Below the pieces are notes generated by a model, which saw only the letters and a list, made by a program, of their open reading frames with translations, was not told the origin of the DNA and made no database searches. Below are positions 1 through 64,000 of a stretch of DNA of 64,000 nucleotides, piece by piece. The stretch spans positions 1 to 64,000 of the forward strand of contig JALHMY010000044.1 of assembly GCA_022843805.1 (NCBI GenBank), in the 5' to 3' direction. A program made the translations under genes and the position numbers. This stretch comes from Fuerstiella sp. (GTDB lineage: Bacteria > Planctomycetota > Planctomycetia > Planctomycetales > Planctomycetaceae). Position 1 is the stretch's first letter; every line of letters begins with the position of its first letter.

Positions 1-512
1 ATTTTTTGGGCAGAAAAATTGGGACAGAACGGCAGAGCGGCGTCGCAACGCCTGTCGAATTTCTGGCAGAGGAAGCCGCCCAATGTTCGGCGTTCTTTTG
101 CGATTCATTTTTCTGCCCTGAAATTTTTCTGCCCAATCAACTATCGGGACGTGCCGGTCATCCTGAGTTCCGCGACCTCGGTTGAGTTGCTGCAGACTGG
201 CGATCAAAGTTCTATGCCGGAGCCCGCTGGCCTCCTTTGGCAGAAAGATTTTTTGGGCAGAAAAATTGGGACAGAACGGCAGAGCGGCGTCGCAACGCCT
301 GTCGAATTTCTGGCAGAGGAAGCCGCCCAATGTTCGGCGTTCTTTTGCGATTCATTTTTCTGCCCTAAAATTTTTTTGCCCAATCCGCTATCGGGAAGTG
401 CCGGTCAACCGGAGTTCCGCGACCTCGGTTGAGTTGCTGCAGACTGGCGATCAAAGTTCTATGCCGGAGCCCGCCGGCCTCCTTTGGCAGAAAGATTTTT
501 TGGGCAGAAAAA
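1..512. repeat. Tandem 247-bp repeat, two copies plus a stub
   Basis: The sequence starting ATTTTTTGGGCAGAAAAATT at base 1 returns at 248 and again, only as a short stub, at 495, so the period is exactly 247 bp. The copies differ at a few bases. Each copy carries an inverted repeat: TTGGGCAGAAAAATT at 6-20 and its perfect reverse complement at 122-136; in copy two the arms are 253-267 and 369-383 with one mismatch. The open frames crossing it are repeat-driven, change with phase and resemble no protein, so I treat it as non-coding. The array probably continues to the left of the window. 513-633 holds no recognisable feature except the 3' end of the neighbouring gene. Confidence 0.9.
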
Positions 513-633
513 AGGTTCTTCGCGAAATGAAGTGCGCGGATCGGAATCGTTTTTCAGACCGCTAATGCACACTAATGAACGCTCATGGTTTCTGAGGTCC
601 AGCCGCTACTCGTCCCGAAGAGTAGGGGCTTCA

Positions 634-1944
634 TCACACAAGTCCCGTCAGGACACCATCTTTGCAGAATTCCGGATTTCCGAATGACTCAATATGGTGG
701 CCAAAACCATGCGCGAGGGCAACGAGCAGACGGTTGTGAGGGACTTTCGGATACTGCAGTGATCGGCCCATGCGAAAATCAAGACCATTTCCTACCATCA
801 CAAACGGGATGTTGTTCAACGTATGCGAGTTGCCCTGACCCAGTTCATTTCCCCATAAAATCAGGGTATTGTCCAGGAGTGAGCCCTGTCCGCCGGGTTC
901 AGGAGTTTCCGCAAGTCGTCTGGTCAGATACGCCAGCTGTTCTGCGTACCACGTATTGATTTTTGTCAGCTTGGCATGTGCCTCTTTATTTTCATCCGGC
1001 TCGTGCGACAGTTCATGATGACCTTCATCAATTCCGAGCCATCGCATTTTGGGCTGACCGACGGAATTGGTTATCTGAAACGTGGCGACTCGGGCAAAGT
1101 CGTTGACAAAACTATTGACCATCAGATCGAGCTGCATTTTTGCGATCTGAGGAATGTTGTCGTTTTCTTCGCTGACTCCCGGCTCCAGTGAGGGAACTGG
1201 GTGCCCGGTTTCCTGCGGCTCTGATTTCAGACGCTGCTCCATTTCACGAACGAATGTTGTGTGCTCTTCCAGAAGCTGACGGTCACCGCGGCTCACGATG
1301 CCGGACAGCTTTTTAAGGTCCAGTTCAACATCATCCAGGATGCTGACAAGCTGCTCTCGCTCTGCTTTCTTCCCATACAATTTGCGGAACATCTGATAGG
1401 GGTCATCAATCGGAGCCACAGGCTTGTTGCCGCCGAGATAGCTCATTCGAGTCCACGTGTCGGCTCGATCCGGCACCATGACTCCAAACTCAAGCGATCC
1501 GAATCGAGTACGAGTTTCTTCCTTTGACTGCAGCCATGCCGCGATTTCCTGGTCGATGGAAATTCCGCTGGCCCAGCCTGCAGGCGTATCGGAGCCTCCC
1601 TGGATATTTCCCGGGTAAAGTTCAATCCCCGTCAGCAGGCAACCCATGCCACGCATGTGATTGTCCCCGTCTCCCCGCACTTTGTCGCAGACGCCCTTCA
1701 GCACGAGCATACGATTCTGAAAATCCCGCAGGGGTTCCAGAATGGGTTTGAGAGTGAACTGCTCACCTTCTTCATCCGGCCAGAAATCCCAGGGCACGGT
1801 GCCGTTGGGGCTAAACATAATCACCAGACGCTGTTTACGAAGTGATTCTGTTCCGGATACCGCAAGACTGCTCAGGTTACTGACAAATGGAAGCACGGCC
1901 GTGCTGAGACCAAGCTGCTTGAGAAATGCTCGTCGAGTTTTCAT
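634..1944 (-). CDS. DUF1552 family secreted protein
   Basis: About 436 residues of the planctomycete/verrucomicrobial DUF1552 family, whose biochemical role is not established. The N-terminus has a twin-arginine-like signal ([19 protein letters not shown]), so the protein is probably exported folded. The body has family features such as the conserved early segment [17 protein letters not shown] and a late [19 protein letters not shown] segment. I place the start at ATG 1944, just before the twin-arginine stretch, because AGGGGA lies upstream at normal spacing; an in-frame start eight codons earlier is less likely. It lies about 107 bp downstream of the DUF1592-group gene on the same strand. 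This pairing is standard in planctomycetes and suggests a shared operon and function. Confidence 0.88.
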
Positions 1945-2051
1945 TGGGCCAACTTCCCCTGAGATCAAAATTGATTCACCGGCTGAACGTGCACACTGAA
2001 ACGATTTATCATTGATGATGCGTTTTACGATCGATTTTTGACTACCGCCAA

Positions 2052-4571
2052 TTATGGAGACTCAGTCAAAGGTTCCACAACACCAGAAGCACCGTTTTCT
2101 GCCTCAGAAGTCTGAGTGCCCTGTCCCGTCGCGGCTCGGCAGGCGATTTCGACCATCAGGTGCTTCAAATTGTCCTGATGCTGACTCAGGAACTGACTGA
2201 GTTCGTTCAGTGTTTCCGGTCCATAGGCCATTACAGGCTGCTGAACCATAAAGTGAAACAGTTGTCTGCTAACGCCTCGCCGAGTCTCATCAGAGCTGGC
2301 AAGAAATTCGGCAAGCTCTTTCGCCCCTGAAAACTGAGCGAGCTCGCCAGTCCGGGTGAGATAACTGCCCTGAGCGTCTACCTGTTTTCGCTGCTCGGTC
2401 TCCCGATATCGGCCCACCGCATCGAAATTCTCGAGCGAGAATCCCAGGCCGTTGATCATTCGGTGACAGTTTGCACACATCTCCGGACTCGTCTGAAGGT
2501 GCACTCGTTCTCTGGTTGTTAAATCAGGAGCCAGATCCGGAGCTGCAGGCGCCACAGCCACCGGAGGAGGCTTGAGGGCTCGCCCAAGCACACCACGGAA
2601 CACGAAGACTCCCCGATGGATCGGTGAGCTGGCTCGCTGATACGAAAATCCGCTCAGCAAAAACGGGTGTGAAATGATGCCCGAACGCTGATCCGGTTCA
2701 AACCTCACCTCTTCAAAGTCAGCCTCATTGCTGATGGACACGCCATAAAACTGACCCAGTCGTCCATTCAGAAAAGTAAGATCCGTTGTCAGCAGCTCAT
2801 TAAGACTGGCATTCTCTGACGTGGTAACTTTATCCAAAAGGAGTTCCAGCGAGGTCCGCATATCGGACGCAATGTCGGCGGTAAAGTCAGGAAATGCTGT
2901 CTTGTCCTTATCAATTTCGTGCAGATGATCGAGGTTCATCCAGCTTCGAAGGAATTCTTTCAGGCGACTTTGAGCACGGGGATCTGCCATCAGACGCCAC
3001 GCCTGATCACGAAGCTGTTTGTCAGTTTCCAGCTTTCCGCTTCCCGCCGCCTCAAACAGTGACTTATCCGGGATGGAGTTCAGCAGGGCAAATGACAGTA
3101 CAGAAGCCCTGTCGAATGCATCATTCTTTTGTTCCGGTTCCCTGTAGAGAAACAGAGGTGATTTCAGCGTCAGCAGTATTACCCGACGCAGCGCCTCTTT
3201 TGGGTCGGCAGTACTTTCAAATTGTCTGTCGATGTATCTTGTTCGCTGATCATCAGTTAAGGGACGACGGAATGCTCGTTCAGAGAACTCGGCTGCAAGA
3301 ATACGGATCTTCTCGTTTTCGTCGTCTTCAGCTGGTTTTTGAGCGTTCTCAGCATCAGAACGATTGGCTCGGGATCGGCGTCGCCCGTCATCTCCGGCGC
3401 GAATCAGTGATGGAAGCAGTTCCAGCATTTTGTCCGCAGCTTCAATCGCGGCATTGGTTGTGGCATCGTCCCACTCACGCGAAACAAAGTTGCCGCGTTC
3501 GTATCCGGAACTTCGATCGTCGGGAGGAAACGGTGTTTCGACGATCAGAAGGCGAGGCGAGGGTTCCGGGGTAAGATTTCTGGAGGGAATGCATTCCTGC
3601 TGCCGATGCGGTGGTTTCCACAGCAGCTGCACAGACGCCGTCGCTTCCTTAAACTTGAACCATTCCAGAACGATCGGATAAATGCGGCCAGCCAGCAGAT
3701 ATCGGCGTCCACGAAATTCTGTATCCGAACCGGATCGCACCCAGGCATCAATCAGGGGATTTGCCGGATCATTCACATACAGCCGACCAGCGTTCTCTGT
3801 CTGCAGTATAAACTCGTACGATCCAGACTCCTGAACAATGAGTGAGCCCTGCCAGCGAACGGAGAATTCTTCCTCCGAGATTTTCTCCCCGTCCGGACTG
3901 AACGCTCCAAACTGGAAGTTGACCTGACGGTCGATCTGCTCAAACACTCTTCGGTCTCGCCGATTGTTGCGGCTGGAGTAATACTCGGCCTTCAGTCCTC
4001 GTGACGTGCTCGGTCTGGCAAACCATCGAAAGCCAGCAGACAAATCCGCCAGTGCATTGCGGTACTGAGAAACAGTCAGGCGGCTGAGTTCAATACGCGG
4101 CGGATGAAGGCGAGCCTGAGCTTCCGGCGAATAAAATGCCTGCTGCATATATTCTGCGACGGCACCTGCATCTTCCCCCACACATTCCTCAGGGTTGCCA
4201 TCCGGCATCGTGCGGCTGATCACGTCCGCCAGGTCAACTGTTGGACGATCGCCAAACAGCGGCTGAGGAACAGCGGGGGAACCTTCTCCGTTTTCTCCGT
4301 GACAAGATGCACACCGGGCTGCGTAAATCTCTTTTCCGTTCGGCCGATCGACCGGAGAATCGACAGCCGATGCTTCGGCTGCAGGTGCTACCACTGCAGC
4401 TGATCCCGCCACGGTGTCGGCCAAATTGAGAATACATGATGCGTACATCGCGAAACAGAGGTGCCAGTACCTGAGTCCGGCAGCCGAGCGATCAGGCTTT
4501 GGAAAAACAAGGCCTGTTTCAGCATGAACCATGCCGGACGCATTAAGTGTTAAGCCCGATTTAAGACGCAT
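2052..4571 (-). CDS. Secreted haem protein with PA14 and DUF1587/1592/1588/1585 domains
   Basis: An 839-residue exported protein of the planctomycete DUF1592 group. A hydrophobic stretch near residues 34-58 looks like a signal peptide or anchor. A cytochrome c-like domain follows with the haem motif CASCH near residue 88. Next are a DUF1587-like segment ([13 protein letters not shown]), a PA14-like domain ([14 protein letters not shown] onward) that may bind carbohydrate, and the DUF1592/1588/1585 region ending with a second motif, CANCH, near residue 700. Family members are thought to be periplasmic or outer-membrane electron-transfer or polysaccharide-related proteins, but the substrate is unknown. 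It is upstream of the DUF1552 gene on the same strand. The start is uncertain; a methionine 14 codons downstream is possible. Confidence 0.85.
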
Positions 4572-4791
4572 GATTGTGAATTACCTGCCTTTTGCCCTTC
4601 GCCGGAGTCACCTCGGATGGAAATCCACGGTGCGTTCAATTCCAATCGCAGCAAACCCCTTTATTATAGGGGCACAGACCGCTGAGTCTCAATTGGTTCG
4701 ATTTTTTCCGCTCGCTGATTTCCGCGTTCGGGATTGATCAAGCCAGGACAACCGTTCCCCCCGTTCAATCTGACTTCGCTGATTGCTTTCC

Positions 4792-5460
4792 ATGAGTCCG
4801 TCTGTCGTTGTTGCCAGTGTTATTGCCGCATTGCTTGTGGGTGGGATCCCCTTTGGTTATCTCGCGGGACGTCTGGTGTTGCACGACGATATCCGTCGTC
4901 ATGGAAGCGGAAACATTGGAGCGACGAATGTCGGCCGCGTTTTGGGCTGGAAATGGGGGTCAGTCGTTCTGTTTCTTGATGCCATGAAAGGCCTTTTGCC
5001 AACGCTGGCTGCTCGTGTGTGGGCTTCTGACAACCTGCCGGCAGACAGCGTACAGCATTTGCCCGTTGTCGTCGGAGTATGCGCAATCATTGGGCATATG
5101 TTTCCCATTTACCTGAAATTTCGAGGCGGCAAGGGTGTTGCGACGGCTTTGGGGGTGGTACTGATTTTGGCACCGTGGTCGTCGCTCTGGGCCTTTGGCG
5201 TCTTTGCCGTGACTGTTGCCATGACTCGAATCGTCGGACTGGCGTCCGTTCTGGCGTCAGTGACCTTTGCTGTGGTACAATTGTATCAGTCCGGTTCCTC
5301 CGCATTCACCGGGCCAAACTGGTCCCTTAGCTTGTTTTCGATTGGCATTCCGGCACTGATTATCTGGCGACACCGTTCCAATATCAGTCGATTGCTGCGT
5401 GGACAGGAGAATCGTTTTTCTGCCTCCGGCAGCCAGTCCGTCTCGGATCGTTCGACATAA
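4792..5460 (+). CDS. plsY: Glycerol-3-phosphate acyltransferase PlsY
   Basis: PlsY is the membrane enzyme that transfers an acyl group from acyl-phosphate to glycerol-3-phosphate, the first committed step of phospholipid synthesis. The signature GSGNIGATN sits near residue 40, followed by a lysine-glycine-rich cytoplasmic loop containing FRGGKGVATALG near residue 115; both are active-site motifs of the family. Several hydrophobic helices fill the rest, and about 222 residues is normal for PlsY. I chose ATG 4792 over the in-frame TTG at 4783 because the first helix follows directly; neither has a clear Shine-Dalgarno. It is divergent from the DUF1592-group gene and stands alone. Confidence 0.93.
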   Translation: MSPSVVVASVIAALLVGGIPFGYLAGRLVLHDDIRRHGSGNIGATNVGRVLGWKWGSVVLFLDAMKGLLPTLAARVWASDNLPADSVQHLPVVVGVCAIIGHMFPIYLKFRGGKGVATALGVVLILAPWSSLWAFGVFAVTVAMTRIVGLASVLASVTFAVVQLYQSGSSAFTGPNWSLSLFSIGIPALIIWRHRSNISRLLRGQENRFSASGSQSVSDRST

Positions 5461-5567
5461 GAAATGACATCGCGATGGCATGGCTGAAATTCACTTTTTC
5501 GTCTGTCGAACAATTGAATTCCGGAGAGGTCCTGAGCCGAGCAACTGTTTGTGTGGAGTTCACAGTG

Positions 5568-8500
5568 ATGCGTCAAAAACTCATTGATGGCGTTAACGCC
5601 CTGATCGCACCACGGTGTTATGGGGCTGCCCGAAGGCATCTCCCTCTTCCAGTTGTTGCTCTTGTCTGTGCCAGTCTTGTTTCCTGTGTACAGGTTGCGG
5701 CGCAGTCAGTGGCGGAAGTAAATCCGACCGAAGTGGAATTCTTCGAGACTCATGTACGTCCGTTGCTGGTGAGTCGCTGCCTTGAATGTCATGGCAGTGA
5801 CGCGCAGGAAGGTGGCCTGCGTCTGGACATTCAGGACGGATGGAAGCAGGGAGGGACTTCAGGAGCAGCGATTGTTCCGGGGAAACCAGAGGAAAGCCTG
5901 CTGATACGAGCCATCTCTTATCTCGAAAAAGATCTGAAGATGCCCCCGGACCGGCAACTGAGCGTCAGTGAGATCGCTGTGCTGAGAGACTGGATTCAGC
6001 GTGGTGCTCATGATCCCCGGACCGGACCACAGACGGTTCAGAAGGCGCCGCTGGACGACTGGCAGCAAACGTTCACGGATCGACTTGACTGGTGGAGTCT
6101 GAAACCGATGACGCGGTCATCGCCACCGGCAGTGAATGACACGCTGTGGCCACGGGACGCCATTGACAGCTTTATTCTTGCGGGACTTGAAGCCGCAAAA
6201 CTCCAGCCAGCTCCTCCGGCTGAACCGGAAATCCTGCTCCGCCGACTATCACTCGTTCTGACAGGACTTCCGGCGACTTTGGAAAAGCAGGATGAATTCC
6301 TTCGGCAATGGAATGAGCATCCGCAATTTGCTCTGACAACACTGGTTGACGGACTTCTGTCTTCACCACATTTTGGCGAACACATGGGACGACACTGGCT
6401 GGATGTTGTGAGATATACAGATACCTATGGCTATGAATGGGATAATCCGGCAAAAGGATCATGGGAATATCGGGACTACGTCACTCGCGTTTTCAATCAG
6501 GACGTTCCTTATGACCAGTTCGTTCGTGAGCAGCTTGCCGGGGATCTGCTTTCCGATTCCCGAATCAATTACGAAGAGGGAATCAATGAGAGTTTAATTG
6601 GACCGATGTTTTACCATATGGGAGAACATCGACACGGCAGCAGTCTTGCTTTTAACGGTGTTCATCAGGAAATGATCAACAACAAGATTGAGGCGATGTC
6701 GAAGGCCTTTCTGGCAACAACAGTTGCCTGTGCTCGCTGCCACAACCATAAACTGGAAGCGGTGTCACAAAAGGACTATTACGCCCTCGCAGCTGTGCTG
6801 ATGACGCCGCGCTGGACCAGTCGATCGATTGATATTCCGGAACGCCACGGACAGTCTCTGCAGCGACTGAAGCAGATTCGAAGCCAAATCCGCGAAGAGC
6901 TTTCCAGAGTGTGGGCGAATGCACTGAAAGAAACGGAACGCTTCTCCCCGGATCGGTTGCGAGCCATTGTTGAAGCTGCGGGTGCGAAAGCCTCAGCGAT
7001 CGACCAGATCGAATATCCCCTGTTGCGGCTCCTTGCAAATGGGGCTGACGTGCCAGCGGTCTGGGATTCTCTCGTTGCCGAATGGAACGCTGTTCGGACT
7101 CAGAGAGCGGAATCCATGAAAGCGTTCCAGGTGCTCTACGATTCATCCGGTCCGCAGCTGCCAGATGGGTGGGTCATCGACGGTGACGGCATGAAGCATG
7201 GCTTTGTGACTGATGGAACACCTCTGATCTCACTGGAAGGCCCGGCCATCGTCTCGCGGCTGCTGCCCGGCGGGTATCATACTCACGCTCTCTCATCGAG
7301 GCTTTCAGGCGCGATCAGAATGCCGCCTCAGCATCTTGTGGCCGGTCGATTTGTCAGTGTGCAGATGGCCGCTGGTGAGTTCGGTGGATACCTGATCAAA
7401 CATGCCAACGCATTTCAGGGCGAAGAAGTCGTTTTTGTGAATTCACTGAAACCCGTATGGAAGTCTTTTGATGATACTCCCCTGATCAACGGAATTCCGC
7501 AGGTGACCGTGGACTTCGCGACTTCGTCACTTAATTCGAATTTTCCACCGCGAACAGGGCTGGCGCCGGGACTGCCACACACGGATCTCGGCTACGACAA
7601 ACGAAGCTGGATCAGCATTACTGGTATCGCGACCCATGATGGAGCGGCAGTACCTCAGTCACCGTTGAATGAGTTTGCTTCGCTGTATTCGCGGCAGCGT
7701 CCATCGAATTCGGACGAAGCCGCTGTCGTGATTGCTGACTGGCTGCGAGATGCTGTGCGACGCTGGACTGCGGACCAGATGAACCCAGGGGATACCGAAA
7801 TCGCCGACTGGCTGCTTACGCAAAAACTTCTCCCGAACGATATCACCACCGACAGTACGCTTCAGCAGCTGGTCAGCGAGTATCGTGAGATTGAACAGGC
7901 GATGCCGTTTTCCAGATCTGTGAACAGCATGGATGAACGCGAAATCGTCAAACTTGGATATCCGGTAAATATTCGGGGTAATGTGGACGTCCTGGGAGAA
8001 GTCGTCCGTCCGGACTTTCTGCAAATGTTTGCAGGAAAGAATGAAGTGGCCGGGAGTGCTGGCAGTGGTCGGCTTGAACTGGCCAACTCCCTGCTGCAGC
8101 CCGATCACCCGCTGACAACTCGAGTTTACGTGAACCGGATCTGGCAATGGATTTTCGGGACAGGGCTGGTTTCGACACCGGACGATTTTGGACGCCTCGG
8201 CGATCGGCCCTCACATCCGGAATTGCTCGACTATCTGGCAGGCGAATTTCAGTCGAACGGCTGGTCATCCAAACAGCTGATTCGGCGACTGGTGTTAAGT
8301 CAGACGTTTCTGCAGTCCGGAGCAGTGACGGACTCGGCCAGAGAACGGGATCCGGATAACCGCCTGCTTCATCACTATCCCACACGTCGTCTGGAAGCCG
8401 AATCGATTCGCGATTCCATTCTGGCTGTTTCCGGCCGACTTGATCCGTCACTGTATGGTCGCCCAATTGATCCTCCGAGAGCTGCGGAAGATTCGCAGAA

Positions 8501-8948
8501 GCGACTCTTCTCCGGCCCGGCAGATGGTCATGGAAGACGATCGCTGTACCTGAAAATGTCCATTATGGAGCCACCTCGCTTCCTTGTGGGATTCAATCTG
8601 CCGGATCCGAAGTTGCCCACAGGACGTCGTGACTCCACTAACGTTCCAGTCCAGGCTCTTCAGCTTCTGAATGACCCGTTTACACTTTCGATGGCAGAAT
8701 TCTGGGCTCGAAGACTGCTGACGAATACTCAGCAGTCTGTCGATGACCGCATCCGGCAGATGTTTCGTGAAGCGTGGTGTCGGGATCCGGATGCGGAGGA
8801 ACTGACTCGGTGGCAGTCAGCCCTGCGAGATCTCAGTTCCGCTCCAGTGGACAATACTGAACCGGGCCTGATACTGCAGGATCAGCATGCATGGACACAG
8901 CTGGCACATGCCATTTTTAACAGCAAGGAATTCATTTACTATCGGTGA
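5568..8948 (+). CDS. PSCyt1/DUF1549/DUF1553 planctomycete cytochrome protein
   Basis: A large exported protein (about 1126 residues) with the standard planctomycete order: signal peptide (LPLPVVALVCASLVSCVQ), PSCyt1 haem domain with CLECH, DUF1549 (PSCyt2) with ACARCHNHK, and a C-terminal DUF1553 (PSD1) domain with RVYVNRIWQW and a late LLNDPFTLSMAEFWARR segment. The family is expanded in planctomycetes and has no firmly established reaction. I use ATG 5568 as start because GGAG lies 9 bases upstream and the signal peptide follows; an earlier in-frame ATG at 5475 would add 31 residues of poor quality. The DUF1501 gene follows about 67 bp downstream, the usual partner arrangement. Confidence 0.9.
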   Translation: MRQKLIDGVNALIAPRCYGAARRHLPLPVVALVCASLVSCVQVAAQSVAEVNPTEVEFFETHVRPLLVSRCLECHGSDAQEGGLRLDIQDGWKQGGTSGAAIVPGKPEESLLIRAISYLEKDLKMPPDRQLSVSEIAVLRDWIQRGAHDPRTGPQTVQKAPLDDWQQTFTDRLDWWSLKPMTRSSPPAVNDTLWPRDAIDSFILAGLEAAKLQPAPPAEPEILLRRLSLVLTGLPATLEKQDEFLRQWNEHPQFALTTLVDGLLSSPHFGEHMGRHWLDVVRYTDTYGYEWDNPAKGSWEYRDYVTRVFNQDVPYDQFVREQLAGDLLSDSRINYEEGINESLIGPMFYHMGEHRHGSSLAFNGVHQEMINNKIEAMSKAFLATTVACARCHNHKLEAVSQKDYYALAAVLMTPRWTSRSIDIPERHGQSLQRLKQIRSQIREELSRVWANALKETERFSPDRLRAIVEAAGAKASAIDQIEYPLLRLLANGADVPAVWDSLVAEWNAVRTQRAESMKAFQVLYDSSGPQLPDGWVIDGDGMKHGFVTDGTPLISLEGPAIVSRLLPGGYHTHALSSRLSGAIRMPPQHLVAGRFVSVQMAAGEFGGYLIKHANAFQGEEVVFVNSLKPVWKSFDDTPLINGIPQVTVDFATSSLNSNFPPRTGLAPGLPHTDLGYDKRSWISITGIATHDGAAVPQSPLNEFASLYSRQRPSNSDEAAVVIADWLRDAVRRWTADQMNPGDTEIADWLLTQKLLPNDITTDSTLQQLVSEYREIEQAMPFSRSVNSMDEREIVKLGYPVNIRGNVDVLGEVVRPDFLQMFAGKNEVAGSAGSGRLELANSLLQPDHPLTTRVYVNRIWQWIFGTGLVSTPDDFGRLGDRPSHPELLDYLAGEFQSNGWSSKQLIRRLVLSQTFLQSGAVTDSARERDPDNRLLHHYPTRRLEAESIRDSILAVSGRLDPSLYGRPIDPPRAAEDSQKRLFSGPADGHGRRSLYLKMSIMEPPRFLVGFNLPDPKLPTGRRDSTNVPVQALQLLNDPFTLSMAEFWARRLLTNTQQSVDDRIRQMFREAWCRDPDAEELTRWQSALRDLSSAPVDNTEPGLILQDQHAWTQLAHAIFNSKEFIYYR

Positions 8949-9015
8949 TCCGATAAGATGAAGGTAACTTGCTGGTGAGAACTGATTTGCGGTGCACCGC
9001 CTCGAAAGACTGAAA

Positions 9016-10452
9016 ATGACACACCGTTCTGATAATGAATGTCGGCCCGCAGGCGGCTTCCGTAGTCTCTCTCGAAGAGATGTACTGAAGAGCTCATCTG
9101 CAGGCTTTGGATGGCTGGCGGCATCCGGAATGCTTGCCAGCCATTCAGAGGCAAGCCTGCTGCCACATTTCACCGCGAAGGCAAAGAGCATCATCTTCTG
9201 TTTCATGGACGGCGGGCCCAGTCACGTCGATACGTTTGACTATAAACCGATGCTCGCGAAGCACCAGGGCGAGAAAATTGGCAGTCGCTATGTGACGAAG
9301 CGTTCACAGTCTTCGGCCGACAGGGTATGGCTGGGTTCACCCTGGGCGTTTCGTCCGCGTGGAAATAGTGGTCTGCTGGTCAGCGATTTGTTTCCGCAGA
9401 TCGCAAAGGTGGCGGACAAGCTTTGCGTCATTCGATCCATGGTGGGAGAGCTTCCGCTGCATGGACAATCCAATCTGCTGCTGCACACCGGCCGAATTAT
9501 TGGCCAGGCTCCCAGTTTTGGGGCGTGGGTTTCGTATGGACTGGGAACTGAAAATCAGAATCTTCCCGGCTATCTGGTGCTGAACAATGACTGGGTTCCC
9601 AACGGTGGGCTTGAGAACTTCGGAAGTTCTTTTCTCCCGGCCAGCCATCAGGCCACGATGATGCGAGCGAAGGGGGTGCCTGTTGATAATATGACGCCGC
9701 ACGATGTTCCGTCGGTACAGCGCAGAAAGCTGGCACTGCTGTCTGAGCAGGACGCAATCTTTGCAGAACTCGCCTCAGATCGGTCCGTCATCGAAGGGGC
9801 GATCGCAAATCACGAAACAGCGTTTCGCATGCAGAGTACGATTCCCGAAGTGGCCGATATCACTCGGGAGCCAGAACATATTCAACAAATGTATGGTGTT
9901 AATTCTGAGGATGAACATCAGCGTTATTATGCGACACAGGCACTTCGCGCGAGACGCCTGGCTGAAGCCGGAGTTCGCTTCATTGAAATCACATGTCCAA
10001 GCTTCGATGGAAACAATTCGCCCTGGGATCAGCATTCACACCTGAAGCAGAATCATGAAAAGAATGCTCGCGTTACGGAGCAGTCCGTTGCTGCACTGAT
10101 CAGCGATCTGGAACAGCGAGGCATGCTGGATGAAACCATTGTGCTGTGGGCAGGCGAGATGGGAAGAACTCCTCACACCCCCGCAATTTCAAACGTCGTG
10201 GGACGCGATCATCATGTCAGCGGCTACTCCATCTTTGTGGCGGGAGGAGGATTCCGCGGCGGAATGACGTATGGAGAAACCGACGAGTTCGGCAACGATG
10301 CCGTCGTCAATCCGTTGACGGTCCATGATGTTCACGCAACGATTTTGCATCAGATGGGCCTGGATCACAGACATTTGACATTCCGCCACAGCGGCCGCGA
10401 TATGCGTCTGACCGATGTGCATGGGGCCGTGATCCATGACCTGCTGACATGA
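9016..10452 (+). CDS. DUF1501 family protein with twin-arginine signal
   Basis: About 478 residues of the DUF1501 family, which has an alkaline phosphatase/sulfatase-like fold but no proven activity. The N-terminus has the twin-arginine motif SRRDVLKSSSAGFGWLAASG, so export through Tat is expected. The segment FCFMDGGPSHVDTFDYKP and the late GRDHHVSGYSIFVAGGG segment with histidines and aspartates match the family's metal-binding-like positions. ATG 9016 is chosen; an upstream GTG at 8992 is possible. It is the partner of the preceding PSCyt1/DUF1553 gene. A 13-bp tandem duplication covers the stop codon (10436-10461). Confidence 0.9.
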   Translation: MTHRSDNECRPAGGFRSLSRRDVLKSSSAGFGWLAASGMLASHSEASLLPHFTAKAKSIIFCFMDGGPSHVDTFDYKPMLAKHQGEKIGSRYVTKRSQSSADRVWLGSPWAFRPRGNSGLLVSDLFPQIAKVADKLCVIRSMVGELPLHGQSNLLLHTGRIIGQAPSFGAWVSYGLGTENQNLPGYLVLNNDWVPNGGLENFGSSFLPASHQATMMRAKGVPVDNMTPHDVPSVQRRKLALLSEQDAIFAELASDRSVIEGAIANHETAFRMQSTIPEVADITREPEHIQQMYGVNSEDEHQRYYATQALRARRLAEAGVRFIEITCPSFDGNNSPWDQHSHLKQNHEKNARVTEQSVAALISDLEQRGMLDETIVLWAGEMGRTPHTPAISNVVGRDHHVSGYSIFVAGGGFRGGMTYGETDEFGNDAVVNPLTVHDVHATILHQMGLDHRHLTFRHSGRDMRLTDVHGAVIHDLLT

Positions 10453-10461
10453 CCTGCTGAC
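10436..10461. repeat. 13-bp tandem duplication over a stop codon
   Basis: ATGACCTGCTGAC occurs twice head to tail (10436-10448, 10449-10461). The stop codon of the DUF1501 gene (10450-10452) lies in the second copy. The pattern is that of a recent replication-slippage event at the gene's 3' end. Confidence 0.9.
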
Positions 10462-10608
10462 TTAGTGAAAAAGCGGCAGGTAACTGAGCTCTCATCGCGA
10501 CGGTCGTCATCGCGACATGTTGTGACTCCGGGAGTTTGCCGGAGTCGACTGTTTGTTGTTCAGCGACGAGAAAGTCAGTTCTTCGAATTCGCCCCCGATC
10601 GGCAGTGT

Positions 10609-11925
10609 CTACTTTGCCGGGACAGAGTCGGGTTCCGGCACCAGCGGCCGATTCACTTCGGTCACTCCGCAATTGCCGCCGGGACAATTCCCTGCCCCAC
10701 TTCCATCTCCACATGGTGCACACATCGAAGATCCGCAAACTGTCTCAGGTACCAGATAGCTTCTGGTATATGGCACCTGACGAACGACCTGTTTTGCAAC
10801 CATTCGGGTACAGGTGGCTTCAACCTGTTTTGGCACAACTTTGCAAACTCGGTGTGTCGACGTATAGGGAATCTGTTTCGTCACGCAATACGGAACCTCG
10901 CGTGACTTTGTTTCTGTCACCATTCGACAGACGGTATACGGGATTTGTCGAGTCTTCTGCTCTGTTACCAGCCGACAAACCTGATACGGAATCCGCTGTA
11001 CACGGGTTTCGGTTTCCATGCGACAGGTGCGGTAAGGAATCCGCTGCACCATCTCTTTCGGAACCATCCGAGTCACCTGTACCGGGACCGTCCTGACAAC
11101 CGTTTCAGGCACGTAGCGTGTGACTTGTACGGGACACTGCTGGCGAACAACCTGCGGTACCATGACAGTACAGGCCACCTGCTGCTCTATGACTCGAGGG
11201 CACCAGACTCGTCGAGCAACCTGCTGAGGAGGACACTGCGTCATACAGACACTCGGGCCCCAGGGACCGAAAACAACCCGTGGAATAACGCGTCCTGGGA
11301 CGCACTGTGTTTGCGTTACCCATTCTCCTGACATCCGCCGTACACACTGTGTTCGTGTTTCCGGACGCATGACAGTGTAGCAGCGTTCCTGCTGAACAGT
11401 CTCCGTCACACACTTCATGACGGTCTGCTGATACTGCTGCTGAACCGTCTCGCACACTGGCTGCATCACGGTATACTTGCACTCGCGCACATGTTCTTCA
11501 ACGACTGGCCGCTGAACTGTGTAATTGCATTCGCGATAGCTGGTCTCCCAGACGGGACGCTGGACAGTGTATGCCTCTTCACGAACAGCTGTCTCAGATA
11601 CCGGCCTGCAAACCGTGTAATTCTCCGTGCGGTAGGCGGTTTCCGTCACTGCCCGGTAAGAGGTTTGCTGAACGTCTTCAAAGACATTTTCATAGACGGT
11701 TCGCTGCACCGTGTACTGTTCAGGTTCGTAAACTGTCTCACAAACGGACCGATAGCACGTCTCATTGACGACCCGACATGCCGTGTAACAAGACGCCGGA
11801 GCACAGGCGGCTGTCGGACAACTTGCGTATGACGGAACGCCGCACAAGCCCGCATCTGCTTCGGAAACAAAAAACATGACTGAGGCGAACGCTGCCAGAG
11901 CCGTAAACAATCTGATCGTTTGCAT
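10609..11925 (-). CDS. Secreted YTV-repeat protein
   Basis: A 438-residue exported protein made of degenerate short repeats such as ENYTVCRPV, EAYTVQRPV, CNYTVQRPV and CKYTVMQPV, rich in cysteine, valine, tyrosine and threonine. Later repeats read more like RIPYxxCRMETET. Proteins with YTV repeats are known from planctomycetes and have been linked to the cell wall or surface; the cysteines suggest disulfide cross-linking, which is inference. The signal peptide is LFTALAAFASVMFFVSEADA. ATG 11925 is preceded by a strong GGAGG at 11933-11937 with 7-base spacing, which settles the start. It is convergent with the DUF1501 gene. Confidence 0.9.
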   Translation of the reverse strand: MQTIRLFTALAAFASVMFFVSEADAGLCGVPSYASCPTAACAPASCYTACRVVNETCYRSVCETVYEPEQYTVQRTVYENVFEDVQQTSYRAVTETAYRTENYTVCRPVSETAVREEAYTVQRPVWETSYRECNYTVQRPVVEEHVRECKYTVMQPVCETVQQQYQQTVMKCVTETVQQERCYTVMRPETRTQCVRRMSGEWVTQTQCVPGRVIPRVVFGPWGPSVCMTQCPPQQVARRVWCPRVIEQQVACTVMVPQVVRQQCPVQVTRYVPETVVRTVPVQVTRMVPKEMVQRIPYRTCRMETETRVQRIPYQVCRLVTEQKTRQIPYTVCRMVTETKSREVPYCVTKQIPYTSTHRVCKVVPKQVEATCTRMVAKQVVRQVPYTRSYLVPETVCGSSMCAPCGDGSGAGNCPGGNCGVTEVNRPLVPEPDSVPAK

Positions 11926-12032
11926 AGAGGAACCTCCGCCATTTCTCCGGAAGTCCGCACATCCGTTTGCGGAAACTGAGGGCGCGTCGCATCCAGCCAC
12001 GCTTCATTTTCGTTTTAGCTTACCCAGCAGTC

Positions 12033-12050
12033 ATCGTTAGCCCTAACGAT
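12033..12050. promoter_or_regulatory. Palindrome upstream of the YTV gene
   Basis: Two perfect 8-bp arms, ATCGTTAG and CTAACGAT, are separated by CC. It lies about 110 bp upstream of the YTV start and has no T-run, so it fits a repressor or activator site better than a terminator. The binding protein is unknown. Confidence 0.3.
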
Positions 12051-12301
12051 AACGTCGGCTAGAGCAAGAAAACGAGAATCAAAGATTTTCAAGTAACACC
12101 TGGATAAGTAGCGTAACCCAGACTATCCGCAACGTGGCAGCAACGTGGGGAAGATGGCGGCTTTTGGGCGGTGCCAAATGTCAACATCCAGTCAGTTTCC
12201 GAGTTCACGGCGTATGCCAAACGGAATCGCGATTCGTGTGCTCACCTGGCAATTGTCAATTTCTGCCGATTTGCAGCAAATAAGACAGGCCAGCGCAGCA
12301 G

Positions 12302-12331
12302 AAAAGCTCGACATAGTGATGTCGAGCTTTT
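12302..12331 (-). terminator. Terminator of rpmB
   Basis: A perfect 12-13-bp stem (AAAGCTCGACAT / ATGTCGAGCTTT) with a 4-base loop ends in T-runs on either strand. It lies 65 bp beyond the rpmB stop, so its main role is probably to end rpmB transcription before the YTV promoter region. Confidence 0.85.
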
Positions 12332-12395
12332 TGACGGAGTTTATGCGTTTGTCAGGAATTCTGCGAAGAGAATCGAACCGAGCGTTCTTTAAGTT

Positions 12396-12695
12396 CTAAT
12401 TGGCCTCTGGCAACGCAAACGGATCCTGCGCCAATGGCTTCACAATAATACCCGAACGAATCAGGCGAACGGGCACGCGTCGACGAACGACTGCACCCTC
12501 TTCAAGCACTCTGACGCTTTTCAGGTTCTTACGGAAGGTACGTTTTGTGATGCCGGTCGTTTTGCGGCCGTTTCCACCGAGGTATTTCGCTTTACCACGC
12601 TCACACTTGCGAATTCCGTGAGCCGGTTTCAGGTCACCGTAGAGTTCGAGCTGAGCAGCTCGCTTGATGCGTTTGTTCTTTTTTAAGGTACTCAT
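12396..12695 (-). CDS. rpmB: 50S ribosomal protein bL28
   Basis: A 99-residue basic protein. The core [16 protein letters not shown], then [16 protein letters not shown] and the C-terminal [10 protein letters not shown], matches bL28, which has the same N-terminal strand, K-R-x-F-x-x-N-L-x-x-V-R stretch and R-S-G-x-V-x-K end. It is longer than E. coli L28 (78 residues) because of an N-terminal extension and a tail after VKP. The usual N-terminal zinc-type cysteines of some L28 forms are not visible; one cysteine remains. No clear Shine-Dalgarno precedes the ATG. The gene stands alone with its own terminator. Confidence 0.85.
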
Positions 12696-13050
12696 GGCGT
12701 TAACTGATTTCTGATCACAGAGTTAGGGCGACAAGTCCGTTGCCGCCAGGACAATTTCCGGGCTCCGTTTGAGCCCCGGAGCCTGCAGGTAAAGACCGAA
12801 AACGCAGAAGATAGTCGGAAATCGTCCGAAGTTCAATTGAGATTTCGAATTACGAACAGACAACTTTTCGGAAAATCGTATTCAGTAACTTTCAGGGCAT
12901 CTGCTGGCCATTATCGGCAGGCAGACCATCAAAAGAGCGAACGCGAAGCGGGAATTGCCGCTTCGCGTTCTGCAAATTCATCGAACCTCAGCCACACTCC
13001 GAGCCATGAACTTCAGGATGCCCCGAAGTATCAAACGCCGGACTGGAGCA
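12696..13050. other. Intergenic region between rpmB and the CxxCH gene
   Basis: This 355-bp stretch should contain the rpmB promoter and holds the hairpin at 12939-12970. I recognise no gene or RNA in it. Confidence 0.6.
12939..12970 (-). terminator. Terminator after the small CxxCH gene
   Basis: A perfect 13-bp GC-rich stem (GAACGCGAAGCGG / CCGCTTCGCGTTC) with a 6-base loop, followed in the minus direction after a few bases by TTTT. It lies 80 bp past the stop of the small cytochrome-like gene. Confidence 0.8.
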
Positions 13051-13431
13051 TTATTTCGCAGGTTCATTGGTCCCTGGCAGTTCACCAGCACTGATCAGGT
13101 CTCCGAAAGTCTTGCCGTCAGTGGCGCTTTTTTCTTTTTCGGCCTTCTTCAGTGCTTCTTTGATTTTCGCTTCGTCAGCTTCGTTCTTCTTCTCCAGGCT
13201 CTTGCCTAATGCCGCACCGTAATTATTGCGAACCTTCTTCTCCTTTTCAGGATGACACATCCCGCAGGTCAGCTTGCCGTCTGTCTGCTTTTTGGCCAGC
13301 TCCGGGTAAGTTGCATTGGCAACTGCCAGATACTTCGGTCGGGCCATTGCATCGCCTGCCAAAGTCAAAACCAGAGCAACTGCCGCTGCACTGGTAACTA
13401 CTCCCCGAACAACACTCTTCATCGTCAGCAT
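13051..13431 (-). CDS. Small secreted CxxCH (monohaem-like) protein
   Basis: A 126-residue protein with a signal peptide (VVTSAAAVALVLTLAGDAMA), then the single haem-type motif CGMCH near residue 56, and a very lysine- and glutamate-rich C-terminal helix. One CxxCH in a short exported protein suggests a small c-type cytochrome, though a distal axial ligand is not obvious. Similar short proteins occur in planctomycetes without a known partner. The start ATG 13431 is well supported: GGAGG at 13439-13443 lies 7 bases upstream. It forms its own transcription unit between terminators. Confidence 0.75.
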   Translation of the reverse strand: MLTMKSVVRGVVTSAAAVALVLTLAGDAMARPKYLAVANATYPELAKKQTDGKLTCGMCHPEKEKKVRNNYGAALGKSLEKKNEADEAKIKEALKKAEKEKSATDGKTFGDLISAGELPGTNEPAK

Positions 13432-13652
13432 TCAAGCACCTCCAGAAGTTCCGATACCTTCGCATGCCACCACGGAGCGGCGACGCGACCATTCTTCGGC
13501 ATCACCAAAGCAGAATCAATGGTGATTTCAAAGATCCAACACTTGTCAATTTTGTAGAGTTGCTAACCGCCGTGTGTCAACCGAACGGACGACCTTCACA
13601 GCCTGTTCCTCAACCTTTTCCACGCTTTCCAAACCACTACAAACACCCAAAA

Positions 13653-13678
13653 AAAGCCGGATCTGACGATCCGGCTTT
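13653..13678 (-). terminator. Terminator of csrA
   Basis: An 11-bp stem (AAAGCCGGATC / GATCCGGCTTT) with a TGAC loop, followed in the minus direction by a run of seven T (A-run 13649-13655 on the plus strand). It lies about 70 bp past the csrA stop. The rest of 13432-13746 shows no gene. Confidence 0.9.
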
Positions 13679-13746
13679 GAATATATTGCATTCTGAAGGC
13701 TTTGGAGATTCGGCAGATTCTGCCGAATGGCCCATGGCAGCCAACA

Positions 13747-13947
13747 TTAACTGAGAGGCACCGCGACAGTCTGACCATCGTGTGCTGCTTTACCGGAAAA
13801 ATCACACAGTTCCTCACGAACGATGTTCATGGATTTTGGCGCTTCAATCCCAATCCGAACGGAATTTGGACCAATCCGAACGATCGTAATTGCGATGTCG
13901 TCACCAATCAGAATTCGCTCACTGGTCTTTCGCGATAATACCAACAT
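13747..13947 (-). CDS. csrA: Carbon storage regulator CsrA (RsmA)
   Basis: CsrA is a small dimeric RNA-binding protein that binds GGA motifs in leader RNAs and represses or activates translation. The 66-residue sequence has the canonical start MLVLSRKTSERILIGDDI and the core IGIEAPKSMNIVREEL, including the conserved arginine near position 44-46 that contacts RNA. The frame extends 41 codons upstream, but MLVLSRK is the universal CsrA N-terminus, so ATG 13947 is right. The leader just upstream has two GGA motifs (GGGAG at 13956-13960 and AGGAG at 13949-13953), compatible with autoregulation. It is monocistronic with a strong terminator. Confidence 0.95.
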   Translation of the reverse strand: MLVLSRKTSERILIGDDIAITIVRIGPNSVRIGIEAPKSMNIVREELCDFSGKAAHDGQTVAVPLS

Positions 13948-14566
13948 GCTCCTGTCTCCCTGCAATTTTTCCATCGGCCATCCATGCTCCGAAAAAGCCG
14001 ACCGCACCTGAAGTCGACCCGCACTCTCTGCCGCAATTCCCCCCAACGTTCGGCACAAACCGCCTGCCATCAGATTGACTGCGACGTCATAACGATAACA
14101 CCCCTAAAAACCGTTGCCAACCCCAAAACCATCAAATCCCCTCTCGCCTGCCCAAAAAAACAACAGCCCTGGCGGTCGTGAAGTTGCCTATATTTTGGGC
14201 AGCTCATTTGTTGTGCATGTTGCCGGTCGAGGGGACACGCCTAGGTCGCTGGTGCTGGCTGGAGGATCTGCGGATTCCCCATGAAAAGCAGGTTGTTTGC
14301 ATTTTCTGACAACTTGTCAGAAAATGCGGGTGGTTCGGCTGGCGGCGATATTTGGCGGTGCCGCGTCCACCAAATGCCTGGTCGATTCCTGGAAGATCGA
14401 GTGCTTTGCCTTGCCCATCGAAGCTCACACGGTTCCAATGCTCAATTCCGCAAAGTGCTCGTCCAGCTTGCTCGTCCCTGCAGGCGCCGTTCAAAGCGAT
14501 CAGATGCACTGCGATCATGTGAAGCAGCAATGCTTTTCCCGTTTTGTGACAGAAGGAACAACTGCT
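13948..14566. other. Intergenic region between csrA and the oxidoreductase
   Basis: A 619-bp stretch between divergent genes. It should hold both promoters. It contains a perfect 13-bp-arm palindrome at 14299-14327. Long open frames on both strands cross it (14204-14614 minus, and an upstream extension of the oxidoreductase frame) but have no recognisable domain and poor composition. The part from about 14200 to 14540 may be a dispersed repeat. Confidence 0.55.
14299..14327. repeat. Perfect 29-bp palindrome
   Basis: GCATTTTCTGACA and its exact reverse complement flank a 3-base ACT loop. There is no adjacent gene end and no T-run, so this is unlikely to be a terminator. It could be an operator, a REP-like element, or part of a mobile non-coding repeat. 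Confidence 0.7.
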
Positions 14567-15610
14567 GTGGTGCGTATCGGAATCATCGGAATTGGTTTTA
14601 TGGGGTATACCCACTTCGAAGGAGCACGCGATCTGGAAGGCGCCAGGGTCACCGCCATCGCAACACGTGATGCAAAAAAACTGGCTGGCGACTGGACTTC
14701 AATCCAGGGCAACTTTGGGCCCCCTGGCGGACACGTCGACGTATCGCAGCTCAAATGCTGTTCGGACTACCGACAGCTTCTCAATGATCCGGAAATCGAC
14801 CTGATCGATATTTGCCTTCCAACGGACCGCCACCATCAGGTGGTGATGGAGTCACTGCGGGCTGGAAAACCAACTCTCGTCGAAAAGCCCATCTCAGTGG
14901 AGCTCAGTCAGGCCGAAGAGATGGTGCGCACGGCAAAGGACGCCAATGTTCCGCTCATGGTAGGGCATGTGCTGCCATTCTTTCCGGAATTTCGATTTGC
15001 GGCCGAAGCAATTCAGGACGGCCGATTCGGACGCCTCCTGGCCGCACATTTTAAACGAGTGATCTGTCGTCCAAACTGGTCAGGTGACATGGCCGACTTC
15101 CGCAAGCTTGGCGGATGGGGCATAGACCTTCACATTCATGACAACCATTTTATTGCCCATGCCTGCGGCCGTCCGTCAGCCGTCTTTTCTTCCGGACTGC
15201 TCCAGGAAGGCTTCGTTAACCACGTGCACACTTCCTACGTTTATCCAGGCGGACCGGCGGTTTCCTGCGTCAGTGGAGGAATTGCGGCGAGTGGACTGCA
15301 GTTTGGGCATGGATACGACCTTTATTTCGAAAACGCCACCGTGGCATTTGATGCCGGAACATATGGTGGTGAATGGGTGGTCAGCCGCCCGCTCAGCGTT
15401 ATCACAAATGATGGCAAAATCACCACTCCTGAACTCGCAGGTTCCGGAAAATGGTGTGCCGCCTTTACCAGCGAACTGCAGACCGCGGTAAACCTCATCA
15501 GTGGCAAGGGAAAATCGGGCCCGCTGTCGTCCGAAGTGGCTCTCTCCGCACTTGAGATGTGCTGGGCTGAGGCCAAAAGCATCGAAACCGGCGCGATCGT
15601 CAATCTCTGA
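14567..15610 (+). CDS. Gfo/Idh/MocA family NAD(P)-dependent oxidoreductase
   Basis: About 347 residues. The N-terminal Rossmann fold begins with VRIGIIGIGFMG, the family's G-x-G-x-x-G nucleotide site, followed by a strand ending in TAIATRD. The conserved EKPISVELSQAEEM motif (EKP, with catalytic-region lysine) is near residue 107, and the GWGIDLHIHDNHF segment near residue 185 carries the D-x-x-x-H-type motif of the active site. Substrates in this family are usually sugars or cyclitols; which one is used here cannot be told. I choose GTG 14567 because AAGGA lies 9 bases upstream and the Rossmann strand follows at once. The frame's long upstream extension has no support. Confidence 0.88.
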   Translation: MVRIGIIGIGFMGYTHFEGARDLEGARVTAIATRDAKKLAGDWTSIQGNFGPPGGHVDVSQLKCCSDYRQLLNDPEIDLIDICLPTDRHHQVVMESLRAGKPTLVEKPISVELSQAEEMVRTAKDANVPLMVGHVLPFFPEFRFAAEAIQDGRFGRLLAAHFKRVICRPNWSGDMADFRKLGGWGIDLHIHDNHFIAHACGRPSAVFSSGLLQEGFVNHVHTSYVYPGGPAVSCVSGGIAASGLQFGHGYDLYFENATVAFDAGTYGGEWVVSRPLSVITNDGKITTPELAGSGKWCAAFTSELQTAVNLISGKGKSGPLSSEVALSALEMCWAEAKSIETGAIVNL

Positions 15611-15627
15611 AGATCGCAGGACTTCGT

Positions 15628-15659
15628 TCGGAGCGCACTATCATCGGAGCGCACTATCA
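15628..15659. repeat. 16-bp tandem duplication at the mutY start
   Basis: TCGGAGCGCACTATCA occurs twice head to tail (15628-15643, 15644-15659) directly before the GTG start of mutY. Each copy carries a GGAG, so the mutY ribosome-binding region is duplicated; the nearer GGAG ends 12 bases before the start codon. Confidence 0.9.
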
Positions 15660-15661
15660 TC

Positions 15662-16948
15662 GTGAAGATCGAAGCACTCGTCAGGAATGACGTCTGGAGA
15701 AATGAATTCCGTCGAGCCCTGGGAAAATGGTATCGCGTTCATGGACGCCATTTGCCATGGAGATCATCGGCTGATCCATACCGCGTATGGATCAGCGAAA
15801 TCATGCTGCAGCAGACGACCGTCGCTGCTGTCATTCCATACTTCGAACGATTCATCAGCCAGTTTCCGACCGTGCATGAACTTGCAAATGCGTCGGAAAA
15901 TGATGTGCTCAGGCTTTGGGAAGGGCTTGGTTATTACAGTCGCGCTCGAAACCTCCATAAGGCGGCAATTCAGATTGTTGACCTGTTTGGAGGTCACTTT
16001 CCGAATGACGTGCGGATCCTTCAGACTCTTCCCGGGATTGGCCGTTATACAGCCGGAGCGATTGCTTCATTTGCCTTCCAGCTGCCAGCCGCCATCGTCG
16101 AAGCAAATACCCTGCGGCTTTATTCCCGGCTCATCGGACTTGAACTGGATCCTCGTTCGACCGGCGGTCAGAAGGCGCTATGGGAGTTCGCTGAATGGCT
16201 GGTTCTGGGTAATGAGTCCATCTCCGGAATAAACGCGGGTGATTTCAATCAGGCGCTGATGGATATTGGATCAGTGATCTGCCGTCCCGTCGAACCCGAT
16301 TGCCCGGCATGTCCACTATCAGTTTTTTGCGAAGCTCGTGCGAGGAACCTCCAGCAAAGTATTCCCCTGCCAAAGAAACGCATTGAGATTTCACAGGTAA
16401 CGGAAGCCAGCATTGCTCTGTTCCACAAAACACGAGTGCTGCTAAGAAAAAGAAGCGATGCGGAACGCTGGGCAGGACTTTGGGATTTCGTTCGCTTTGA
16501 AGTCAATGAGAAGGATGCCAGACAGTTGTCGATTCCCTCTCGAAAACATGTCGGTCAGCAAAAGTCCGTTTCGAAATCTCCCCGGCGGCAGTCGGGGTAT
16601 CTGCAGTCTCTGCTTGCGTTTGAAACCGCTGAGCCGTACCTGCAGACTCTTCCGGAAGCCTGGACTCACCACCTGCACAGTGAAACTGGTGTTTATGTGC
16701 GAAATGCAGAGGCCGTAACGGAAATCCGCCATTCCGTCACTCGATTTCGAATTCGCCTGTTATGTTTCCGGGCTCAGGTGATTTATCCCCCTGAACCTGC
16801 TTTGAATAACTATCAATGGTTCGAACTGGAGGAACTGTTCAGTTTGCCACTCTCCAGAACAGGGCGGCAGTTTTTTGAACTGCTTCAGGGCAGTCGAATC
16901 TTCGCTTCGGATGACGCGGACGAAACAGGCGTTTCCAGGAACCCCTGA
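15662..16948 (+). CDS. mutY: A/G-specific adenine glycosylase MutY
   Basis: MutY removes adenine mispaired with 8-oxoguanine. The helix-hairpin-helix core has the catalytic glutamate in WISEIMLQQT (E46), the HhH motif LPGIGRYTAGAIASFAF, and the iron-sulfur cluster ligands C207, C214, C217 and C223 (C-x6-C-x2-C-x5-C). The C-terminal half has a NUDIX-like domain (GLWDFVRFE) that reads 8-oxoG. Oddly, the position of the second catalytic residue, normally aspartate in an L-D-G-N-type motif, reads VEAN with glutamate 147. The length of 428 residues is long for MutY, because of an insert in the C-terminal domain. The GTG start sits right after a 16-bp duplication. Confidence 0.93.
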   Translation: MKIEALVRNDVWRNEFRRALGKWYRVHGRHLPWRSSADPYRVWISEIMLQQTTVAAVIPYFERFISQFPTVHELANASENDVLRLWEGLGYYSRARNLHKAAIQIVDLFGGHFPNDVRILQTLPGIGRYTAGAIASFAFQLPAAIVEANTLRLYSRLIGLELDPRSTGGQKALWEFAEWLVLGNESISGINAGDFNQALMDIGSVICRPVEPDCPACPLSVFCEARARNLQQSIPLPKKRIEISQVTEASIALFHKTRVLLRKRSDAERWAGLWDFVRFEVNEKDARQLSIPSRKHVGQQKSVSKSPRRQSGYLQSLLAFETAEPYLQTLPEAWTHHLHSETGVYVRNAEAVTEIRHSVTRFRIRLLCFRAQVIYPPEPALNNYQWFELEELFSLPLSRTGRQFFELLQGSRIFASDDADETGVSRNP

Positions 16949-16953
16949 CAAAA

Positions 16954-16978
16954 CCTGCGTAAACCACGCAGGCTTTAT
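16954..16978 (+). terminator. Terminator of mutY
   Basis: A 7-bp stem CCTGCGT / ACGCAGG with a 5-base loop, followed by CTTTATTT, lies just after the mutY stop. It separates mutY from the convergent giant gene. Confidence 0.65.
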
Positions 16979-17071
16979 TTAAGGGTTCTGAATCTTATAC
17001 GCATGACAATGCCCCATGTATCCACATGCTGTCAGTGCTGATTCGAATGCACAGTTGAACCAGCACCAGCA

Positions 17072-20000
17072 CTACCGGGTCTGGTCAACTACCAGATCCT
17101 CTGACAACTGCACGGAGTTCGCCTTTCTGGCGGCATACGAAGTAAACGCCAGTTCTTTGCTTTCCAGAATCTCCTGATTGTAGCTGCCATCAAATTCAAA
17201 GATCACGGATCCCGACTCGGACCTGCGAATTGAGGTGCTGACTTCTTCAGGTCTGAATCGGCTGTTGAGTTCACGCACATCCCGCTGTCCAATCTGAACC
17301 CGCACATCTTCCGGAGCGTTGTCCGGGGCATAAGGCGCGCCGGGAACGCGATCGAGTCGAACCTGCAGTACTCCCGTCTCCATCAGCCGTGTCCAGACTG
17401 TAACGACTGGCAGACCGGACCCATCTCCTCCAATCTTTCGAGTTTTCTCAGGTCGATCTTCGTTCCTGAGATCACTCCAGGGCAATGTGATTTCGGGTGG
17501 AGTGTTCTCAAACTTCCAGAAGGCATTAATGAGCACATCGTGTTGTTTGGGCCATGCATCGACGGACAGGGTCCATGCTGGCGCGCCATATTGGGACGTG
17601 AATTTTTCCACGACGTTTGCCGGCTCAAAATCGGATTCCCGTGCTCTTACTCTGAACTCAATTTCTGAAGGCTGCCGAACAGATCGGCGAACATTTCGAT
17701 GATCGAGCATCACGCTGACTTCCATTTTTGCCATTGCTGCCGGACCGCCGGAACCGGTGTCTATGATTTTCGCCGGTTCCGCTGCGCGAAGGATTGACGG
17801 GCGATCATCGCCAAAGTCTGCACTGGCACTCGCCTTCATCTGTGACTCAACATCCCGCAGAAATCGAAACTGCCGCTGTCGCAGATCCAGATTGACCTTC
17901 AAATGATCACCCGGGCTGAGAAAAATGGGGGCATCATCCGGCGTTTGCAGCTCGTCAAAATGGATGCTGTAAGCACTCCCGGGCTTCAAATCTGAGACCG
18001 TACTTCCCAGTTCGGCAGGCTGCGGCTGAGAGGCTGCGTCACTCAGTTTCAGCTCAAATTTCCTGGGAGGCAGTGACTGCTGAATTCGAGTGAGCAACTG
18101 GCCCTTGTCGGCCGCATCGATCACGCGAATACCACACTTCTTAACAAAGATCTCCTCGAGTGATTTTCGTTCCGGGTTATCTGCATTCAGGTCAAACGCC
18201 ACAATGAAGACTTTGCTGTCTGATTTGCGCGCCAATGCCTCAATCAGTGCTTTTTCCCTGCCGTCATTTTCCGCCTGATTACCAGCGTCAGTGGATTGTC
18301 CAACGTCTTTTGCCTCACCGTCCGTAACAGCAATCACAATTCCGGCGTTATTTCCGAGATCCACATTTAGTGCCTGAGTAATTGCTGTGGCCAGAGGTGT
18401 AATTCCCCAGGGCGTCAGTTTACGCAGTTTTTCGATCACCGAATTGAAGTCGTTTCGACCCGTCTCATTCATGATGGTCATCGGCAACTCGGTTTCAATA
18501 TCCTGAAGAGCACCCAGGTTGTCGGGGATTGGCTTGTTAAAGAGTGCCTTGTATGGAGGGTCATTCGGTTCGTGCTTTTTTGACGTTCCATTATAATTCA
18601 TTCGATGGCCGTAGACTTTCAGACTGACCCGAGTATCAGCGAGCGACTGTCGCTCAATCAGTTCCGCCAAAGTATCGAGTGCTGCCTGTGCACGAGTTTC
18701 CTTTCCGCCTGGCAGTCGAGCCTTCATGCTGCTCGACCAGTCCAGTATCAGAACAATGGGGCGAGGGTCAGAGCCGATAACGGTCACACTCGCCGATGCC
18801 GGGCGAGCCACTCGAGTCGTGACAAACTCAGCCCCCGCACACGGGTTGATTTTCAATGAAGGCTCGCTGCTCCATGTTCGGCCTCTGAAGAATGCCGTTG
18901 TCTTCAGGGCCAGATGCTCACAGCCATCCCCACCGGGATTGCCACTTCTGGCAACAACCAGTTCCAGTGGAGAAGTGGTTGCCGTCAAAGACAGTGGTTG
19001 CGCGTTGTTTTCAATTGAGACCGGGAGTCTGCCAGTCAATGCTCCTCCGGATGTGACCAGCAGAGATGCAATCCCCTGTTGTCCCGAGCTGTTTTCAATC
19101 TTTATATCGACGCCAGTGGTCCGTCGGGAAACATTCTGGTCACTGAGGTCCACGGTACTAATCGCGGGAGCCGTAACAAACCGCAGATCTTCAGAGGCCT
19201 GAAGGCGAGATGTGGCGTCATTCAGGGCCTGTGTGATGAATGGCGGTGTGGTGCCCCCGGATGTGCGAAGAGCATCCGCAGACTGCCGCGCCTGTTTTAG
19301 CCATGCGTCACACATTTGGGCGTACCAGCCGTTGCGCACCCATGGACTTCGATCCCCGGTGTCCACCCACTGACCATCCGCCAGTCGTTCGGCGTGAAGC
19401 ATACAATACTCGTAGCGATCCAGCTGATTCAGTTTTTCGTTCGCTGGCCGACTGCTGTCGAATTCAATCTCGGCATCAAATCCCGGGAGCAGTCCTGACC
19501 GCTGATCGGCGGTTCTCAGCATTTCATGTGATTCCGGACCAGCGGCAATCATCGCCTCTCGAATTGAACTGCGACAATTCTTCCATGCTGTACGGATTGC
19601 CAAACCAAATTCCGCAAGGCCTTCATGCTGTCGATCGGCGGAATCCTCCGGTGCGAGTCTCGCGATTGCACTCCATGCTGCAGATGCCGGATGCGGCCCT
19701 TCGGCCGGGGCAATCAGATTGAGATACTGCAGATGCCATAAAGCCACCTCGCGATCCCTCGCTGCTTTTCGAGTCGCAACCGGGGAGGAATTCTCTGTTG
19801 GTGGGGCTGACAAGCTTCCGGGAATCGCGGATTCCTCCTGTGGTTCACTGAGTTTCCTGTTCCAGTCCACCACCTTCCTGACCACTCGCACGCGGCGAGC
19901 AGCGGAAGCATGATCGAGGGCGAGCGCGGCATTGAGTTGCCCGAAGATCTGCAATTGCGCTGTGCGAGTTGCCGGGTCTGCGTCCAGACACCGTTTGCAC

Positions 20001-22093
20001 AATTCCTCCGACAGGTTTTCAATGTTTTCCAGAGATCGCGAAACGGACTGGTTCCATTCATCAATAGCCGCTGCATGCTTACGCAGTTCAGCCTCCGGGA
20101 AACCACCTTCCGGCTCCGAGACAGACATCGCGGACTGAAGACCACGGGCCAGAATGAACTGCCGGGCGGCTTCCGCCTGCAGCAACTTCACTGCGGCTTC
20201 GATATCGGTCTCTGTGGTTGCTGAAATCGATTCGATCCGACTCAAAAGCTGATCGCGCAGCACGGCTGTCATTGGGACTGCCGCTGAATTGGCTGCCAGC
20301 ACATCGGCTGCCATCAATTCGCGCAATTCCAGCGGTGTGAACGGGGCAGCGTTCGCACACCAGCGAGCCAGTCCCGGAGCGGCGACCATGACTTTCGAGA
20401 GTGACATTTCGGCCGTCTGCATCGCTCGTGCAAAAGCTTCACACGCCTCAAACGATGCGTGTGCCGGATCCGTTCCCGGGGACGCAGTCGATTCCCGACG
20501 AACGAACAACTGATCCTCCTGCCTTAACAAACCGGCTTCCGCCGCTCGTACTGTTTTCTTCAGACGATTGGCCACACCGAATAAACCGGCAACCGCATTC
20601 TCCGCATCCCGCCTGCGATTCTCTGCCCTGCTAAGCTCATCACCCGCAGGGGGTGTCAGGCCGATCTGCTCCCAGGGAAACGCCTGCAACTGGCGTAATA
20701 ACACCTGTTCCTGCAGCGTGTCTCTGGGCAATTCCTGACTTTGAACGGCTTCGCTTTCATTCCACAGGCTGTTCAGGCGACTGAATGCCGGAAAACCCTC
20801 AAACCATTTCCTGGGAAGACCTCGCTCTTTATTCAGGCTCTCCGGCGGACCACAACGTTCGTCGCAGTTCCGCACGAGCGCCTTCAGTAACTCGGTCCCG
20901 CGTGTCAGGGACTGTTCTGCGTTCTGCGAATGTCCATTCAGCCAGGCAAACTCAGACTTGTACAAATAATCTGATGCGGCGTTCCACAAAAGCGGATTCC
21001 ATCGCCAGGCACAGCGTTCGTACAAATCTTCACGGAGCTTCCACTGTTCCTCAAGTCTCGCGAGGAATTCCGGATCAGTCCCGGACGCAACAGAAAGCGA
21101 TCCGGCAGGCAGGTTTTTCATCACGACGAAGTTCAGTGGATTCTCAGGACCTTTGAGCGACAAAGGATCCGGAAGAATCTGCACCTTCTGACCTGCCTGA
21201 TTCCTGTTATTTTTCACCCAGTCATCTGTATGCGTGGCCACAAAGTCACAGAATTCCGAGACCTGCAGCAAACCATTGCCGTCCGCATCCGCCAGCTGAC
21301 TGAATCCAGCCCCGACAAATTTTCCGAACACGGTGGTGCCACCGGATCCGGGCCCGAACGTATGGCCGGATTCCGTGTCGGCAGCACCAACCATCACGAC
21401 AAGCTGACCCAGGCTTTCCGTCCAGCTGCGCAGTTGTTCAAAGACCGTACTCCTTACGTAGCCCAGACGCCACTCATTTGCCAAAGGAGGAATATCCACA
21501 AGCAGCAGGAAATTCTTTGCAGGATGCTGCTGCCTGAAGGCCGTCAGGCTTTCAGACAGTTTCTGCAGGGGTTCATACTGGCTGTCATCAAAATCGAGGC
21601 CGGGGGTGCTGTTGCGAATCAGGCATCTGAAGCCGCCGTCAGCGTCAGGAAGAAAGACTGTCTGCAGGTAAATCACGATCACATCGGCCTTTTTGAATGC
21701 TTCAGCGGCGTCTCCTTCCGGCGCCCTGGCAAGGTCGAGTGTATTCAACGGACTCTGACTAATACGAACGGCACTCCGATTATATTCTGCTGCGGTGGCG
21801 GCAAACGACAGGTCCGGAGTTGCGGCCGGATCAAAGTCCGCAGACCCTGCCAGCAAGTCCATCACCAGAAAATGGGTTCTGACCTGCTGGGCAGCCCAGT
21901 ACATGTAGATCGTCAGGGCGACCAGCATGGTCAGCGCAACGACAGGCCCCAAAAGGCGAAAGCGGGACTTCCTGCGGCCGCCGGTCGCCTGACTGCTGCG
22001 GGATTTTTTCCATGTGGGCTGCGCCTGTTCTTCCTTCTCACGCCCGCGTCGAGACTTGCCTCCACGCCATCCCTGATCGCTGCCGGATGTCAT
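17072..22093 (-). CDS. Giant membrane-anchored vWA protein of the TssM-like operon
   Basis: A 1673-residue protein. A charged cytoplasmic tail is followed by one membrane helix (about 47-68), so most of the protein is outside the cytoplasm. Residues about 70-300 resemble a caspase-like (peptidase C14) domain ending in an EF-hand loop (DADGNGLLQVSE near 268), but no Cys-His dyad is visible. A long helical, Ala/Glu-rich middle follows. A von Willebrand A domain (about 1105-1330) has an intact metal site: DWSSSM, the later TPLATAI and VTDGE. The C-terminus is beta-rich. Its ATG overlaps the stop of the TssM-like gene (ATGA), with GGAGGTGA just upstream, so the two are translationally coupled. 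I infer a role in the T6SS membrane complex; no homologue of known function is recognised. Confidence 0.75.
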   Translation of the reverse strand: MTSGSDQGWRGGKSRRGREKEEQAQPTWKKSRSSQATGGRRKSRFRLLGPVVALTMLVALTIYMYWAAQQVRTHFLVMDLLAGSADFDPAATPDLSFAATAAEYNRSAVRISQSPLNTLDLARAPEGDAAEAFKKADVIVIYLQTVFLPDADGGFRCLIRNSTPGLDFDDSQYEPLQKLSESLTAFRQQHPAKNFLLLVDIPPLANEWRLGYVRSTVFEQLRSWTESLGQLVVMVGAADTESGHTFGPGSGGTTVFGKFVGAGFSQLADADGNGLLQVSEFCDFVATHTDDWVKNNRNQAGQKVQILPDPLSLKGPENPLNFVVMKNLPAGSLSVASGTDPEFLARLEEQWKLREDLYERCAWRWNPLLWNAASDYLYKSEFAWLNGHSQNAEQSLTRGTELLKALVRNCDERCGPPESLNKERGLPRKWFEGFPAFSRLNSLWNESEAVQSQELPRDTLQEQVLLRQLQAFPWEQIGLTPPAGDELSRAENRRRDAENAVAGLFGVANRLKKTVRAAEAGLLRQEDQLFVRRESTASPGTDPAHASFEACEAFARAMQTAEMSLSKVMVAAPGLARWCANAAPFTPLELRELMAADVLAANSAAVPMTAVLRDQLLSRIESISATTETDIEAAVKLLQAEAARQFILARGLQSAMSVSEPEGGFPEAELRKHAAAIDEWNQSVSRSLENIENLSEELCKRCLDADPATRTAQLQIFGQLNAALALDHASAARRVRVVRKVVDWNRKLSEPQEESAIPGSLSAPPTENSSPVATRKAARDREVALWHLQYLNLIAPAEGPHPASAAWSAIARLAPEDSADRQHEGLAEFGLAIRTAWKNCRSSIREAMIAAGPESHEMLRTADQRSGLLPGFDAEIEFDSSRPANEKLNQLDRYEYCMLHAERLADGQWVDTGDRSPWVRNGWYAQMCDAWLKQARQSADALRTSGGTTPPFITQALNDATSRLQASEDLRFVTAPAISTVDLSDQNVSRRTTGVDIKIENSSGQQGIASLLVTSGGALTGRLPVSIENNAQPLSLTATTSPLELVVARSGNPGGDGCEHLALKTTAFFRGRTWSSEPSLKINPCAGAEFVTTRVARPASASVTVIGSDPRPIVLILDWSSSMKARLPGGKETRAQAALDTLAELIERQSLADTRVSLKVYGHRMNYNGTSKKHEPNDPPYKALFNKPIPDNLGALQDIETELPMTIMNETGRNDFNSVIEKLRKLTPWGITPLATAITQALNVDLGNNAGIVIAVTDGEAKDVGQSTDAGNQAENDGREKALIEALARKSDSKVFIVAFDLNADNPERKSLEEIFVKKCGIRVIDAADKGQLLTRIQQSLPPRKFELKLSDAASQPQPAELGSTVSDLKPGSAYSIHFDELQTPDDAPIFLSPGDHLKVNLDLRQRQFRFLRDVESQMKASASADFGDDRPSILRAAEPAKIIDTGSGGPAAMAKMEVSVMLDHRNVRRSVRQPSEIEFRVRARESDFEPANVVEKFTSQYGAPAWTLSVDAWPKQHDVLINAFWKFENTPPEITLPWSDLRNEDRPEKTRKIGGDGSGLPVVTVWTRLMETGVLQVRLDRVPGAPYAPDNAPEDVRVQIGQRDVRELNSRFRPEEVSTSIRRSESGSVIFEFDGSYNQEILESKELAFTSYAARKANSVQLSEDLVVDQTR

Positions 22094-23760
22094 TCGTCAC
22101 CTCCATAGAGCCAGTTTGAATAAATCCAGAAGGTTGCAGCGGCCATCAGCAGGGCAGCAATAAAGAAGAAGACAGACAACAGCCTTGAACGATGCTGCGA
22201 CCGCACCAGCTGAGGCGCCCACGCAACGTCACCCTGAGATTCGGGCAATTTATCCAGAACCCCTCTGACAAATCCCTGCTCCGTCGATGCGCGACCAGTC
22301 GCAGAAAAATAAACTCCATGAAGCCGCGGATAGGGCCGGACAATCCGATAAATGCTGTCTCGCAGCAAAGTTACCAGAGCATCTCGGCGCTGGCTGATCT
22401 CACACAGCATGTGAAACAATTTCTGATTATCCCGATTATCAATGTCGTAACTGAATGCCGTGTAGACCCAGCCACGAAACCACTGCATGCCTCGATCAAT
22501 CACCCATTCTGCGTTTCGATCATTCACATCGGCACCCGCCGCAAAACTGGAGCCCGCCCGCGACAGGCGAAGCCCAGGCTGGAGTCGCTCCGCACGCAGC
22601 AAAAATTCCTTCATGCCACTGATTGCGTCCAGTTCTGTGATCACTGTCACAACCGGAAACTGCAACTGAAAAGCTTCATGGACCGTCTTTAAATCATCTC
22701 GAATTGCGGGAGCCAGTTTGCGTGCGTAATCCAGCTCAGAAGCCCAGGAAAAAGGCACGGCCTGCAGCATGCCATTAATGGGACAAAACGGCTTTCGAGC
22801 CGCAGTGATCAGGTGACAGAGAAACTGCATTCTGCGAACACCAATATTTGATTCCATCTCTGAAATCGGCGTGACTCGCTTCTTGCCATACCCCTTCACA
22901 CTGCCCTTGTTAATCGCCGAAAACGTCTCCATGGCCCGCTTGAGCCCGCCGGGGGCCATGGTGCCAAAGAACGCTCCAATGCCCCGCGACTGAGTTGCGG
23001 TGGGGCCTGAAGGCGCGGCGGCGGCCGCTGCCGCCGGAGGAGCCAGCATTCCTGAGGGAGCAGTTCCCGTGATGGACTTCATCTGGGAGACAGCGGCCTT
23101 CAAATCACCAGCCTGTCGAGTTCCTGTAATTCCACTCAGGCCCAGCTTAAAAGTGCCGGACGATGACGTCGAATCAGAAACTTCCACAACCTTGCCCTGC
23201 TGACAGTTGGTGGTTCCAACACCTGAACAGCAAAGAAAAATCGCATCATCCCGTGCAAACACCCGGACCACAGCAGACCCCTGTACAAGCGGGGGCGCTA
23301 TCACCCTCCACTCAATATTCGCTCCCGCCTCGAAGGCGCTTTGCTCCTGCTGCGGAGTAAACCCGTTGACCAGAAACAACGGCAGATCATCGATATAAAG
23401 TCGCTCCCGGTCCAGCGCTGCAATAATTTCCTTCCAGTCAGCTTCGATATCAGGAAATTCACTTTCATCCTCAATACCCAACAGCTGCATCAGATACAGC
23501 ACCACACGAATAATGGCGTAAATCAGCAGCCACATTGCGCCGCACCACACCCGGTCCAGCCATGCGGGAATCTGCATTTCCTGCGGCACTGGCAGAAGCC
23601 GTCGGATCTCAGGACTGAAAAATCCGAGCAGGATTGCCATCACAGCAATGAACGAATAATGGATCGTCAGATAAAGACGAGGTGATCCCACTGCCGAACG
23701 CGGCACAACTCCGAACAGCCACTTAAGCCACTCCAGAGCTTTGTAGAAGAATGTTGCCAT
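22090..23760 (-). CDS. tssM: TssM-like (ImcF) protein lacking the periplasmic domain
   Basis: A 556-residue protein matching the cytoplasmic half of TssM/ImcF/IcmF, the inner-membrane scaffold of T6SS. Two helices lie at about 30-50 and 73-95. The segment LPLFLVNGFTPQQEQS sits where TssM has its P-loop but has no Walker A residues. An Ala/Pro linker near 245-260 follows. Residues about 300-500 match the ImcF region (FPVVTVITELDAISGMKEF, then RGWVYTAFSYD). A third helix (about 525-548) is followed by only a few residues, whereas typical TssM continues for hundreds of periplasmic residues. It lies between two genes for giant anchored proteins, 41 bp after the first and overlapping the second by 4 bp. 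The family call is from motif order and topology. Confidence 0.7.
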   Translation of the reverse strand: MATFFYKALEWLKWLFGVVPRSAVGSPRLYLTIHYSFIAVMAILLGFFSPEIRRLLPVPQEMQIPAWLDRVWCGAMWLLIYAIIRVVLYLMQLLGIEDESEFPDIEADWKEIIAALDRERLYIDDLPLFLVNGFTPQQEQSAFEAGANIEWRVIAPPLVQGSAVVRVFARDDAIFLCCSGVGTTNCQQGKVVEVSDSTSSSGTFKLGLSGITGTRQAGDLKAAVSQMKSITGTAPSGMLAPPAAAAAAAPSGPTATQSRGIGAFFGTMAPGGLKRAMETFSAINKGSVKGYGKKRVTPISEMESNIGVRRMQFLCHLITAARKPFCPINGMLQAVPFSWASELDYARKLAPAIRDDLKTVHEAFQLQFPVVTVITELDAISGMKEFLLRAERLQPGLRLSRAGSSFAAGADVNDRNAEWVIDRGMQWFRGWVYTAFSYDIDNRDNQKLFHMLCEISQRRDALVTLLRDSIYRIVRPYPRLHGVYFSATGRASTEQGFVRGVLDKLPESQGDVAWAPQLVRSQHRSRLLSVFFFIAALLMAAATFWIYSNWLYGGDE

Positions 23761-23801
23761 TCAGTGAATACCTGACATGTTAGTTTCGTGAATACTCGAA
23801 T

Positions 23802-26800
23802 CTACTTCGCGACCTTATCGACTTCCACAGGAACCGTCTCACCGCTCTTGACGGTTACCGTTGTCTTACCCGCACTCAACCCGCCTTTGGTAACCCAGTC
23901 AACCCCATAAGAATCCGGTGGCAGGTTGCTGAAAGAAACAACTCGCTTTCCCGTCTTCGAGTCGAATTTTCCCTTCGTTTTTCCTCTGACAGAGACAATA
24001 AAATCAAAGGGATTTGATCCGGGGAATTTGACTTCAATCCCGCCCGGCGGTTCAGTGGATGGAGGTGGAACACGAGCCGCGCGAAACATGGTCACCTGCT
24101 TCTTCAACAGGGTCTTTAGCCCGGCACCATTGACCACTTCGACTGTCAAAGACACTTCCCTCGCCTTCTCCGTCGACTGCTCTTCAAGCTCCGGAAAGCC
24201 CTGCGACGGCTGGATGACAAATTTCCCCGACTGACGTCCGGGTACTCCTTCCAGCACAACATTCTGCAGCATGGCTGGGTCAAACCCAACGCGAATTGCC
24301 TGAATACCCGATTCACCATCCGTTGCTCGAACGGTCCCTGTTAACGGTAGTGTCACGTTATGTCGACCGGGCATGTCGACGACAATCTCCGCCTCCTTTG
24401 GCGATGTCGCATCAACGGTAAAATCGGCCCAGCCGTCGTAAGTGACACTTCGATCATTAACATTCTGCAGGGCAGCACGCAGCTCATATTTTCCGTCCGA
24501 CAAACCGTAACCCTGCAGCTCAAGTCCGTCCCGGGACCACGGTGTACTACTTGTGGAAAAATTCCATGCACCTGCTTCCCCGGGAGAAACGAGGACCTGT
24601 TCGAGGTATCGTCGACGGAGCTGAATGGGCTGATCGGCCGCCGGAATGCGTCGATCGGATACGCGATTACGAACGCTGAACCCGACTTCCCAGTCGCGAT
24701 TAAACTCAGCACCATACAAATAGACATCGGCCCGCAACCGGGCCTTCGGCCATGCCTCGCCGATCAGCAACTCAGGCACAACCTGCACCGGCTTCACTTC
24801 AGCGTCGTTCAATACCTGCAGGTCCACGCGAACAGCTGGTTCGTCTCCCGCATCAATCAGAACAGGATTCCCATTGGTCAGACGCCATCTCCACGGATAT
24901 GGTATTCCTGCCAGACGAAGTGCAAACTCCTTCCCGGTATTGTCAGAACGTTCGATATCCGGGCTAAACTGGAATCGTAACTCCTGGCCATCAGGAAGAA
25001 GATTTGGGAAGGCGTAGGCGCTACCCGGGAGCAGGTATTGCCGCAGAGTCGGACTAAAATAAACGTCGACCGGCATTTTTGCAGGCAGCAGTGCAGAACG
25101 ATCCTCGACGATCGATCGGTCCAGTCGCAAAGTGAGCGTGTTTGAAGCATGGTCATACTGGGGAGACGGACGGCGAACAAACTGCTCCGGTGGAGAAAAC
25201 ACAAAAGCAACCTCAATTGACGTGGTCACTTTCTGCAGTACATCTTCCGGTGTCACATCGAGCCGAAATCCTTCGGAAAAATCAAGCGACGGAATGACAG
25301 GAGGCTGTCCGGTCGCCGGAGGTGCTGCGGCAGCCGGCGCAGGTGCCGGTGCCGTCAGTGAAACCTGGACTGAAGCGGAACCGGGTACTGCCGGATCAGG
25401 CTTCAGCTCCAGACTTTGAGGTGTCGGCCAGACGGGAATTCCGGATTCCAGATGAAACAGCTGAATGCTGACACGACTGGACGCACCACTGCGGCGGCGA
25501 AGAACAAACGACAAAGGAACGGGCGTATCCATCCCGGTCACCATGTCTTTTGTGGATGGCAGCAGAGTCAGTCGCCTTCGTACACGATTGGCCAGAGGCT
25601 CCAGTCGGCTAAGCCGCATTTCCCGACCATCAGCATGAACAAAACTGATGTCCCAGTCGGCTTTCGAACTTGGATAAATGGTCAGCGGCCTGATTACTGT
25701 GACCGCATCCCAGTCATTGACCGCAGCTGCAAGCAGGGTCACGGGTTCCCGAATTGACGATCCGGACCGCAGCTCAACAACAGCCTTTTCGTTTGCATCT
25801 GCCGGAATGTTTATTCTGTGCCAGTTGCGATCAATTTCCGTGCCCGCGTTTGAGACTGTCATTCCACCCTGAAGCACATAAACCGCGGCCGCGTTTTTTA
25901 AATCGACCACCAGCTGCGTCTGGTTTTCCGCATCAAGCTCCAGTTTGTCGTTTTCCAGACTCATTTCGACAAACGCAGAACTGTGAGATGAACCTGTCAG
26001 CTCTCGCTCAATCACTTCATAAACACCATTTCTGCTGGCATCCAGTCGGCCCTGGACGTCACGTGCCACCAGAGCTGTGATTTGATCCAGGCTGGCAAAT
26101 ATTTTGTCCTGTTCGGCATTTGAACGGCTTTTCGCCACTGCAATCCAGGTGTCCCTGAGCTGATGTGCCAGCTTCGTTCGACTCCTGATGACCGCGTCGT
26201 TGTCGGCCCCGTCCAGCGCCTCCACAAAATCTTTCCAGAGTGACCACAACTGTGAGACCCCTTCCGCCTCAGGGGCTGCGGCCATGGCCAGACGGATCGA
26301 CCAGAAACTGTACCAAACGCCTGAGTTACTAAGGCCGTCTGAACCGGATCTGCTGGCCTGTCTGCCTGTCCGATTCAGTCCTGCCAGCAGTTCCTGTCGC
26401 TGAGAAAGAACGGGGATTTCAAGCAGACGTCGTCTTTCTGCAGCAGAAACCTGCTTCACAACTCGATCATTTAAATATCCGCGAAGGAGCGAAAGACGCT
26501 GCAAATCCGAGGCATCAACCGGTTTTTCGGCGAAATTTCGTGTGAGTGCAAACATAGCACTTAGGTGCTCACGCCGAAACCCGATTGTGTCGAGCTGCCC
26601 CTGGGGGAAATGTGATTCAATGTCCTGGCCTTCAATGGCTGCCGCGGCCATCCGCAAAACTGACTTACGCTCTTCCGGTGCCAGCACCACCTGCTCCTGC
26701 TGGTAGGCAAGATACTGGATAAGCCACATGGTCTTTTCCAGCTGCCCATCTTCCACCGTTGTCAGCTCATGAAATCCCGACACGTCAGAACGCAGAAGCT

Positions 26801-28718
26801 GCAACTGCTCTTCGGCGGAGTTCAGTCTGTCCTTTGCCAGCAATAACCCGGCCGGACCTGCAGTAAGCCAGCGTTCCGCAACAGTCAGCCGTCGAAGAAT
26901 CTGCAAAACGGCTTCGCGACTCTGTTCCCAGACCAAACGACGCATCAACCTGCCGTCATTCAGAGTTCCGGAAGCGATCTGAAGCGTTTCGCTGCGGAGC
27001 TGTATCAGTTTCAGCAGGTCTGCCAGAACGGCTGAATGCCATGCAGCATCATTACCTGTAAAAACATCTCGTAATGAAGAGAACTGATGCGGGAGTTCCT
27101 CAGCCGGCCATCCTGCGTCCTTCATCGTCTGGATGAATTTCACCGGAGCATTCATCCGCTTTTGTACGTCTTCCGGGGCAAGCCCCGACATTTTTCCTGC
27201 GATGTCAGCGAGATCGTTCATGAACCAGGTGACAAAGGCCTGACGAGCTCTGCCCTTTACCCGCAGTTCCACCGGCAATGACGGAACTTTGTCGGCACTC
27301 GTCCTGAATGACTCCAGCACCCCCTGAAACAAAACCCGGTCCGCATCCGTGACGGTTTGCGGGGGGTTGACCCATTGAATCACCTTCTCACGTCCCTGAA
27401 GTGATAATGTGACAAGTTCCTGGTCCTTCAGTTTTTGCATCAGAGATCGACACTGATCGTGCAGCTGTCGGAAGTCACTCAGGTCCTCGTTCAGAAGGCA
27501 CTTTTCAGCGGCCATCAGCATCGATTGCAGACGCTGCCATTCGACCGGCACAATTACCGGAACCATGCCTGCCTCTGAGATTTGGTCACGAATTGCGAGA
27601 AGTGCTGAGAGTTTTGCCGCGGGAGTTTCTGTTTCGACTGCCGGATCTGCCTTCTTTGCGGGTGTATCACCCTGGCCCTCGCCCTGCTTTGCCTCGGGCG
27701 ATGCTGCTGCCTGAACCTTTTCCTTTACCGATGCGGGCAAATCCATTCGCGATGGCAGCAATGCTCGGGCCAGCAATTCCTTATCCGATGCCTTATTGCT
27801 GCCTGTCAGTTTCTGAACCGTCTGTTTTTCACCCACATTGCTGTCCACCCAGCTGGCAACACCCGTCCTGACAAACTGGAACAGCTCGTCGGCAGTGGAT
27901 GTCTTTCCGGCCATGAACGCTTCGTTTACAAAATGTCCGAATACTGTTCCATGAAACTGGCCTGATAGCCCCGACGGGGCAACAGCACTTTTATCTTTTG
28001 CTGAATCAGCATTGTCGACCGCAGACGAAGCGAAAAACTCCCAGCTGCGTTCCCCGGAATCGCACGACACAATCACCGTCAGGTCTGGAACACCGGAATT
28101 TTCGACCTCCGCCGAGAGCACTGGCAGTAAATCGTTGCCCAGGATACCTGAAGAGAATCCGGGCTGCCGATTACCCAGCTCAAGCAGCACCACGATTTGC
28201 CCGGCAGAAAGTGACTTCAGACGCTGCAGAATCTCGGTCCATCGCACTGGTACTGCTCCTGCCCTGCCTGCCAGGAATTCCGTGGCAGGTGGGTTGCTGG
28301 AGTCATCACCGGGGACCACCCAGGCGTCAGCTGCGAGATAGAGAACGAGCTTCTCACCAGGCTCTACAGAAGCAAAGCCTGACTGCAGAAAGTCCGCAAA
28401 TGAAAACGGTCCGGCTGGTGTGCTGATCAGAGACGCATTTCGATCTCGCAGCAGACTGAGCGTATTCTGCAATTCCACAACATTTGTGGCGGCCGACAGG
28501 TTTGAGAGCGGAATCGCCATCGTGGGATCCGCTTCAAAGTCCTGCTCAAAAACCGACGAATAGTGCAGCAATGGCACTCTGGGCCGAAATATCAGATACA
28601 GAAACCCGGCAACAAGTACGCTCAGAAGTGTGCCGATAAAGAGCACCTGCCTGCGTCTTGCTCCGCGAACCCTGCGGCTTTTTTCCGGACGCCATGAACG
28701 CCCTCGACCTGTCGACAC
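23802..28718 (-). CDS. Giant membrane-anchored protein with degenerate caspase-like domain
   Basis: A protein of about 1638 residues, first gene of the operon. A basic tail and one membrane helix (VLFIGTLLSVLVAGFLYLIF, about 27-46) place the bulk outside the cytoplasm. Residues about 50-300 look like the same caspase-like fold as in the 1673-residue neighbour: VIVSCDSGERSWEFF and VFGHFVNEAF are in the right order, but the catalytic His and Cys are not evident. A long alpha-helical middle follows, then an Ala/Pro-rich linker near 1120 and beta-sandwich modules, with an Ig-like ATDGESGIQAIRVGFDP segment near 1490. I chose GTG 28718 because GGGGGAG lies 7 bases upstream; TTG 28724 is too close to it. 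Function is unknown; I infer a T6SS envelope role from the TssM-like neighbour. Confidence 0.72.
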   Translation of the reverse strand: MSTGRGRSWRPEKSRRVRGARRRQVLFIGTLLSVLVAGFLYLIFRPRVPLLHYSSVFEQDFEADPTMAIPLSNLSAATNVVELQNTLSLLRDRNASLISTPAGPFSFADFLQSGFASVEPGEKLVLYLAADAWVVPGDDSSNPPATEFLAGRAGAVPVRWTEILQRLKSLSAGQIVVLLELGNRQPGFSSGILGNDLLPVLSAEVENSGVPDLTVIVSCDSGERSWEFFASSAVDNADSAKDKSAVAPSGLSGQFHGTVFGHFVNEAFMAGKTSTADELFQFVRTGVASWVDSNVGEKQTVQKLTGSNKASDKELLARALLPSRMDLPASVKEKVQAAASPEAKQGEGQGDTPAKKADPAVETETPAAKLSALLAIRDQISEAGMVPVIVPVEWQRLQSMLMAAEKCLLNEDLSDFRQLHDQCRSLMQKLKDQELVTLSLQGREKVIQWVNPPQTVTDADRVLFQGVLESFRTSADKVPSLPVELRVKGRARQAFVTWFMNDLADIAGKMSGLAPEDVQKRMNAPVKFIQTMKDAGWPAEELPHQFSSLRDVFTGNDAAWHSAVLADLLKLIQLRSETLQIASGTLNDGRLMRRLVWEQSREAVLQILRRLTVAERWLTAGPAGLLLAKDRLNSAEEQLQLLRSDVSGFHELTTVEDGQLEKTMWLIQYLAYQQEQVVLAPEERKSVLRMAAAAIEGQDIESHFPQGQLDTIGFRREHLSAMFALTRNFAEKPVDASDLQRLSLLRGYLNDRVVKQVSAAERRRLLEIPVLSQRQELLAGLNRTGRQASRSGSDGLSNSGVWYSFWSIRLAMAAAPEAEGVSQLWSLWKDFVEALDGADNDAVIRSRTKLAHQLRDTWIAVAKSRSNAEQDKIFASLDQITALVARDVQGRLDASRNGVYEVIERELTGSSHSSAFVEMSLENDKLELDAENQTQLVVDLKNAAAVYVLQGGMTVSNAGTEIDRNWHRINIPADANEKAVVELRSGSSIREPVTLLAAAVNDWDAVTVIRPLTIYPSSKADWDISFVHADGREMRLSRLEPLANRVRRRLTLLPSTKDMVTGMDTPVPLSFVLRRRSGASSRVSIQLFHLESGIPVWPTPQSLELKPDPAVPGSASVQVSLTAPAPAPAAAAPPATGQPPVIPSLDFSEGFRLDVTPEDVLQKVTTSIEVAFVFSPPEQFVRRPSPQYDHASNTLTLRLDRSIVEDRSALLPAKMPVDVYFSPTLRQYLLPGSAYAFPNLLPDGQELRFQFSPDIERSDNTGKEFALRLAGIPYPWRWRLTNGNPVLIDAGDEPAVRVDLQVLNDAEVKPVQVVPELLIGEAWPKARLRADVYLYGAEFNRDWEVGFSVRNRVSDRRIPAADQPIQLRRRYLEQVLVSPGEAGAWNFSTSSTPWSRDGLELQGYGLSDGKYELRAALQNVNDRSVTYDGWADFTVDATSPKEAEIVVDMPGRHNVTLPLTGTVRATDGESGIQAIRVGFDPAMLQNVVLEGVPGRQSGKFVIQPSQGFPELEEQSTEKAREVSLTVEVVNGAGLKTLLKKQVTMFRAARVPPPSTEPPGGIEVKFPGSNPFDFIVSVRGKTKGKFDSKTGKRVVSFSNLPPDSYGVDWVTKGGLSAGKTTVTVKSGETVPVEVDKVAK

Positions 28719-29122
28719 AACCAAACTCCCCCATCCGCAAACTCCGGGTTCGGACTTATGCTTCCAGTGTCACAATTCCTGACTGGAATAACCAGTCTTC
28801 CCCCTGCAAGCCAACAGTTTTACCCGGCAGTTAACCATGACCAGTTTGCCACCACATCTTTGTCGAGGTATCCCGAAGGACAATGCAAAGAATAGCAGGA
28901 CAGACCGAATTGCAAAAGGACTTTCATTCTTCCGCCGTCGGTCAGCCCCCAAATTCCACCCCGAACAAAAAAACAGGGCGTCATCCCTAATGATGACGCC
29001 CCGCATTTATTTTGCCACAGGAAATCCGGCTTCACCGGTCATCCGCTGCCAGCGACAATTCATCGCCGCAGCGGGTTTTGGCTGTCACATTGTCTGACGA
29101 ACGACCAAACACCCGGGAACCA
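28719..29122. other. Promoter region of the giant-gene operon
   Basis: A 404-bp stretch with no gene. It holds the ribosome-binding site at 28726-28732, a small inverted repeat GACTGG-AATAA-CCAGTC at 28781-28797 about 63 bp upstream of the start (possible operator), and the terminator at 28976-29001 from the preceding gene. No -35/-10 pair stands out. Confidence 0.5.
28976..29001 (-). terminator. Terminator of the TIGR03000 gene
   Basis: A perfect 10-bp stem GGGCGTCATC / GATGACGCCC with a 6-base loop, followed in the minus direction by seven T (A-run 28967-28973). It insulates the operon of giant proteins from the gene upstream. Confidence 0.9.
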
Positions 29123-29761
29123 CTACTCTTCCGTGTCTTCAGGTGGCTTTCCGCCTTCAGCCACCACTGCTGGCTCGACGAGGATCTGCGGGGCTTCCCC
29201 TTCTTCTGCCGGAGGTGCATCAACCTTAACTGCCAGAATCATGCCCGCACGAAACTTTGGAATTTTCACCCGTTTAAAATACTTCTTCCCATTGGAAACG
29301 ACGTCGACCTTAATTTCGTATTTATAATCCTTCGTCTGGTCAGGAACGGGCACGACATACGTCCTCTTGACACCAGGCATCGACATTTTCTGATCCAGAA
29401 GGGTTACTCCGGCTTTTGCGGGCACCAGCATCGTGATGCGTGCCTGAGAAGCCAGATACAGCTGCTTCGACTGGGCTGCCGGTGTCAGACTGTCAACGTC
29501 AACGCCTTCCTCCAATGAACAGTCCCAGCACATGCCGTTTCCGCTGCAAACTTCACATCCAGCCATCTCGCACGGGCATGACGACGTCATACAGCCCTGA
29601 CATTCCGGTACCGGCTGGCACGTCCCGCAGGCTGGCATTTCGTTGCATGAAGCACAAACAGGGGCAGGCGCACAACAGGAAGGCTCCTGATTTAATCCGG
29701 CCACCGCCGCAGAATTCAGCCCCAGCAGCAATGCAGTGGCCGCCACATACGTCATTCTCAT
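29123..29761 (-). CDS. Secreted Cys-rich protein with TIGR03000-type domain
   Basis: A 212-residue exported protein. The signal peptide (VAATALLLGLNSAAVA) is followed by a cysteine-rich segment (about 28-80) with many CxxC and CC pairs, then a domain of about 75 residues beginning ITMLVPAKAGVTLLDQK and ending KFRAGMILAVKVDAP. That domain matches the planctomycete TIGR03000 pattern: a small beta domain of unknown role, usually in secreted proteins. The C-terminus is Pro/Glu-rich. It stands alone with its own terminator, between the T6SS operon and the giant-protein operon; I see no evidence that it belongs to either. Confidence 0.75.
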   Translation of the reverse strand: MRMTYVAATALLLGLNSAAVAGLNQEPSCCAPAPVCASCNEMPACGTCQPVPECQGCMTSSCPCEMAGCEVCSGNGMCWDCSLEEGVDVDSLTPAAQSKQLYLASQARITMLVPAKAGVTLLDQKMSMPGVKRTYVVPVPDQTKDYKYEIKVDVVSNGKKYFKRVKIPKFRAGMILAVKVDAPPAEEGEAPQILVEPAVVAEGGKPPEDTEE

Positions 29762-30106
29762 TTTGGACTCCGCAAGATAGCTGTCGGGGAGATTACCATA
29801 CAGTCGGAGCCATGACCCTCATTCAGTCATGCATTTCCCGCTGATGTCCAATGTCATCGGCAAAAAGCACCGACGACCTCAGAAGGCCCTGCAGATTTGG
29901 GTTTGTCCTCACTGGGGAATATTTTCCACTCGGGAAAGCAGCAACGGTTTGTTCGACAATTCACACCTGAATCCACACCTGACAATGCTCTCGCGGCAAT
30001 TACTGTGGCCGCAAATACAACAATGCAGCACAACGGTTCTGAAAAACAGTTCCGGCCGGTCCTGAAACCGGCCGGAACGCTCAGAGGCATTTGCAGCGTG
30101 CCATTT
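29762..30106. other. Intergenic region after clpV
   Basis: A 345-bp stretch. The only clear structure is the terminator of the T6SS operon at 30049-30078. The remainder should hold the promoter of the Cys-rich secreted protein. No gene is recognised. Confidence 0.6.
30049..30078 (-). terminator. Terminator of the T6SS operon
   Basis: A perfect 12-bp GC-rich stem GTTCCGGCCGGT / ACCGGCCGGAAC with a 6-base loop, followed in the minus direction by TGTTTTTC. It lies 29 bp past the clpV stop and marks the end of the main T6SS transcription unit. Confidence 0.92.
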
Positions 30107-32839
30107 TCAGTTCAGCGTATAGACAAACTCACCGGCACTGTTTGCGTCAACCGCCGCTTTGGAGATGCCGACTCCCTCAGCCATCTTCGACAACAGCTCA
30201 GCTGACATCTGAGGCAGCATGGTACCTGTCAGGATCTTATCCACGTTTCTAGCACCACTGTCAACCTCTGTACAACGGCTGACAATCAGATCGAGTACGG
30301 CGTCCGTCCATGTAAATTCCGCATCGTAATGCTCGCGAATACGATTCGCGATTTTGCCAAGCTTCAGTACAGCAATTTTTCGCATTACCTGATCGCTGAG
30401 CGGGAAGTAGGGGACGACCGTAATTCGGCCAAGAAAAGCCGGCTTGAACGATTTCAGGAGTTCCGGATGCATTGCTTCGGCAAGGGCTTCAGGACTTGGC
30501 ATCGTCTCCGGGTCAGCACAGAGCTTCATGATCGTGTCGGTTGCAGCGTTTGACGTCATCAGGATGACGGTATTGCGGAAGTCGATATCACGACCTTCCC
30601 CATCCTTCATATTTCCCTTGTCAAATACCTGATAAAAGACGTCCTGAACACCCGGATGAGCCTTTTCCATTTCGTCGAGCAGAACAACACTGTACGGTTT
30701 ACGACGAACTGCTTCTGTCAGCACTCCGCCTTCTCCATAACCGACGTATCCCGGAGGCGAACCCATCAGCATTGACACTTTGTGCTCTTCCTTGAACTCA
30801 CTCATATTGATGGTGGTCATATTCTGTTCGCCACCATACAGAAGTTCTGCCAGCGTGATTGCCGTCTCTGTTTTGCCCACACCGCTGGGACCAACAAGGA
30901 AGAATACGCCAATCGGTCGACTGGGATCTGTCAGGTTGGCTCTTGATGTTCGAATTCTCTGAGCGATCGCCTCGAGTCCATGTGACTGACCAACGACCTT
31001 TTCCTCCATGCGATCCTTCAGCTTCAGAATGGTGTGGATTTCATCGCTCACCATTCGACCTACCGGAATGCCGGTCCATGAAGACACAATTTCAGCCACG
31101 GCCTGCGAATCAACACAAGCCTGAAGCAGGGGATTTTCTCCCTGGACTGCAGCCAGCTGCTTATTCAGATCGGCAAGTTCAAGAAGCAGTTTTTCACGTT
31201 CTGCAGCAGTCAGTTCCGCAGGGGCTGCGGCGGGTGCCGCCGCACCTCCGGCACCAGCCGCAGGTGCCGGTTTACCGTCAGTTGCTGCAGGTGCGAGAGC
31301 CGGAAACGATTTTCCTGAAAGACGCTGTCTGACGTCGCGAACCTTGTTGACCAGGTCCTTTTCCTTCAGCCACTGCTCCTTAAGCTCCTGATAACGTACT
31401 GTGTTTTCTGCCTTTCGCTGAAGCAGTTTTTCCAGGTCCTCCGCATGATCGGTACCCGTAGCAGTTTCCCTCTGAAGGACGTCGATCGCTGTTGATGTCT
31501 GATCGATGGTCCTCTGACAGTCCTCAAGTGCAGGTGGAATCGTGGTATGTCCAATCGCCACCCTCGCACACGCGGTATCGAGCAGACTCACAGATTTGTC
31601 CGGCAGCTGACGTCCGGAAATATAGCGATTGGAAAGTCGAACCGAATCTTCCACCGCCTCGTTGAGGATCTCGATTCGGTGATGTTTCTGCAGAGTATCA
31701 ACAAGGCCTCGCATCATTGCGATGGCCTTCTCTTCGTTCGGTTCGTCGACCTTAACCACCTGAAACCGGCGAGCAAGAGCCGCATCTCGTTCAAAGTACT
31801 TTTTGTATTCTGCCCATGTCGTGGCAGCAATCGTTCGCAACTCCCCGCGAGCCAGAGCAGGCTTTAACAGATTCGCTGCATCTCCCTGCCCCGCCTGACC
31901 TCCAGCGCCGATCAGCGTATGAGCTTCATCAATGAACAGAATGATCGGAGTAGAAGATCGATTCACTTCATCAATTACAGATTTGAGTCGGTTTTCGAAC
32001 TCCCCTTTAACACCGGCACCCGCCTGCAGCAGACTGAGGTCCAGCGTGCGTACGGCAACGGTCTGCAGTGAAGGTGGCACATCGCCCTGAGCAACCCGAA
32101 GAGCAAATCCTTCCACCACGGCCGTTTTTCCGACCCCTGCCTCACCCGTCATGATCGGGTTGTTCTGTCGCCGCCGCGTCAGGATGTCGATAATCTGTCG
32201 AATTTCCTGATCACGCCCCAAAACCGGATCGATCTTTCCTGCTTTGGCACGAGCCGTCAGGTCAATGGTGTACTGATCCAGCGAAGGTGTCTGCGTCGGT
32301 CCGCCGCCTTTACCCGTGGTACCCGGGGACCCTGCTGCTGTCCGAACCTGGTCCGTACCAGCTTCTGAACTGTCTGCGACGATACTGGGAAGATCTTTGC
32401 TGAGCTTTTCAGCGGAAATCTTCGAGAACTCATTCGAGATGCCCTGTGCAATCTGCATCAGAGAGCGATCTGTAATCAGTGCCAGCAGCAAATGACCGGA
32501 ACGCGTCAAACCAGCATTATAGTCGATCGAACCAAGTACCCATGCTTCCCTGGCAAGATCGACCACGTGCTGAGACAAAAGTGGCTGACTTGAATTGCCG
32601 GTTTTGAGCCGATCGATGGATTTCATCACATCGGTTGTCAGCCGCGAAACATCGACTCCAAATGACTTGAAAATTGCGTGTATGTCGTTCTGTGAACCTT
32701 CGAGAAGCTTCAGAAGCCAGTGCTCAATCTCCACATTATAATTGGATCGGGAGAGGCAGAGCCCCGCCGCGCCTTCCAGAGTCCGGGTACATGTACTGTT
32801 CAGCTTGCCAATCAGCGATTTCAGGTTTACAGAGGCCAT
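30107..32839 (-). CDS. tssH: T6SS AAA+ ATPase ClpV (TssH)
   Basis: A 910-residue Clp/HSP100 ATPase. ClpV disassembles the contracted TssB/TssC sheath so that subunits can be reused. The N-terminal Clp repeat domain (about 1-160) begins LKSLIGKLNSTCTRTLEGAA, typical of ClpV. The first ATPase domain has GEAGVGKTAV with Walker B ILFIDEAHTLIGAGG. A coiled-coil region follows, then a second ATPase domain with GPSGVGKTETA and VVLLDEMEKAHP. The linker before the second domain is interrupted near residue 530 by an Ala/Pro/Gly-rich stretch of about 35 residues. It is the last gene of the T6SS operon, 215 bp after tssG, and its ribosome-binding site is weak. Confidence 0.95.
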   Translation of the reverse strand: MASVNLKSLIGKLNSTCTRTLEGAAGLCLSRSNYNVEIEHWLLKLLEGSQNDIHAIFKSFGVDVSRLTTDVMKSIDRLKTGNSSQPLLSQHVVDLAREAWVLGSIDYNAGLTRSGHLLLALITDRSLMQIAQGISNEFSKISAEKLSKDLPSIVADSSEAGTDQVRTAAGSPGTTGKGGGPTQTPSLDQYTIDLTARAKAGKIDPVLGRDQEIRQIIDILTRRRQNNPIMTGEAGVGKTAVVEGFALRVAQGDVPPSLQTVAVRTLDLSLLQAGAGVKGEFENRLKSVIDEVNRSSTPIILFIDEAHTLIGAGGQAGQGDAANLLKPALARGELRTIAATTWAEYKKYFERDAALARRFQVVKVDEPNEEKAIAMMRGLVDTLQKHHRIEILNEAVEDSVRLSNRYISGRQLPDKSVSLLDTACARVAIGHTTIPPALEDCQRTIDQTSTAIDVLQRETATGTDHAEDLEKLLQRKAENTVRYQELKEQWLKEKDLVNKVRDVRQRLSGKSFPALAPAATDGKPAPAAGAGGAAAPAAAPAELTAAEREKLLLELADLNKQLAAVQGENPLLQACVDSQAVAEIVSSWTGIPVGRMVSDEIHTILKLKDRMEEKVVGQSHGLEAIAQRIRTSRANLTDPSRPIGVFFLVGPSGVGKTETAITLAELLYGGEQNMTTINMSEFKEEHKVSMLMGSPPGYVGYGEGGVLTEAVRRKPYSVVLLDEMEKAHPGVQDVFYQVFDKGNMKDGEGRDIDFRNTVILMTSNAATDTIMKLCADPETMPSPEALAEAMHPELLKSFKPAFLGRITVVPYFPLSDQVMRKIAVLKLGKIANRIREHYDAEFTWTDAVLDLIVSRCTEVDSGARNVDKILTGTMLPQMSAELLSKMAEGVGISKAAVDANSAGEFVYTLN

Positions 32840-33089
32840 AGCTCATTTCTAATTCAAGAGGCTATAAACGGAATCAGATTAAGACACACGGAATGTTGAG
32901 CCGCCTCGCATTCCGTCAACTAACAGGAGAACCGCGTCACAGTACTTCGTGCTACGGACTAAACAAACCTCCATATTGTATACATCGCCACCTGCCTAAT
33001 TTACCCAGCATTAATATCTTCAACGCCGTCAACTGTGAATACCGGTTTCGACGATCACGGGTTTCGAAGATTACCGGTTTCGAAATCAC
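32840..33089. other. tssG-clpV gap and micro-repeats at the tssG end
   Basis: The 215-bp gap 32840-33054 contains no gene and only a weak 6-bp hairpin (GGAATG / CATTCC). At its right edge, running into the last codons of tssG, the unit TTCGAAACCGGT (minus strand) recurs about three times with 16-18-base spacing over 33041-33089, with one or two changes per copy. Confidence 0.5.
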
Positions 33090-34233
33090 ACAGCTGGAAG
33101 CGGAACACGGCATCACCAATGTCGGCAACAGACTCCTCTGACTTGCCAACCCATGTTGTCCACCCCAGTCTGGGTTCATAACCAGGCCGTGCACCGATCT
33201 GGCACAAGGGTACATCCTCCCGACGAAGAATCAACTGAATGTCAAAGTCCAGACTGATGCCAATATAAAACCGGATCATCTCGGAAACCGCTGCAAGTCG
33301 ATCCCTGCCGGGCAGCAACGACTTGAATTCAGACCATTTCAGAGGGCCTATGGATATTCGGATGCGACTCTGTACATCCCAGACCTGCGACCCGACAACC
33401 GTATTTTCACCAAGAGCACAGTTCAGGCCGCCACGATACTGCCGCGAAGGCGTGCACGTCTGACTGTCTTCCGGCAGATAAAGCCACTGACCACAAAACT
33501 GAATCACCTGCGCTTTAAAACCGAAATAGTGGCTCAACAGCTGTTCCAGGCTTCGGGCATTTCTGGTGCGAGCGGCAAACAGGCCGCCATAATACAGAAT
33601 GGCATGATCATCGAATATAAACCGGTCATGCAGCGACCTGTGACCAATTCCAACGAGACAGAAGAGACAGCTGGTGAAGAGATCGTCTGCCAGCGATCCT
33701 TCAAGCATTCGCCGTTCATAAGTAAATGGAAATCGATATTTTTCCCATGCCCTGTAGAACAGCGAAATAGCTCTGTGATTAAACAGGTCAAAAAACTCTT
33801 TTAGCGTGTAGTCCTTTGTACGGAGATGAGTTCGCTCAATCACCAGCGACGTATAATGTTCGGGAAGCACACCCCCTGGACCAGTCAAACCCATAAATGG
33901 CACGGTCATTTCGACTGGCCAGGCCAGATCCTTCTCATCCGTTTCCGGTACAGTGTTCGCTGACTGAGTGTCCTGCAGTTTTCGAGATGCCGGCACTTTC
34001 AGCGAAGCGATTTGTCCCGCCGGAAACGTCAGTGATGGCAGGGCACGAAAACGCACCGGCTCCAGCTGCGGTCCTTCATCACCACCAACCGGACTAACCG
34101 GAGGGTCGATGTGATGCTGCTCCCGCACTGCGCGTTCAATCAGACGAACAGCCTGAAAGAACTCAAACTGTTCCGGATAGCTGAGAAGCTCGTGAATTAA
34201 ATCAGGGCCCGATCGCCCGCCCTCGGCGGCCAT
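33055..34233 (-). CDS. tssG: T6SS baseplate protein TssG (ImpH/VasB)
   Basis: A 392-residue TssG. TssG joins TssF, TssE and TssK to form the wedge of the T6SS baseplate. The early segment LLSYPEQFEFFQAVRLIER is a hallmark of the family, as is the FLGLTGPxGVLPxHYT-type segment, here FMGLTGPGGVLPEHYTSLV. The length is slightly above the usual 330-350. The start overlaps the 3' end of tssF by 37 bp, consistent with coupling. Confidence 0.93.
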   Translation of the reverse strand: MAAEGGRSGPDLIHELLSYPEQFEFFQAVRLIERAVREQHHIDPPVSPVGGDEGPQLEPVRFRALPSLTFPAGQIASLKVPASRKLQDTQSANTVPETDEKDLAWPVEMTVPFMGLTGPGGVLPEHYTSLVIERTHLRTKDYTLKEFFDLFNHRAISLFYRAWEKYRFPFTYERRMLEGSLADDLFTSCLFCLVGIGHRSLHDRFIFDDHAILYYGGLFAARTRNARSLEQLLSHYFGFKAQVIQFCGQWLYLPEDSQTCTPSRQYRGGLNCALGENTVVGSQVWDVQSRIRISIGPLKWSEFKSLLPGRDRLAAVSEMIRFYIGISLDFDIQLILRREDVPLCQIGARPGYEPRLGWTTWVGKSEESVADIGDAVFRFQLCDFETGNLRNP

Positions 34234-36047
34234 TTCCAGCTTTCTATGCCGCGAGCATGCCGGCCATGAGTTGTTGCGGTCAGTTTTGTGAAAGAATTAA
34301 TAGACGTGTACATTGCAAAGAAATGATCGAGAATTGAAGCGAACAGGTAGGCACTATCGCCCTTAAAGTTCTCCTCATCGAACAGAACCTGAATCTGAGT
34401 ACCTCGCGCAAATGCTCCGTTAACGCGCTGTACGCACGCTTCACTGGTAATGCGTTCCAGGCCGTCAATCAGGTTTCGGGTCTGTGCGGATTCCCGCACA
34501 TCATTCAATGCCAGCATCTCCCTGACGGATTGTACGGCGTCAGCGGATCCGACCAGGGAGAGATGGTTCAGGGAGAGCTGGGAAACGAGCGGCCAGAGAT
34601 TCCGACGCCCCAAATGCCGCCGAAGTGTCGGCGTCGGCGGAACCAGACATCTGATTTCAGTGACCGGTCCTCTTCCCCCCACAATGTCGAAGGCAATCCT
34701 TCCTGCATCCCGCTGTTTAGCGAGTTCTTCGGGCAGATCTCGATTGAAACAGGTCAGATCCGCATACAACAGGCCCTTTCCGGGGCGACGAGGGGAAAAT
34801 TCTGCATCCACGAGCGCCACATACATTTCGGTGGGGTTCTTTAACGTGCCGACATCACCTTCAACCGGCCCCGGCCGACGGGTTCCGTGCCAGTATCCGG
34901 TATCGTCGGAACGCGATGAATGGTCGACCGAATAGAACGGCCTGAATTCTCTGCGGTTGCCGTCCTGGTCATCCACACTGATCCCATCGATTGAGAAAAT
35001 CTCCATCGATTCTTCGGCACGCGCATCCGGTATAATTCGATATTCACTGGTCCTGTAATTCAGGGGAATCGCATCGGCAGTTCGCCGAAACAGATTGATG
35101 ATTGGCGTACAGCCGAGCCGAACGGTATCACGAGAGACTGACGATTCGATTTCGGGCACATGCTCCCGCAGCAAAATCGAGATCTCCAGACGAGTGCCGA
35201 GGCGTGACAGGATTTCCCGTGTTATCCCGGTGATGTCAAAGAACAGGAATTTCTGTGGTAAAACAAAGTACTCGCACAACAGCCGAAAACCGGGAAACGT
35301 CTGCGGGGATTGCGGCAGCATGGCCTCATCCGGGGCAAACCCAACAGCCTTAATCGAACTTGCCGGGAGAATGGCGGCTGCGTGCGAAGTATCAGTTCCC
35401 GTAATAACGACCTCGATCGCCTGTGTACGTACCAGTTCAAGTAGCCGGGACGCCTTTTCAAAGTTCGGGATATTGATAAAGAGCCGCAGGGAGTCCACCG
35501 TATATTCCGCCAGCGGCTTCTTTCGATCAAAGGGCAGAAACTCCATCCTCAGCACCGAAGCCGCATCGTTGCGGCCGGGAGTTGGCGGTCCGGAGAATGG
35601 TCGCGGAAGCAACCTGATGGCTTCAGTATCCAATGGCAGCAGCCGGACAGGAAAACTCGTTCGGAACTGACAGTTATAACCGTGAATACGTTCCGATTCG
35701 ATCAGCATCCCGGATTTCAGCAGGTGTCCGGATGTCTGATCCTTCTGCCCGGGATTCAGACGAAATCCGACAACCGACATTGACGGAACCGGAGCCAGCA
35801 TATGTGGATACAGGATGCCGAGCATCGCGTCAGCGAGTTCCGGGAAACTGTCATCGAGCTTATGTCGAGTGCGGGCGTTCAGATAGGCAAAGGCCTGAAT
35901 CAGTCGTTCGACATGCGGATCCTTGATGCCGGCGGAGCTCAGGCTCAGACGATTGGCAATCTTTGGAAAACGCTCTGCAAATTCTGCCGCACTTTGGCGC
36001 AGGTAATCCAGTTCTCGCTGGTACCATGCATCCAGTGAATCACTCAT
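34197..36047 (-). CDS. tssF: T6SS baseplate protein TssF (ImpG/VasA)
   Basis: A TssF of about 616 residues. TssF is the major wedge protein of the T6SS baseplate, partly like phage gp6. The N-terminus DAWYQRELDYLRQSAAEFAERFPKIA is the family signature, followed by DPHVERLIQAFAYLNARTRHKLDDSFPEL. I chose ATG 36047, which places the start just before the conserved stretch. A GTG at 36059 would overlap the tssE stop and is a real alternative. It is directly downstream of tssE and overlaps tssG. Confidence 0.95.
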   Translation of the reverse strand: MSDSLDAWYQRELDYLRQSAAEFAERFPKIANRLSLSSAGIKDPHVERLIQAFAYLNARTRHKLDDSFPELADAMLGILYPHMLAPVPSMSVVGFRLNPGQKDQTSGHLLKSGMLIESERIHGYNCQFRTSFPVRLLPLDTEAIRLLPRPFSGPPTPGRNDAASVLRMEFLPFDRKKPLAEYTVDSLRLFINIPNFEKASRLLELVRTQAIEVVITGTDTSHAAAILPASSIKAVGFAPDEAMLPQSPQTFPGFRLLCEYFVLPQKFLFFDITGITREILSRLGTRLEISILLREHVPEIESSVSRDTVRLGCTPIINLFRRTADAIPLNYRTSEYRIIPDARAEESMEIFSIDGISVDDQDGNRREFRPFYSVDHSSRSDDTGYWHGTRRPGPVEGDVGTLKNPTEMYVALVDAEFSPRRPGKGLLYADLTCFNRDLPEELAKQRDAGRIAFDIVGGRGPVTEIRCLVPPTPTLRRHLGRRNLWPLVSQLSLNHLSLVGSADAVQSVREMLALNDVRESAQTRNLIDGLERITSEACVQRVNGAFARGTQIQVLFDEENFKGDSAYLFASILDHFFAMYTSINSFTKLTATTHGRHARGIESWKWPPRAGDRALI

Positions 36048-36055
36048 CAGCTGTC

Positions 36056-36541
36056 TCACTTGACATCAAACTGTCCTGTCGAAGATTCCATTGAGGAGTC
36101 AAACTGAATTCGGTGCTTTTTCTCTTCGATAAGGAGCATCGCGTCAATTCGAAAGCGAAATGTCCGATCGAAATAATTGTCGCCCGGCATTCGCTCAATC
36201 CTGAGATCCGTCAGCCGCGGTTCGAAAAGCGTGATGGCCTTCCGAATTGCTCTAATCAGTATGTCCACATCCTGAGAAGCGTTCAGACTCGCCGCAGTAA
36301 AGTCGGGAATTCCGTAATTGATCAGCGAATCATCCAGCTCCACAAGTTCCGGCGGCCAGGCCACACATCGATACCGGGTGTTCAGAAGATTCTGAAGATC
36401 CCGGCGAACAGCCTGCTGAACAATTCGGAGCTTTTGCCCATCATCAAGGGGGGCCTCCACCGATGTTCCCGGGTCATCATCAAGCAGCCGATCCAGCACC
36501 GAAAGGCGAATGCCCAGCCTGTCTCCGGGTCCTGTACTCAT
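36056..36541 (-). CDS. tssE: T6SS baseplate protein TssE (gp25-like)
   Basis: A 161-residue gp25-like protein. TssE sits in the baseplate and starts sheath assembly. Recognisable parts are an N-terminal SVLDRLLDD segment, VRRDLQNLLNTR, the YGIPDF segment, and the late LFEPRLTDLRIERM stretch of the gp25/TssE fold. It lies between tagJ and tssF, 61 bp after tagJ, in the imp-type order. Confidence 0.93.
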   Translation of the reverse strand: MSTGPGDRLGIRLSVLDRLLDDDPGTSVEAPLDDGQKLRIVQQAVRRDLQNLLNTRYRCVAWPPELVELDDSLINYGIPDFTAASLNASQDVDILIRAIRKAITLFEPRLTDLRIERMPGDNYFDRTFRFRIDAMLLIEEKKHRIQFDSSMESSTGQFDVK

Positions 36542-36602
36542 AGACCTGCCGCCACCACAAAACCCAAAGAAATCGAACTCCCGATCAAGGTGCGAATTTC
36601 AG

Positions 36603-37418
36603 TCACGTGGTTACGCTGCCAGTTCCTCGAAAGCTAAGACGCTGAATCTCCATAATCGGAATGGCCTCATCACCTGCGAGGAACTCACGCTGCCCTGATC
36701 CGAGAACCGGCGCATCCCCGGACGGATCTGACCATTCGGTGGCTTTGCCGATTCGAACTCGCTGATCTTCCGACTTTGCTGATCTCTGGTAAAGTGCGGG
36801 AATATGAACCCGCCCCATCACCTCTCCCGTTGTCTCTATAGATGCTGACCGCCAAAGCATATCGGTCAGATGACCGACAGTGCTGAATTCCAGAGACACC
36901 ACCTGATCAATGCCAATCCAGTAATATTTTCCTGTGGCAGTGTATACTTCCAGGGTCGGACCAAGCAGGTCATCAAGGTCACGAAAGTCGTCGAAGGCAG
37001 TACCGTTGACCTCTCCGCCCACAGCGACTTCCAGTTCTTCAGCCTCACGAATCAGCTTCATTGCTGCAGCTGGCTCCTGATTTCTGATGCAAAGCAGGGC
37101 TTCCAGCCGTTTCTTCTGACCGTCTGTCGGCATGACCAGAAAATCGGGAACTCGCCCCTGTTCATAAACCTCGCGACGTGAGAGCTCCGAACGTATTAAA
37201 TGGCGGAGCAGCGATACTCCCACAAGAGCTTTTGGGTCGATTTGAGCAGCAGCGTCCAGCTGTTTGTCAGCACGCTCCAGATCACCGGAGAAACAAAGCA
37301 GCTCACACAGGAGACTGCGGGCAGTAATGTCGCCTGGTTTCTGACGAACCGCATCGGTCGCTGCAGTGACCGCTTCGCTGAGTTTGCCCGACTGAAAGAG
37401 TTCAACTGGTGTTGTCAC
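36603..37418 (-). CDS. tagJ: T6SS accessory protein TagJ/ImpE
   Basis: A 271-residue ImpE/TagJ protein. The N-terminal tetratricopeptide-like helices (LFQSGKLSEAVTAATDAVR, then PGDITARSLLCELLCFSGDLERADKQLD) match the family. In other T6SSs TagJ binds the N-terminal helix of TssB and accompanies ClpV-dependent sheath recycling. It is found in only some T6SS classes. Its place between the second tssC and tssE matches impE in the imp gene order. The gap to the second tssC is 23 bp. Confidence 0.9.
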   Translation of the reverse strand: MTTPVELFQSGKLSEAVTAATDAVRQKPGDITARSLLCELLCFSGDLERADKQLDAAAQIDPKALVGVSLLRHLIRSELSRREVYEQGRVPDFLVMPTDGQKKRLEALLCIRNQEPAAAMKLIREAEELEVAVGGEVNGTAFDDFRDLDDLLGPTLEVYTATGKYYWIGIDQVVSLEFSTVGHLTDMLWRSASIETTGEVMGRVHIPALYQRSAKSEDQRVRIGKATEWSDPSGDAPVLGSGQREFLAGDEAIPIMEIQRLSFRGTGSVTT

Positions 37419-37441
37419 GGAGATTCCTTTATCTGGTCACA

Positions 37442-39031
37442 CTATTCTTTGAAATCAATACGTCGAGCCACGAGTGTCACGCTGGATGTCAGCTGATCAA
37501 GCTGATAATGCGGGAGCAGTCTCATTGTCAGATTGTACTTTCCGGGTTCCCCCGGCACTTCATCAACCCGAACCTCGGCCTCTCGAAGCGGATATCTCGC
37601 TTTCATTGATGGAGATGCTTTTTCATCGGGAGTTACATAATCCACAAGCCAGGCACCCAGATCATTTTCAACCTGTTTCGGACTTGCCATGGAGCCGATT
37701 TTGTCTCGCGCCTTCACTTTCAGATAATGAGCAATTCTTGAACAGCACAAAACGTACTGCAGCATTGATGACACTTTTGCATTGGCCGTCGCCACTGCAT
37801 CTTCATACGCGACAGGAGAATGAACTGACTGGTTTGAATAAAATACTGAATAAGGTGTGTCTTTGCAGTGTGAAAGCGGAACAAATCCCAGTTCACACAA
37901 TTCTGCTTCCCTCAGATCCGAAATTGACACTTCCACGGAACTCCTCATCGATACGCCATTTGAGTCCGTATGAAACGAATGTGCCGGAAGACCAGTCACG
38001 AGTCCCCCACCTTCAACTCCTCGTTCCACTCCTCGAATATCGGCGAACCACCCTGAAGTCGCGAATGCCCGCATCACCACTGCACCCATCGCCCAGGCAG
38101 AAGATCCCCAGAGATATCGCTCACGTCCGGCGGATTCCACATCTTCCCTGAACCGAAAACCATGCCGAAATTCGCCATCGTCAAGATAGGGGCGTCGCAT
38201 CAGAACTCTGGGAAGTGTCAGCCCCAGAAACTGGGCGTCCACTTTATCACGAAGGCTTCGCCATTTTCTGTGTCGCGGCTGCTGAAAAATCTTTTCCAGA
38301 TCGAGCGGCTGTTCGAGCGCCGAAAAGTCATCAAGTCCAAGCAATGACGGGGCAGCCGATGTAATAATCGGCGCAAACGCAGCCGCTCCGATTCCACTCA
38401 GCTGTGTCAGCAGGTCAATATCATCCGGATGATTGGTGAATTCATAATTGGCAATCAGGACGCCATAAGGATGTCCCCCCGCCGTACCAAATTCCTCCTC
38501 ATAAACTTTCTTGAACAACGCATTCTGGTCGAAGTCAACAGCGTCCTCAAAATCCTTCTTCAGCTCCTTCCGGGAGATATTCAGTACCCGAATTTCTATA
38601 TCCGCTGCCTTATCGTCCAGCCCTCGCTCAGTCAAAAGCTCGTTCCGGGTTCGCCACAGGTATTCGAGGCCACGCCATGCGGACTCCAGTGTCTGAAACG
38701 CCGCATGATGCAGAATCTCGTTGACCTGATCACTCAGCATCTCATCAATACGCGCGATGTCCCGGGACAACTGTCGTCGAGCCATCTGAAGCTGGGTTGC
38801 TTCAGATGGCAGCCATCCCAGCCACGCCTTAAACATTTCGGCGGGCGTTCCAGCGGAAAGAAACTGCCGAAACGCCGAAACAGAGACCTGCTCAGAGACA
38901 GCAACACCGTCCGGTCCCTTTTCAGTAATCGAATCAAGAAGACTTCGACTGACTGGCGCAGCACGAACTTGCTCCGTCGTCTCTTCACGGAATACCGTGT
39001 CGGTTCGCCACTGAGCCGGCTCATTTCCCAA
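37442..39031 (-). CDS. Second TssC-type sheath protein (ImpD-like)
   Basis: About 530 residues, homologous to the neighbouring TssC along its length: AFQTLESAWRGLEYLW, then VLNISRKELKKDFEDAVDFDQNALFKKVYEEEFGTAGG, and SYxxARIAH/RDKIGS-type ends. In imp-type T6SSs the second copy is called ImpD (TssC2); its exact role (sheath cap, minor sheath protein or regulator) is not settled. The start is uncertain. The frame opens at TTG 39061, but that sits in the T-run of a hairpin. I prefer TTG 39031, which has GAAGG 8 bases upstream; GTG 39040 is also possible. It is separated from tssC by a terminator-like hairpin. Confidence 0.88.
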   Translation of the reverse strand: MGNEPAQWRTDTVFREETTEQVRAAPVSRSLLDSITEKGPDGVAVSEQVSVSAFRQFLSAGTPAEMFKAWLGWLPSEATQLQMARRQLSRDIARIDEMLSDQVNEILHHAAFQTLESAWRGLEYLWRTRNELLTERGLDDKAADIEIRVLNISRKELKKDFEDAVDFDQNALFKKVYEEEFGTAGGHPYGVLIANYEFTNHPDDIDLLTQLSGIGAAAFAPIITSAAPSLLGLDDFSALEQPLDLEKIFQQPRHRKWRSLRDKVDAQFLGLTLPRVLMRRPYLDDGEFRHGFRFREDVESAGRERYLWGSSAWAMGAVVMRAFATSGWFADIRGVERGVEGGGLVTGLPAHSFHTDSNGVSMRSSVEVSISDLREAELCELGFVPLSHCKDTPYSVFYSNQSVHSPVAYEDAVATANAKVSSMLQYVLCCSRIAHYLKVKARDKIGSMASPKQVENDLGAWLVDYVTPDEKASPSMKARYPLREAEVRVDEVPGEPGKYNLTMRLLPHYQLDQLTSSVTLVARRIDFKE

Positions 39032-39062
39032 GACTGGCACCTTCGCACGAAAAAGCAGCAAA

Positions 39063-39096
39063 CGGTTCCGCCTGCGATGTGCAGGGCGGAACCGTC
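39063..39096 (-). terminator. Terminator-like hairpin between tssC and second tssC
   Basis: In the minus direction, ACGGTTCCGCC pairs perfectly with GGCGGAACCGT (39086-39096 with 39063-39073), extended by an inner TGC/GCA pairing, and is followed by TTTGCTGCTTTTT. It lies between the tssC stop (39125) and the second tssC. In mid-operon position it would act as a partial terminator or mRNA 3' end that makes tssB/tssC messages more abundant than the downstream genes. Confidence 0.75.
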
Positions 39097-39124
39097 CACC
39101 TGTTCAATCAACGGGCTCCAGCCA

Positions 39125-40615
39125 CTAAGCCTTCTGAGGCAGTTTAGCGACCATTCGCAGCGAGGTTGTCAGCTCTTCCAGCTGCAGCCACGGACGCAGC
39201 AATGCCACCGCATTGTACGAACCGGGAGAGCCCGGAATTTCTTCCACGCTGATCCTCGCCTCGGCCAGCGGGTACCGAGCCTTCATTTCAGGACTTGGTG
39301 ACGGGTCTTCCAGAACATAACTGGCGATCCAGCGTTTCAGGAAATCCTCCATATCCTTGCGTTCCATAAACGAACCGATTTTGTCGCGAGCAATACACTT
39401 CAGGAAGTGTGCAATGCGGGAAGCCGCCATGATGTACGGCAATCGGGCCGAAATCTTGGCGTTTGCTGTCGCGTCAGTGTCATCGTACGTAACCGGTCGC
39501 TGACAGGTCTGCGCACCAAAGAACACCGAGTAATCCGTGTTCTTGAAATGACAAAGAGGCAGAAATCCTTCTTTGCTCAATTCCGCTTCACGCCGGTCAG
39601 TAATGCCGATTTCCGTCGGACACTTGGAGTCAATATCACCATCGTCGCTTACGAAATTGTGAACTGGCAGGCCATCCACTTTACCACCGTTCTCCACCCC
39701 GCGAATCGCTGTACACCAGCTGGTTTCAGCAAACGCCTTCGTCAGGTTGGTTCCCATCACGTACGCTGCATTCATCCAGCAGTAGTCGTTATGGGAAGCG
39801 GGTTTGGATTCGCCGCGAGCATCCAGTTCGAATTCTTCGTAACCGAATTCTTCGATCGGTTTTGTGGCAGCACCGTACGGAAGCCGTCCCAGCACTCGTG
39901 GCATTACCAGAGTGACGTAACGAGAGTCGTCGGAGTTGCGGAAGGAGTTCCACTTTGTGTACTTCTTCCCCATGAAAATCTTTTCAATGTCGCGAGGCTT
40001 CGTCAGATCAGTCCAGCTCTCAAATCCGAACAATGCCGGATCCGCCGCAGAAATGAACGGACAATGAGCCGCAGCACAGACACCTGAAATCTTTTCAAGC
40101 AGATCGATATCTTCGGGATGATTGGTGATTTCGTAATCCCCAACCAGTGCACCGAACGGCTCGCCGCCCGGCATGCCAAACTCGTCTTCATACAGCTTCT
40201 TGAAAATCTGGCTCTGATCGAATTCAACGGCCTTATCCAGGTCCTTGAACAGCTCCCGCTTCGAAATATTTAATACTCGAAGTTTCAACTGCTTACTGGT
40301 TTCGGAGTTCATCACCAGATGAAATAAGCCTCGCCACGAGCCTTCCAGCTTCTGAAACTGCTCGTTGTGCATGATCTGAGCAAGCTGACGAGACATTTTC
40401 TCGTCAATTTGTTTGATGGCGGCACGAATCGTTTTTGTGACGCTTTTGTCCCAGACCAGCGTTCCTTCCATCGCCGCGCCGATCAGGTTCTTCACCATAT
40501 CGCGGCCTTCTTCACGCTCCACCGCTTTCGGCATTGCGGACGTAATCTGATCCAGAAGGCTGAGCGAAGATTCACTCGCCTGTGCTGACTGAGCAGCCTG
40601 TTGTTCTGCACTCAT
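39125..40615 (-). CDS. tssC: T6SS sheath large subunit TssC (VipB)
   Basis: A 496-residue TssC. TssB and TssC form the contractile sheath around the Hcp tube. Clear family stretches are [58 protein letters not shown] and [18 protein letters not shown]. The ATG overlaps the tssB stop codon (ATGA at 40612-40615), so translation is coupled and keeps the two subunits in balance. Length and motifs are all standard. Confidence 0.97.
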
Positions 40616-41145
40616 TTGTCACCCCCATCCGCGTTGTTATCCTGTGAACCTGAAACCCCTGACTCACTCGCCAGCTGCTGCACCTTCCCGGAATCGCTGA
40701 GGATTTTTTCCAGCTGAGCTTCCAGGTTTTCTGACTGATCCATGGTGGTCAGCAGATCTCTCAGCTTGTCCCGAGAGTCCAGAAGACTCTTCAGTACCGG
40801 AACCTGCTCGACGATCCGCCCCGGATCAAAGTCTTCCATTGATGTGAAGTTGAGTTTGACAGCCATTTCGCTGTCGCCACCCTGAAGCGTATTCTTCACC
40901 CGAATGTTCAGCTCGGGGCTGATGTTCTTCATCACATCATTGATGGAATCGCGATCAATCTGTACGAATTTACGCTGAGTTAATGCCTTCGGCGGAGTCG
41001 ACGGATTACCGGAAAAGTCGCCCATCACTCCCATGACGAAGGGCAGCTCCTTCTTCACCACTGCATCGCCGATCTCAACATCATAGGTGATGTGGACGCG
41101 AGGTTTTCGAACCCGGTCCAGCTTATGCTGGATTGACTTGGCCAT
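40612..41145 (-). CDS. tssB: T6SS sheath small subunit TssB (VipA)
   Basis: A 177-residue TssB. The N-terminus [21 protein letters not shown] and the following [14 protein letters not shown] are the typical TssB sequence. I choose ATG 41145 because AAAGGTG lies 8 bases upstream; the GTG at 41154 lies inside that ribosome-binding sequence. It is 106 bp downstream of tssA and overlaps tssC. The C-terminus is Ser/Gly/Asp-rich. Confidence 0.96.
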
Positions 41146-41251
41146 TTCAGACACCTTTCATATTGATCTTCAGAAGGACCGCAGACAACACCCGTTGGCA
41201 AGCCAAACAGGATTCCTGTAACGCAAATTTCAGCTGGAAAAGCTTCAAAAA

Positions 41252-42361
41252 CTACTGATATTCGGGATTTTCAATTCCCACATCCCTGAACAACTGACGC
41301 CGAACCTCAGAGTCTGAAATCAAATCCAGATACAGCTCCTGCGGCGTCATTTTGCCGCGTCGAATCGCTTTTCTGATCTCAGACGGCAGAATACTCTGAG
41401 GTTCATGGGTTTCGAACCATACAGCGACAGTTTCAAGCACATTGAACGCATCGTTGCGAGAGCCAATCCCCGCTTTTCCGCCTCCGCCCGTGGCTGTTCC
41501 ACCTGCCGATCCCTGAACAGCGACACCTTCCCCGCCTGATACCTCATCGGCAGAGCTTTCCTCTGACACCTCCGTCAGCCGATTCCCGGCGACCTGACGC
41601 AGGATGCTGTCGGCATCTTCAAGCGACTTAACGAACTTCGAAAGATTCGGAGCTTCAGCATCTCCAACTTTTACTTCCAGAGTTTCCTGCAGTGCGGACA
41701 CAGCACTGACAGCGTTTCGGATGTCAGCCGCCAGCCGGCGAAAATAACGATCATCAGTTTCCGCTACTGCCCTGTTGAAGACCTCCAGCGTCACCGCTCC
41801 ACTGGAAACCCGGTTTTCACGCTCGTCAGGCGATAACGCCTCAAGTTGCTTTGCCTGAGAATACTGCCAGACAACCATCTGCCCAACTGCCGTGTCGTCG
41901 GTAATCGGCACTCTCATCAGTGGATACGTAATCACTTCGCCGTTCAAACGCGATAACGGTCGGAGTGTTGTCTCCACACCATCCTCGTCCGGCGTCGGAA
42001 GCAGTTCCCCCCAAAAATTGTCCAGCAGCTCACGAGTTAAACTCAGAGACTGGGCCAGCCCGGCGAATCCGTCGAGGCGAATTGACGCCTCAATCATGTA
42101 GGCAACAATTTCCAGGTCCTTCGCACAGGTGCGAAGATACTCCTGCCCATTCTCCCACACATCCCGCCAGAGAGACACGGAACTGGCCGACGATTCTCCA
42201 TTGATGTCCGACTGCCGCTCCTCATCACGAGCTTCATTTCGAGCATCGCGGATCTGGCGATACAAATTGTTGGGATCATCGTCGTCGCGAAGATCCACGC
42301 CCCCACGTGATGTCCCATCGAACGGCGATAGCAGGGAAGCAATGTCCATATCCAGGCTCAT
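41252..42361 (-). CDS. tssA: T6SS protein TssA (ImpA N-terminal domain)
   Basis: About 369 residues of the TssA/ImpA family. TssA proteins organise baseplate assembly or cap the growing sheath. The N-terminal ImpA domain begins DIASLLSPF and includes SLWRDVWENGQEYLRTCAKDLEIVAYMIEA and LSLTRELLDNFWGELLPTPDEDG, which is diagnostic. The Gly/Ala-rich middle is a linker. The C-terminus (EPQSILPSEIRKAIRR, then LISDSEVRRQLFRDVGI) fits the end of the short TssA type. ATG 42361 is chosen because GAGG lies upstream and the conserved domain follows; the frame extends 29 codons further. It follows the sigma factor gene. Confidence 0.93.
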   Translation of the reverse strand: MSLDMDIASLLSPFDGTSRGGVDLRDDDDPNNLYRQIRDARNEARDEERQSDINGESSASSVSLWRDVWENGQEYLRTCAKDLEIVAYMIEASIRLDGFAGLAQSLSLTRELLDNFWGELLPTPDEDGVETTLRPLSRLNGEVITYPLMRVPITDDTAVGQMVVWQYSQAKQLEALSPDERENRVSSGAVTLEVFNRAVAETDDRYFRRLAADIRNAVSAVSALQETLEVKVGDAEAPNLSKFVKSLEDADSILRQVAGNRLTEVSEESSADEVSGGEGVAVQGSAGGTATGGGGKAGIGSRNDAFNVLETVAVWFETHEPQSILPSEIRKAIRRGKMTPQELYLDLISDSEVRRQLFRDVGIENPEYQ

Positions 42362-42451
42362 GCAGACTACCTCACGGGTGCCCCGAAATGCTGTACTTGC
42401 ATTTGGTGAATCAGGCCAAAAGGCTAGCAAAGTCAGAAAAGAATTCAATCG

Positions 42452-43129
42452 TCAGGATTTTTCGGCCAGCTGAAGAGACAGACTGTCCAGAGTTCTGGCA
42501 TGGAGTCGACTTGCCCAGGCCTTACTGATTCCAATCTTCTCACCAGCGTCTTTGATCGACAGGCCTTCAAAGTAGATGTACCGGAGCAAAGTCTGCTCCT
42601 GCTCAGGCAGGTCCGCCATTAGTTTCTCCACTGTCCGTCTCACATCAGCAGCCTCAGACGCCTCCGAGGGTGAACGATGATCGACCATTTTTTCGTTGTT
42701 TTCGCCGGCAAAATGAGTCAGTACATACGCGGCACTCAATGAACGCACGGTTCGCGAAAACCAGTCAACTTCCTCAGAAACCGTGTCATCGCCGTGATTA
42801 TTCTTCAAAACCTCATTCGCGGCCTGCTCATACTTTCCACGACTGTAGTCCGCCTTGCTGAACCACGACATCGTCGAGAGGCCGTCCAGTATCGCCCCTC
42901 GAACACGATAATAAGCATACGTTGTAAACTGATTGCCACGACTCTGATCAAAATCCCGGGCAGCCTCGGCAAGGCCTACCTGCCCGTAACCAATCAGATC
43001 GTCCAGTTCGACAGAACGAGGAAGCTTCTGATGGATTTTCCACGCAATCGAGCGGACCAGTCCCTGGCAGCTGTGGATCAGTTCTCCCGCCGATCGGGAT
43101 CTCGGATCGTTATTCTGCATTGGATGCAA
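42452..43129 (-). CDS. FliA/WhiG-type RNA polymerase sigma factor in the T6SS operon
   Basis: A 225-residue sigma factor of the sigma-70 family with no region 1. Region 2 reads LVRSIAWKIHQKLPRSVELDDLIGYGQVGLAEAARDFDQSRGNQFTTY in several short motifs, including the core-binding LDDLIGYGQVGL and the -10-reading FTTYAYYRVRGAI. Region 4 has EQTLLRYIYFEGLSIKDAGEKIGISKAWASRLHARTLDSL, a helix-turn-helix for the -35 box. This architecture is that of the FliA/WhiG group. It overlaps the preceding small gene by 20 bp and precedes tssA by 90 bp, so it is made with the T6SS. I infer that it drives T6SS promoters, including tssK-tssL or the giant-protein operon. Confidence 0.9.
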   Translation of the reverse strand: MHPMQNNDPRSRSAGELIHSCQGLVRSIAWKIHQKLPRSVELDDLIGYGQVGLAEAARDFDQSRGNQFTTYAYYRVRGAILDGLSTMSWFSKADYSRGKYEQAANEVLKNNHGDDTVSEEVDWFSRTVRSLSAAYVLTHFAGENNEKMVDHRSPSEASEAADVRRTVEKLMADLPEQEQTLLRYIYFEGLSIKDAGEKIGISKAWASRLHARTLDSLSLQLAEKS

Positions 43130-43523
43130 GCCTCACCAAATGCCCCCAGAGGCGTTCGAGCCGTTCTCTTGCCGAAATATCCTCATAAATCGACGCTGCA
43201 ACAGATTTTTGCATCGCCTGCCGCTGGACCACAGGCAACACCGTCATCTGTCCGGCCACAACATTCACCATGGCCAGCAGTACAGGATCAAAACAGAATT
43301 CGTATTCCTTCAAATTCCGCGCAATCGCTAACAACTCCTCACGAAATTTGTCGCCCGAAGGATCTCGAAGTGCCTGCGGATCATTCTCTGCCGCCGACAA
43401 AATCTGCTCCAGAATTCCATCCAGCCCCAATTCTCTGATGTCCGACTTAACAGACTCAGGACGCTCCTGCCTTCCGTCAGCCCCAAACGATTCATTGGAA
43501 TCAGGCTGCGAACTACTGAGCAC
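43110..43523 (-). CDS. Unknown small protein, first gene of the T6SS operon
   Basis: A 137-residue acidic, mostly helical protein with no signal peptide or membrane helix and no recognised family. The middle segment YEFCFDPVLLAMVNVVAGQMTVLPVVQRQAM is hydrophobic. The GTG start at 43523 is supported by AAGGAG at 43530-43535 with 6-base spacing. It overlaps the sigma factor gene by 20 bp. Genes coupled to an alternative sigma factor are often its anti-sigma factor or partner, which is a guess here; a T6SS structural or chaperone role is also possible. Confidence 0.75.
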   Translation of the reverse strand: MLSSSQPDSNESFGADGRQERPESVKSDIRELGLDGILEQILSAAENDPQALRDPSGDKFREELLAIARNLKEYEFCFDPVLLAMVNVVAGQMTVLPVVQRQAMQKSVAASIYEDISARERLERLWGHLVRLASNAE

Positions 43524-44001
43524 TCCGTTCTCCTTGTTTTAAATTGTCAGAAACAGACCGTCGGGGGAAACACGCGATGAAAACTCAATCAAACTCTCAA
43601 AATCTTTATCTTAACACCCGCGCAAGTGGTCGCGCGTGCACTCGTAGTTATTTGTCGCAGGCGCGGCATCGAATAGTCGAAGCCGCACGGGAATACCTAA
43701 CCAGAGAAGGGCGAAACGTCCCCCGATTCCGGCTGTCCTGATCTGGGTCACGGTTCCGGAGCAATTCAGGGCCAGTACGGTGGCATGCATCAGGCTAATC
43801 TTTTGACATCCGATTGTCACGCCTGAATCCTGTACCTTCATGATGCCAACGCACGCGGAATCGGACTCGCCATTGCACGTTCTTGACACGATTCTGCAAT
43901 ATCGGTTGTCCATTATTCAAAAGGTCGACTCCTTCTGCTATACACACCGCAGTCAATTCCCTGAAAGGGGGTCGCCGTCGTAAAGGTTCGAAGGGACTAT
44001 C
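43524..44001. promoter_or_regulatory. Divergent control region of the T6SS
   Basis: A 478-bp stretch between the minus T6SS operon and the plus tssK-tssL unit, so it must hold both promoters. Ribosome-binding sites are clear at both ends (AAGGAG at 43530-43535; GAAGGGA just before 44002). A TTGACA at 43883-43888 faces tssK but lacks a good -10 partner. Short open frames here have no recognisable content. I could not fix a promoter for the operon's own sigma factor. Confidence 0.5.
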
Positions 44002-45417
44002 ATGGGCTCCAATTCGTTACTTTGGGGGGAAGGGCTGTTTCTTCGTCCCCATCACTTTCAGAGCATCGAAAGGCAATTCCATGAAACACGGAGAATCTCC
44101 GACTCATGGAGTACTCCGAATTACTACGGTTTGCACAAGATTTCGATCGAAACGGATGCTTTGTCAAACTGGCGTGTTTCGCTCAGCAGCTGCCACCTGC
44201 GCTTAATGGATGGCACCCTGCTGCGATTTCCGGAGGACTGTCATATCTCCCCGGTTTCGATCCCGAAGACAACGTTCCGCAATATTGAATCCCGCGTGAG
44301 GGTTTATGTTGGCATTTCTGAACTGCGACGCGGCACGAACAATATCGCGACAAGCTCAGATTCACTGACGCCGGCGCGATATGTGGCGCACTCAGAAGGG
44401 ATTGAAGATGAAAATCGGGCAGGGAATCCTCAGGAAATTGAATACAGAAAGCTCAATCCGCAAATTCTGATCGGGGACGACGCGGCGCGAGGTTTTGATG
44501 CAATTCCCATCATGCAGCTGCGACTCGGGGCAACCGCCGAAGCTCCTCCGCAGCTTGACCCCGACTATATTCCTCCAATTCTCGTTCAGGAAGCGTGGGC
44601 TCCGCTCGCGAGCTTCATCCGTTCTGTTTATGACCGGCTGGGGGCCACTGCCGAACAGCTGGCGCGGCAAATGGTCGACCGTGGAGTGGCGTTTGCCAGC
44701 GGTCATCGTGAAGACCTGGAACGCATCCTGCACCTGCACTCAGTGAATACTGCCCTGGGCGGTCTTTCCGTTCTGCCGTTCTCGCGAGGACTTCATCCGT
44801 TCCTGCTATATACAGAACTGTGCCGGGCTGTGGGATCTCTCGCGATTTTTCGTCGTGAACGAAAAATGCCCGAGCTTCCACTTTATGATCACGACAATCT
44901 CGCCCTTTGCTTCCTGAGCCTCCGCCGTTTGCTCGAAATTGAAGTCAGCGCCGACGAATCGTATGTGCGCATACCGTTCGCTGCTCAGGGGCTGCAAATG
45001 TCCGTGCGACTGAAGGCCGACTGGCTGGAACCGGCCTGGGCCTTTTATATCGGCGTTGAAGCCAATCTGAAAACGACTCGTGTCACCGAACTTCTCTCCG
45101 AAAAAGAGCTCGGAATGAAGGCCGGCAGCACCGAAGAAGTTGACCACATTTATCGAATGGGACGGCGAGGTGTTCGGTTTGTTCCGGTTGGAGACGCCCC
45201 ACGAGTGTTTCCACGAGCGAACTGGCATTACTTTCGTGTTGACCGGGATGACGCATGGACGAATGTTGAACGAAGCCTGAACCTTGGCGTTCGCTTTAAT
45301 GAGCGAATGGTGCAAAAACAGGTAAACGGTGAAAATCGAGTGGATGTTATGGACCGTGAATCAGGAAGCCTTGTTTCACTCGCATTTTCACTGTTTGCAA
45401 TCCGTTCTTCCACCTGA
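44002..45417 (+). CDS. tssK: T6SS baseplate protein TssK (ImpJ/VasE)
   Basis: A 471-residue TssK. TssK links the baseplate to the membrane complex and is the most conserved part of the T6SS, related to phage receptor-binding proteins. The N-terminus LLWGEGLFLRPHHFQSIERQFHE is the family signature, and the later GLHPFLLYTELCRAVGSLAIF segment fits its middle domain. The start follows GAAGGGA. It is divergent from the main T6SS operon and lies upstream of tssL. Confidence 0.96.
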   Translation: MGSNSLLWGEGLFLRPHHFQSIERQFHETRRISDSWSTPNYYGLHKISIETDALSNWRVSLSSCHLRLMDGTLLRFPEDCHISPVSIPKTTFRNIESRVRVYVGISELRRGTNNIATSSDSLTPARYVAHSEGIEDENRAGNPQEIEYRKLNPQILIGDDAARGFDAIPIMQLRLGATAEAPPQLDPDYIPPILVQEAWAPLASFIRSVYDRLGATAEQLARQMVDRGVAFASGHREDLERILHLHSVNTALGGLSVLPFSRGLHPFLLYTELCRAVGSLAIFRRERKMPELPLYDHDNLALCFLSLRRLLEIEVSADESYVRIPFAAQGLQMSVRLKADWLEPAWAFYIGVEANLKTTRVTELLSEKELGMKAGSTEEVDHIYRMGRRGVRFVPVGDAPRVFPRANWHYFRVDRDDAWTNVERSLNLGVRFNERMVQKQVNGENRVDVMDRESGSLVSLAFSLFAIRSST

Positions 45418-45530
45418 AATTCCTGCCGAACCGAAGCCATGCAGACTTCAGTGACTTCGCCGCAGCCGGATAAGTATTCCGTCCTGCAAACTTACTGAAA
45501 TCCTCTCAGTTTACCGAAGTGTACGTGATT

Positions 45531-46238
45531 ATGAGCACATCAGTCATCAGGCTTGCTGAGCCGTTCTTTCAGAAAGTCCTTTCACTCGTCAATCAGCCTG
45601 CGTCCGATCCCGAACAACTTCCGCAATTGCAGCGACACCTGACAGCAGACCTGCAGGCGATCGAGCAGAAAGTGGCGTCCGGCGTTGCAGGTGTGTCCGC
45701 CGGGGAATGGCAGTCTCTGAAACGTGTCCTGATCTACTGGGCCGATGAAGTCCTGACCACTCATATTCCTGAGTGGGAAAACTTTGTGCTCGAACATGAA
45801 TATTTCGGGGAGAAAAACCGGGCATGGAAATTCTACGTGGAAGCAGAGCAATGCGTTCCAACCGGTAGTCCCGAAGCCGCCGAACTGTTCTACCTCGCCA
45901 TGGTACTCGGGTTTACCGGAGACCTGGAAGGTGCCTTCAAATACGAAATGCAGAAGGAACTGCCCGGACGGAAAGCAGATCTGGCAGAATCAAGAAAATA
46001 CTACGCGGCGCAAATGCAGCGTCGTATTCGACATGAATCTGCCGGTGATATTCAGGGTGAACCACTGGAAGGCGATGTCGAGCCACTGCACAGTGACGGT
46101 GTTCTGAAAGCCGGGCTCGGTACATTCATCCTCAGCTGCCTTGCCCTGATGATCGTTGTTGGCTGGTATCTGCTCAATGAAAAACCAGGCAACAGGCCCG
46201 CTCCCGCCGAAACGGCTCAAAAGGCTACAGCAAAATAA
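45531..46238 (+). CDS. tssL: T6SS inner-membrane protein TssL (DotU)
   Basis: About 235 residues of the DotU/TssL family. TssL sits in the inner membrane with TssM. The cytoplasmic helical domain has the expected LIYWADEVLTTHIPEWENF segment and FYLAMVLGFTGDLEGAFKY, and a single membrane helix lies near the C-terminus (LGTFILSCLALMIVVGWYLL). No peptidoglycan-binding OmpA-type extension follows. ATG 45531 is chosen over GTG 45519. No TssM follows it, unlike the usual order; the TssM-like gene lies at 22090-23760 on the other strand. Confidence 0.93.
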   Translation: MSTSVIRLAEPFFQKVLSLVNQPASDPEQLPQLQRHLTADLQAIEQKVASGVAGVSAGEWQSLKRVLIYWADEVLTTHIPEWENFVLEHEYFGEKNRAWKFYVEAEQCVPTGSPEAAELFYLAMVLGFTGDLEGAFKYEMQKELPGRKADLAESRKYYAAQMQRRIRHESAGDIQGEPLEGDVEPLHSDGVLKAGLGTFILSCLALMIVVGWYLLNEKPGNRPAPAETAQKATAK

Positions 46239-46334
46239 TCTCGAATGCCTGTCCTGTCAGCCTTCCCTGCTATTTAAGTATCTCGGTGATGTCAAAAGGG
46301 AACTCAAACAGGAACTTGACCATCTGAGGGCACT

Positions 46335-47222
46335 ATGCCAAAACGGGCGTTGCTACTTGTGAATCGAAAGGCTCGACGCGGGCATGAAGACCTCGCTCGT
46401 ATCCGTGAGCGACTCAGTGTCGGAGGATTGGAATTAATCGAGCCACCTGAAAGTGGGTCAAATTTATCTGATGTGATTCGTCAGCATCAGCAAAAAGCAG
46501 ATCTGGTCATTTTGGGAGGCGGCGACGGCACGATAAATCAGTCGCTTGAGGGGCTTTGGGGGGCTCAGCTTCCTTTGGGTGTGCTGCCACTGGGGACGGC
46601 GAACGATTTTGCTCGCACTCTGACATTGCCGGCTGATCCGTTGGCCGCGTGTGATGTGATTGTTGATGGTCATATGCAGCGTATTGATCTGGGCAAAGTC
46701 AATGATCATCTGTTTGTGAATGTTGCCAGTATGGGACTTGCGTCTGAAGTGACACGTCGTCTGTCACGCAGTGCGAAGACCCACTGGGGAGTTCTGGCCT
46801 ATTTGTGGGCATCCATTGGCGCCATGCTGCGAGGAAGACCGTTTACCGCGGAGATCAGCTGCGACGGGGAAAAATTTTGTGTTCGCACATGGCAGGTGGC
46901 TGTGGGCAATGGGCGCAACTATGGAGGCGGCATGACCATTCATGAAAATGCCCGCATCGACGACGGCCTGCTTGACCTCTACAGCCTGGAAATGAAACGA
47001 GTCTGGCAAATTCTACCGCTGCTCCCTGCACTCCGTCGCGGCAGGCTGGACCCCGTTCTTCCAGTGCGTTCAATGCGGGGAAAAGCAATTGAAGTCCGTC
47101 CGCTGGGCCGTCACCGAAGCATCATTGCGGATGGGGAGAGGGTCGGGACGACTCCTGCCGTCTTTAGGTTGTTACCACAGGCACTTTCTGTCTTTGTACC
47201 GATACCGCAGACAGATGTTTGA
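46335..47222 (+). CDS. YegS-like diacylglycerol/lipid kinase
   Basis: A 295-residue soluble lipid kinase of the diacylglycerol kinase catalytic family (YegS/BmrU type). Signatures are VNRKARRG at the start, the nucleotide-binding GGGDGTINQSLEGLWG near residue 60, and PLGTANDFARTLTLP near residue 85. It phosphorylates a lipid such as diacylglycerol or a related lipid; the substrate cannot be told. It lies 96 bp after tssL, possibly in the same transcript, with no clear link to secretion. Confidence 0.93.
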   Translation: MPKRALLLVNRKARRGHEDLARIRERLSVGGLELIEPPESGSNLSDVIRQHQQKADLVILGGGDGTINQSLEGLWGAQLPLGVLPLGTANDFARTLTLPADPLAACDVIVDGHMQRIDLGKVNDHLFVNVASMGLASEVTRRLSRSAKTHWGVLAYLWASIGAMLRGRPFTAEISCDGEKFCVRTWQVAVGNGRNYGGGMTIHENARIDDGLLDLYSLEMKRVWQILPLLPALRRGRLDPVLPVRSMRGKAIEVRPLGRHRSIIADGERVGTTPAVFRLLPQALSVFVPIPQTDV

Positions 47223-47580
47223 AAAAATTCTGAGAGAATTTAAGCAACCGTAGTTCGTATCGGACGAGAATCAATCGTGTCTGTTTTTTGCTTCGAGGCT
47301 GTTACAGAGACACGTTGCACTCAATTCATCAATTTCCGGCTTCCCGATCCGGCATCATGACAGGATCGCTCCGCGCGGATGCAGCCGGATAAATTCCAGG
47401 CTGTCTGGTCTGATGAGTATTACTGTGACGCCATGATCCGCGCCATGCGCACCGCTCTGTTGCTCGCATTTAGCGTTCGCGGTTCGCCTCATGGACGGAT
47501 GGCAATGCGCACCCTGTTGCAGTTCCGGTACGACTTGTTTCTGTGCAGCCTCATGCGCTCTTTTCAAATGGAGTACTCAA
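47223..47580. other. Intergenic region after the lipid kinase
   Basis: A 358-bp stretch with no recognisable gene, RNA or terminator hairpin. It ends in the ribosome-binding site GGAG at 47570-47573 of the following gene. Confidence 0.6.
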
Positions 47581-48525
47581 GTGACCCTTCCGAAAACTTC
47601 TCAATCCAATAATCGAAGAAACACCGCAAAACCGACAGGCGCCCCGGTGTCCACAAAAGAAACTCGGGATGGTAAGGAAATCACGCTGTATCAGGTGCCC
47701 GATCCATGGAATGACTCCTTCTGGAAGAATGATGTTGCTGGTCAGAATTCTCGAAAACAGGTTGCAGAAGAGATGGCTGCCGTGTACACGCTGGCAGTGG
47801 GAAGCATGGGGGTTCTTGGAACTCACCTGAGTGATGCATGCGAGGCATTCAAGAACTTTGCTGAGAGCAAGGTCGATGACATGTCTGCAGACGATGTCAC
47901 GACAGATATGATGAAGGCTGTGTTTGGAAAAGCTCTGGACATTCTCAAGGATTTGCTTCCCGGTACAGAGGGAATGAGCACCCTGGCCAAATTCCTTTAC
48001 GAGGGTATTCAGGACGGTGTCAGATCTCTGCTGGAGTATCCTGCGAGCAACCTTGGCGCAATCGATAAGGATGCCATCAAAAAAGCAATTCGCGATCTGG
48101 CAGAAGCGGGGCGAAAACTGAAAATGCAGTGGTATACTGCGACTCCTGGGGGAGAGCCCAATCAGCAACTGGTTCCGCTGCAGAAGCTTTCGGATGTCGT
48201 CAGTCGCCTGATGGCAAATCTGAAAACAAACAACCGGCGCGGGATGTACATGGACGAATGGGAGTTTCTCGAAACATTCGTCTCCACCGAAGTTGACGAG
48301 CGAGCCGCACTTCTGGACCACTTTTATGGCGTACCCAGTTCCAAATCTTCGAAACTGATCGCGTTAAAGCTGTTTAAGCATATCGCCCGACGTTTCAGCA
48401 AAGTGTATGCATGGGGTGCCGCAAGTACCCGGGATAAGCTGCAGCATTCGCAGAAAGAGCTGAGCAAAATCCCGGCGATGGAGAACAAGTTCTTCAGTGA
48501 AGCAATTGTTGCCTATCTGCCATGA
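47581..48525 (+). CDS. Unknown 314-residue protein near the T6SS
   Basis: A protein with no recognised family. It begins polar (TLPKTSQSNNRRNTAKPTG), then has a helical middle with one weakly hydrophobic stretch (AAVYTLAVGSMGVLGTHL near residue 70) and a later basic, helical end (KLFKHIARRFSKVYAWGAAS). No signal peptide is visible. The GTG start at 47581 has GGAG 7 bases upstream; the in-frame ATG 30 codons earlier has no such support and would add a Cys-rich tail. Its place near tssK/tssL makes a T6SS effector or accessory protein possible, but nothing in the sequence shows this. Confidence 0.7.
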   Translation: MTLPKTSQSNNRRNTAKPTGAPVSTKETRDGKEITLYQVPDPWNDSFWKNDVAGQNSRKQVAEEMAAVYTLAVGSMGVLGTHLSDACEAFKNFAESKVDDMSADDVTTDMMKAVFGKALDILKDLLPGTEGMSTLAKFLYEGIQDGVRSLLEYPASNLGAIDKDAIKKAIRDLAEAGRKLKMQWYTATPGGEPNQQLVPLQKLSDVVSRLMANLKTNNRRGMYMDEWEFLETFVSTEVDERAALLDHFYGVPSSKSSKLIALKLFKHIARRFSKVYAWGAASTRDKLQHSQKELSKIPAMENKFFSEAIVAYLP

Positions 48526-48536
48526 TCTGCAGAAAT

Positions 48537-51134
48537 CTAGCGGTTTCCCGGAAGATCCCGGAAATTGTCCGGGATCGGCCGCACTGCTTCCGGATCACGA
48601 ACTACGGAAGCCCAGCTGATGTTCTGGAGCATTGCATACAGAACCACATTGACGGCGATCCGAGCAGCATCCGATTCAATGTAACCATCGCATGCCAGCG
48701 ACGCCTGATGCTCAAGGGCACAGCTGATATCATATTTACTGTAGATCACCGCAAGGCGACCATTGATTTCCACACCTTCAAGAAACGGAGGTGCAGTTTC
48801 GGTCTGAGTTTTCATGCTGGCGGTCGCCTCTCCGGGGACAAGACGACGTCGGGTCGCTGTGGGAATATCATGACCGATGGCAGCTGTAAAGATTTCATGG
48901 GTGGGAGCGACCTGCTCAAACGGAACCTCCGGATAGAGCTGCTTCACAAGTTCCCGAAAGCTTCGATCAAAGTTGGCCGAGCCACAGCAGGAATCAGCAA
49001 ACAACACTCCACCCAGATTCAGATATTCACGGATCGCATCCACCTGTTGTTTTGGAAGCTGAAACCGGTATCGGCCGTGCATGTAGACCAGTGGAAAGCG
49101 AGTCAGTTCTTCCAGAGTTGCAGGAATCGCTTCACTGCGGGACGACGCGGTCAGCCCCACCGTTTCATTGAGTGCCTGCAGTAAATTGCTCAGCGCTCGA
49201 GGTGCAGTGTCCCAGCCGCCGGAATGTCGCAGTTTTGCGATCTGCAAAAGCCGTCGATCAATTCGGTTTGTATCTTTATTACGCCCCTGAGTAGATTCGC
49301 TGAATTTTTCGGGAGGTTCTCTTCCGGTGGCGTAGGCCAGCACATTGACACCAATTCGAGTACCACGAATCACTCGCTGAGTGAGATCGGAATTGCGGTC
49401 CGGCGCATCATGGCGCTGCCACTTTTGCCACAGACAGCCAATGTCGTCCGGACTGTAAATGATCGACGTTCGACAACCAAAATCCACGCCCCAAAGTTCA
49501 ACGCCGTCTGAGTTCAATAGATATTCACTGCGAAAAACCGGATGTTCGGCAGGCAATCGTGCAAGTGACGCATCTCCCTGAGGAAACATGCGCTGCACAA
49601 GACTGCGAAATCCCTGATCAAAATTTTTCCCGTCACAGTTGGCCACGGCAAAAATAAATCCACCTTCATCCACGTAGTCGCGCAGCCAGCCAACCTGCTG
49701 ATCTGTAAGCAGAGGTGCCTCTTTGCCGCTCAGAAACAATACCGGAGCCTGATTCAGATCCTGCAGAGCGGTCTCAGTTCGCAGCCTGGACAAGGTGACA
49801 GTCTGACTGGTGAGCCGTGGCGGCCATGCCGGCAGGCTGTCAACCAAATCGATCAGGTTGATCACATCCAGCGGATGGCGATTCCATTCGCCCTGTTCCA
49901 GTGACTCACCGTTGGGAGATGTGTAGTCGAGCTTGTTCACGACAACACGCGACAGACCTTTTGACAGGAACAGTAACGCCATGGAGGTATTCAAAATTGC
50001 ATCGCGTTCATTTCCATCCGGCGAGAGCCAGTGCCCGGATGCTGCCTGAGCTTCAATAAAGAAACGCGCCCCCTGTCGATACCAGTCATGCTGCCCAAAG
50101 AATCGGACATTACTTAAACGACCGGCACGCTCCAGTCCATAAAGATAATAATACAGCCATGAGCTCGCCCCGGGCCCTCGAGGATTCGAATACACTGAAA
50201 AATTGCTGGCCATCCATTGTCTGCCTCGCTGCATGGCCGTGTCAGGCGGATTCAGGCGACAGCAGTCTGGTCGACCATCAGGCGCCACGTCACTGTCGTC
50301 CTGCAGCATTCGAGTGGTAATGGCCACCGTGGATAATCCCGCTACCGTCATGCTGCCGGTCGAAGACTGATCACCCGCCTGATAGGCCCAGCCGCCATCG
50401 ATACTCTGCTGTTCCACCCAGTGCGTGTGTGCTCGTCGCCATGTGTCCTGAGAAACCTCAACCCCTGCATACGCCGCCTCACGCAGTGCGAGAATTGCGT
50501 ACTGTCCGTTGCTTCTGTCGGGAGACGCATGCATCCCGCGACCTTTGATATCATATCCCCAAAGTCCGCTCACCCGGCCCTGACGTTCCTGAGTATCTTC
50601 GAGCAGTCTTGCCAGGAGACGAATACGAGGCAGATCCTTGTCATATTCCTCAGCTGCGCAGAGTGCCATGACAAGCAGCGACGTTTCATAGACGCCAGTT
50701 GGAGTCTGCGGCGGAAGATTTCTCAGATAATTCAGACCTTTCTGAACTTCCGGCGACTGAACAGGAATGTCGCAATTGATCTGCGCCAGCACGGCAAGCG
50801 ATGTGAGCCCCACCGGATACTGCTTCCACTGCCCGTCCAGTGTGGTCCATGACCCATCGCCGTCCTGTTCACGCCGAAGATAGTCACAGCCACGATTCAG
50901 AGCTTCTTTAATACGGTCCCGCAGTTCCAGATCATCAATGTCATCCTTTTTCTGGCCCAGAGCCTGAGCGTTCTGCGCCGTCGCACTCGGAAGAGCCATG
51001 CATAGAGCGACAGTGAACCCGCACATGAAAATTGTGCGGCAGACTGAGAAACAGCAGATCACGGAAAGGCATCCGTTCCACTTTTTGGGACGCAAACGCA
51101 TTCTTACACAATCCGGCTGATTCAGGAGTCGCAT
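48537..51134 (-). CDS. DUF4159 protein with prenyltransferase-like toroid
   Basis: About 865 residues. A signal peptide or anchor (CLSVICCFSVCRTIFMCGFTV) comes first. The N-terminal half is a squalene-cyclase/prenyltransferase-like alpha toroid with repeated REQDGDGSW-type motifs. The C-terminal half contains two DUF4159 copies: one around APVLFLSGKEAPLLTDQQVGWLRDYVDEGG, the second around FPLVYMHGRYRFQLPKQQVDAIREYLNLGG. DUF4159 has a glutamine-amidotransferase-like fold and unknown role. I chose ATG 51134; the frame extends 37 codons upstream into the neighbouring gene. It starts 5 bp after the stop of the cysteine desulfurase, so the two form an operon. Confidence 0.83.
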   Translation of the reverse strand: MRLLNQPDCVRMRLRPKKWNGCLSVICCFSVCRTIFMCGFTVALCMALPSATAQNAQALGQKKDDIDDLELRDRIKEALNRGCDYLRREQDGDGSWTTLDGQWKQYPVGLTSLAVLAQINCDIPVQSPEVQKGLNYLRNLPPQTPTGVYETSLLVMALCAAEEYDKDLPRIRLLARLLEDTQERQGRVSGLWGYDIKGRGMHASPDRSNGQYAILALREAAYAGVEVSQDTWRRAHTHWVEQQSIDGGWAYQAGDQSSTGSMTVAGLSTVAITTRMLQDDSDVAPDGRPDCCRLNPPDTAMQRGRQWMASNFSVYSNPRGPGASSWLYYYLYGLERAGRLSNVRFFGQHDWYRQGARFFIEAQAASGHWLSPDGNERDAILNTSMALLFLSKGLSRVVVNKLDYTSPNGESLEQGEWNRHPLDVINLIDLVDSLPAWPPRLTSQTVTLSRLRTETALQDLNQAPVLFLSGKEAPLLTDQQVGWLRDYVDEGGFIFAVANCDGKNFDQGFRSLVQRMFPQGDASLARLPAEHPVFRSEYLLNSDGVELWGVDFGCRTSIIYSPDDIGCLWQKWQRHDAPDRNSDLTQRVIRGTRIGVNVLAYATGREPPEKFSESTQGRNKDTNRIDRRLLQIAKLRHSGGWDTAPRALSNLLQALNETVGLTASSRSEAIPATLEELTRFPLVYMHGRYRFQLPKQQVDAIREYLNLGGVLFADSCCGSANFDRSFRELVKQLYPEVPFEQVAPTHEIFTAAIGHDIPTATRRRLVPGEATASMKTQTETAPPFLEGVEINGRLAVIYSKYDISCALEHQASLACDGYIESDAARIAVNVVLYAMLQNISWASVVRDPEAVRPIPDNFRDLPGNR

Positions 51135-51139
51135 CCCTT

Positions 51140-52276
51140 TTATCCTCTCAAACGACGGACAACGGCAGAAATCCGTTCGGCCGCTTCCTCGATTTCCGAC
51201 ATTGTATTCTGAATACTGACCGTAAACCGTACAGACGAAGTGCATACTTCAGGCGGAAGTCCCATCGCCAGCAGTGCCGGCGCGGGTTCCGCGGATCCGC
51301 TTGCGCATGTACTTCCAAGAGAACAGGCGACTTCCTGCAGATGCAGGTTCACCAGCAAAGCTTCTCCTGGTATCCCAGGAAAAGCAATACTAAGTGTATT
51401 CGGGAGTCGATTTGCACCCACCCCATGGACAATACAGGGACCGCACTTTTGCATAATTCGTTCCTGCAGGCGATCACGCATTCGCTGAATCTGTGTATGA
51501 CGATCCGCATGGTCCTGATACCAGAGCTGAAGGGCGGTTGTCATCGCGGCAATTAGCGGAACGGCTTCTGTTCCCGCACGACGACCCGATTCCTGATGCC
51601 CACCTTCAAGAAACGGCGGAATGTGAACACCTCGCCTTAGAAGCAAGCCGCCAACACCCCTTGGTCCATGAAACTTGTGCGATCCAAATGCCAGAGCAGA
51701 GGCCCCAAGACTGTGAAAATGAACCGGAATCTTTCCAACGGCCTGCACTGCATCCAGAAGAAGGGGAATTCGATTTTGCCTGCATCGTTCGGCAAGCGGT
51801 CCTATCTCCTGAATCACACCAGTTTCGTTGTGAGCGAGGATCACGCACACCAGCTTCAGCTGTTCCCACGGAAGTTCGGTGAGCTGATCCTGAAGTAAGC
51901 ATCCGTTGCTGTCGACGTCCAGATTGATCAGCGAGAATCCGCTCTGTCGAGCTCGCTCACAGGCCTGCACCGTGGCTGGATGTTCCCCCGCGGTGAGTGC
52001 GATCATTCCTGTACGACCCGCCGTAAAACCGTAGATCGCCGTATTAATTGATTCGGTTCCACTCGCCGTAAAAACGACTTCCGACGCATCCGCACCCAGC
52101 ATTGATGCGATTTGCTCCCGACTGTCTTCCAGAATCCTTCGTGCATCTCTTCCAAAAGAATGCTGACTTCCGGGATTTGCAAAAGCACTTTCGTTACAAA
52201 CCCTCAGCCGTTCCGCCACTTCCGGGAAAACCCGTGTTGTCGCATTGTTGTCAAGATAGATTCGGTTTAGGGTCAT
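51140..52276 (-). CDS. Cysteine desulfurase (IscS/NifS-like)
   Basis: A 378-residue pyridoxal phosphate enzyme that takes sulfur from cysteine for iron-sulfur clusters or thiolation. YLDNNATTRVFPEV is the N-terminal signature. The cofactor lysine lies in SHKFHGPRGVGGLLLR, and the active cysteine is in the CSLGSTCASGSAEPAPAL loop near residue 325, the longer loop of the IscS/NifS group. No iscU or other cluster-assembly gene is adjacent; instead it is coupled to the DUF4159 gene. Confidence 0.93.
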   Translation of the reverse strand: MTLNRIYLDNNATTRVFPEVAERLRVCNESAFANPGSQHSFGRDARRILEDSREQIASMLGADASEVVFTASGTESINTAIYGFTAGRTGMIALTAGEHPATVQACERARQSGFSLINLDVDSNGCLLQDQLTELPWEQLKLVCVILAHNETGVIQEIGPLAERCRQNRIPLLLDAVQAVGKIPVHFHSLGASALAFGSHKFHGPRGVGGLLLRRGVHIPPFLEGGHQESGRRAGTEAVPLIAAMTTALQLWYQDHADRHTQIQRMRDRLQERIMQKCGPCIVHGVGANRLPNTLSIAFPGIPGEALLVNLHLQEVACSLGSTCASGSAEPAPALLAMGLPPEVCTSSVRFTVSIQNTMSEIEEAAERISAVVRRLRG

Positions 52277-52464
52277 CGTTTAAGGCGGCGATTTTACGGA
52301 CGGTGTGAAACTGTTCAGTGAAGTATAGATTGATGCCGATTGGCTTTCACTCCGCATCGGCTGCGGCTCGTACTCTAATTCAGGCAGGGAACTGGATTTT
52401 GACTGTCGAGCTTCATTTTGGAACGAAAAGTGTTCGCCAAACAGGCAGATTTACAGGCTGAATT

Positions 52465-53706
52465 ATGAATATTTTGATGGGAATCGCCATTTTGGTCGCG
52501 AGTGCCTGGGGTTTCGCGGAATGGTGGGCAATTTTCGTTAATCGACTCTATTCCTTCAAAATTGACCACCAAAAACTCCGCTGGGCTCGTCGCCTCCACG
52601 ACATCTTTGTCCCGTTGTTTCCGGTGTTCCTCCTGTACACAACTGGCTTTGGCAAAAACGGCCTGTTGACGGGTGCTCGGTTTTCTGATCTGTCGTCTGA
52701 ATTGCAGCTTCTCCTTCTGCTGACTGGCCTGGGAATTCTTCCGCTGACAGCAGGAATACTACGCTGGCAGCTGTGGCATCGACATGCTTTTGCCGCGTCG
52801 GACAGCAGGGAGCGATTCGATCTGCATGCCCTTTCGAAAACCGACAGCAGTCTCGGAGATATCCAGGGGCCTCGAAAAACTCTGATGAAGCGGCTGCCGC
52901 TGAATGAGATTTTTCATCTTGAATTTAATCGGAAGACGATTCGGGTGAAAGAAGACATGGGAGGAATGGGAATAAGGGGAGTTATGGGAGAAGAGGGCGG
53001 TGGGGCTGGGATAGGGGGCCGAAAGCCGCTTCGGATTGTCCATATCTCCGATCTTCATTTTGTTGGCTGTCCGGGAGAAGGCTTTTATCGATGGATGTTT
53101 CAGCGAATTGCGGATCTGAAGCCCGATATGGTGGCGTTTACGGGCGATCTGATCGACGACGAAAGTCTGATTCCTCTGGTCACCGACATCTTGAAGAGCC
53201 TGCCGGAAATTGTTCCCTGTTTTTTCGTGCTGGGAAATCACGACTGGAGATATGATCACGCCCGGCTTCGAAACGCTGTTCAGAACATCGGATGGCACGA
53301 TCTGGCGGGGCAAACTCGTCATCTCCGCATTGCGGGATACGACATTGTCATTGCCGGTACCGAGATGCCATGGCTGGGACACGCGCCTTCGGGAGTGCAG
53401 AAATCCGAAGTAGATCTGCGTTTATTGCTGAGTCATTCGCCCGATCAGTTTCAGTTTGCGATTCAGGAAGGGTTTGACGTGATGCTGGCTGGACATACGC
53501 ATGGAGGGCAAGTTGTATTGCCGATTGTCGGTCCGGTCTTTTCGCCGAGCTGGTACGGAGTGCGATTTGCCTCGGGCCTGTTCCGTGTCGGAAATCTGAA
53601 TCTGCATGTTTCACGCGGAGCGGGCAGCAAAGACCCGCTGCGCTGGCGATGCTGTCCTGAGGTCACCTGCCTGGAGGTGCAAATCCCGGCGGAACAAAAG
53701 GCTTGA
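52465..53706 (+). CDS. Membrane-linked metallophosphoesterase
   Basis: A 413-residue calcineurin-like phosphoesterase. N-terminal hydrophobic segments (about 1-35 and 50-65, then near 90) are membrane helices. The catalytic domain has all the metal-binding blocks: VHISDLHF, AFTGDLIDD, VLGNHDW and LAGHTHGGQ. Between helices and catalytic domain is a low-complexity GMGIRGVMGEEGGGAGIG linker. Members of this group act on phosphoesters or on lipid substrates such as UDP-diacylglucosamine; the substrate here is unknown. Its end overlaps the convergent ankyrin gene by 44 bp. Confidence 0.92.
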   Translation: MNILMGIAILVASAWGFAEWWAIFVNRLYSFKIDHQKLRWARRLHDIFVPLFPVFLLYTTGFGKNGLLTGARFSDLSSELQLLLLLTGLGILPLTAGILRWQLWHRHAFAASDSRERFDLHALSKTDSSLGDIQGPRKTLMKRLPLNEIFHLEFNRKTIRVKEDMGGMGIRGVMGEEGGGAGIGGRKPLRIVHISDLHFVGCPGEGFYRWMFQRIADLKPDMVAFTGDLIDDESLIPLVTDILKSLPEIVPCFFVLGNHDWRYDHARLRNAVQNIGWHDLAGQTRHLRIAGYDIVIAGTEMPWLGHAPSGVQKSEVDLRLLLSHSPDQFQFAIQEGFDVMLAGHTHGGQVVLPIVGPVFSPSWYGVRFASGLFRVGNLNLHVSRGAGSKDPLRWRCCPEVTCLEVQIPAEQKA

Positions 53707-54769
53707 GGCGCGAGGGCTGACCCAGAGCAGAGCGGAGCATCTGATCAACGATCCGGGCATTGATCGGAGCCTCCCCCGGGCCAGTAGCCCACCAGTCCCA
53801 GCCCTGCCCCAGTTGTTTCGCCCCGGTCTTTAGCAGACTTCGCAGGACGTCAATATTCAGGTGTCTGGACGCAAGTCCCAGGGGCGTGTAATGATTGGCC
53901 GTTTGCAGATCGACTTCGGCACCATGAGAATGAAGCAGGGTAAAGCATTCATGAGTTGTTTCGGGATCCAGTTCCGTTGCTCCGGCAAGGAAGTGAAGTG
54001 CTGCAAATCCGCAGGTATCAAAAGCTGGCTTCAGTGCTGCCTGGGGACTTACAAAATTTGGATTGGCTCCCATGTCCAGTAAAACGCGAACCAGATCGAC
54101 ACGGCCTGCGACCACCGCATGAGTCAGGAGTGTCCGTCCCCTTCGGTCCACTGTGTGCAGATTCCCGAGACTTTCAACGGTCGCTCGAAACTCATCGGGA
54201 GACGACATGTCGACCAATTCGGACATTGTGTAGGGCCATGACTCGCCGCGAACAAAATTCTCACAATGATCACGAAGCAGCTGTGATGCTTTTTCCAGTA
54301 CTCGATTCAGCTCCGTCTCGAAATCGCCGGATGCCAGAATCAGACTTTCGCTGTAGCCGGAACTGTAGGAGTTCTGGTGACAATATTCCCAGAGATCCAG
54401 AAGAGTTTCCGGAGTAAGGCCCGCCTGTTTGCGAATGTTGACGTGCACCCAGGTATCGAATTCACGGTTCTTCCGAGCCAGCCCGAACTCAAGACAAATG
54501 CCGGTGTTCACGTCGGTAAACGGAATTGACAGCATCATATGATCAATTCGAGTTTCCGGGTCTCCGCGCAGCTCTGCCGCATTTCCGGAAACCACGATGG
54601 GGCCGGTCAGGTTCAGGAATTCGGGATGCTCCATCAGATAGTCCAGCCCGGACAGAGCGGCAAATAACGATCGCAGTCGATCACGATAATCCGGCATGAT
54701 CATTCGCAGATGCGCTTCGAAATCATGCCTGTCAAACGCTCGCTGTCGACGTTCATTCCGATTATTCAT
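53663..54769 (-). CDS. Ankyrin-repeat protein
   Basis: A 368-residue cytosolic protein. The N-terminal 200 residues have no recognised family. The C-terminal part has ankyrin repeats: DRRGRTLLTHAVVAGRVDLVRVLLDMGANPN, then a longer CGFAALHFLAGATELDPE block and NHYTPLGLASRHLNIDVLRSLLKTGAK. Ankyrin repeats bind other proteins; the partner is unknown. It ends inside the convergent metallophosphoesterase gene (44-bp overlap), with the last residues (PPGFAPPGR) encoded there. It is followed in the same direction by no obvious partner. Confidence 0.82.
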   Translation of the reverse strand: MNNRNERRQRAFDRHDFEAHLRMIMPDYRDRLRSLFAALSGLDYLMEHPEFLNLTGPIVVSGNAAELRGDPETRIDHMMLSIPFTDVNTGICLEFGLARKNREFDTWVHVNIRKQAGLTPETLLDLWEYCHQNSYSSGYSESLILASGDFETELNRVLEKASQLLRDHCENFVRGESWPYTMSELVDMSSPDEFRATVESLGNLHTVDRRGRTLLTHAVVAGRVDLVRVLLDMGANPNFVSPQAALKPAFDTCGFAALHFLAGATELDPETTHECFTLLHSHGAEVDLQTANHYTPLGLASRHLNIDVLRSLLKTGAKQLGQGWDWWATGPGEAPINARIVDQMLRSALGQPSRLKPFVPPGFAPPGR

Positions 54770-54847
54770 GGCGCACCCTGAGTCCGAGACGCGATTTTGT
54801 TCATCTGATTCCGCTCTGGCGAAGTCCGCTGGTTAGAGTTGGAGCGG

Positions 54848-55183
54848 TCAGCGTCGCCGACGAGGTCGCAGCAGCCAGCCAATGAATACGCCCACGAGCA
54901 GAATCGGAAGAATATACTTAATTCGCGGCAGCAGAACAGCAAACACGATCAGCCCTGCCAGCCACCAGACCGAGAATCCTGCCCAGGCAGCAGGGCGACT
55001 GCGAGTTGGCAGCGCCAGCCAGAGAGCTCCCAGGACCAGGCTGATCCTCAGCATGGCGCTGGCCCATGCTGTCTGAAGTTCACCCATGAACGCGGCACCA
55101 GCCGACGTCGCAAAACAGAGCAGGGCAATGATCCCCACTAAAGTCCGTTTGCGAATCAGATCTTCATCCGGCGTAGATTGCAC
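54848..55183 (-). CDS. Small membrane protein, unknown
   Basis: A 111-residue protein with about four membrane helices (VGIIALLCFATSAGAAFMG, then ISLVLGALWLAL, AGFSVWWLAGLIVFAVLL, ILPILLVGVFIGWLL) and a basic C-terminal end. No known family is recognised. It lies between glnS and the ankyrin gene on the same strand, with gaps of about 130 and 80 bp. Confidence 0.75.
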   Translation of the reverse strand: MQSTPDEDLIRKRTLVGIIALLCFATSAGAAFMGELQTAWASAMLRISLVLGALWLALPTRSRPAAWAGFSVWWLAGLIVFAVLLPRIKYILPILLVGVFIGWLLRPRRRR

Positions 55184-55314
55184 TTAATACCCGTAAAAAA
55201 ATCGTCAACGGCGAGTCGGCGCAAACTCCGCTGATCCTGCGCCCGCCAGCCCGGAATTTCACCAGGCGCCAGCAGCAACAGCATACCGCAGCTTCCGCAA
55301 AATGTCAGGCACAA

Positions 55315-56997
55315 TCAGCCCTTTGCCTGTTCTTTCGCCCATGCATCCTTCAATGTGACCGATCGATTAAACACAAGTCGATCTGCAGTGGTTTCGCGAT
55401 CCACACAAAAGTAGCCAAGGCGTTCAAACTGGAATCGGTCGCCGACAACCGCCGACGCGAGTGACGGCTCCAGCATCGCCCCGGTCACCACCTGCAGCGA
55501 AGCCGGGTTGAGATTGGACTTCCAGTCGAGAGCCGGGTCGGCCACCTCATCGGGATCTTCACGCACGAAAAGATGGTCGTAAAGCCGCACATCCGCTTTG
55601 ACCGTATGGCGCGCGGAAACCCAGTGCAGAGTGGCCTTCACTTTACGCCCGTCCGGTGCATCGCCGCCCTTTGTCGCCGGGTCATAAGTGCACCGGATCT
55701 CAACAATTTTCCCGGAACTGTCCTTAATGACTTCCGTACAGGTAATGAAGTATGCCCAGCGAAGCCGAACTTCCCGGCCAGGGCCAAGCCGGAAGAATTT
55801 CTTTGGAGGATCCTCCATGAAGTCTTCCTGCTCGATGAATAGTTCTCTGCTGAAAGGGACCTTGCGACTGCCTGCCGCCGGATTCTCCGGATTATTGATT
55901 GCGTCCAGTTCGTCGCACTGATCCTCCGGATAATTTGTGATTACCACCTTCAGGGGATTCAGAACGGCCATTCGCCGCGCCGCGTTCCTGTTCAGATCTT
56001 CACGAAGATGGTTTTCAAGAACAACCATGTCCATCGTTGCATTGTTCTTGGTGACCCCGACGTAAGCCACAAACGCTCGAATCGATTCAGGAGTGTATCC
56101 GCGACGACGCAGGCCGCAGATGGTCGGCATGCGAGGATCATCCCAGCCACTGACGAAACCCTCCTGCACCAGCAGAAGCAAACGACGTTTGCTCATCATC
56201 GTGTAGGTCAGATTGAGCCTGTTGAATTCAATCTGCTGCGGATGATGAATACCCAAAGCCTCGCAGTACCAGTCGTAAAGCGGGCGATGATTTTCGAACT
56301 CGAGCGTACAAATGGAGTGCGTGATCTGCTCCAGTGAATCGGACTGACCATGAGTGTAATCATAGGTCGGATAGATACACCACTTGTTACCGGTTCGATG
56401 ATGTTCGGCATACCGAATCCGGTACATGATTGGATCCCGCAGCAGCATGTGCTTGTGAGCCATATCGATTCGAGCTCGCAGAACATGAGCCCCCTCGGGA
56501 AATTCTCCCGCACGCATCCGACGGAACAGGTCCAGATTTTCGTCGACCGAGCGACTGCGCCACGGACTGTCAGTACCGGGCTCGGACGGAGTCCCCCGAC
56601 CACTGCGAATCTCTTCCAGTGACAGGGAACACACATAAGCTTTTTCCCTGCGAATCAGCAATTCGGCCCACTGATACAACTGTTCAAAGTAGTCAGACGC
56701 ATAGAACAGCCGGTCTTCCCAGTCAAATCCCAGCCAGCGAACGTCTTCCATAATGGAATCGACATATTCGACGTCTTCTTTTTCCGGATTCGTATCATCA
56801 AATCGCAGGTTGCATTTGCCACCGTACTCTTTGGCAATTCCGAAGTTCAGGCAAATGGACTTCGCATGCCCGATATGCAGATAACCATTGGGTTCAGGAG
56901 GAAATCGGGTGTGCACTCGACCACCCCATTTCCCCGAAGCCAGATCGTCTTCAACGATTTGCCGAACGAAGTCACGATATTCTGAAGATGCCGTCAT
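55315..56997 (-). CDS. glnS: Glutaminyl-tRNA synthetase
   Basis: About 560 residues of class I GlnRS. It charges tRNA-Gln with glutamine. The ATP site is [15 protein letters not shown] (HIGH), with [10 protein letters not shown] the KMSKS-type loop. The anticodon-binding beta-barrel domains form the C-terminal third ([17 protein letters not shown], then [23 protein letters not shown]). A protein of this length is typical. ATG 56997 is chosen because the conserved N-terminus follows; the frame runs 30 codons further upstream without support. Its presence suggests direct glutaminylation rather than only the GatCAB route. Confidence 0.96.
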
Positions 56998-57286
56998 TTG
57001 CTGGTCAGATCTTTCCTGCACCAGATCTGCACGTGAGTGCAGATCAAACCTCCTGATTTGAACCGGATTAAGAACGGTAGTATGCAACGGATTTCAACGA
57101 AAGACCAGCACACCGGCAGCCGTCGGTTTTTCATTCGGAGGGATGCCACGACTGCGGTTCGAAATCCCACCCACGCGCGACCCATTCCGGGTTGAGTTGC
57201 TGAGATAAAAGTCGAATTGACATTCATCCGGGATGTCGGTTAAAAGCAGGCAGGAATTGCCATTTGTTCGAGGGAGCGAGCACAAA

Positions 57287-58708
57287 ATGCGACGGATTCT
57301 TTTTTATTCACTGGTGTTCTGTACGGCTGGCTGCGGTTCGGATTCATCGAGTCCCGAGAAAGCTGCCGGAATTTCGCTTTCGATTTCGAATCCGGCGTCC
57401 GGTTCTTCCGTGGAGAAGACAGGCGAATCGGTGAGTGGGACACCGTCTCCATCGGAGAGAAATCTTGAATCCCCGGCTGTGCGGCAATTGATTCAGAAGG
57501 CCAATGCCGCCGTCGTTGCTGGTCAGCATCGAGTCGCCGTTGAAGCGATGAGTCAGGCAATTGGTCAGACTCCGGAGGATGCCAATCTGTACCGCATTCG
57601 TGCCGACGTGTACGTGCTGCTGCAGGAAATGGCGAATGCTCGTGCTGATTACAGTACGGCCCTGAAACTGTCGCCTCAGAACGCCGGTCTCTATAACGTT
57701 CGAGGCTATTTCCTGATGACGCAGGGGCTGAAGGACGAAGCCATAGCGGACTTCGACCATGCGATTCGACTGGATCCCGCTTTTGCGCCCGCATGGAATA
57801 ACCGAGGTTTGACAGGAATTGCCGCGCAGGATTTTGCTGCTGCAATTACGGATTTCAGTAAAGCGATCGAAGCGGATCGTAAGTATGCAGACGCATGGAA
57901 CAATCGCGGTTTCGCAAAGATGAAGCTGAATCGAAGTGAAGAAGCACTCCCGGACATTCGAGAAGCTATTCAGCTGAAAGAAGCGAACCCGACGGCATGG
58001 AATAATCTCGGACTGGCCTACATGCAGCTGCAGCAGTTTGCCGAAGCTGAAAAGGCGTTTTCCCGGCTCATTGAACTTTCCCCAATGGACGCTCGATGGT
58101 TCAACCATCGGCGATCGGCATTGCTAAAGCAGGAAAAGTTTGCGGAAGCGCAACAGGATGCTCGACAAATCGAATGGCTCAACGGATTGAATACGCTGAC
58201 ACAGCGAGCGGTCGCGAACGCCGGCAATCCCAAATCATGGATTGACCGAGCTGAACACCTGATGGCCGGTCAGCAATATGGAGCTGCCATACAGGACTTT
58301 ACGCGAGCAATCGCAGTTAACCCAGGCAATACGGATGCATTGACCGGGCGGGCAATGGCCTGGATGCAAACCGGTGATCTGCAAAAGGCAATGCAGGATT
58401 GCGACGAATCGATTGTGTGCGAAGCGAGTCCCCGGTCGTATTCGCTTCGAGCTGACCTGTGGATGATGATGAAAAACTGTGATCAGGCGATCGAGGACTT
58501 TGAAGCGGCATCCCGGTTTGATGAGAAAGTCGCCGAAGCTTACGAAATGAGAGCCGAAAAACTCAGGGACACTGAACCGGAGAAAGCGGCTGCCGACCTG
58601 GAAAAAGCCCGAGAGATACGTAGTGCGCTCGCTGGAACGAACGATAAAACCGTCGAAGCAAAGCCGGTGCCGTTTCCCGTGCAGGATGATTCCGCCGTTC
58701 AAAACTGA
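57287..58708 (+). CDS. TPR lipoprotein
   Basis: About 473 residues. The lipobox TAGC after a hydrophobic stretch (ILFYSLVFCTAGC) predicts a lipid-anchored exported protein. The body is a series of tetratricopeptide repeats: for example ADYSTALKLSPQNAGLYNVRGYF, AIADFDHAIRLDPAFAPAWNNRG, and AITDFSKAIEADRKYADAWNNRG. TPRs bind other proteins; the partner is unknown. ATG 57287 is chosen because AGGGAG lies 10 bases upstream and the signal starts there. It is divergent from glnS and convergent with the HDOD gene. Confidence 0.88.
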   Translation: MRRILFYSLVFCTAGCGSDSSSPEKAAGISLSISNPASGSSVEKTGESVSGTPSPSERNLESPAVRQLIQKANAAVVAGQHRVAVEAMSQAIGQTPEDANLYRIRADVYVLLQEMANARADYSTALKLSPQNAGLYNVRGYFLMTQGLKDEAIADFDHAIRLDPAFAPAWNNRGLTGIAAQDFAAAITDFSKAIEADRKYADAWNNRGFAKMKLNRSEEALPDIREAIQLKEANPTAWNNLGLAYMQLQQFAEAEKAFSRLIELSPMDARWFNHRRSALLKQEKFAEAQQDARQIEWLNGLNTLTQRAVANAGNPKSWIDRAEHLMAGQQYGAAIQDFTRAIAVNPGNTDALTGRAMAWMQTGDLQKAMQDCDESIVCEASPRSYSLRADLWMMMKNCDQAIEDFEAASRFDEKVAEAYEMRAEKLRDTEPEKAAADLEKAREIRSALAGTNDKTVEAKPVPFPVQDDSAVQN

Positions 58709-58719
58709 TCGACGGGAAA

Positions 58720-59619
58720 TCAGACGCCCATAAATTCGACTGAATCTCTCTTCGTGTTGGAGAGTATTTCAAACGCGTCATTCTGCAATTGTCCCACTGC
58801 GTTCTTCACCCCGGAGTCTTCAAGCACAATTGCGGCTGCGTTCGATGAGACGGAATAGTTTTCTGCCGAGTCAAAACGCTGAAGGTGGTTGGCCAGATGG
58901 TCACTGACGGCAATCAATGCCGTCAGCTGAGGATCTGCGACGGAGTCTTCAGGAGAATGATGAAAGCGCACGACGTCCACGATTTCCATGGGCAGTTTTT
59001 GCAGAGATGCAAACCATGCTCCCACATCACAGTGGTTTGACCCCGTAATTCTTTCCTCATGTTTCAGGATAAGGGCCGTTTCATTGAATTCCAGAGGATC
59101 TGTGGCCGCAAAAGATTCCGGCAAGCAGGTCGCAAACAATGCCCTGCCGAAGTCGTGAATCAGTCCGGCCGCAAACTCTTCTCCCTGAAATCCAATTCTC
59201 AGATGTCGGTTGACGTGCGTGGCAACGATTCCGGTCACAAAGCCGTGCCGCCAGAGTATCTCGCGAATCCACTCTTCCCGCACGGTCAGTTTCTGCATGG
59301 CAGCAGCGATGCTGGAGCTGAGAATGAGGTTTCCGCACTGGCGCAGCCCCAGACGCAGTACTGCCTGGTGCAAACTGCCTAATGGCCGCCCGCCCGCGAA
59401 CACTGCAGAATTGGCCATCGATAAAATATCACTGGCCAGTTTCATATCCCGTTCGACAATGGCGGTAAAGTCTGTCAGCGTGGCCCCAGGGTCTCGGGCA
59501 ATCTCAATCGCCTGTAAAGCCACCGCTGGCAGCATTTGCAAATGCTGAGAACCTCGGCGCAACGCGCCTTCAATGTGCTCGGGAAGCACGCAGGTGAGTG
59601 AGATTACGTCACTTGTCAT
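58720..59619 (-). CDS. HDOD domain protein
   Basis: A 299-residue HDOD protein. HDOD is a catalytically dead relative of the HD phosphohydrolases, used in signalling. The segment LPAVALQAIEIARDPGATLTDFTAIVERDMKLASDILSMANSAVF contains the family's typical helices, and FAAGLIHDFGRALFATCLP the residual HD-like pair. Its output is unknown. It is the last gene of its unit, convergent with the TPR gene, and divergent from the sigma-54 activator. Confidence 0.9.
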   Translation of the reverse strand: MTSDVISLTCVLPEHIEGALRRGSQHLQMLPAVALQAIEIARDPGATLTDFTAIVERDMKLASDILSMANSAVFAGGRPLGSLHQAVLRLGLRQCGNLILSSSIAAAMQKLTVREEWIREILWRHGFVTGIVATHVNRHLRIGFQGEEFAAGLIHDFGRALFATCLPESFAATDPLEFNETALILKHEERITGSNHCDVGAWFASLQKLPMEIVDVVRFHHSPEDSVADPQLTALIAVSDHLANHLQRFDSAENYSVSSNAAAIVLEDSGVKNAVGQLQNDAFEILSNTKRDSVEFMGV

Positions 59620-60160
59620 AGGGTGTCGGTATCTAATGCGAGTGTGTCGTACACGAACCAGAAAACTTCAATTCAGATGCATGCAGGGGTGCCGGGTTCG
59701 AAGTCTTTTCCGGAGAGAGGGTAATCGATTACCGGAAAGGAAACTTGTTCAGTTAGTCGGTCTTTTTCTTCAGAGAATGCTTAACGCGGTGCATGATGGG
59801 TGGTTCCTGCTCAATTTAAGATCGGAATTCTGAAAACTTTCGAATTCTGCATTGGCAGTTAAGTGAACCCCGCAAAACTCAATCCGATCGTTCGGAACCG
59901 GTCAGTAACTTTTTCAACAGGAATTGACATCCGAAATGCGACGGTTAACCTTCCCTTCTGCCATCATCTGGATGGCGCCTGACAGCATCGAACGGATAAA
60001 TCCAAAGGATAATAGGGTAAAACGTTTCCCGGCGGCAGAGGCTCGCCTGTTGATCTGTACGGTGGAAATTGGCAACGGAATGGGTGTCGGCCGAACGATC
60101 AGTAGTGAGTGTCAGGTTCAATAGTTTTGATGGAATCCGGTTGAAAGAAGGAGCTGAATT
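59620..60160. other. Divergent region between HDOD gene and sigma-54 activator
   Basis: A 541-bp stretch with no gene I can support. It ends in a strong ribosome-binding site, AAGGAG at 60148-60153. No TGGCAC-N5-TTGC sigma-54 site is visible. A short plus frame at 59924-60124 has no recognisable content. Confidence 0.55.
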
Positions 60161-62140
60161 TTGGCATCGACGGAATGGAAGTCCTGGCAGCATATGGCGT
60201 TGGCGGGGCATGGAAATCCTCAGTCGACGGTCATCCAGCTGAGTGGAAAATTGCTGGCAGACGCGTTGGAGAGCCGTTCTCTGGACGCATTTCTGCGAGT
60301 CGCCCTGGGCGAAATTGCCGCGGAGTTATCTGTTCAGTGGATTGCCCTGGTTAGACGCGTGCCAGGCCCGGCATGGAAAACGATTGCTGAGCATGGTCAG
60401 CATGCGATGACGACCAGTCACACGGGTTTGTGGGATGAAAGTCTTGAGCGGGAAGCTGCCGGGGTTTCCGTCACCGGACAGGGGTGGACCGTCGCTGCTT
60501 TTCCACTGGGCCGTGTTCCGAGTGCTGATCTGATGGTCGTGGCAGCGCGCCATGCGGATGAGGATTTGACAGACTCTGGTTTACTGATCAGTCGTTCCCT
60601 GGCAATGTCGCTGACTCTGGTGGATCGTCAGCAGCGAAGTCAGAAGCAGGTTGATCGGTTACGATCGACACTCAGCATTGCTTCACGGATGTCGACTGCT
60701 GAAGACACGGCGCCGTTGCTGGAGCTGATTGCACATGAAGCGACCCGCCTGCTGAACTGTGACCGCAGCAGCATTTTCCTCTGGGATCGCGATCGAAATG
60801 AAGTGGAAGCTCGCCCAGCTCTGGGCGTGAAGGGCGCATCGCTGCGAATTCCGGCACGGGAAGGCATCGTTGGCGAGACGCTGCGGACTGGTCGAGCAAT
60901 TGTCGTAGATGATGCCTACGACGACGCTCGCTTTAATCAGGAGATTGATCGAAAGAGCGGATATCGGACCCGCAATCTCATTTGTGTGCCTTTGAAGGAT
61001 CCTGGCGGCAAAGTCATTGGTGCATTTGAAGGCATTAACCAGAACGAGGGGCTTCCGTTCACAGAGGATGATGTTGAATGTCTGCAGGAGCTCGGAACTC
61101 AGGCGGCCGTCGCGCTAAGAAACCTGCAGGAACGCAATCTGCTGACTCGAAGTCACAACCAGTTGGCGGAGCAGGTCACCAGCGGAGTAACCATTATCGG
61201 TGAGAGTGCCGCAGTCGTTGCCCTGCGGGACACGGTTCGACGACTGGCGTCGACGGATCTGCCCGTACTTGTCCTTGGAGAAAGTGGCACCGGTAAGGAA
61301 GTTGTTGCTCAGTCGCTGCATTATGGGGGTTCACGGGCGTCGTGTCCTTTTGTGCCGGTCAACTGTGCAGCGCTGGCGGATACTCTTTTGGAGAGTGAAC
61401 TGTTTGGGCACGAGCGTGGTGCATTTACAGATGCCCGGGAAATGCGTCCTGGAAAATTTGAAGTTGCAGATGGAGGAACTCTGTTTCTCGATGAAATTGG
61501 CGATATGAGCCTGAACGGCCAGGCGAAGCTGTTGAGAGTACTTGAGCAGAAAGTCATCAATCGCGTGGGCGGCTCTCAGCCTATTCCGGTCGATGTGCGA
61601 ATTGTGGCGGCGACGAATGCCAACCTGGGCGAAGCCGTACGGGCCCGCAAGTTTCGTGAAGATCTGTATTATCGGCTGAGTGTCGTGACGCTCGATCTTC
61701 CTCCACTGCGCGAACGACCGGAGGACATTCTTCCTCTTGCCGAATTCTTCCTGAAGCGTTTTGCCATTCAGGCGAAACGACCACAGCTGCATTTATCGTC
61801 CGATGCCCGACGACGCCTGCAGTCTCATGTCTGGCCAGGTAATATTCGAGAGCTGCGGAACCTGATGGAACGACTCGCGTTTCTCGCACAGGCCGACAGA
61901 ATTGATGCGGAAGATCTGGCATTTATCCTGAATCCCGATGCCAGCCATTCTCGCAATCTTTCACTTGACCTCGGCCTGGATCAGGCAACCCGCGAATTTC
62001 AGCGTGATTTCATCCGTCGAAGTATCAGACAGGTGAGTGACAATATGACTGATGCAGCGCGACTGCTTGGTCTGCACCGTTCGAATCTGTATCGAAAAAT
62101 GAAGCAGCTGGAGATGAAGGAAGTTGGCGGCATGGAGTAA
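60161..62140 (+). CDS. Sigma-54-dependent regulator with GAF sensor
   Basis: A 659-residue enhancer-binding protein. The N-terminus has a GAF-like domain, then a clearer GAF domain (about 180-330) with [27 protein letters not shown]. The AAA+ domain has Walker [13 protein letters not shown], the sigma-54-contact loop GAFTDA ([17 protein letters not shown]), and Walker [14 protein letters not shown] Fis-type helix-turn-helix ends the protein ([21 protein letters not shown]). The start is TTG 60161; AAGGAG 7 bases upstream makes it convincing. There is no receiver domain, so the signal is probably a small molecule bound by GAF. The target promoter is not in view. Confidence 0.92.
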
Positions 62141-62207
62141 AGTCATGACCGCCAGCATCGGGACAGTTCCAAAAAACAGCCGCCATTCTGAAAAGTGAAT
62201 CGTCAAA

Positions 62208-63527
62208 ATGAACCCCTTCGGAACAGACATTCGCCAGGTGTTGGCACTGCATTGTTGGCTCCTGTCCCAGGCGTTTTCAGGTCCTGCCAAAGCTGAGATT
62301 CGTCATCAGTTTCCCCGGCCGAATTTCAGTCGCACCCTGTTACTGCTTCCAATTGTTTTTTTGACGCTGTCGAGTGCTTTGGCAGATGAAGTGCCCGCGG
62401 TGAACGAGCCGGAGGCAGCCGTCGCCGAAATATCACAGGAACCGCCCGCGATATTGAAGCCCAATGACAGTGATTTCCATGATCAGCCGATCCACTGTCG
62501 AGTTGCCTGGCGTTTTGAAATGTACAATCCGCATTCCATTGATCATTTGAAGGATATTCAGTCAATGGGATTTCAGCAGGTCATTCTGGACTGGCCCAAT
62601 CTTCACGCTGATGCAACTCGCCTTGGACTGGACGTTGTGATCGCCAACTGGTGGACTCAGGACACTGAAGTTCGTGAAATTGAAGAGCGAATTGAACTGC
62701 TGAAGGGAATGGACAAACAGCGATTGCGGGCCATCAGCATGATGGACGAACCTGAAAGAAATGCGCCGGATACTCCGTTTTCGTTTTATCAGTCACTTTA
62801 TGGAGACTTGCGGAAGCACTTCGATACGGAACATCCCGAACTTCAGCTTGAGCTTTCTCACTGGGGTCCGCTGAGACGATGGGAAGACGCGCACTACGAA
62901 GTATTCACGGAGTTGTATCAGTCGGCCGATCGAATGCGTGTGATGCCGTACCCGGATTTGGGTGAGGGGCCGCTGAGCGAAGTCAGTTACCAGATGCTTA
63001 GAAGTCGGCACCTTATGAAACTTGCCGGCCGCGAGATTCCACAGATTGTCATTCTGCAGACCTGGGTCCTTCCGGAGGAACCGAAATTGCCTGAGATCCG
63101 GGAACTGAGAGTGATGATCTGGCAGGCGTTGCTGATGGGTGCAGACGTTGTCTCCTTCTTCAGTTACGAACCGGACACCTGGAAGAAGACTCCAGGGTTT
63201 ACCGAGGGGTTCAGGGACCTGATGCAGGAACTGTCGGTTTTCGGAAAGGAGTTTCGTGGCAGCATGGCTGAAACACGAATCAATTCTGCCGGCATACTGA
63301 CCTCGCAGCTGATAACATCAAATCATCAGCGAGTGACAATACAAGTCAATACCAGCCGACAGGCAGCCGCAGACCTGCCCGGACTTGCCGTTCGGTTTAT
63401 TCGCAGCGTGCCGCCCTCATTAAACGCTTCACTGAATTCAGGCGGCGTCGCATGCATCGCAGATTCTCCCCGTCAATCGCCAGCGCGACATGAATCGCAT
63501 CGAGCGCGACGACGCAACAAAAACTGA
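62208..63527 (+). CDS. Secreted TIM-barrel-like hypothetical protein
   Basis: A 439-residue exported protein; a signal peptide or anchor ([17 protein letters not shown]) lies near residues 45-62, so the real start may be downstream of the first ATG. The main part (about 95-410) has a glycoside-hydrolase-like feel: [28 protein letters not shown] with an Asp-Glu pair at a strand end, and [20 protein letters not shown]. No specific family is recognised, and the catalytic residues are a guess. It is 14 bp upstream of the sulfatase gene, so they probably form an operon. Confidence 0.7.
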
Positions 63528-63541
63528 TAAGGATCCCACCT

Positions 63542-64000
63542 ATGCAGGGTCACAGATCGGGAAAATCCAGTCGATGGTACGTTGTGCTGTTCGGCATCTT
63601 TTTGATGTGGACGGTGTTGACAGAAGCTCAAAGTTTTTCTGCTGAGTCGTCACAGCCAAAACAGCCAAATTTTGTGTTTTTTCTGGTCGATGACCTGGGA
63701 TGGGCGGACGTCACTGCCTTTGGTCATGGAGAATTCTACGAAACTCCGAACATCGATCGTCTGGCCGCCAGCGGAATGATGTTCACTCAGGCCTATGCGG
63801 CCTGCCCGGTTTGTTCTCCAACACGGGCCAGCATCATGACCGGCCGTCATCCGGTTCGAGTTGACATTACTGATTGGATCCCTGGTTCCACAGCGAATCC
63901 CCGCCAGAATCCGCGTTTTCTGCACATTGATGATCGAGATGAATTGCCGTTGTCAGAAACCACAATCGCGGAAGTTCTGCACGACGCTGATTATCAGACC
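63542..64000 (+). CDS. Secreted sulfatase, cut by the window end
   Basis: The first 153 residues of a formylglycine-dependent sulfatase. A signal peptide ([18 protein letters not shown]) is followed by [16 protein letters not shown], where the double aspartate binds calcium, and [35 protein letters not shown], in which the C of CSPTR is the cysteine converted to formylglycine by a sulfatase-modifying enzyme. Planctomycetes use many such enzymes on sulfated algal sugars; the substrate is unknown. The start ATG 63542 has AAGGA 8 bases upstream. It probably shares a transcript with the gene before it. Confidence 0.93.

What the first reader, a model, noticed from the sequence alone, without database searches (positions are those of the whole stretch)
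17072..28718. T6SS membrane complex with a truncated TssM and two giant companions
The 556-residue TssM-like protein has the two N-terminal helices, ImcF region and third helix, but ends there. Normal TssM continues with a large periplasmic domain. The gene is coupled by a 4-bp overlap to a 1673-residue protein and preceded by a ~1638-residue one, both with a short cytoplasmic tail, one helix and a huge outer part. I infer that the outer half of TssM has been replaced by separate giant proteins, which would be a new T6SS envelope design.
Basis: partly seen in the sequence, partly recalled or inferred. Interest (0 to 1): 0.88.

Follow-up and report, generated by a model that had tools for sequence, protein, structure and literature searches.

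The report
Split TssM with two giant partners
In one class of planctomycete bacteria the molecular speargun called the type VI secretion system has lost the outer half of its main envelope-spanning protein and the lipoprotein it docks to, and instead carries a pair of giant periplasmic proteins with dead-protease and VWA domains, which looks like an undescribed way to anchor this weapon in the cell envelope.

Summary
The 556-aa protein is the inner half of TssM (IcmF domain, three TM helices) and stops just after TM3; 40 of 40 relatives do the same and all lack the Walker A motif of longer planctomycete TssMs. This complete genome has no other TssM and no TssJ. The flanking 1638- and 1673-aa proteins are homologous in their N-terminal halves: short tail, one TM helix, catalytically dead caspase fold, long helical part, beta domains, plus a VWA domain in one. 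Of 150 genomes in the order, 39 have full-length giants, all with short TssM; none of the 108 genomes without short TssM has one. Seven short-TssM genomes of another family carry two giants each; eight genomes with long TssM have none. TssJ is absent from 13/13 short-TssM genomes and present in 12/12 canonical ones. Short TssMs form one clade. Best reading: a planctomycete-specific T6SS membrane complex in which the giants take over the periplasmic part of TssM and make TssJ dispensable. The replacement itself is inferred: no fold similarity to the TssM periplasmic domain was seen, and no experiment exists.

The parts
23802..28718 (-). Giant 1 (1638 aa): cytoplasmic tail with conserved SWR motif, one TM helix, huge periplasmic part
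   Evidence: homologues in 15 aligned loci
27762..28583 (-). Giant 1 degenerate caspase-like domain (about residues 48-321)
   Evidence: AlphaFold2 model (mean pLDDT 74.6), VIA-align Z 17.5, rmsd 2.9, 190 aligned to MALT1 paracaspase; catalytic His/Cys missing
25995..27623 (-). Giant 1 long alpha-helical region (about residues 368-910)
   Evidence: model secondary structure; fold not assigned
23805..25967 (-). Giant 1 beta-rich C-terminal region
   Evidence: residues 1240-1640 not modelled
22090..23760 (-). Short TssM (556 aa): TM1, TM2, cytoplasmic IcmF domain, TM3, then stop
22285..22821 (-). IcmF-related_N (PF14331) match inside TssM
   Evidence: E 9.2e-12
17072..22093 (-). Giant 2 (1673 aa): cytoplasmic tail with conserved WRGG motif, one TM helix, periplasmic part with VWA domain
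21104..21916 (-). Giant 2 degenerate caspase-like domain (about residues 60-330)
   Evidence: alignment with four Pfam Peptidase_C14 proteins, catalytic His/Cys lost
19187..20644 (-). Giant 2 alpha-helical region (about residues 484-969)
   Evidence: model mfabe58ae7618, mean pLDDT 81.6
18062..18775 (-). Giant 2 VWA domain (about residues 1107-1344), MIDAS DxSxS at D1118/S1120/S1122 invariant in 20 homologues
   Evidence: (PF13519 E 4.8e-8), (Z 17.8)
45519..46238 (+). TssL/DotU (239 aa, one C-terminal TM)
   Evidence: PF09850 E 6e-16
44002..45417 (+). TssK
30107..42448 (-). Rest of the T6SS cluster: ClpV/TssH, TssG, TssF, TssE, ImpE-like, TssC x2, TssB, TssA

Best explanation
This is the membrane-complex operon of a planctomycete type VI secretion system with a split design. 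The short TssM, with TssL, forms the inner-membrane and cytoplasmic base that holds the baseplate (TssK side). Its periplasmic half and the outer-membrane lipoprotein TssJ have been lost. Two homologous, TM-anchored giants take over the periplasmic channel or pillar: their tails with the conserved W-R motif sit in the cytoplasm near TssM/TssL/TssK, and their dead-caspase, helical and beta/VWA parts span the periplasm toward the outer membrane. [quoted passage not shown] Inferred: direct contact, stoichiometry, and that the giants form the conduit.
For: No other TssM in the genome. No TssJ in 13/13 short-TssM genomes versus present in 12/12 canonical ones. Giants occur in 39 of 42 genomes with short TssM and 0 of 108 without (Fisher p 7e-33, not corrected for relatedness; 21 genera). 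Seven of seven short-TssM genomes from another family of the class have two giants each, while eight genomes with long TssM have none. Three-gene operon with translational coupling. Uniform truncation point, 1-57 residues after TM3. Short clade 100/100. T6SS otherwise complete: TssA-C, E-H, K, L here, seven Hcp genes elsewhere.
Against: No sequence similarity of giants to canonical or long TssM periplasmic parts by hhalign. TssM structures not among the fold matches, though the helical part was barely tested. No outer-membrane anchor recognised in the giants. In the other family (G505) the giants lie about 50 kb from the tss cluster. Three genomes have short TssM without a full-length giant, one of them a complete genome without TssC (G034). 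Three genomes have TssC without short TssM. No experimental data.
Confidence: 0.68

Rival explanations
1. The giants are T6SS-associated accessory proteins, such as periplasmic sensors or cell-wall or surface binding modules (VWA adhesin, dead caspase as peptide binder) that control or place the machine, while the short TssM works with some other unrecognised periplasmic part.
For: VWA with intact MIDAS and dead caspase folds are plausible binding modules. No similarity to TssM periplasmic part. Giants unlinked to tss in one family. Other secreted candidates sit nearby: a barrel-like protein in 8 loci and a Cys-rich secreted protein or lipoprotein in about 9 loci.
Against: Co-occurrence is with short TssM in particular: planctomycetes with long TssM have no giants. 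An optional accessory would not be expected in 37 of 40 TssC genomes of the order.
Confidence: 0.22
2. The short TssM-TssL pair is a general membrane platform that is not dedicated to T6SS here.
For: TssL-TssM without TssC in complete genome G034 and in G113, with a kinase-TssM fusion (L048) and a TssL-TssM fusion (L058).
Against: In 37 of 42 genomes it goes with TssC; in several loci it is encoded as TssK-TssL-TssM-TssA-TssB-TssC; in the window it lies in a T6SS cluster.
Confidence: 0.06
3. A longer TssM is made by frameshifting or readthrough, as in Citrobacter rodentium.
For: Precedent in PMC4256274.
Against: No poly-A tract at the tssM 3' end, and the next frame starts a separate protein with its own RBS, tail and TM helix; 40/40 relatives end at the same point; no PF06761 sequence anywhere in the genome.
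Confidence: 0.01

Closest known systems
Proteobacterial T6SS membrane complex TssJ-TssL-TssM (T6SSi)
   Same: TssL present; TssM N-terminal half with three TM helices and IcmF domain; linked to TssK and baseplate genes
   Different: TssM stops after TM3 (canonical ones have about 700 residues more), no Walker A, no TssJ, two giant TM proteins added
Bacteroidota T6SSiii membrane complex TssNQOPR (PMC10781749)
   Same: A lineage-level replacement of the canonical membrane complex
   Different: Bacteroidota lack TssL and TssM altogether; here TssL and the inner half of TssM are kept, and the new parts are giants with dead-caspase/VWA domains. No sequence comparison with TssN-R was run.
Acinetobacter non-canonical membrane complex with TsmK and no TssJ (PMC10564176)
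   Same: TssJ missing and a catalytically dead enzyme fold recruited (TsmK, ketoacyl-synthase-like; here caspase-like)
   Different: Acinetobacter TssM keeps its periplasmic domain with a GS-linker; here that domain is absent
Citrobacter rodentium CTS1 TssM length variants (PMC4256274)
   Same: A truncated TssM takes part in a T6SS
   Different: There only the C-terminal beta-domain is missing (variant 1-807), and full-length TssM is also made by slippage and is required
Second long TssM form in other planctomycete families (seen here)
   Same: No PF06761, no TssJ, same phylum
   Different: One chain of about 1360-1610 aa with intact Walker A; its outer part has no similarity to the giants

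Membership tests
TssM/IcmF (T6SS) | IcmF-related N-terminal domain | tested here: met
   PF14331 E 9.2e-12; TIGR03348 positions 198-399
TssM/IcmF (T6SS) | Three TM helices around the cytoplasmic domain | tested here: met
   hydropathy at 38, 87, 537; conserved in relatives
TssM/IcmF (T6SS) | Large periplasmic domain (PF06761 region and C-terminal part) | tested here: not met
   protein ends after TM3; PF06761 absent from whole genome
TssM/IcmF (T6SS) | Genetic link with TssL/TssK and T6SS genes | tested here: met
Canonical TssJLM complex | TssJ outer-membrane lipoprotein present | tested here: not met
   PF12790: 0/13 short-TssM genomes, 12/12 canonical
Bacteroidota T6SSiii | No TssL/TssM | tested here: not met
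   TssL and the inner half of TssM are present
Caspase / Peptidase_C14 fold (giants) | Caspase fold | tested here: met
   giant 1 model Z 17.5, rmsd 2.9, 190 aligned to MALT1; region aligns with four C14 proteins
Caspase / Peptidase_C14 fold (giants) | Catalytic His-Cys dyad | tested here: not met
   both replaced in the window giants
VWA domain (giant 2) | MIDAS motif DxSxS | tested here: met
   D1118, S1120, S1122 invariant in 20
TssM periplasmic fold (giants) | Fold of the TssM periplasmic domain | tested here: inconclusive
   not seen by hhalign or in the rows; helical region not searched alone

The most novel reading that the evidence does not exclude
A planctomycete T6SS envelope design: TssM was cut at TM3 once in the ancestor of the class, its periplasmic half and TssJ were discarded, and a duplicated giant family built from a dead caspase, a helical pillar and VWA or Ig-like domains forms the trans-periplasmic channel, possibly suited to the enlarged planctomycete periplasm.
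Probability: 0.6. Interest if true: 0.87.

Novelty: new variant of a known kind. Interest (0 to 1): 0.8.

Why it matters
TssM is regarded as the central pillar of the T6SS membrane complex. A lineage that lost its outer half and TssJ, but kept TssL, the membrane base and a full baseplate and sheath set, separates what the inner base must do from what the periplasmic part must do. It would be a further independent solution for anchoring a T6SS, next to the Bacteroidota and Acinetobacter ones. Searches that ask for full-length TssM or TssJ would score these systems as incomplete, so planctomycete T6SS may have been overlooked; no paper in the library described it.

Tried and rejected
Sequence link between the giants and the periplasmic part of canonical or long TssM: hhalign gave probability below 2%. 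The idea that the long planctomycete TssM (no PF06761) is a fused TssM-giant: no similarity. Solved-structure sequence search and Pfam with the caspase-like region gave nothing reliable; transitive evidence and a model settled it. Foldseek rows for the whole models are dominated by beta-sandwiches and VWA; TssM did not appear, which is not evidence of absence. Frameshift-made full-length TssM considered and rejected. A first genome-contig scan with the diverse alignment failed for lack of conserved stretches. A phylum-wide giant survey failed twice for technical reasons; a 15-genome one was run instead.

Full report
OBSERVATION. The three genes are as described. Giant 1 is followed after 41 bp by tssM, which overlaps giant 2 by ATGA; a GGAGGTGA ribosome site lies in the last codons of tssM.

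SHORT TssM. The 556-aa protein matches PF14331 (E 9.2e-12) and positions 198-399 of the 1168-position TssM model TIGR03348. Hydropathy gives TM helices at about 38, 87 and 537. In an alignment of 33 relatives all end just after TM3; over 40 the tail after TM3 is 1-57 residues, median 7. None of the 40 has a Walker A or a D(S/T)AG motif, whereas 27 of 27 longer planctomycete TssMs have Walker A. So it is the inner half of TssM, with a degenerate nucleotide site.

NO SECOND TssM. In the 9.2-Mb genome (completeness 100) PF06761, the part after TM3 in normal TssM, has no match even at E 1, and PF14331 hits only this gene. The rest of the T6SS is here: TssA, B, two C, E, F, G, ClpV, K, L; seven Hcp genes lie elsewhere.

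SURVEY, ORDER. Of 150 genomes of the order, 42 have short TssM, 40 have TssC, and 39 have full-length giants (best E below 1e-70). All 39 also have short TssM; 37 have TssC, and the two others are draft assemblies of 540 and 640 contigs. None of the 108 genomes without short TssM has a giant (Fisher 7e-33; relatedness not corrected; 21 genera). Weaker profile hits elsewhere cover only the caspase-like or the VWA region; the four such caspase-region proteins that were checked are Peptidase_C14.

SURVEY, PHYLUM. In 392 genomes three kinds of TssM appear: short (about 540-610 aa) only in two families of the window's class; canonical (about 1130-1350 aa, PF06761) in others; and a long form (about 1360-1610 aa) without PF06761. 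Seven of seven short-TssM genomes of the second family have two giants each, adjacent to one another though about 50 kb from the tss genes in G505. Eight genomes with long or canonical TssM have none. TssJ (PF12790) is found in 12 of 12 canonical genomes and 0 of 13 short ones; of six long-form genomes one has a single hit at E 0.07, below the family cut-off, and the others none. In a tree of the cytoplasmic domain the 39 short TssMs form one group with 100/100 support (the slices used differ slightly between groups).

GENE ORDER. Giant 1-TssM-giant 2 is kept in at least 13 loci, down to about 30% TssM identity, including Thalassoglobus neptunius KOR42 and MAGs named Planctomyces, Planctomicrobium and Schlesneria. 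A second arrangement is TssK-TssL-TssM-TssA-TssB-TssC with a giant nearby.

THE GIANTS. Giants 1 and 2 are homologous over their N-terminal halves (hhalign 100%, 746 columns). Each has a 25-55 residue basic tail with a nearly invariant W-R, one TM helix, a caspase-like domain, a long helical region and beta domains. The caspase assignment rests on the giant 1 model (Z 17.5, rmsd 2.9, 190 aligned to MALT1) and on four other planctomycete proteins hit by the same region, all Peptidase_C14; the catalytic His and Cys are replaced. Giant 2 adds a VWA domain with an invariant MIDAS.

MECHANISM. Shown: absence of the TssM outer half and of TssJ coincides with presence of the giants, within and between families, and the genes are coupled. 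Inferred: the giants are the periplasmic part of the machine. The link to TssM would be through the TM segments or the conserved tails. The outer-membrane anchor is unknown; two conserved neighbours, a barrel-like protein with C-terminal Phe and a Cys-rich secreted protein or lipoprotein, are candidates in some loci but were not found in this window.

LIMITS. No fold match between giants and the TssM periplasmic domain; the helical part was not searched alone. The giant profile was not run across the whole phylum (searches failed). Topology is from hydropathy.

KNOWN SYSTEMS. Bacteroidota replaced TssLM altogether (PMC10781749); Acinetobacter lacks TssJ but keeps the TssM periplasmic domain (PMC10564176); C. 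rodentium makes a shortened and a full TssM (PMC4256274). Literature searches found no planctomycete T6SS membrane complex described; most subscription papers are not in the library.

Noticed in passing
L074-L088 (genomes of other planctomycete families): A second non-canonical TssM: about 1360-1610 aa, Walker A intact, about 1000-residue periplasmic part without PF06761, and no clear TssJ in the genomes tested.
   Followed up: partly
L053:4888-6399, L055:4864-6426, L056:4903-6387, L054:14094-15548, L045, L046, L057, L059: A conserved secreted protein ending in Phe, one member weakly matching an outer-membrane barrel family (PF13557), near TssK-TssL-short TssM in eight loci; candidate outer-membrane part.
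   Followed up: partly
L050:143-1576, L051:242-1558, L046:2450-3334, L045:2077-2982, L036:16734-17885, L042, L044: A conserved Cys-rich secreted protein, in some loci with a lipobox, near the giants.
   Followed up: partly
L048:7804-10674, L049:9062-11835, L058:7009-9222: TssL/TssM modules without TssC: a protein kinase-TssM fusion and a TssL-TssM pair in one complete genome, and a TssL-TssM fusion next to an outer membrane efflux protein in another.
   Followed up: partly
37442-39061 and 39125-40615: Two tandem TssC paralogues in the T6SS cluster, also seen in many relatives; a third, distant VipB-like gene at G000:C23:58378.
   Followed up: no
29123-29761: Secreted Cys-rich 212-aa protein with weak TIGR03000 planctomycete domain next to giant 1, conserved in the same-genus locus L036.
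   Followed up: no
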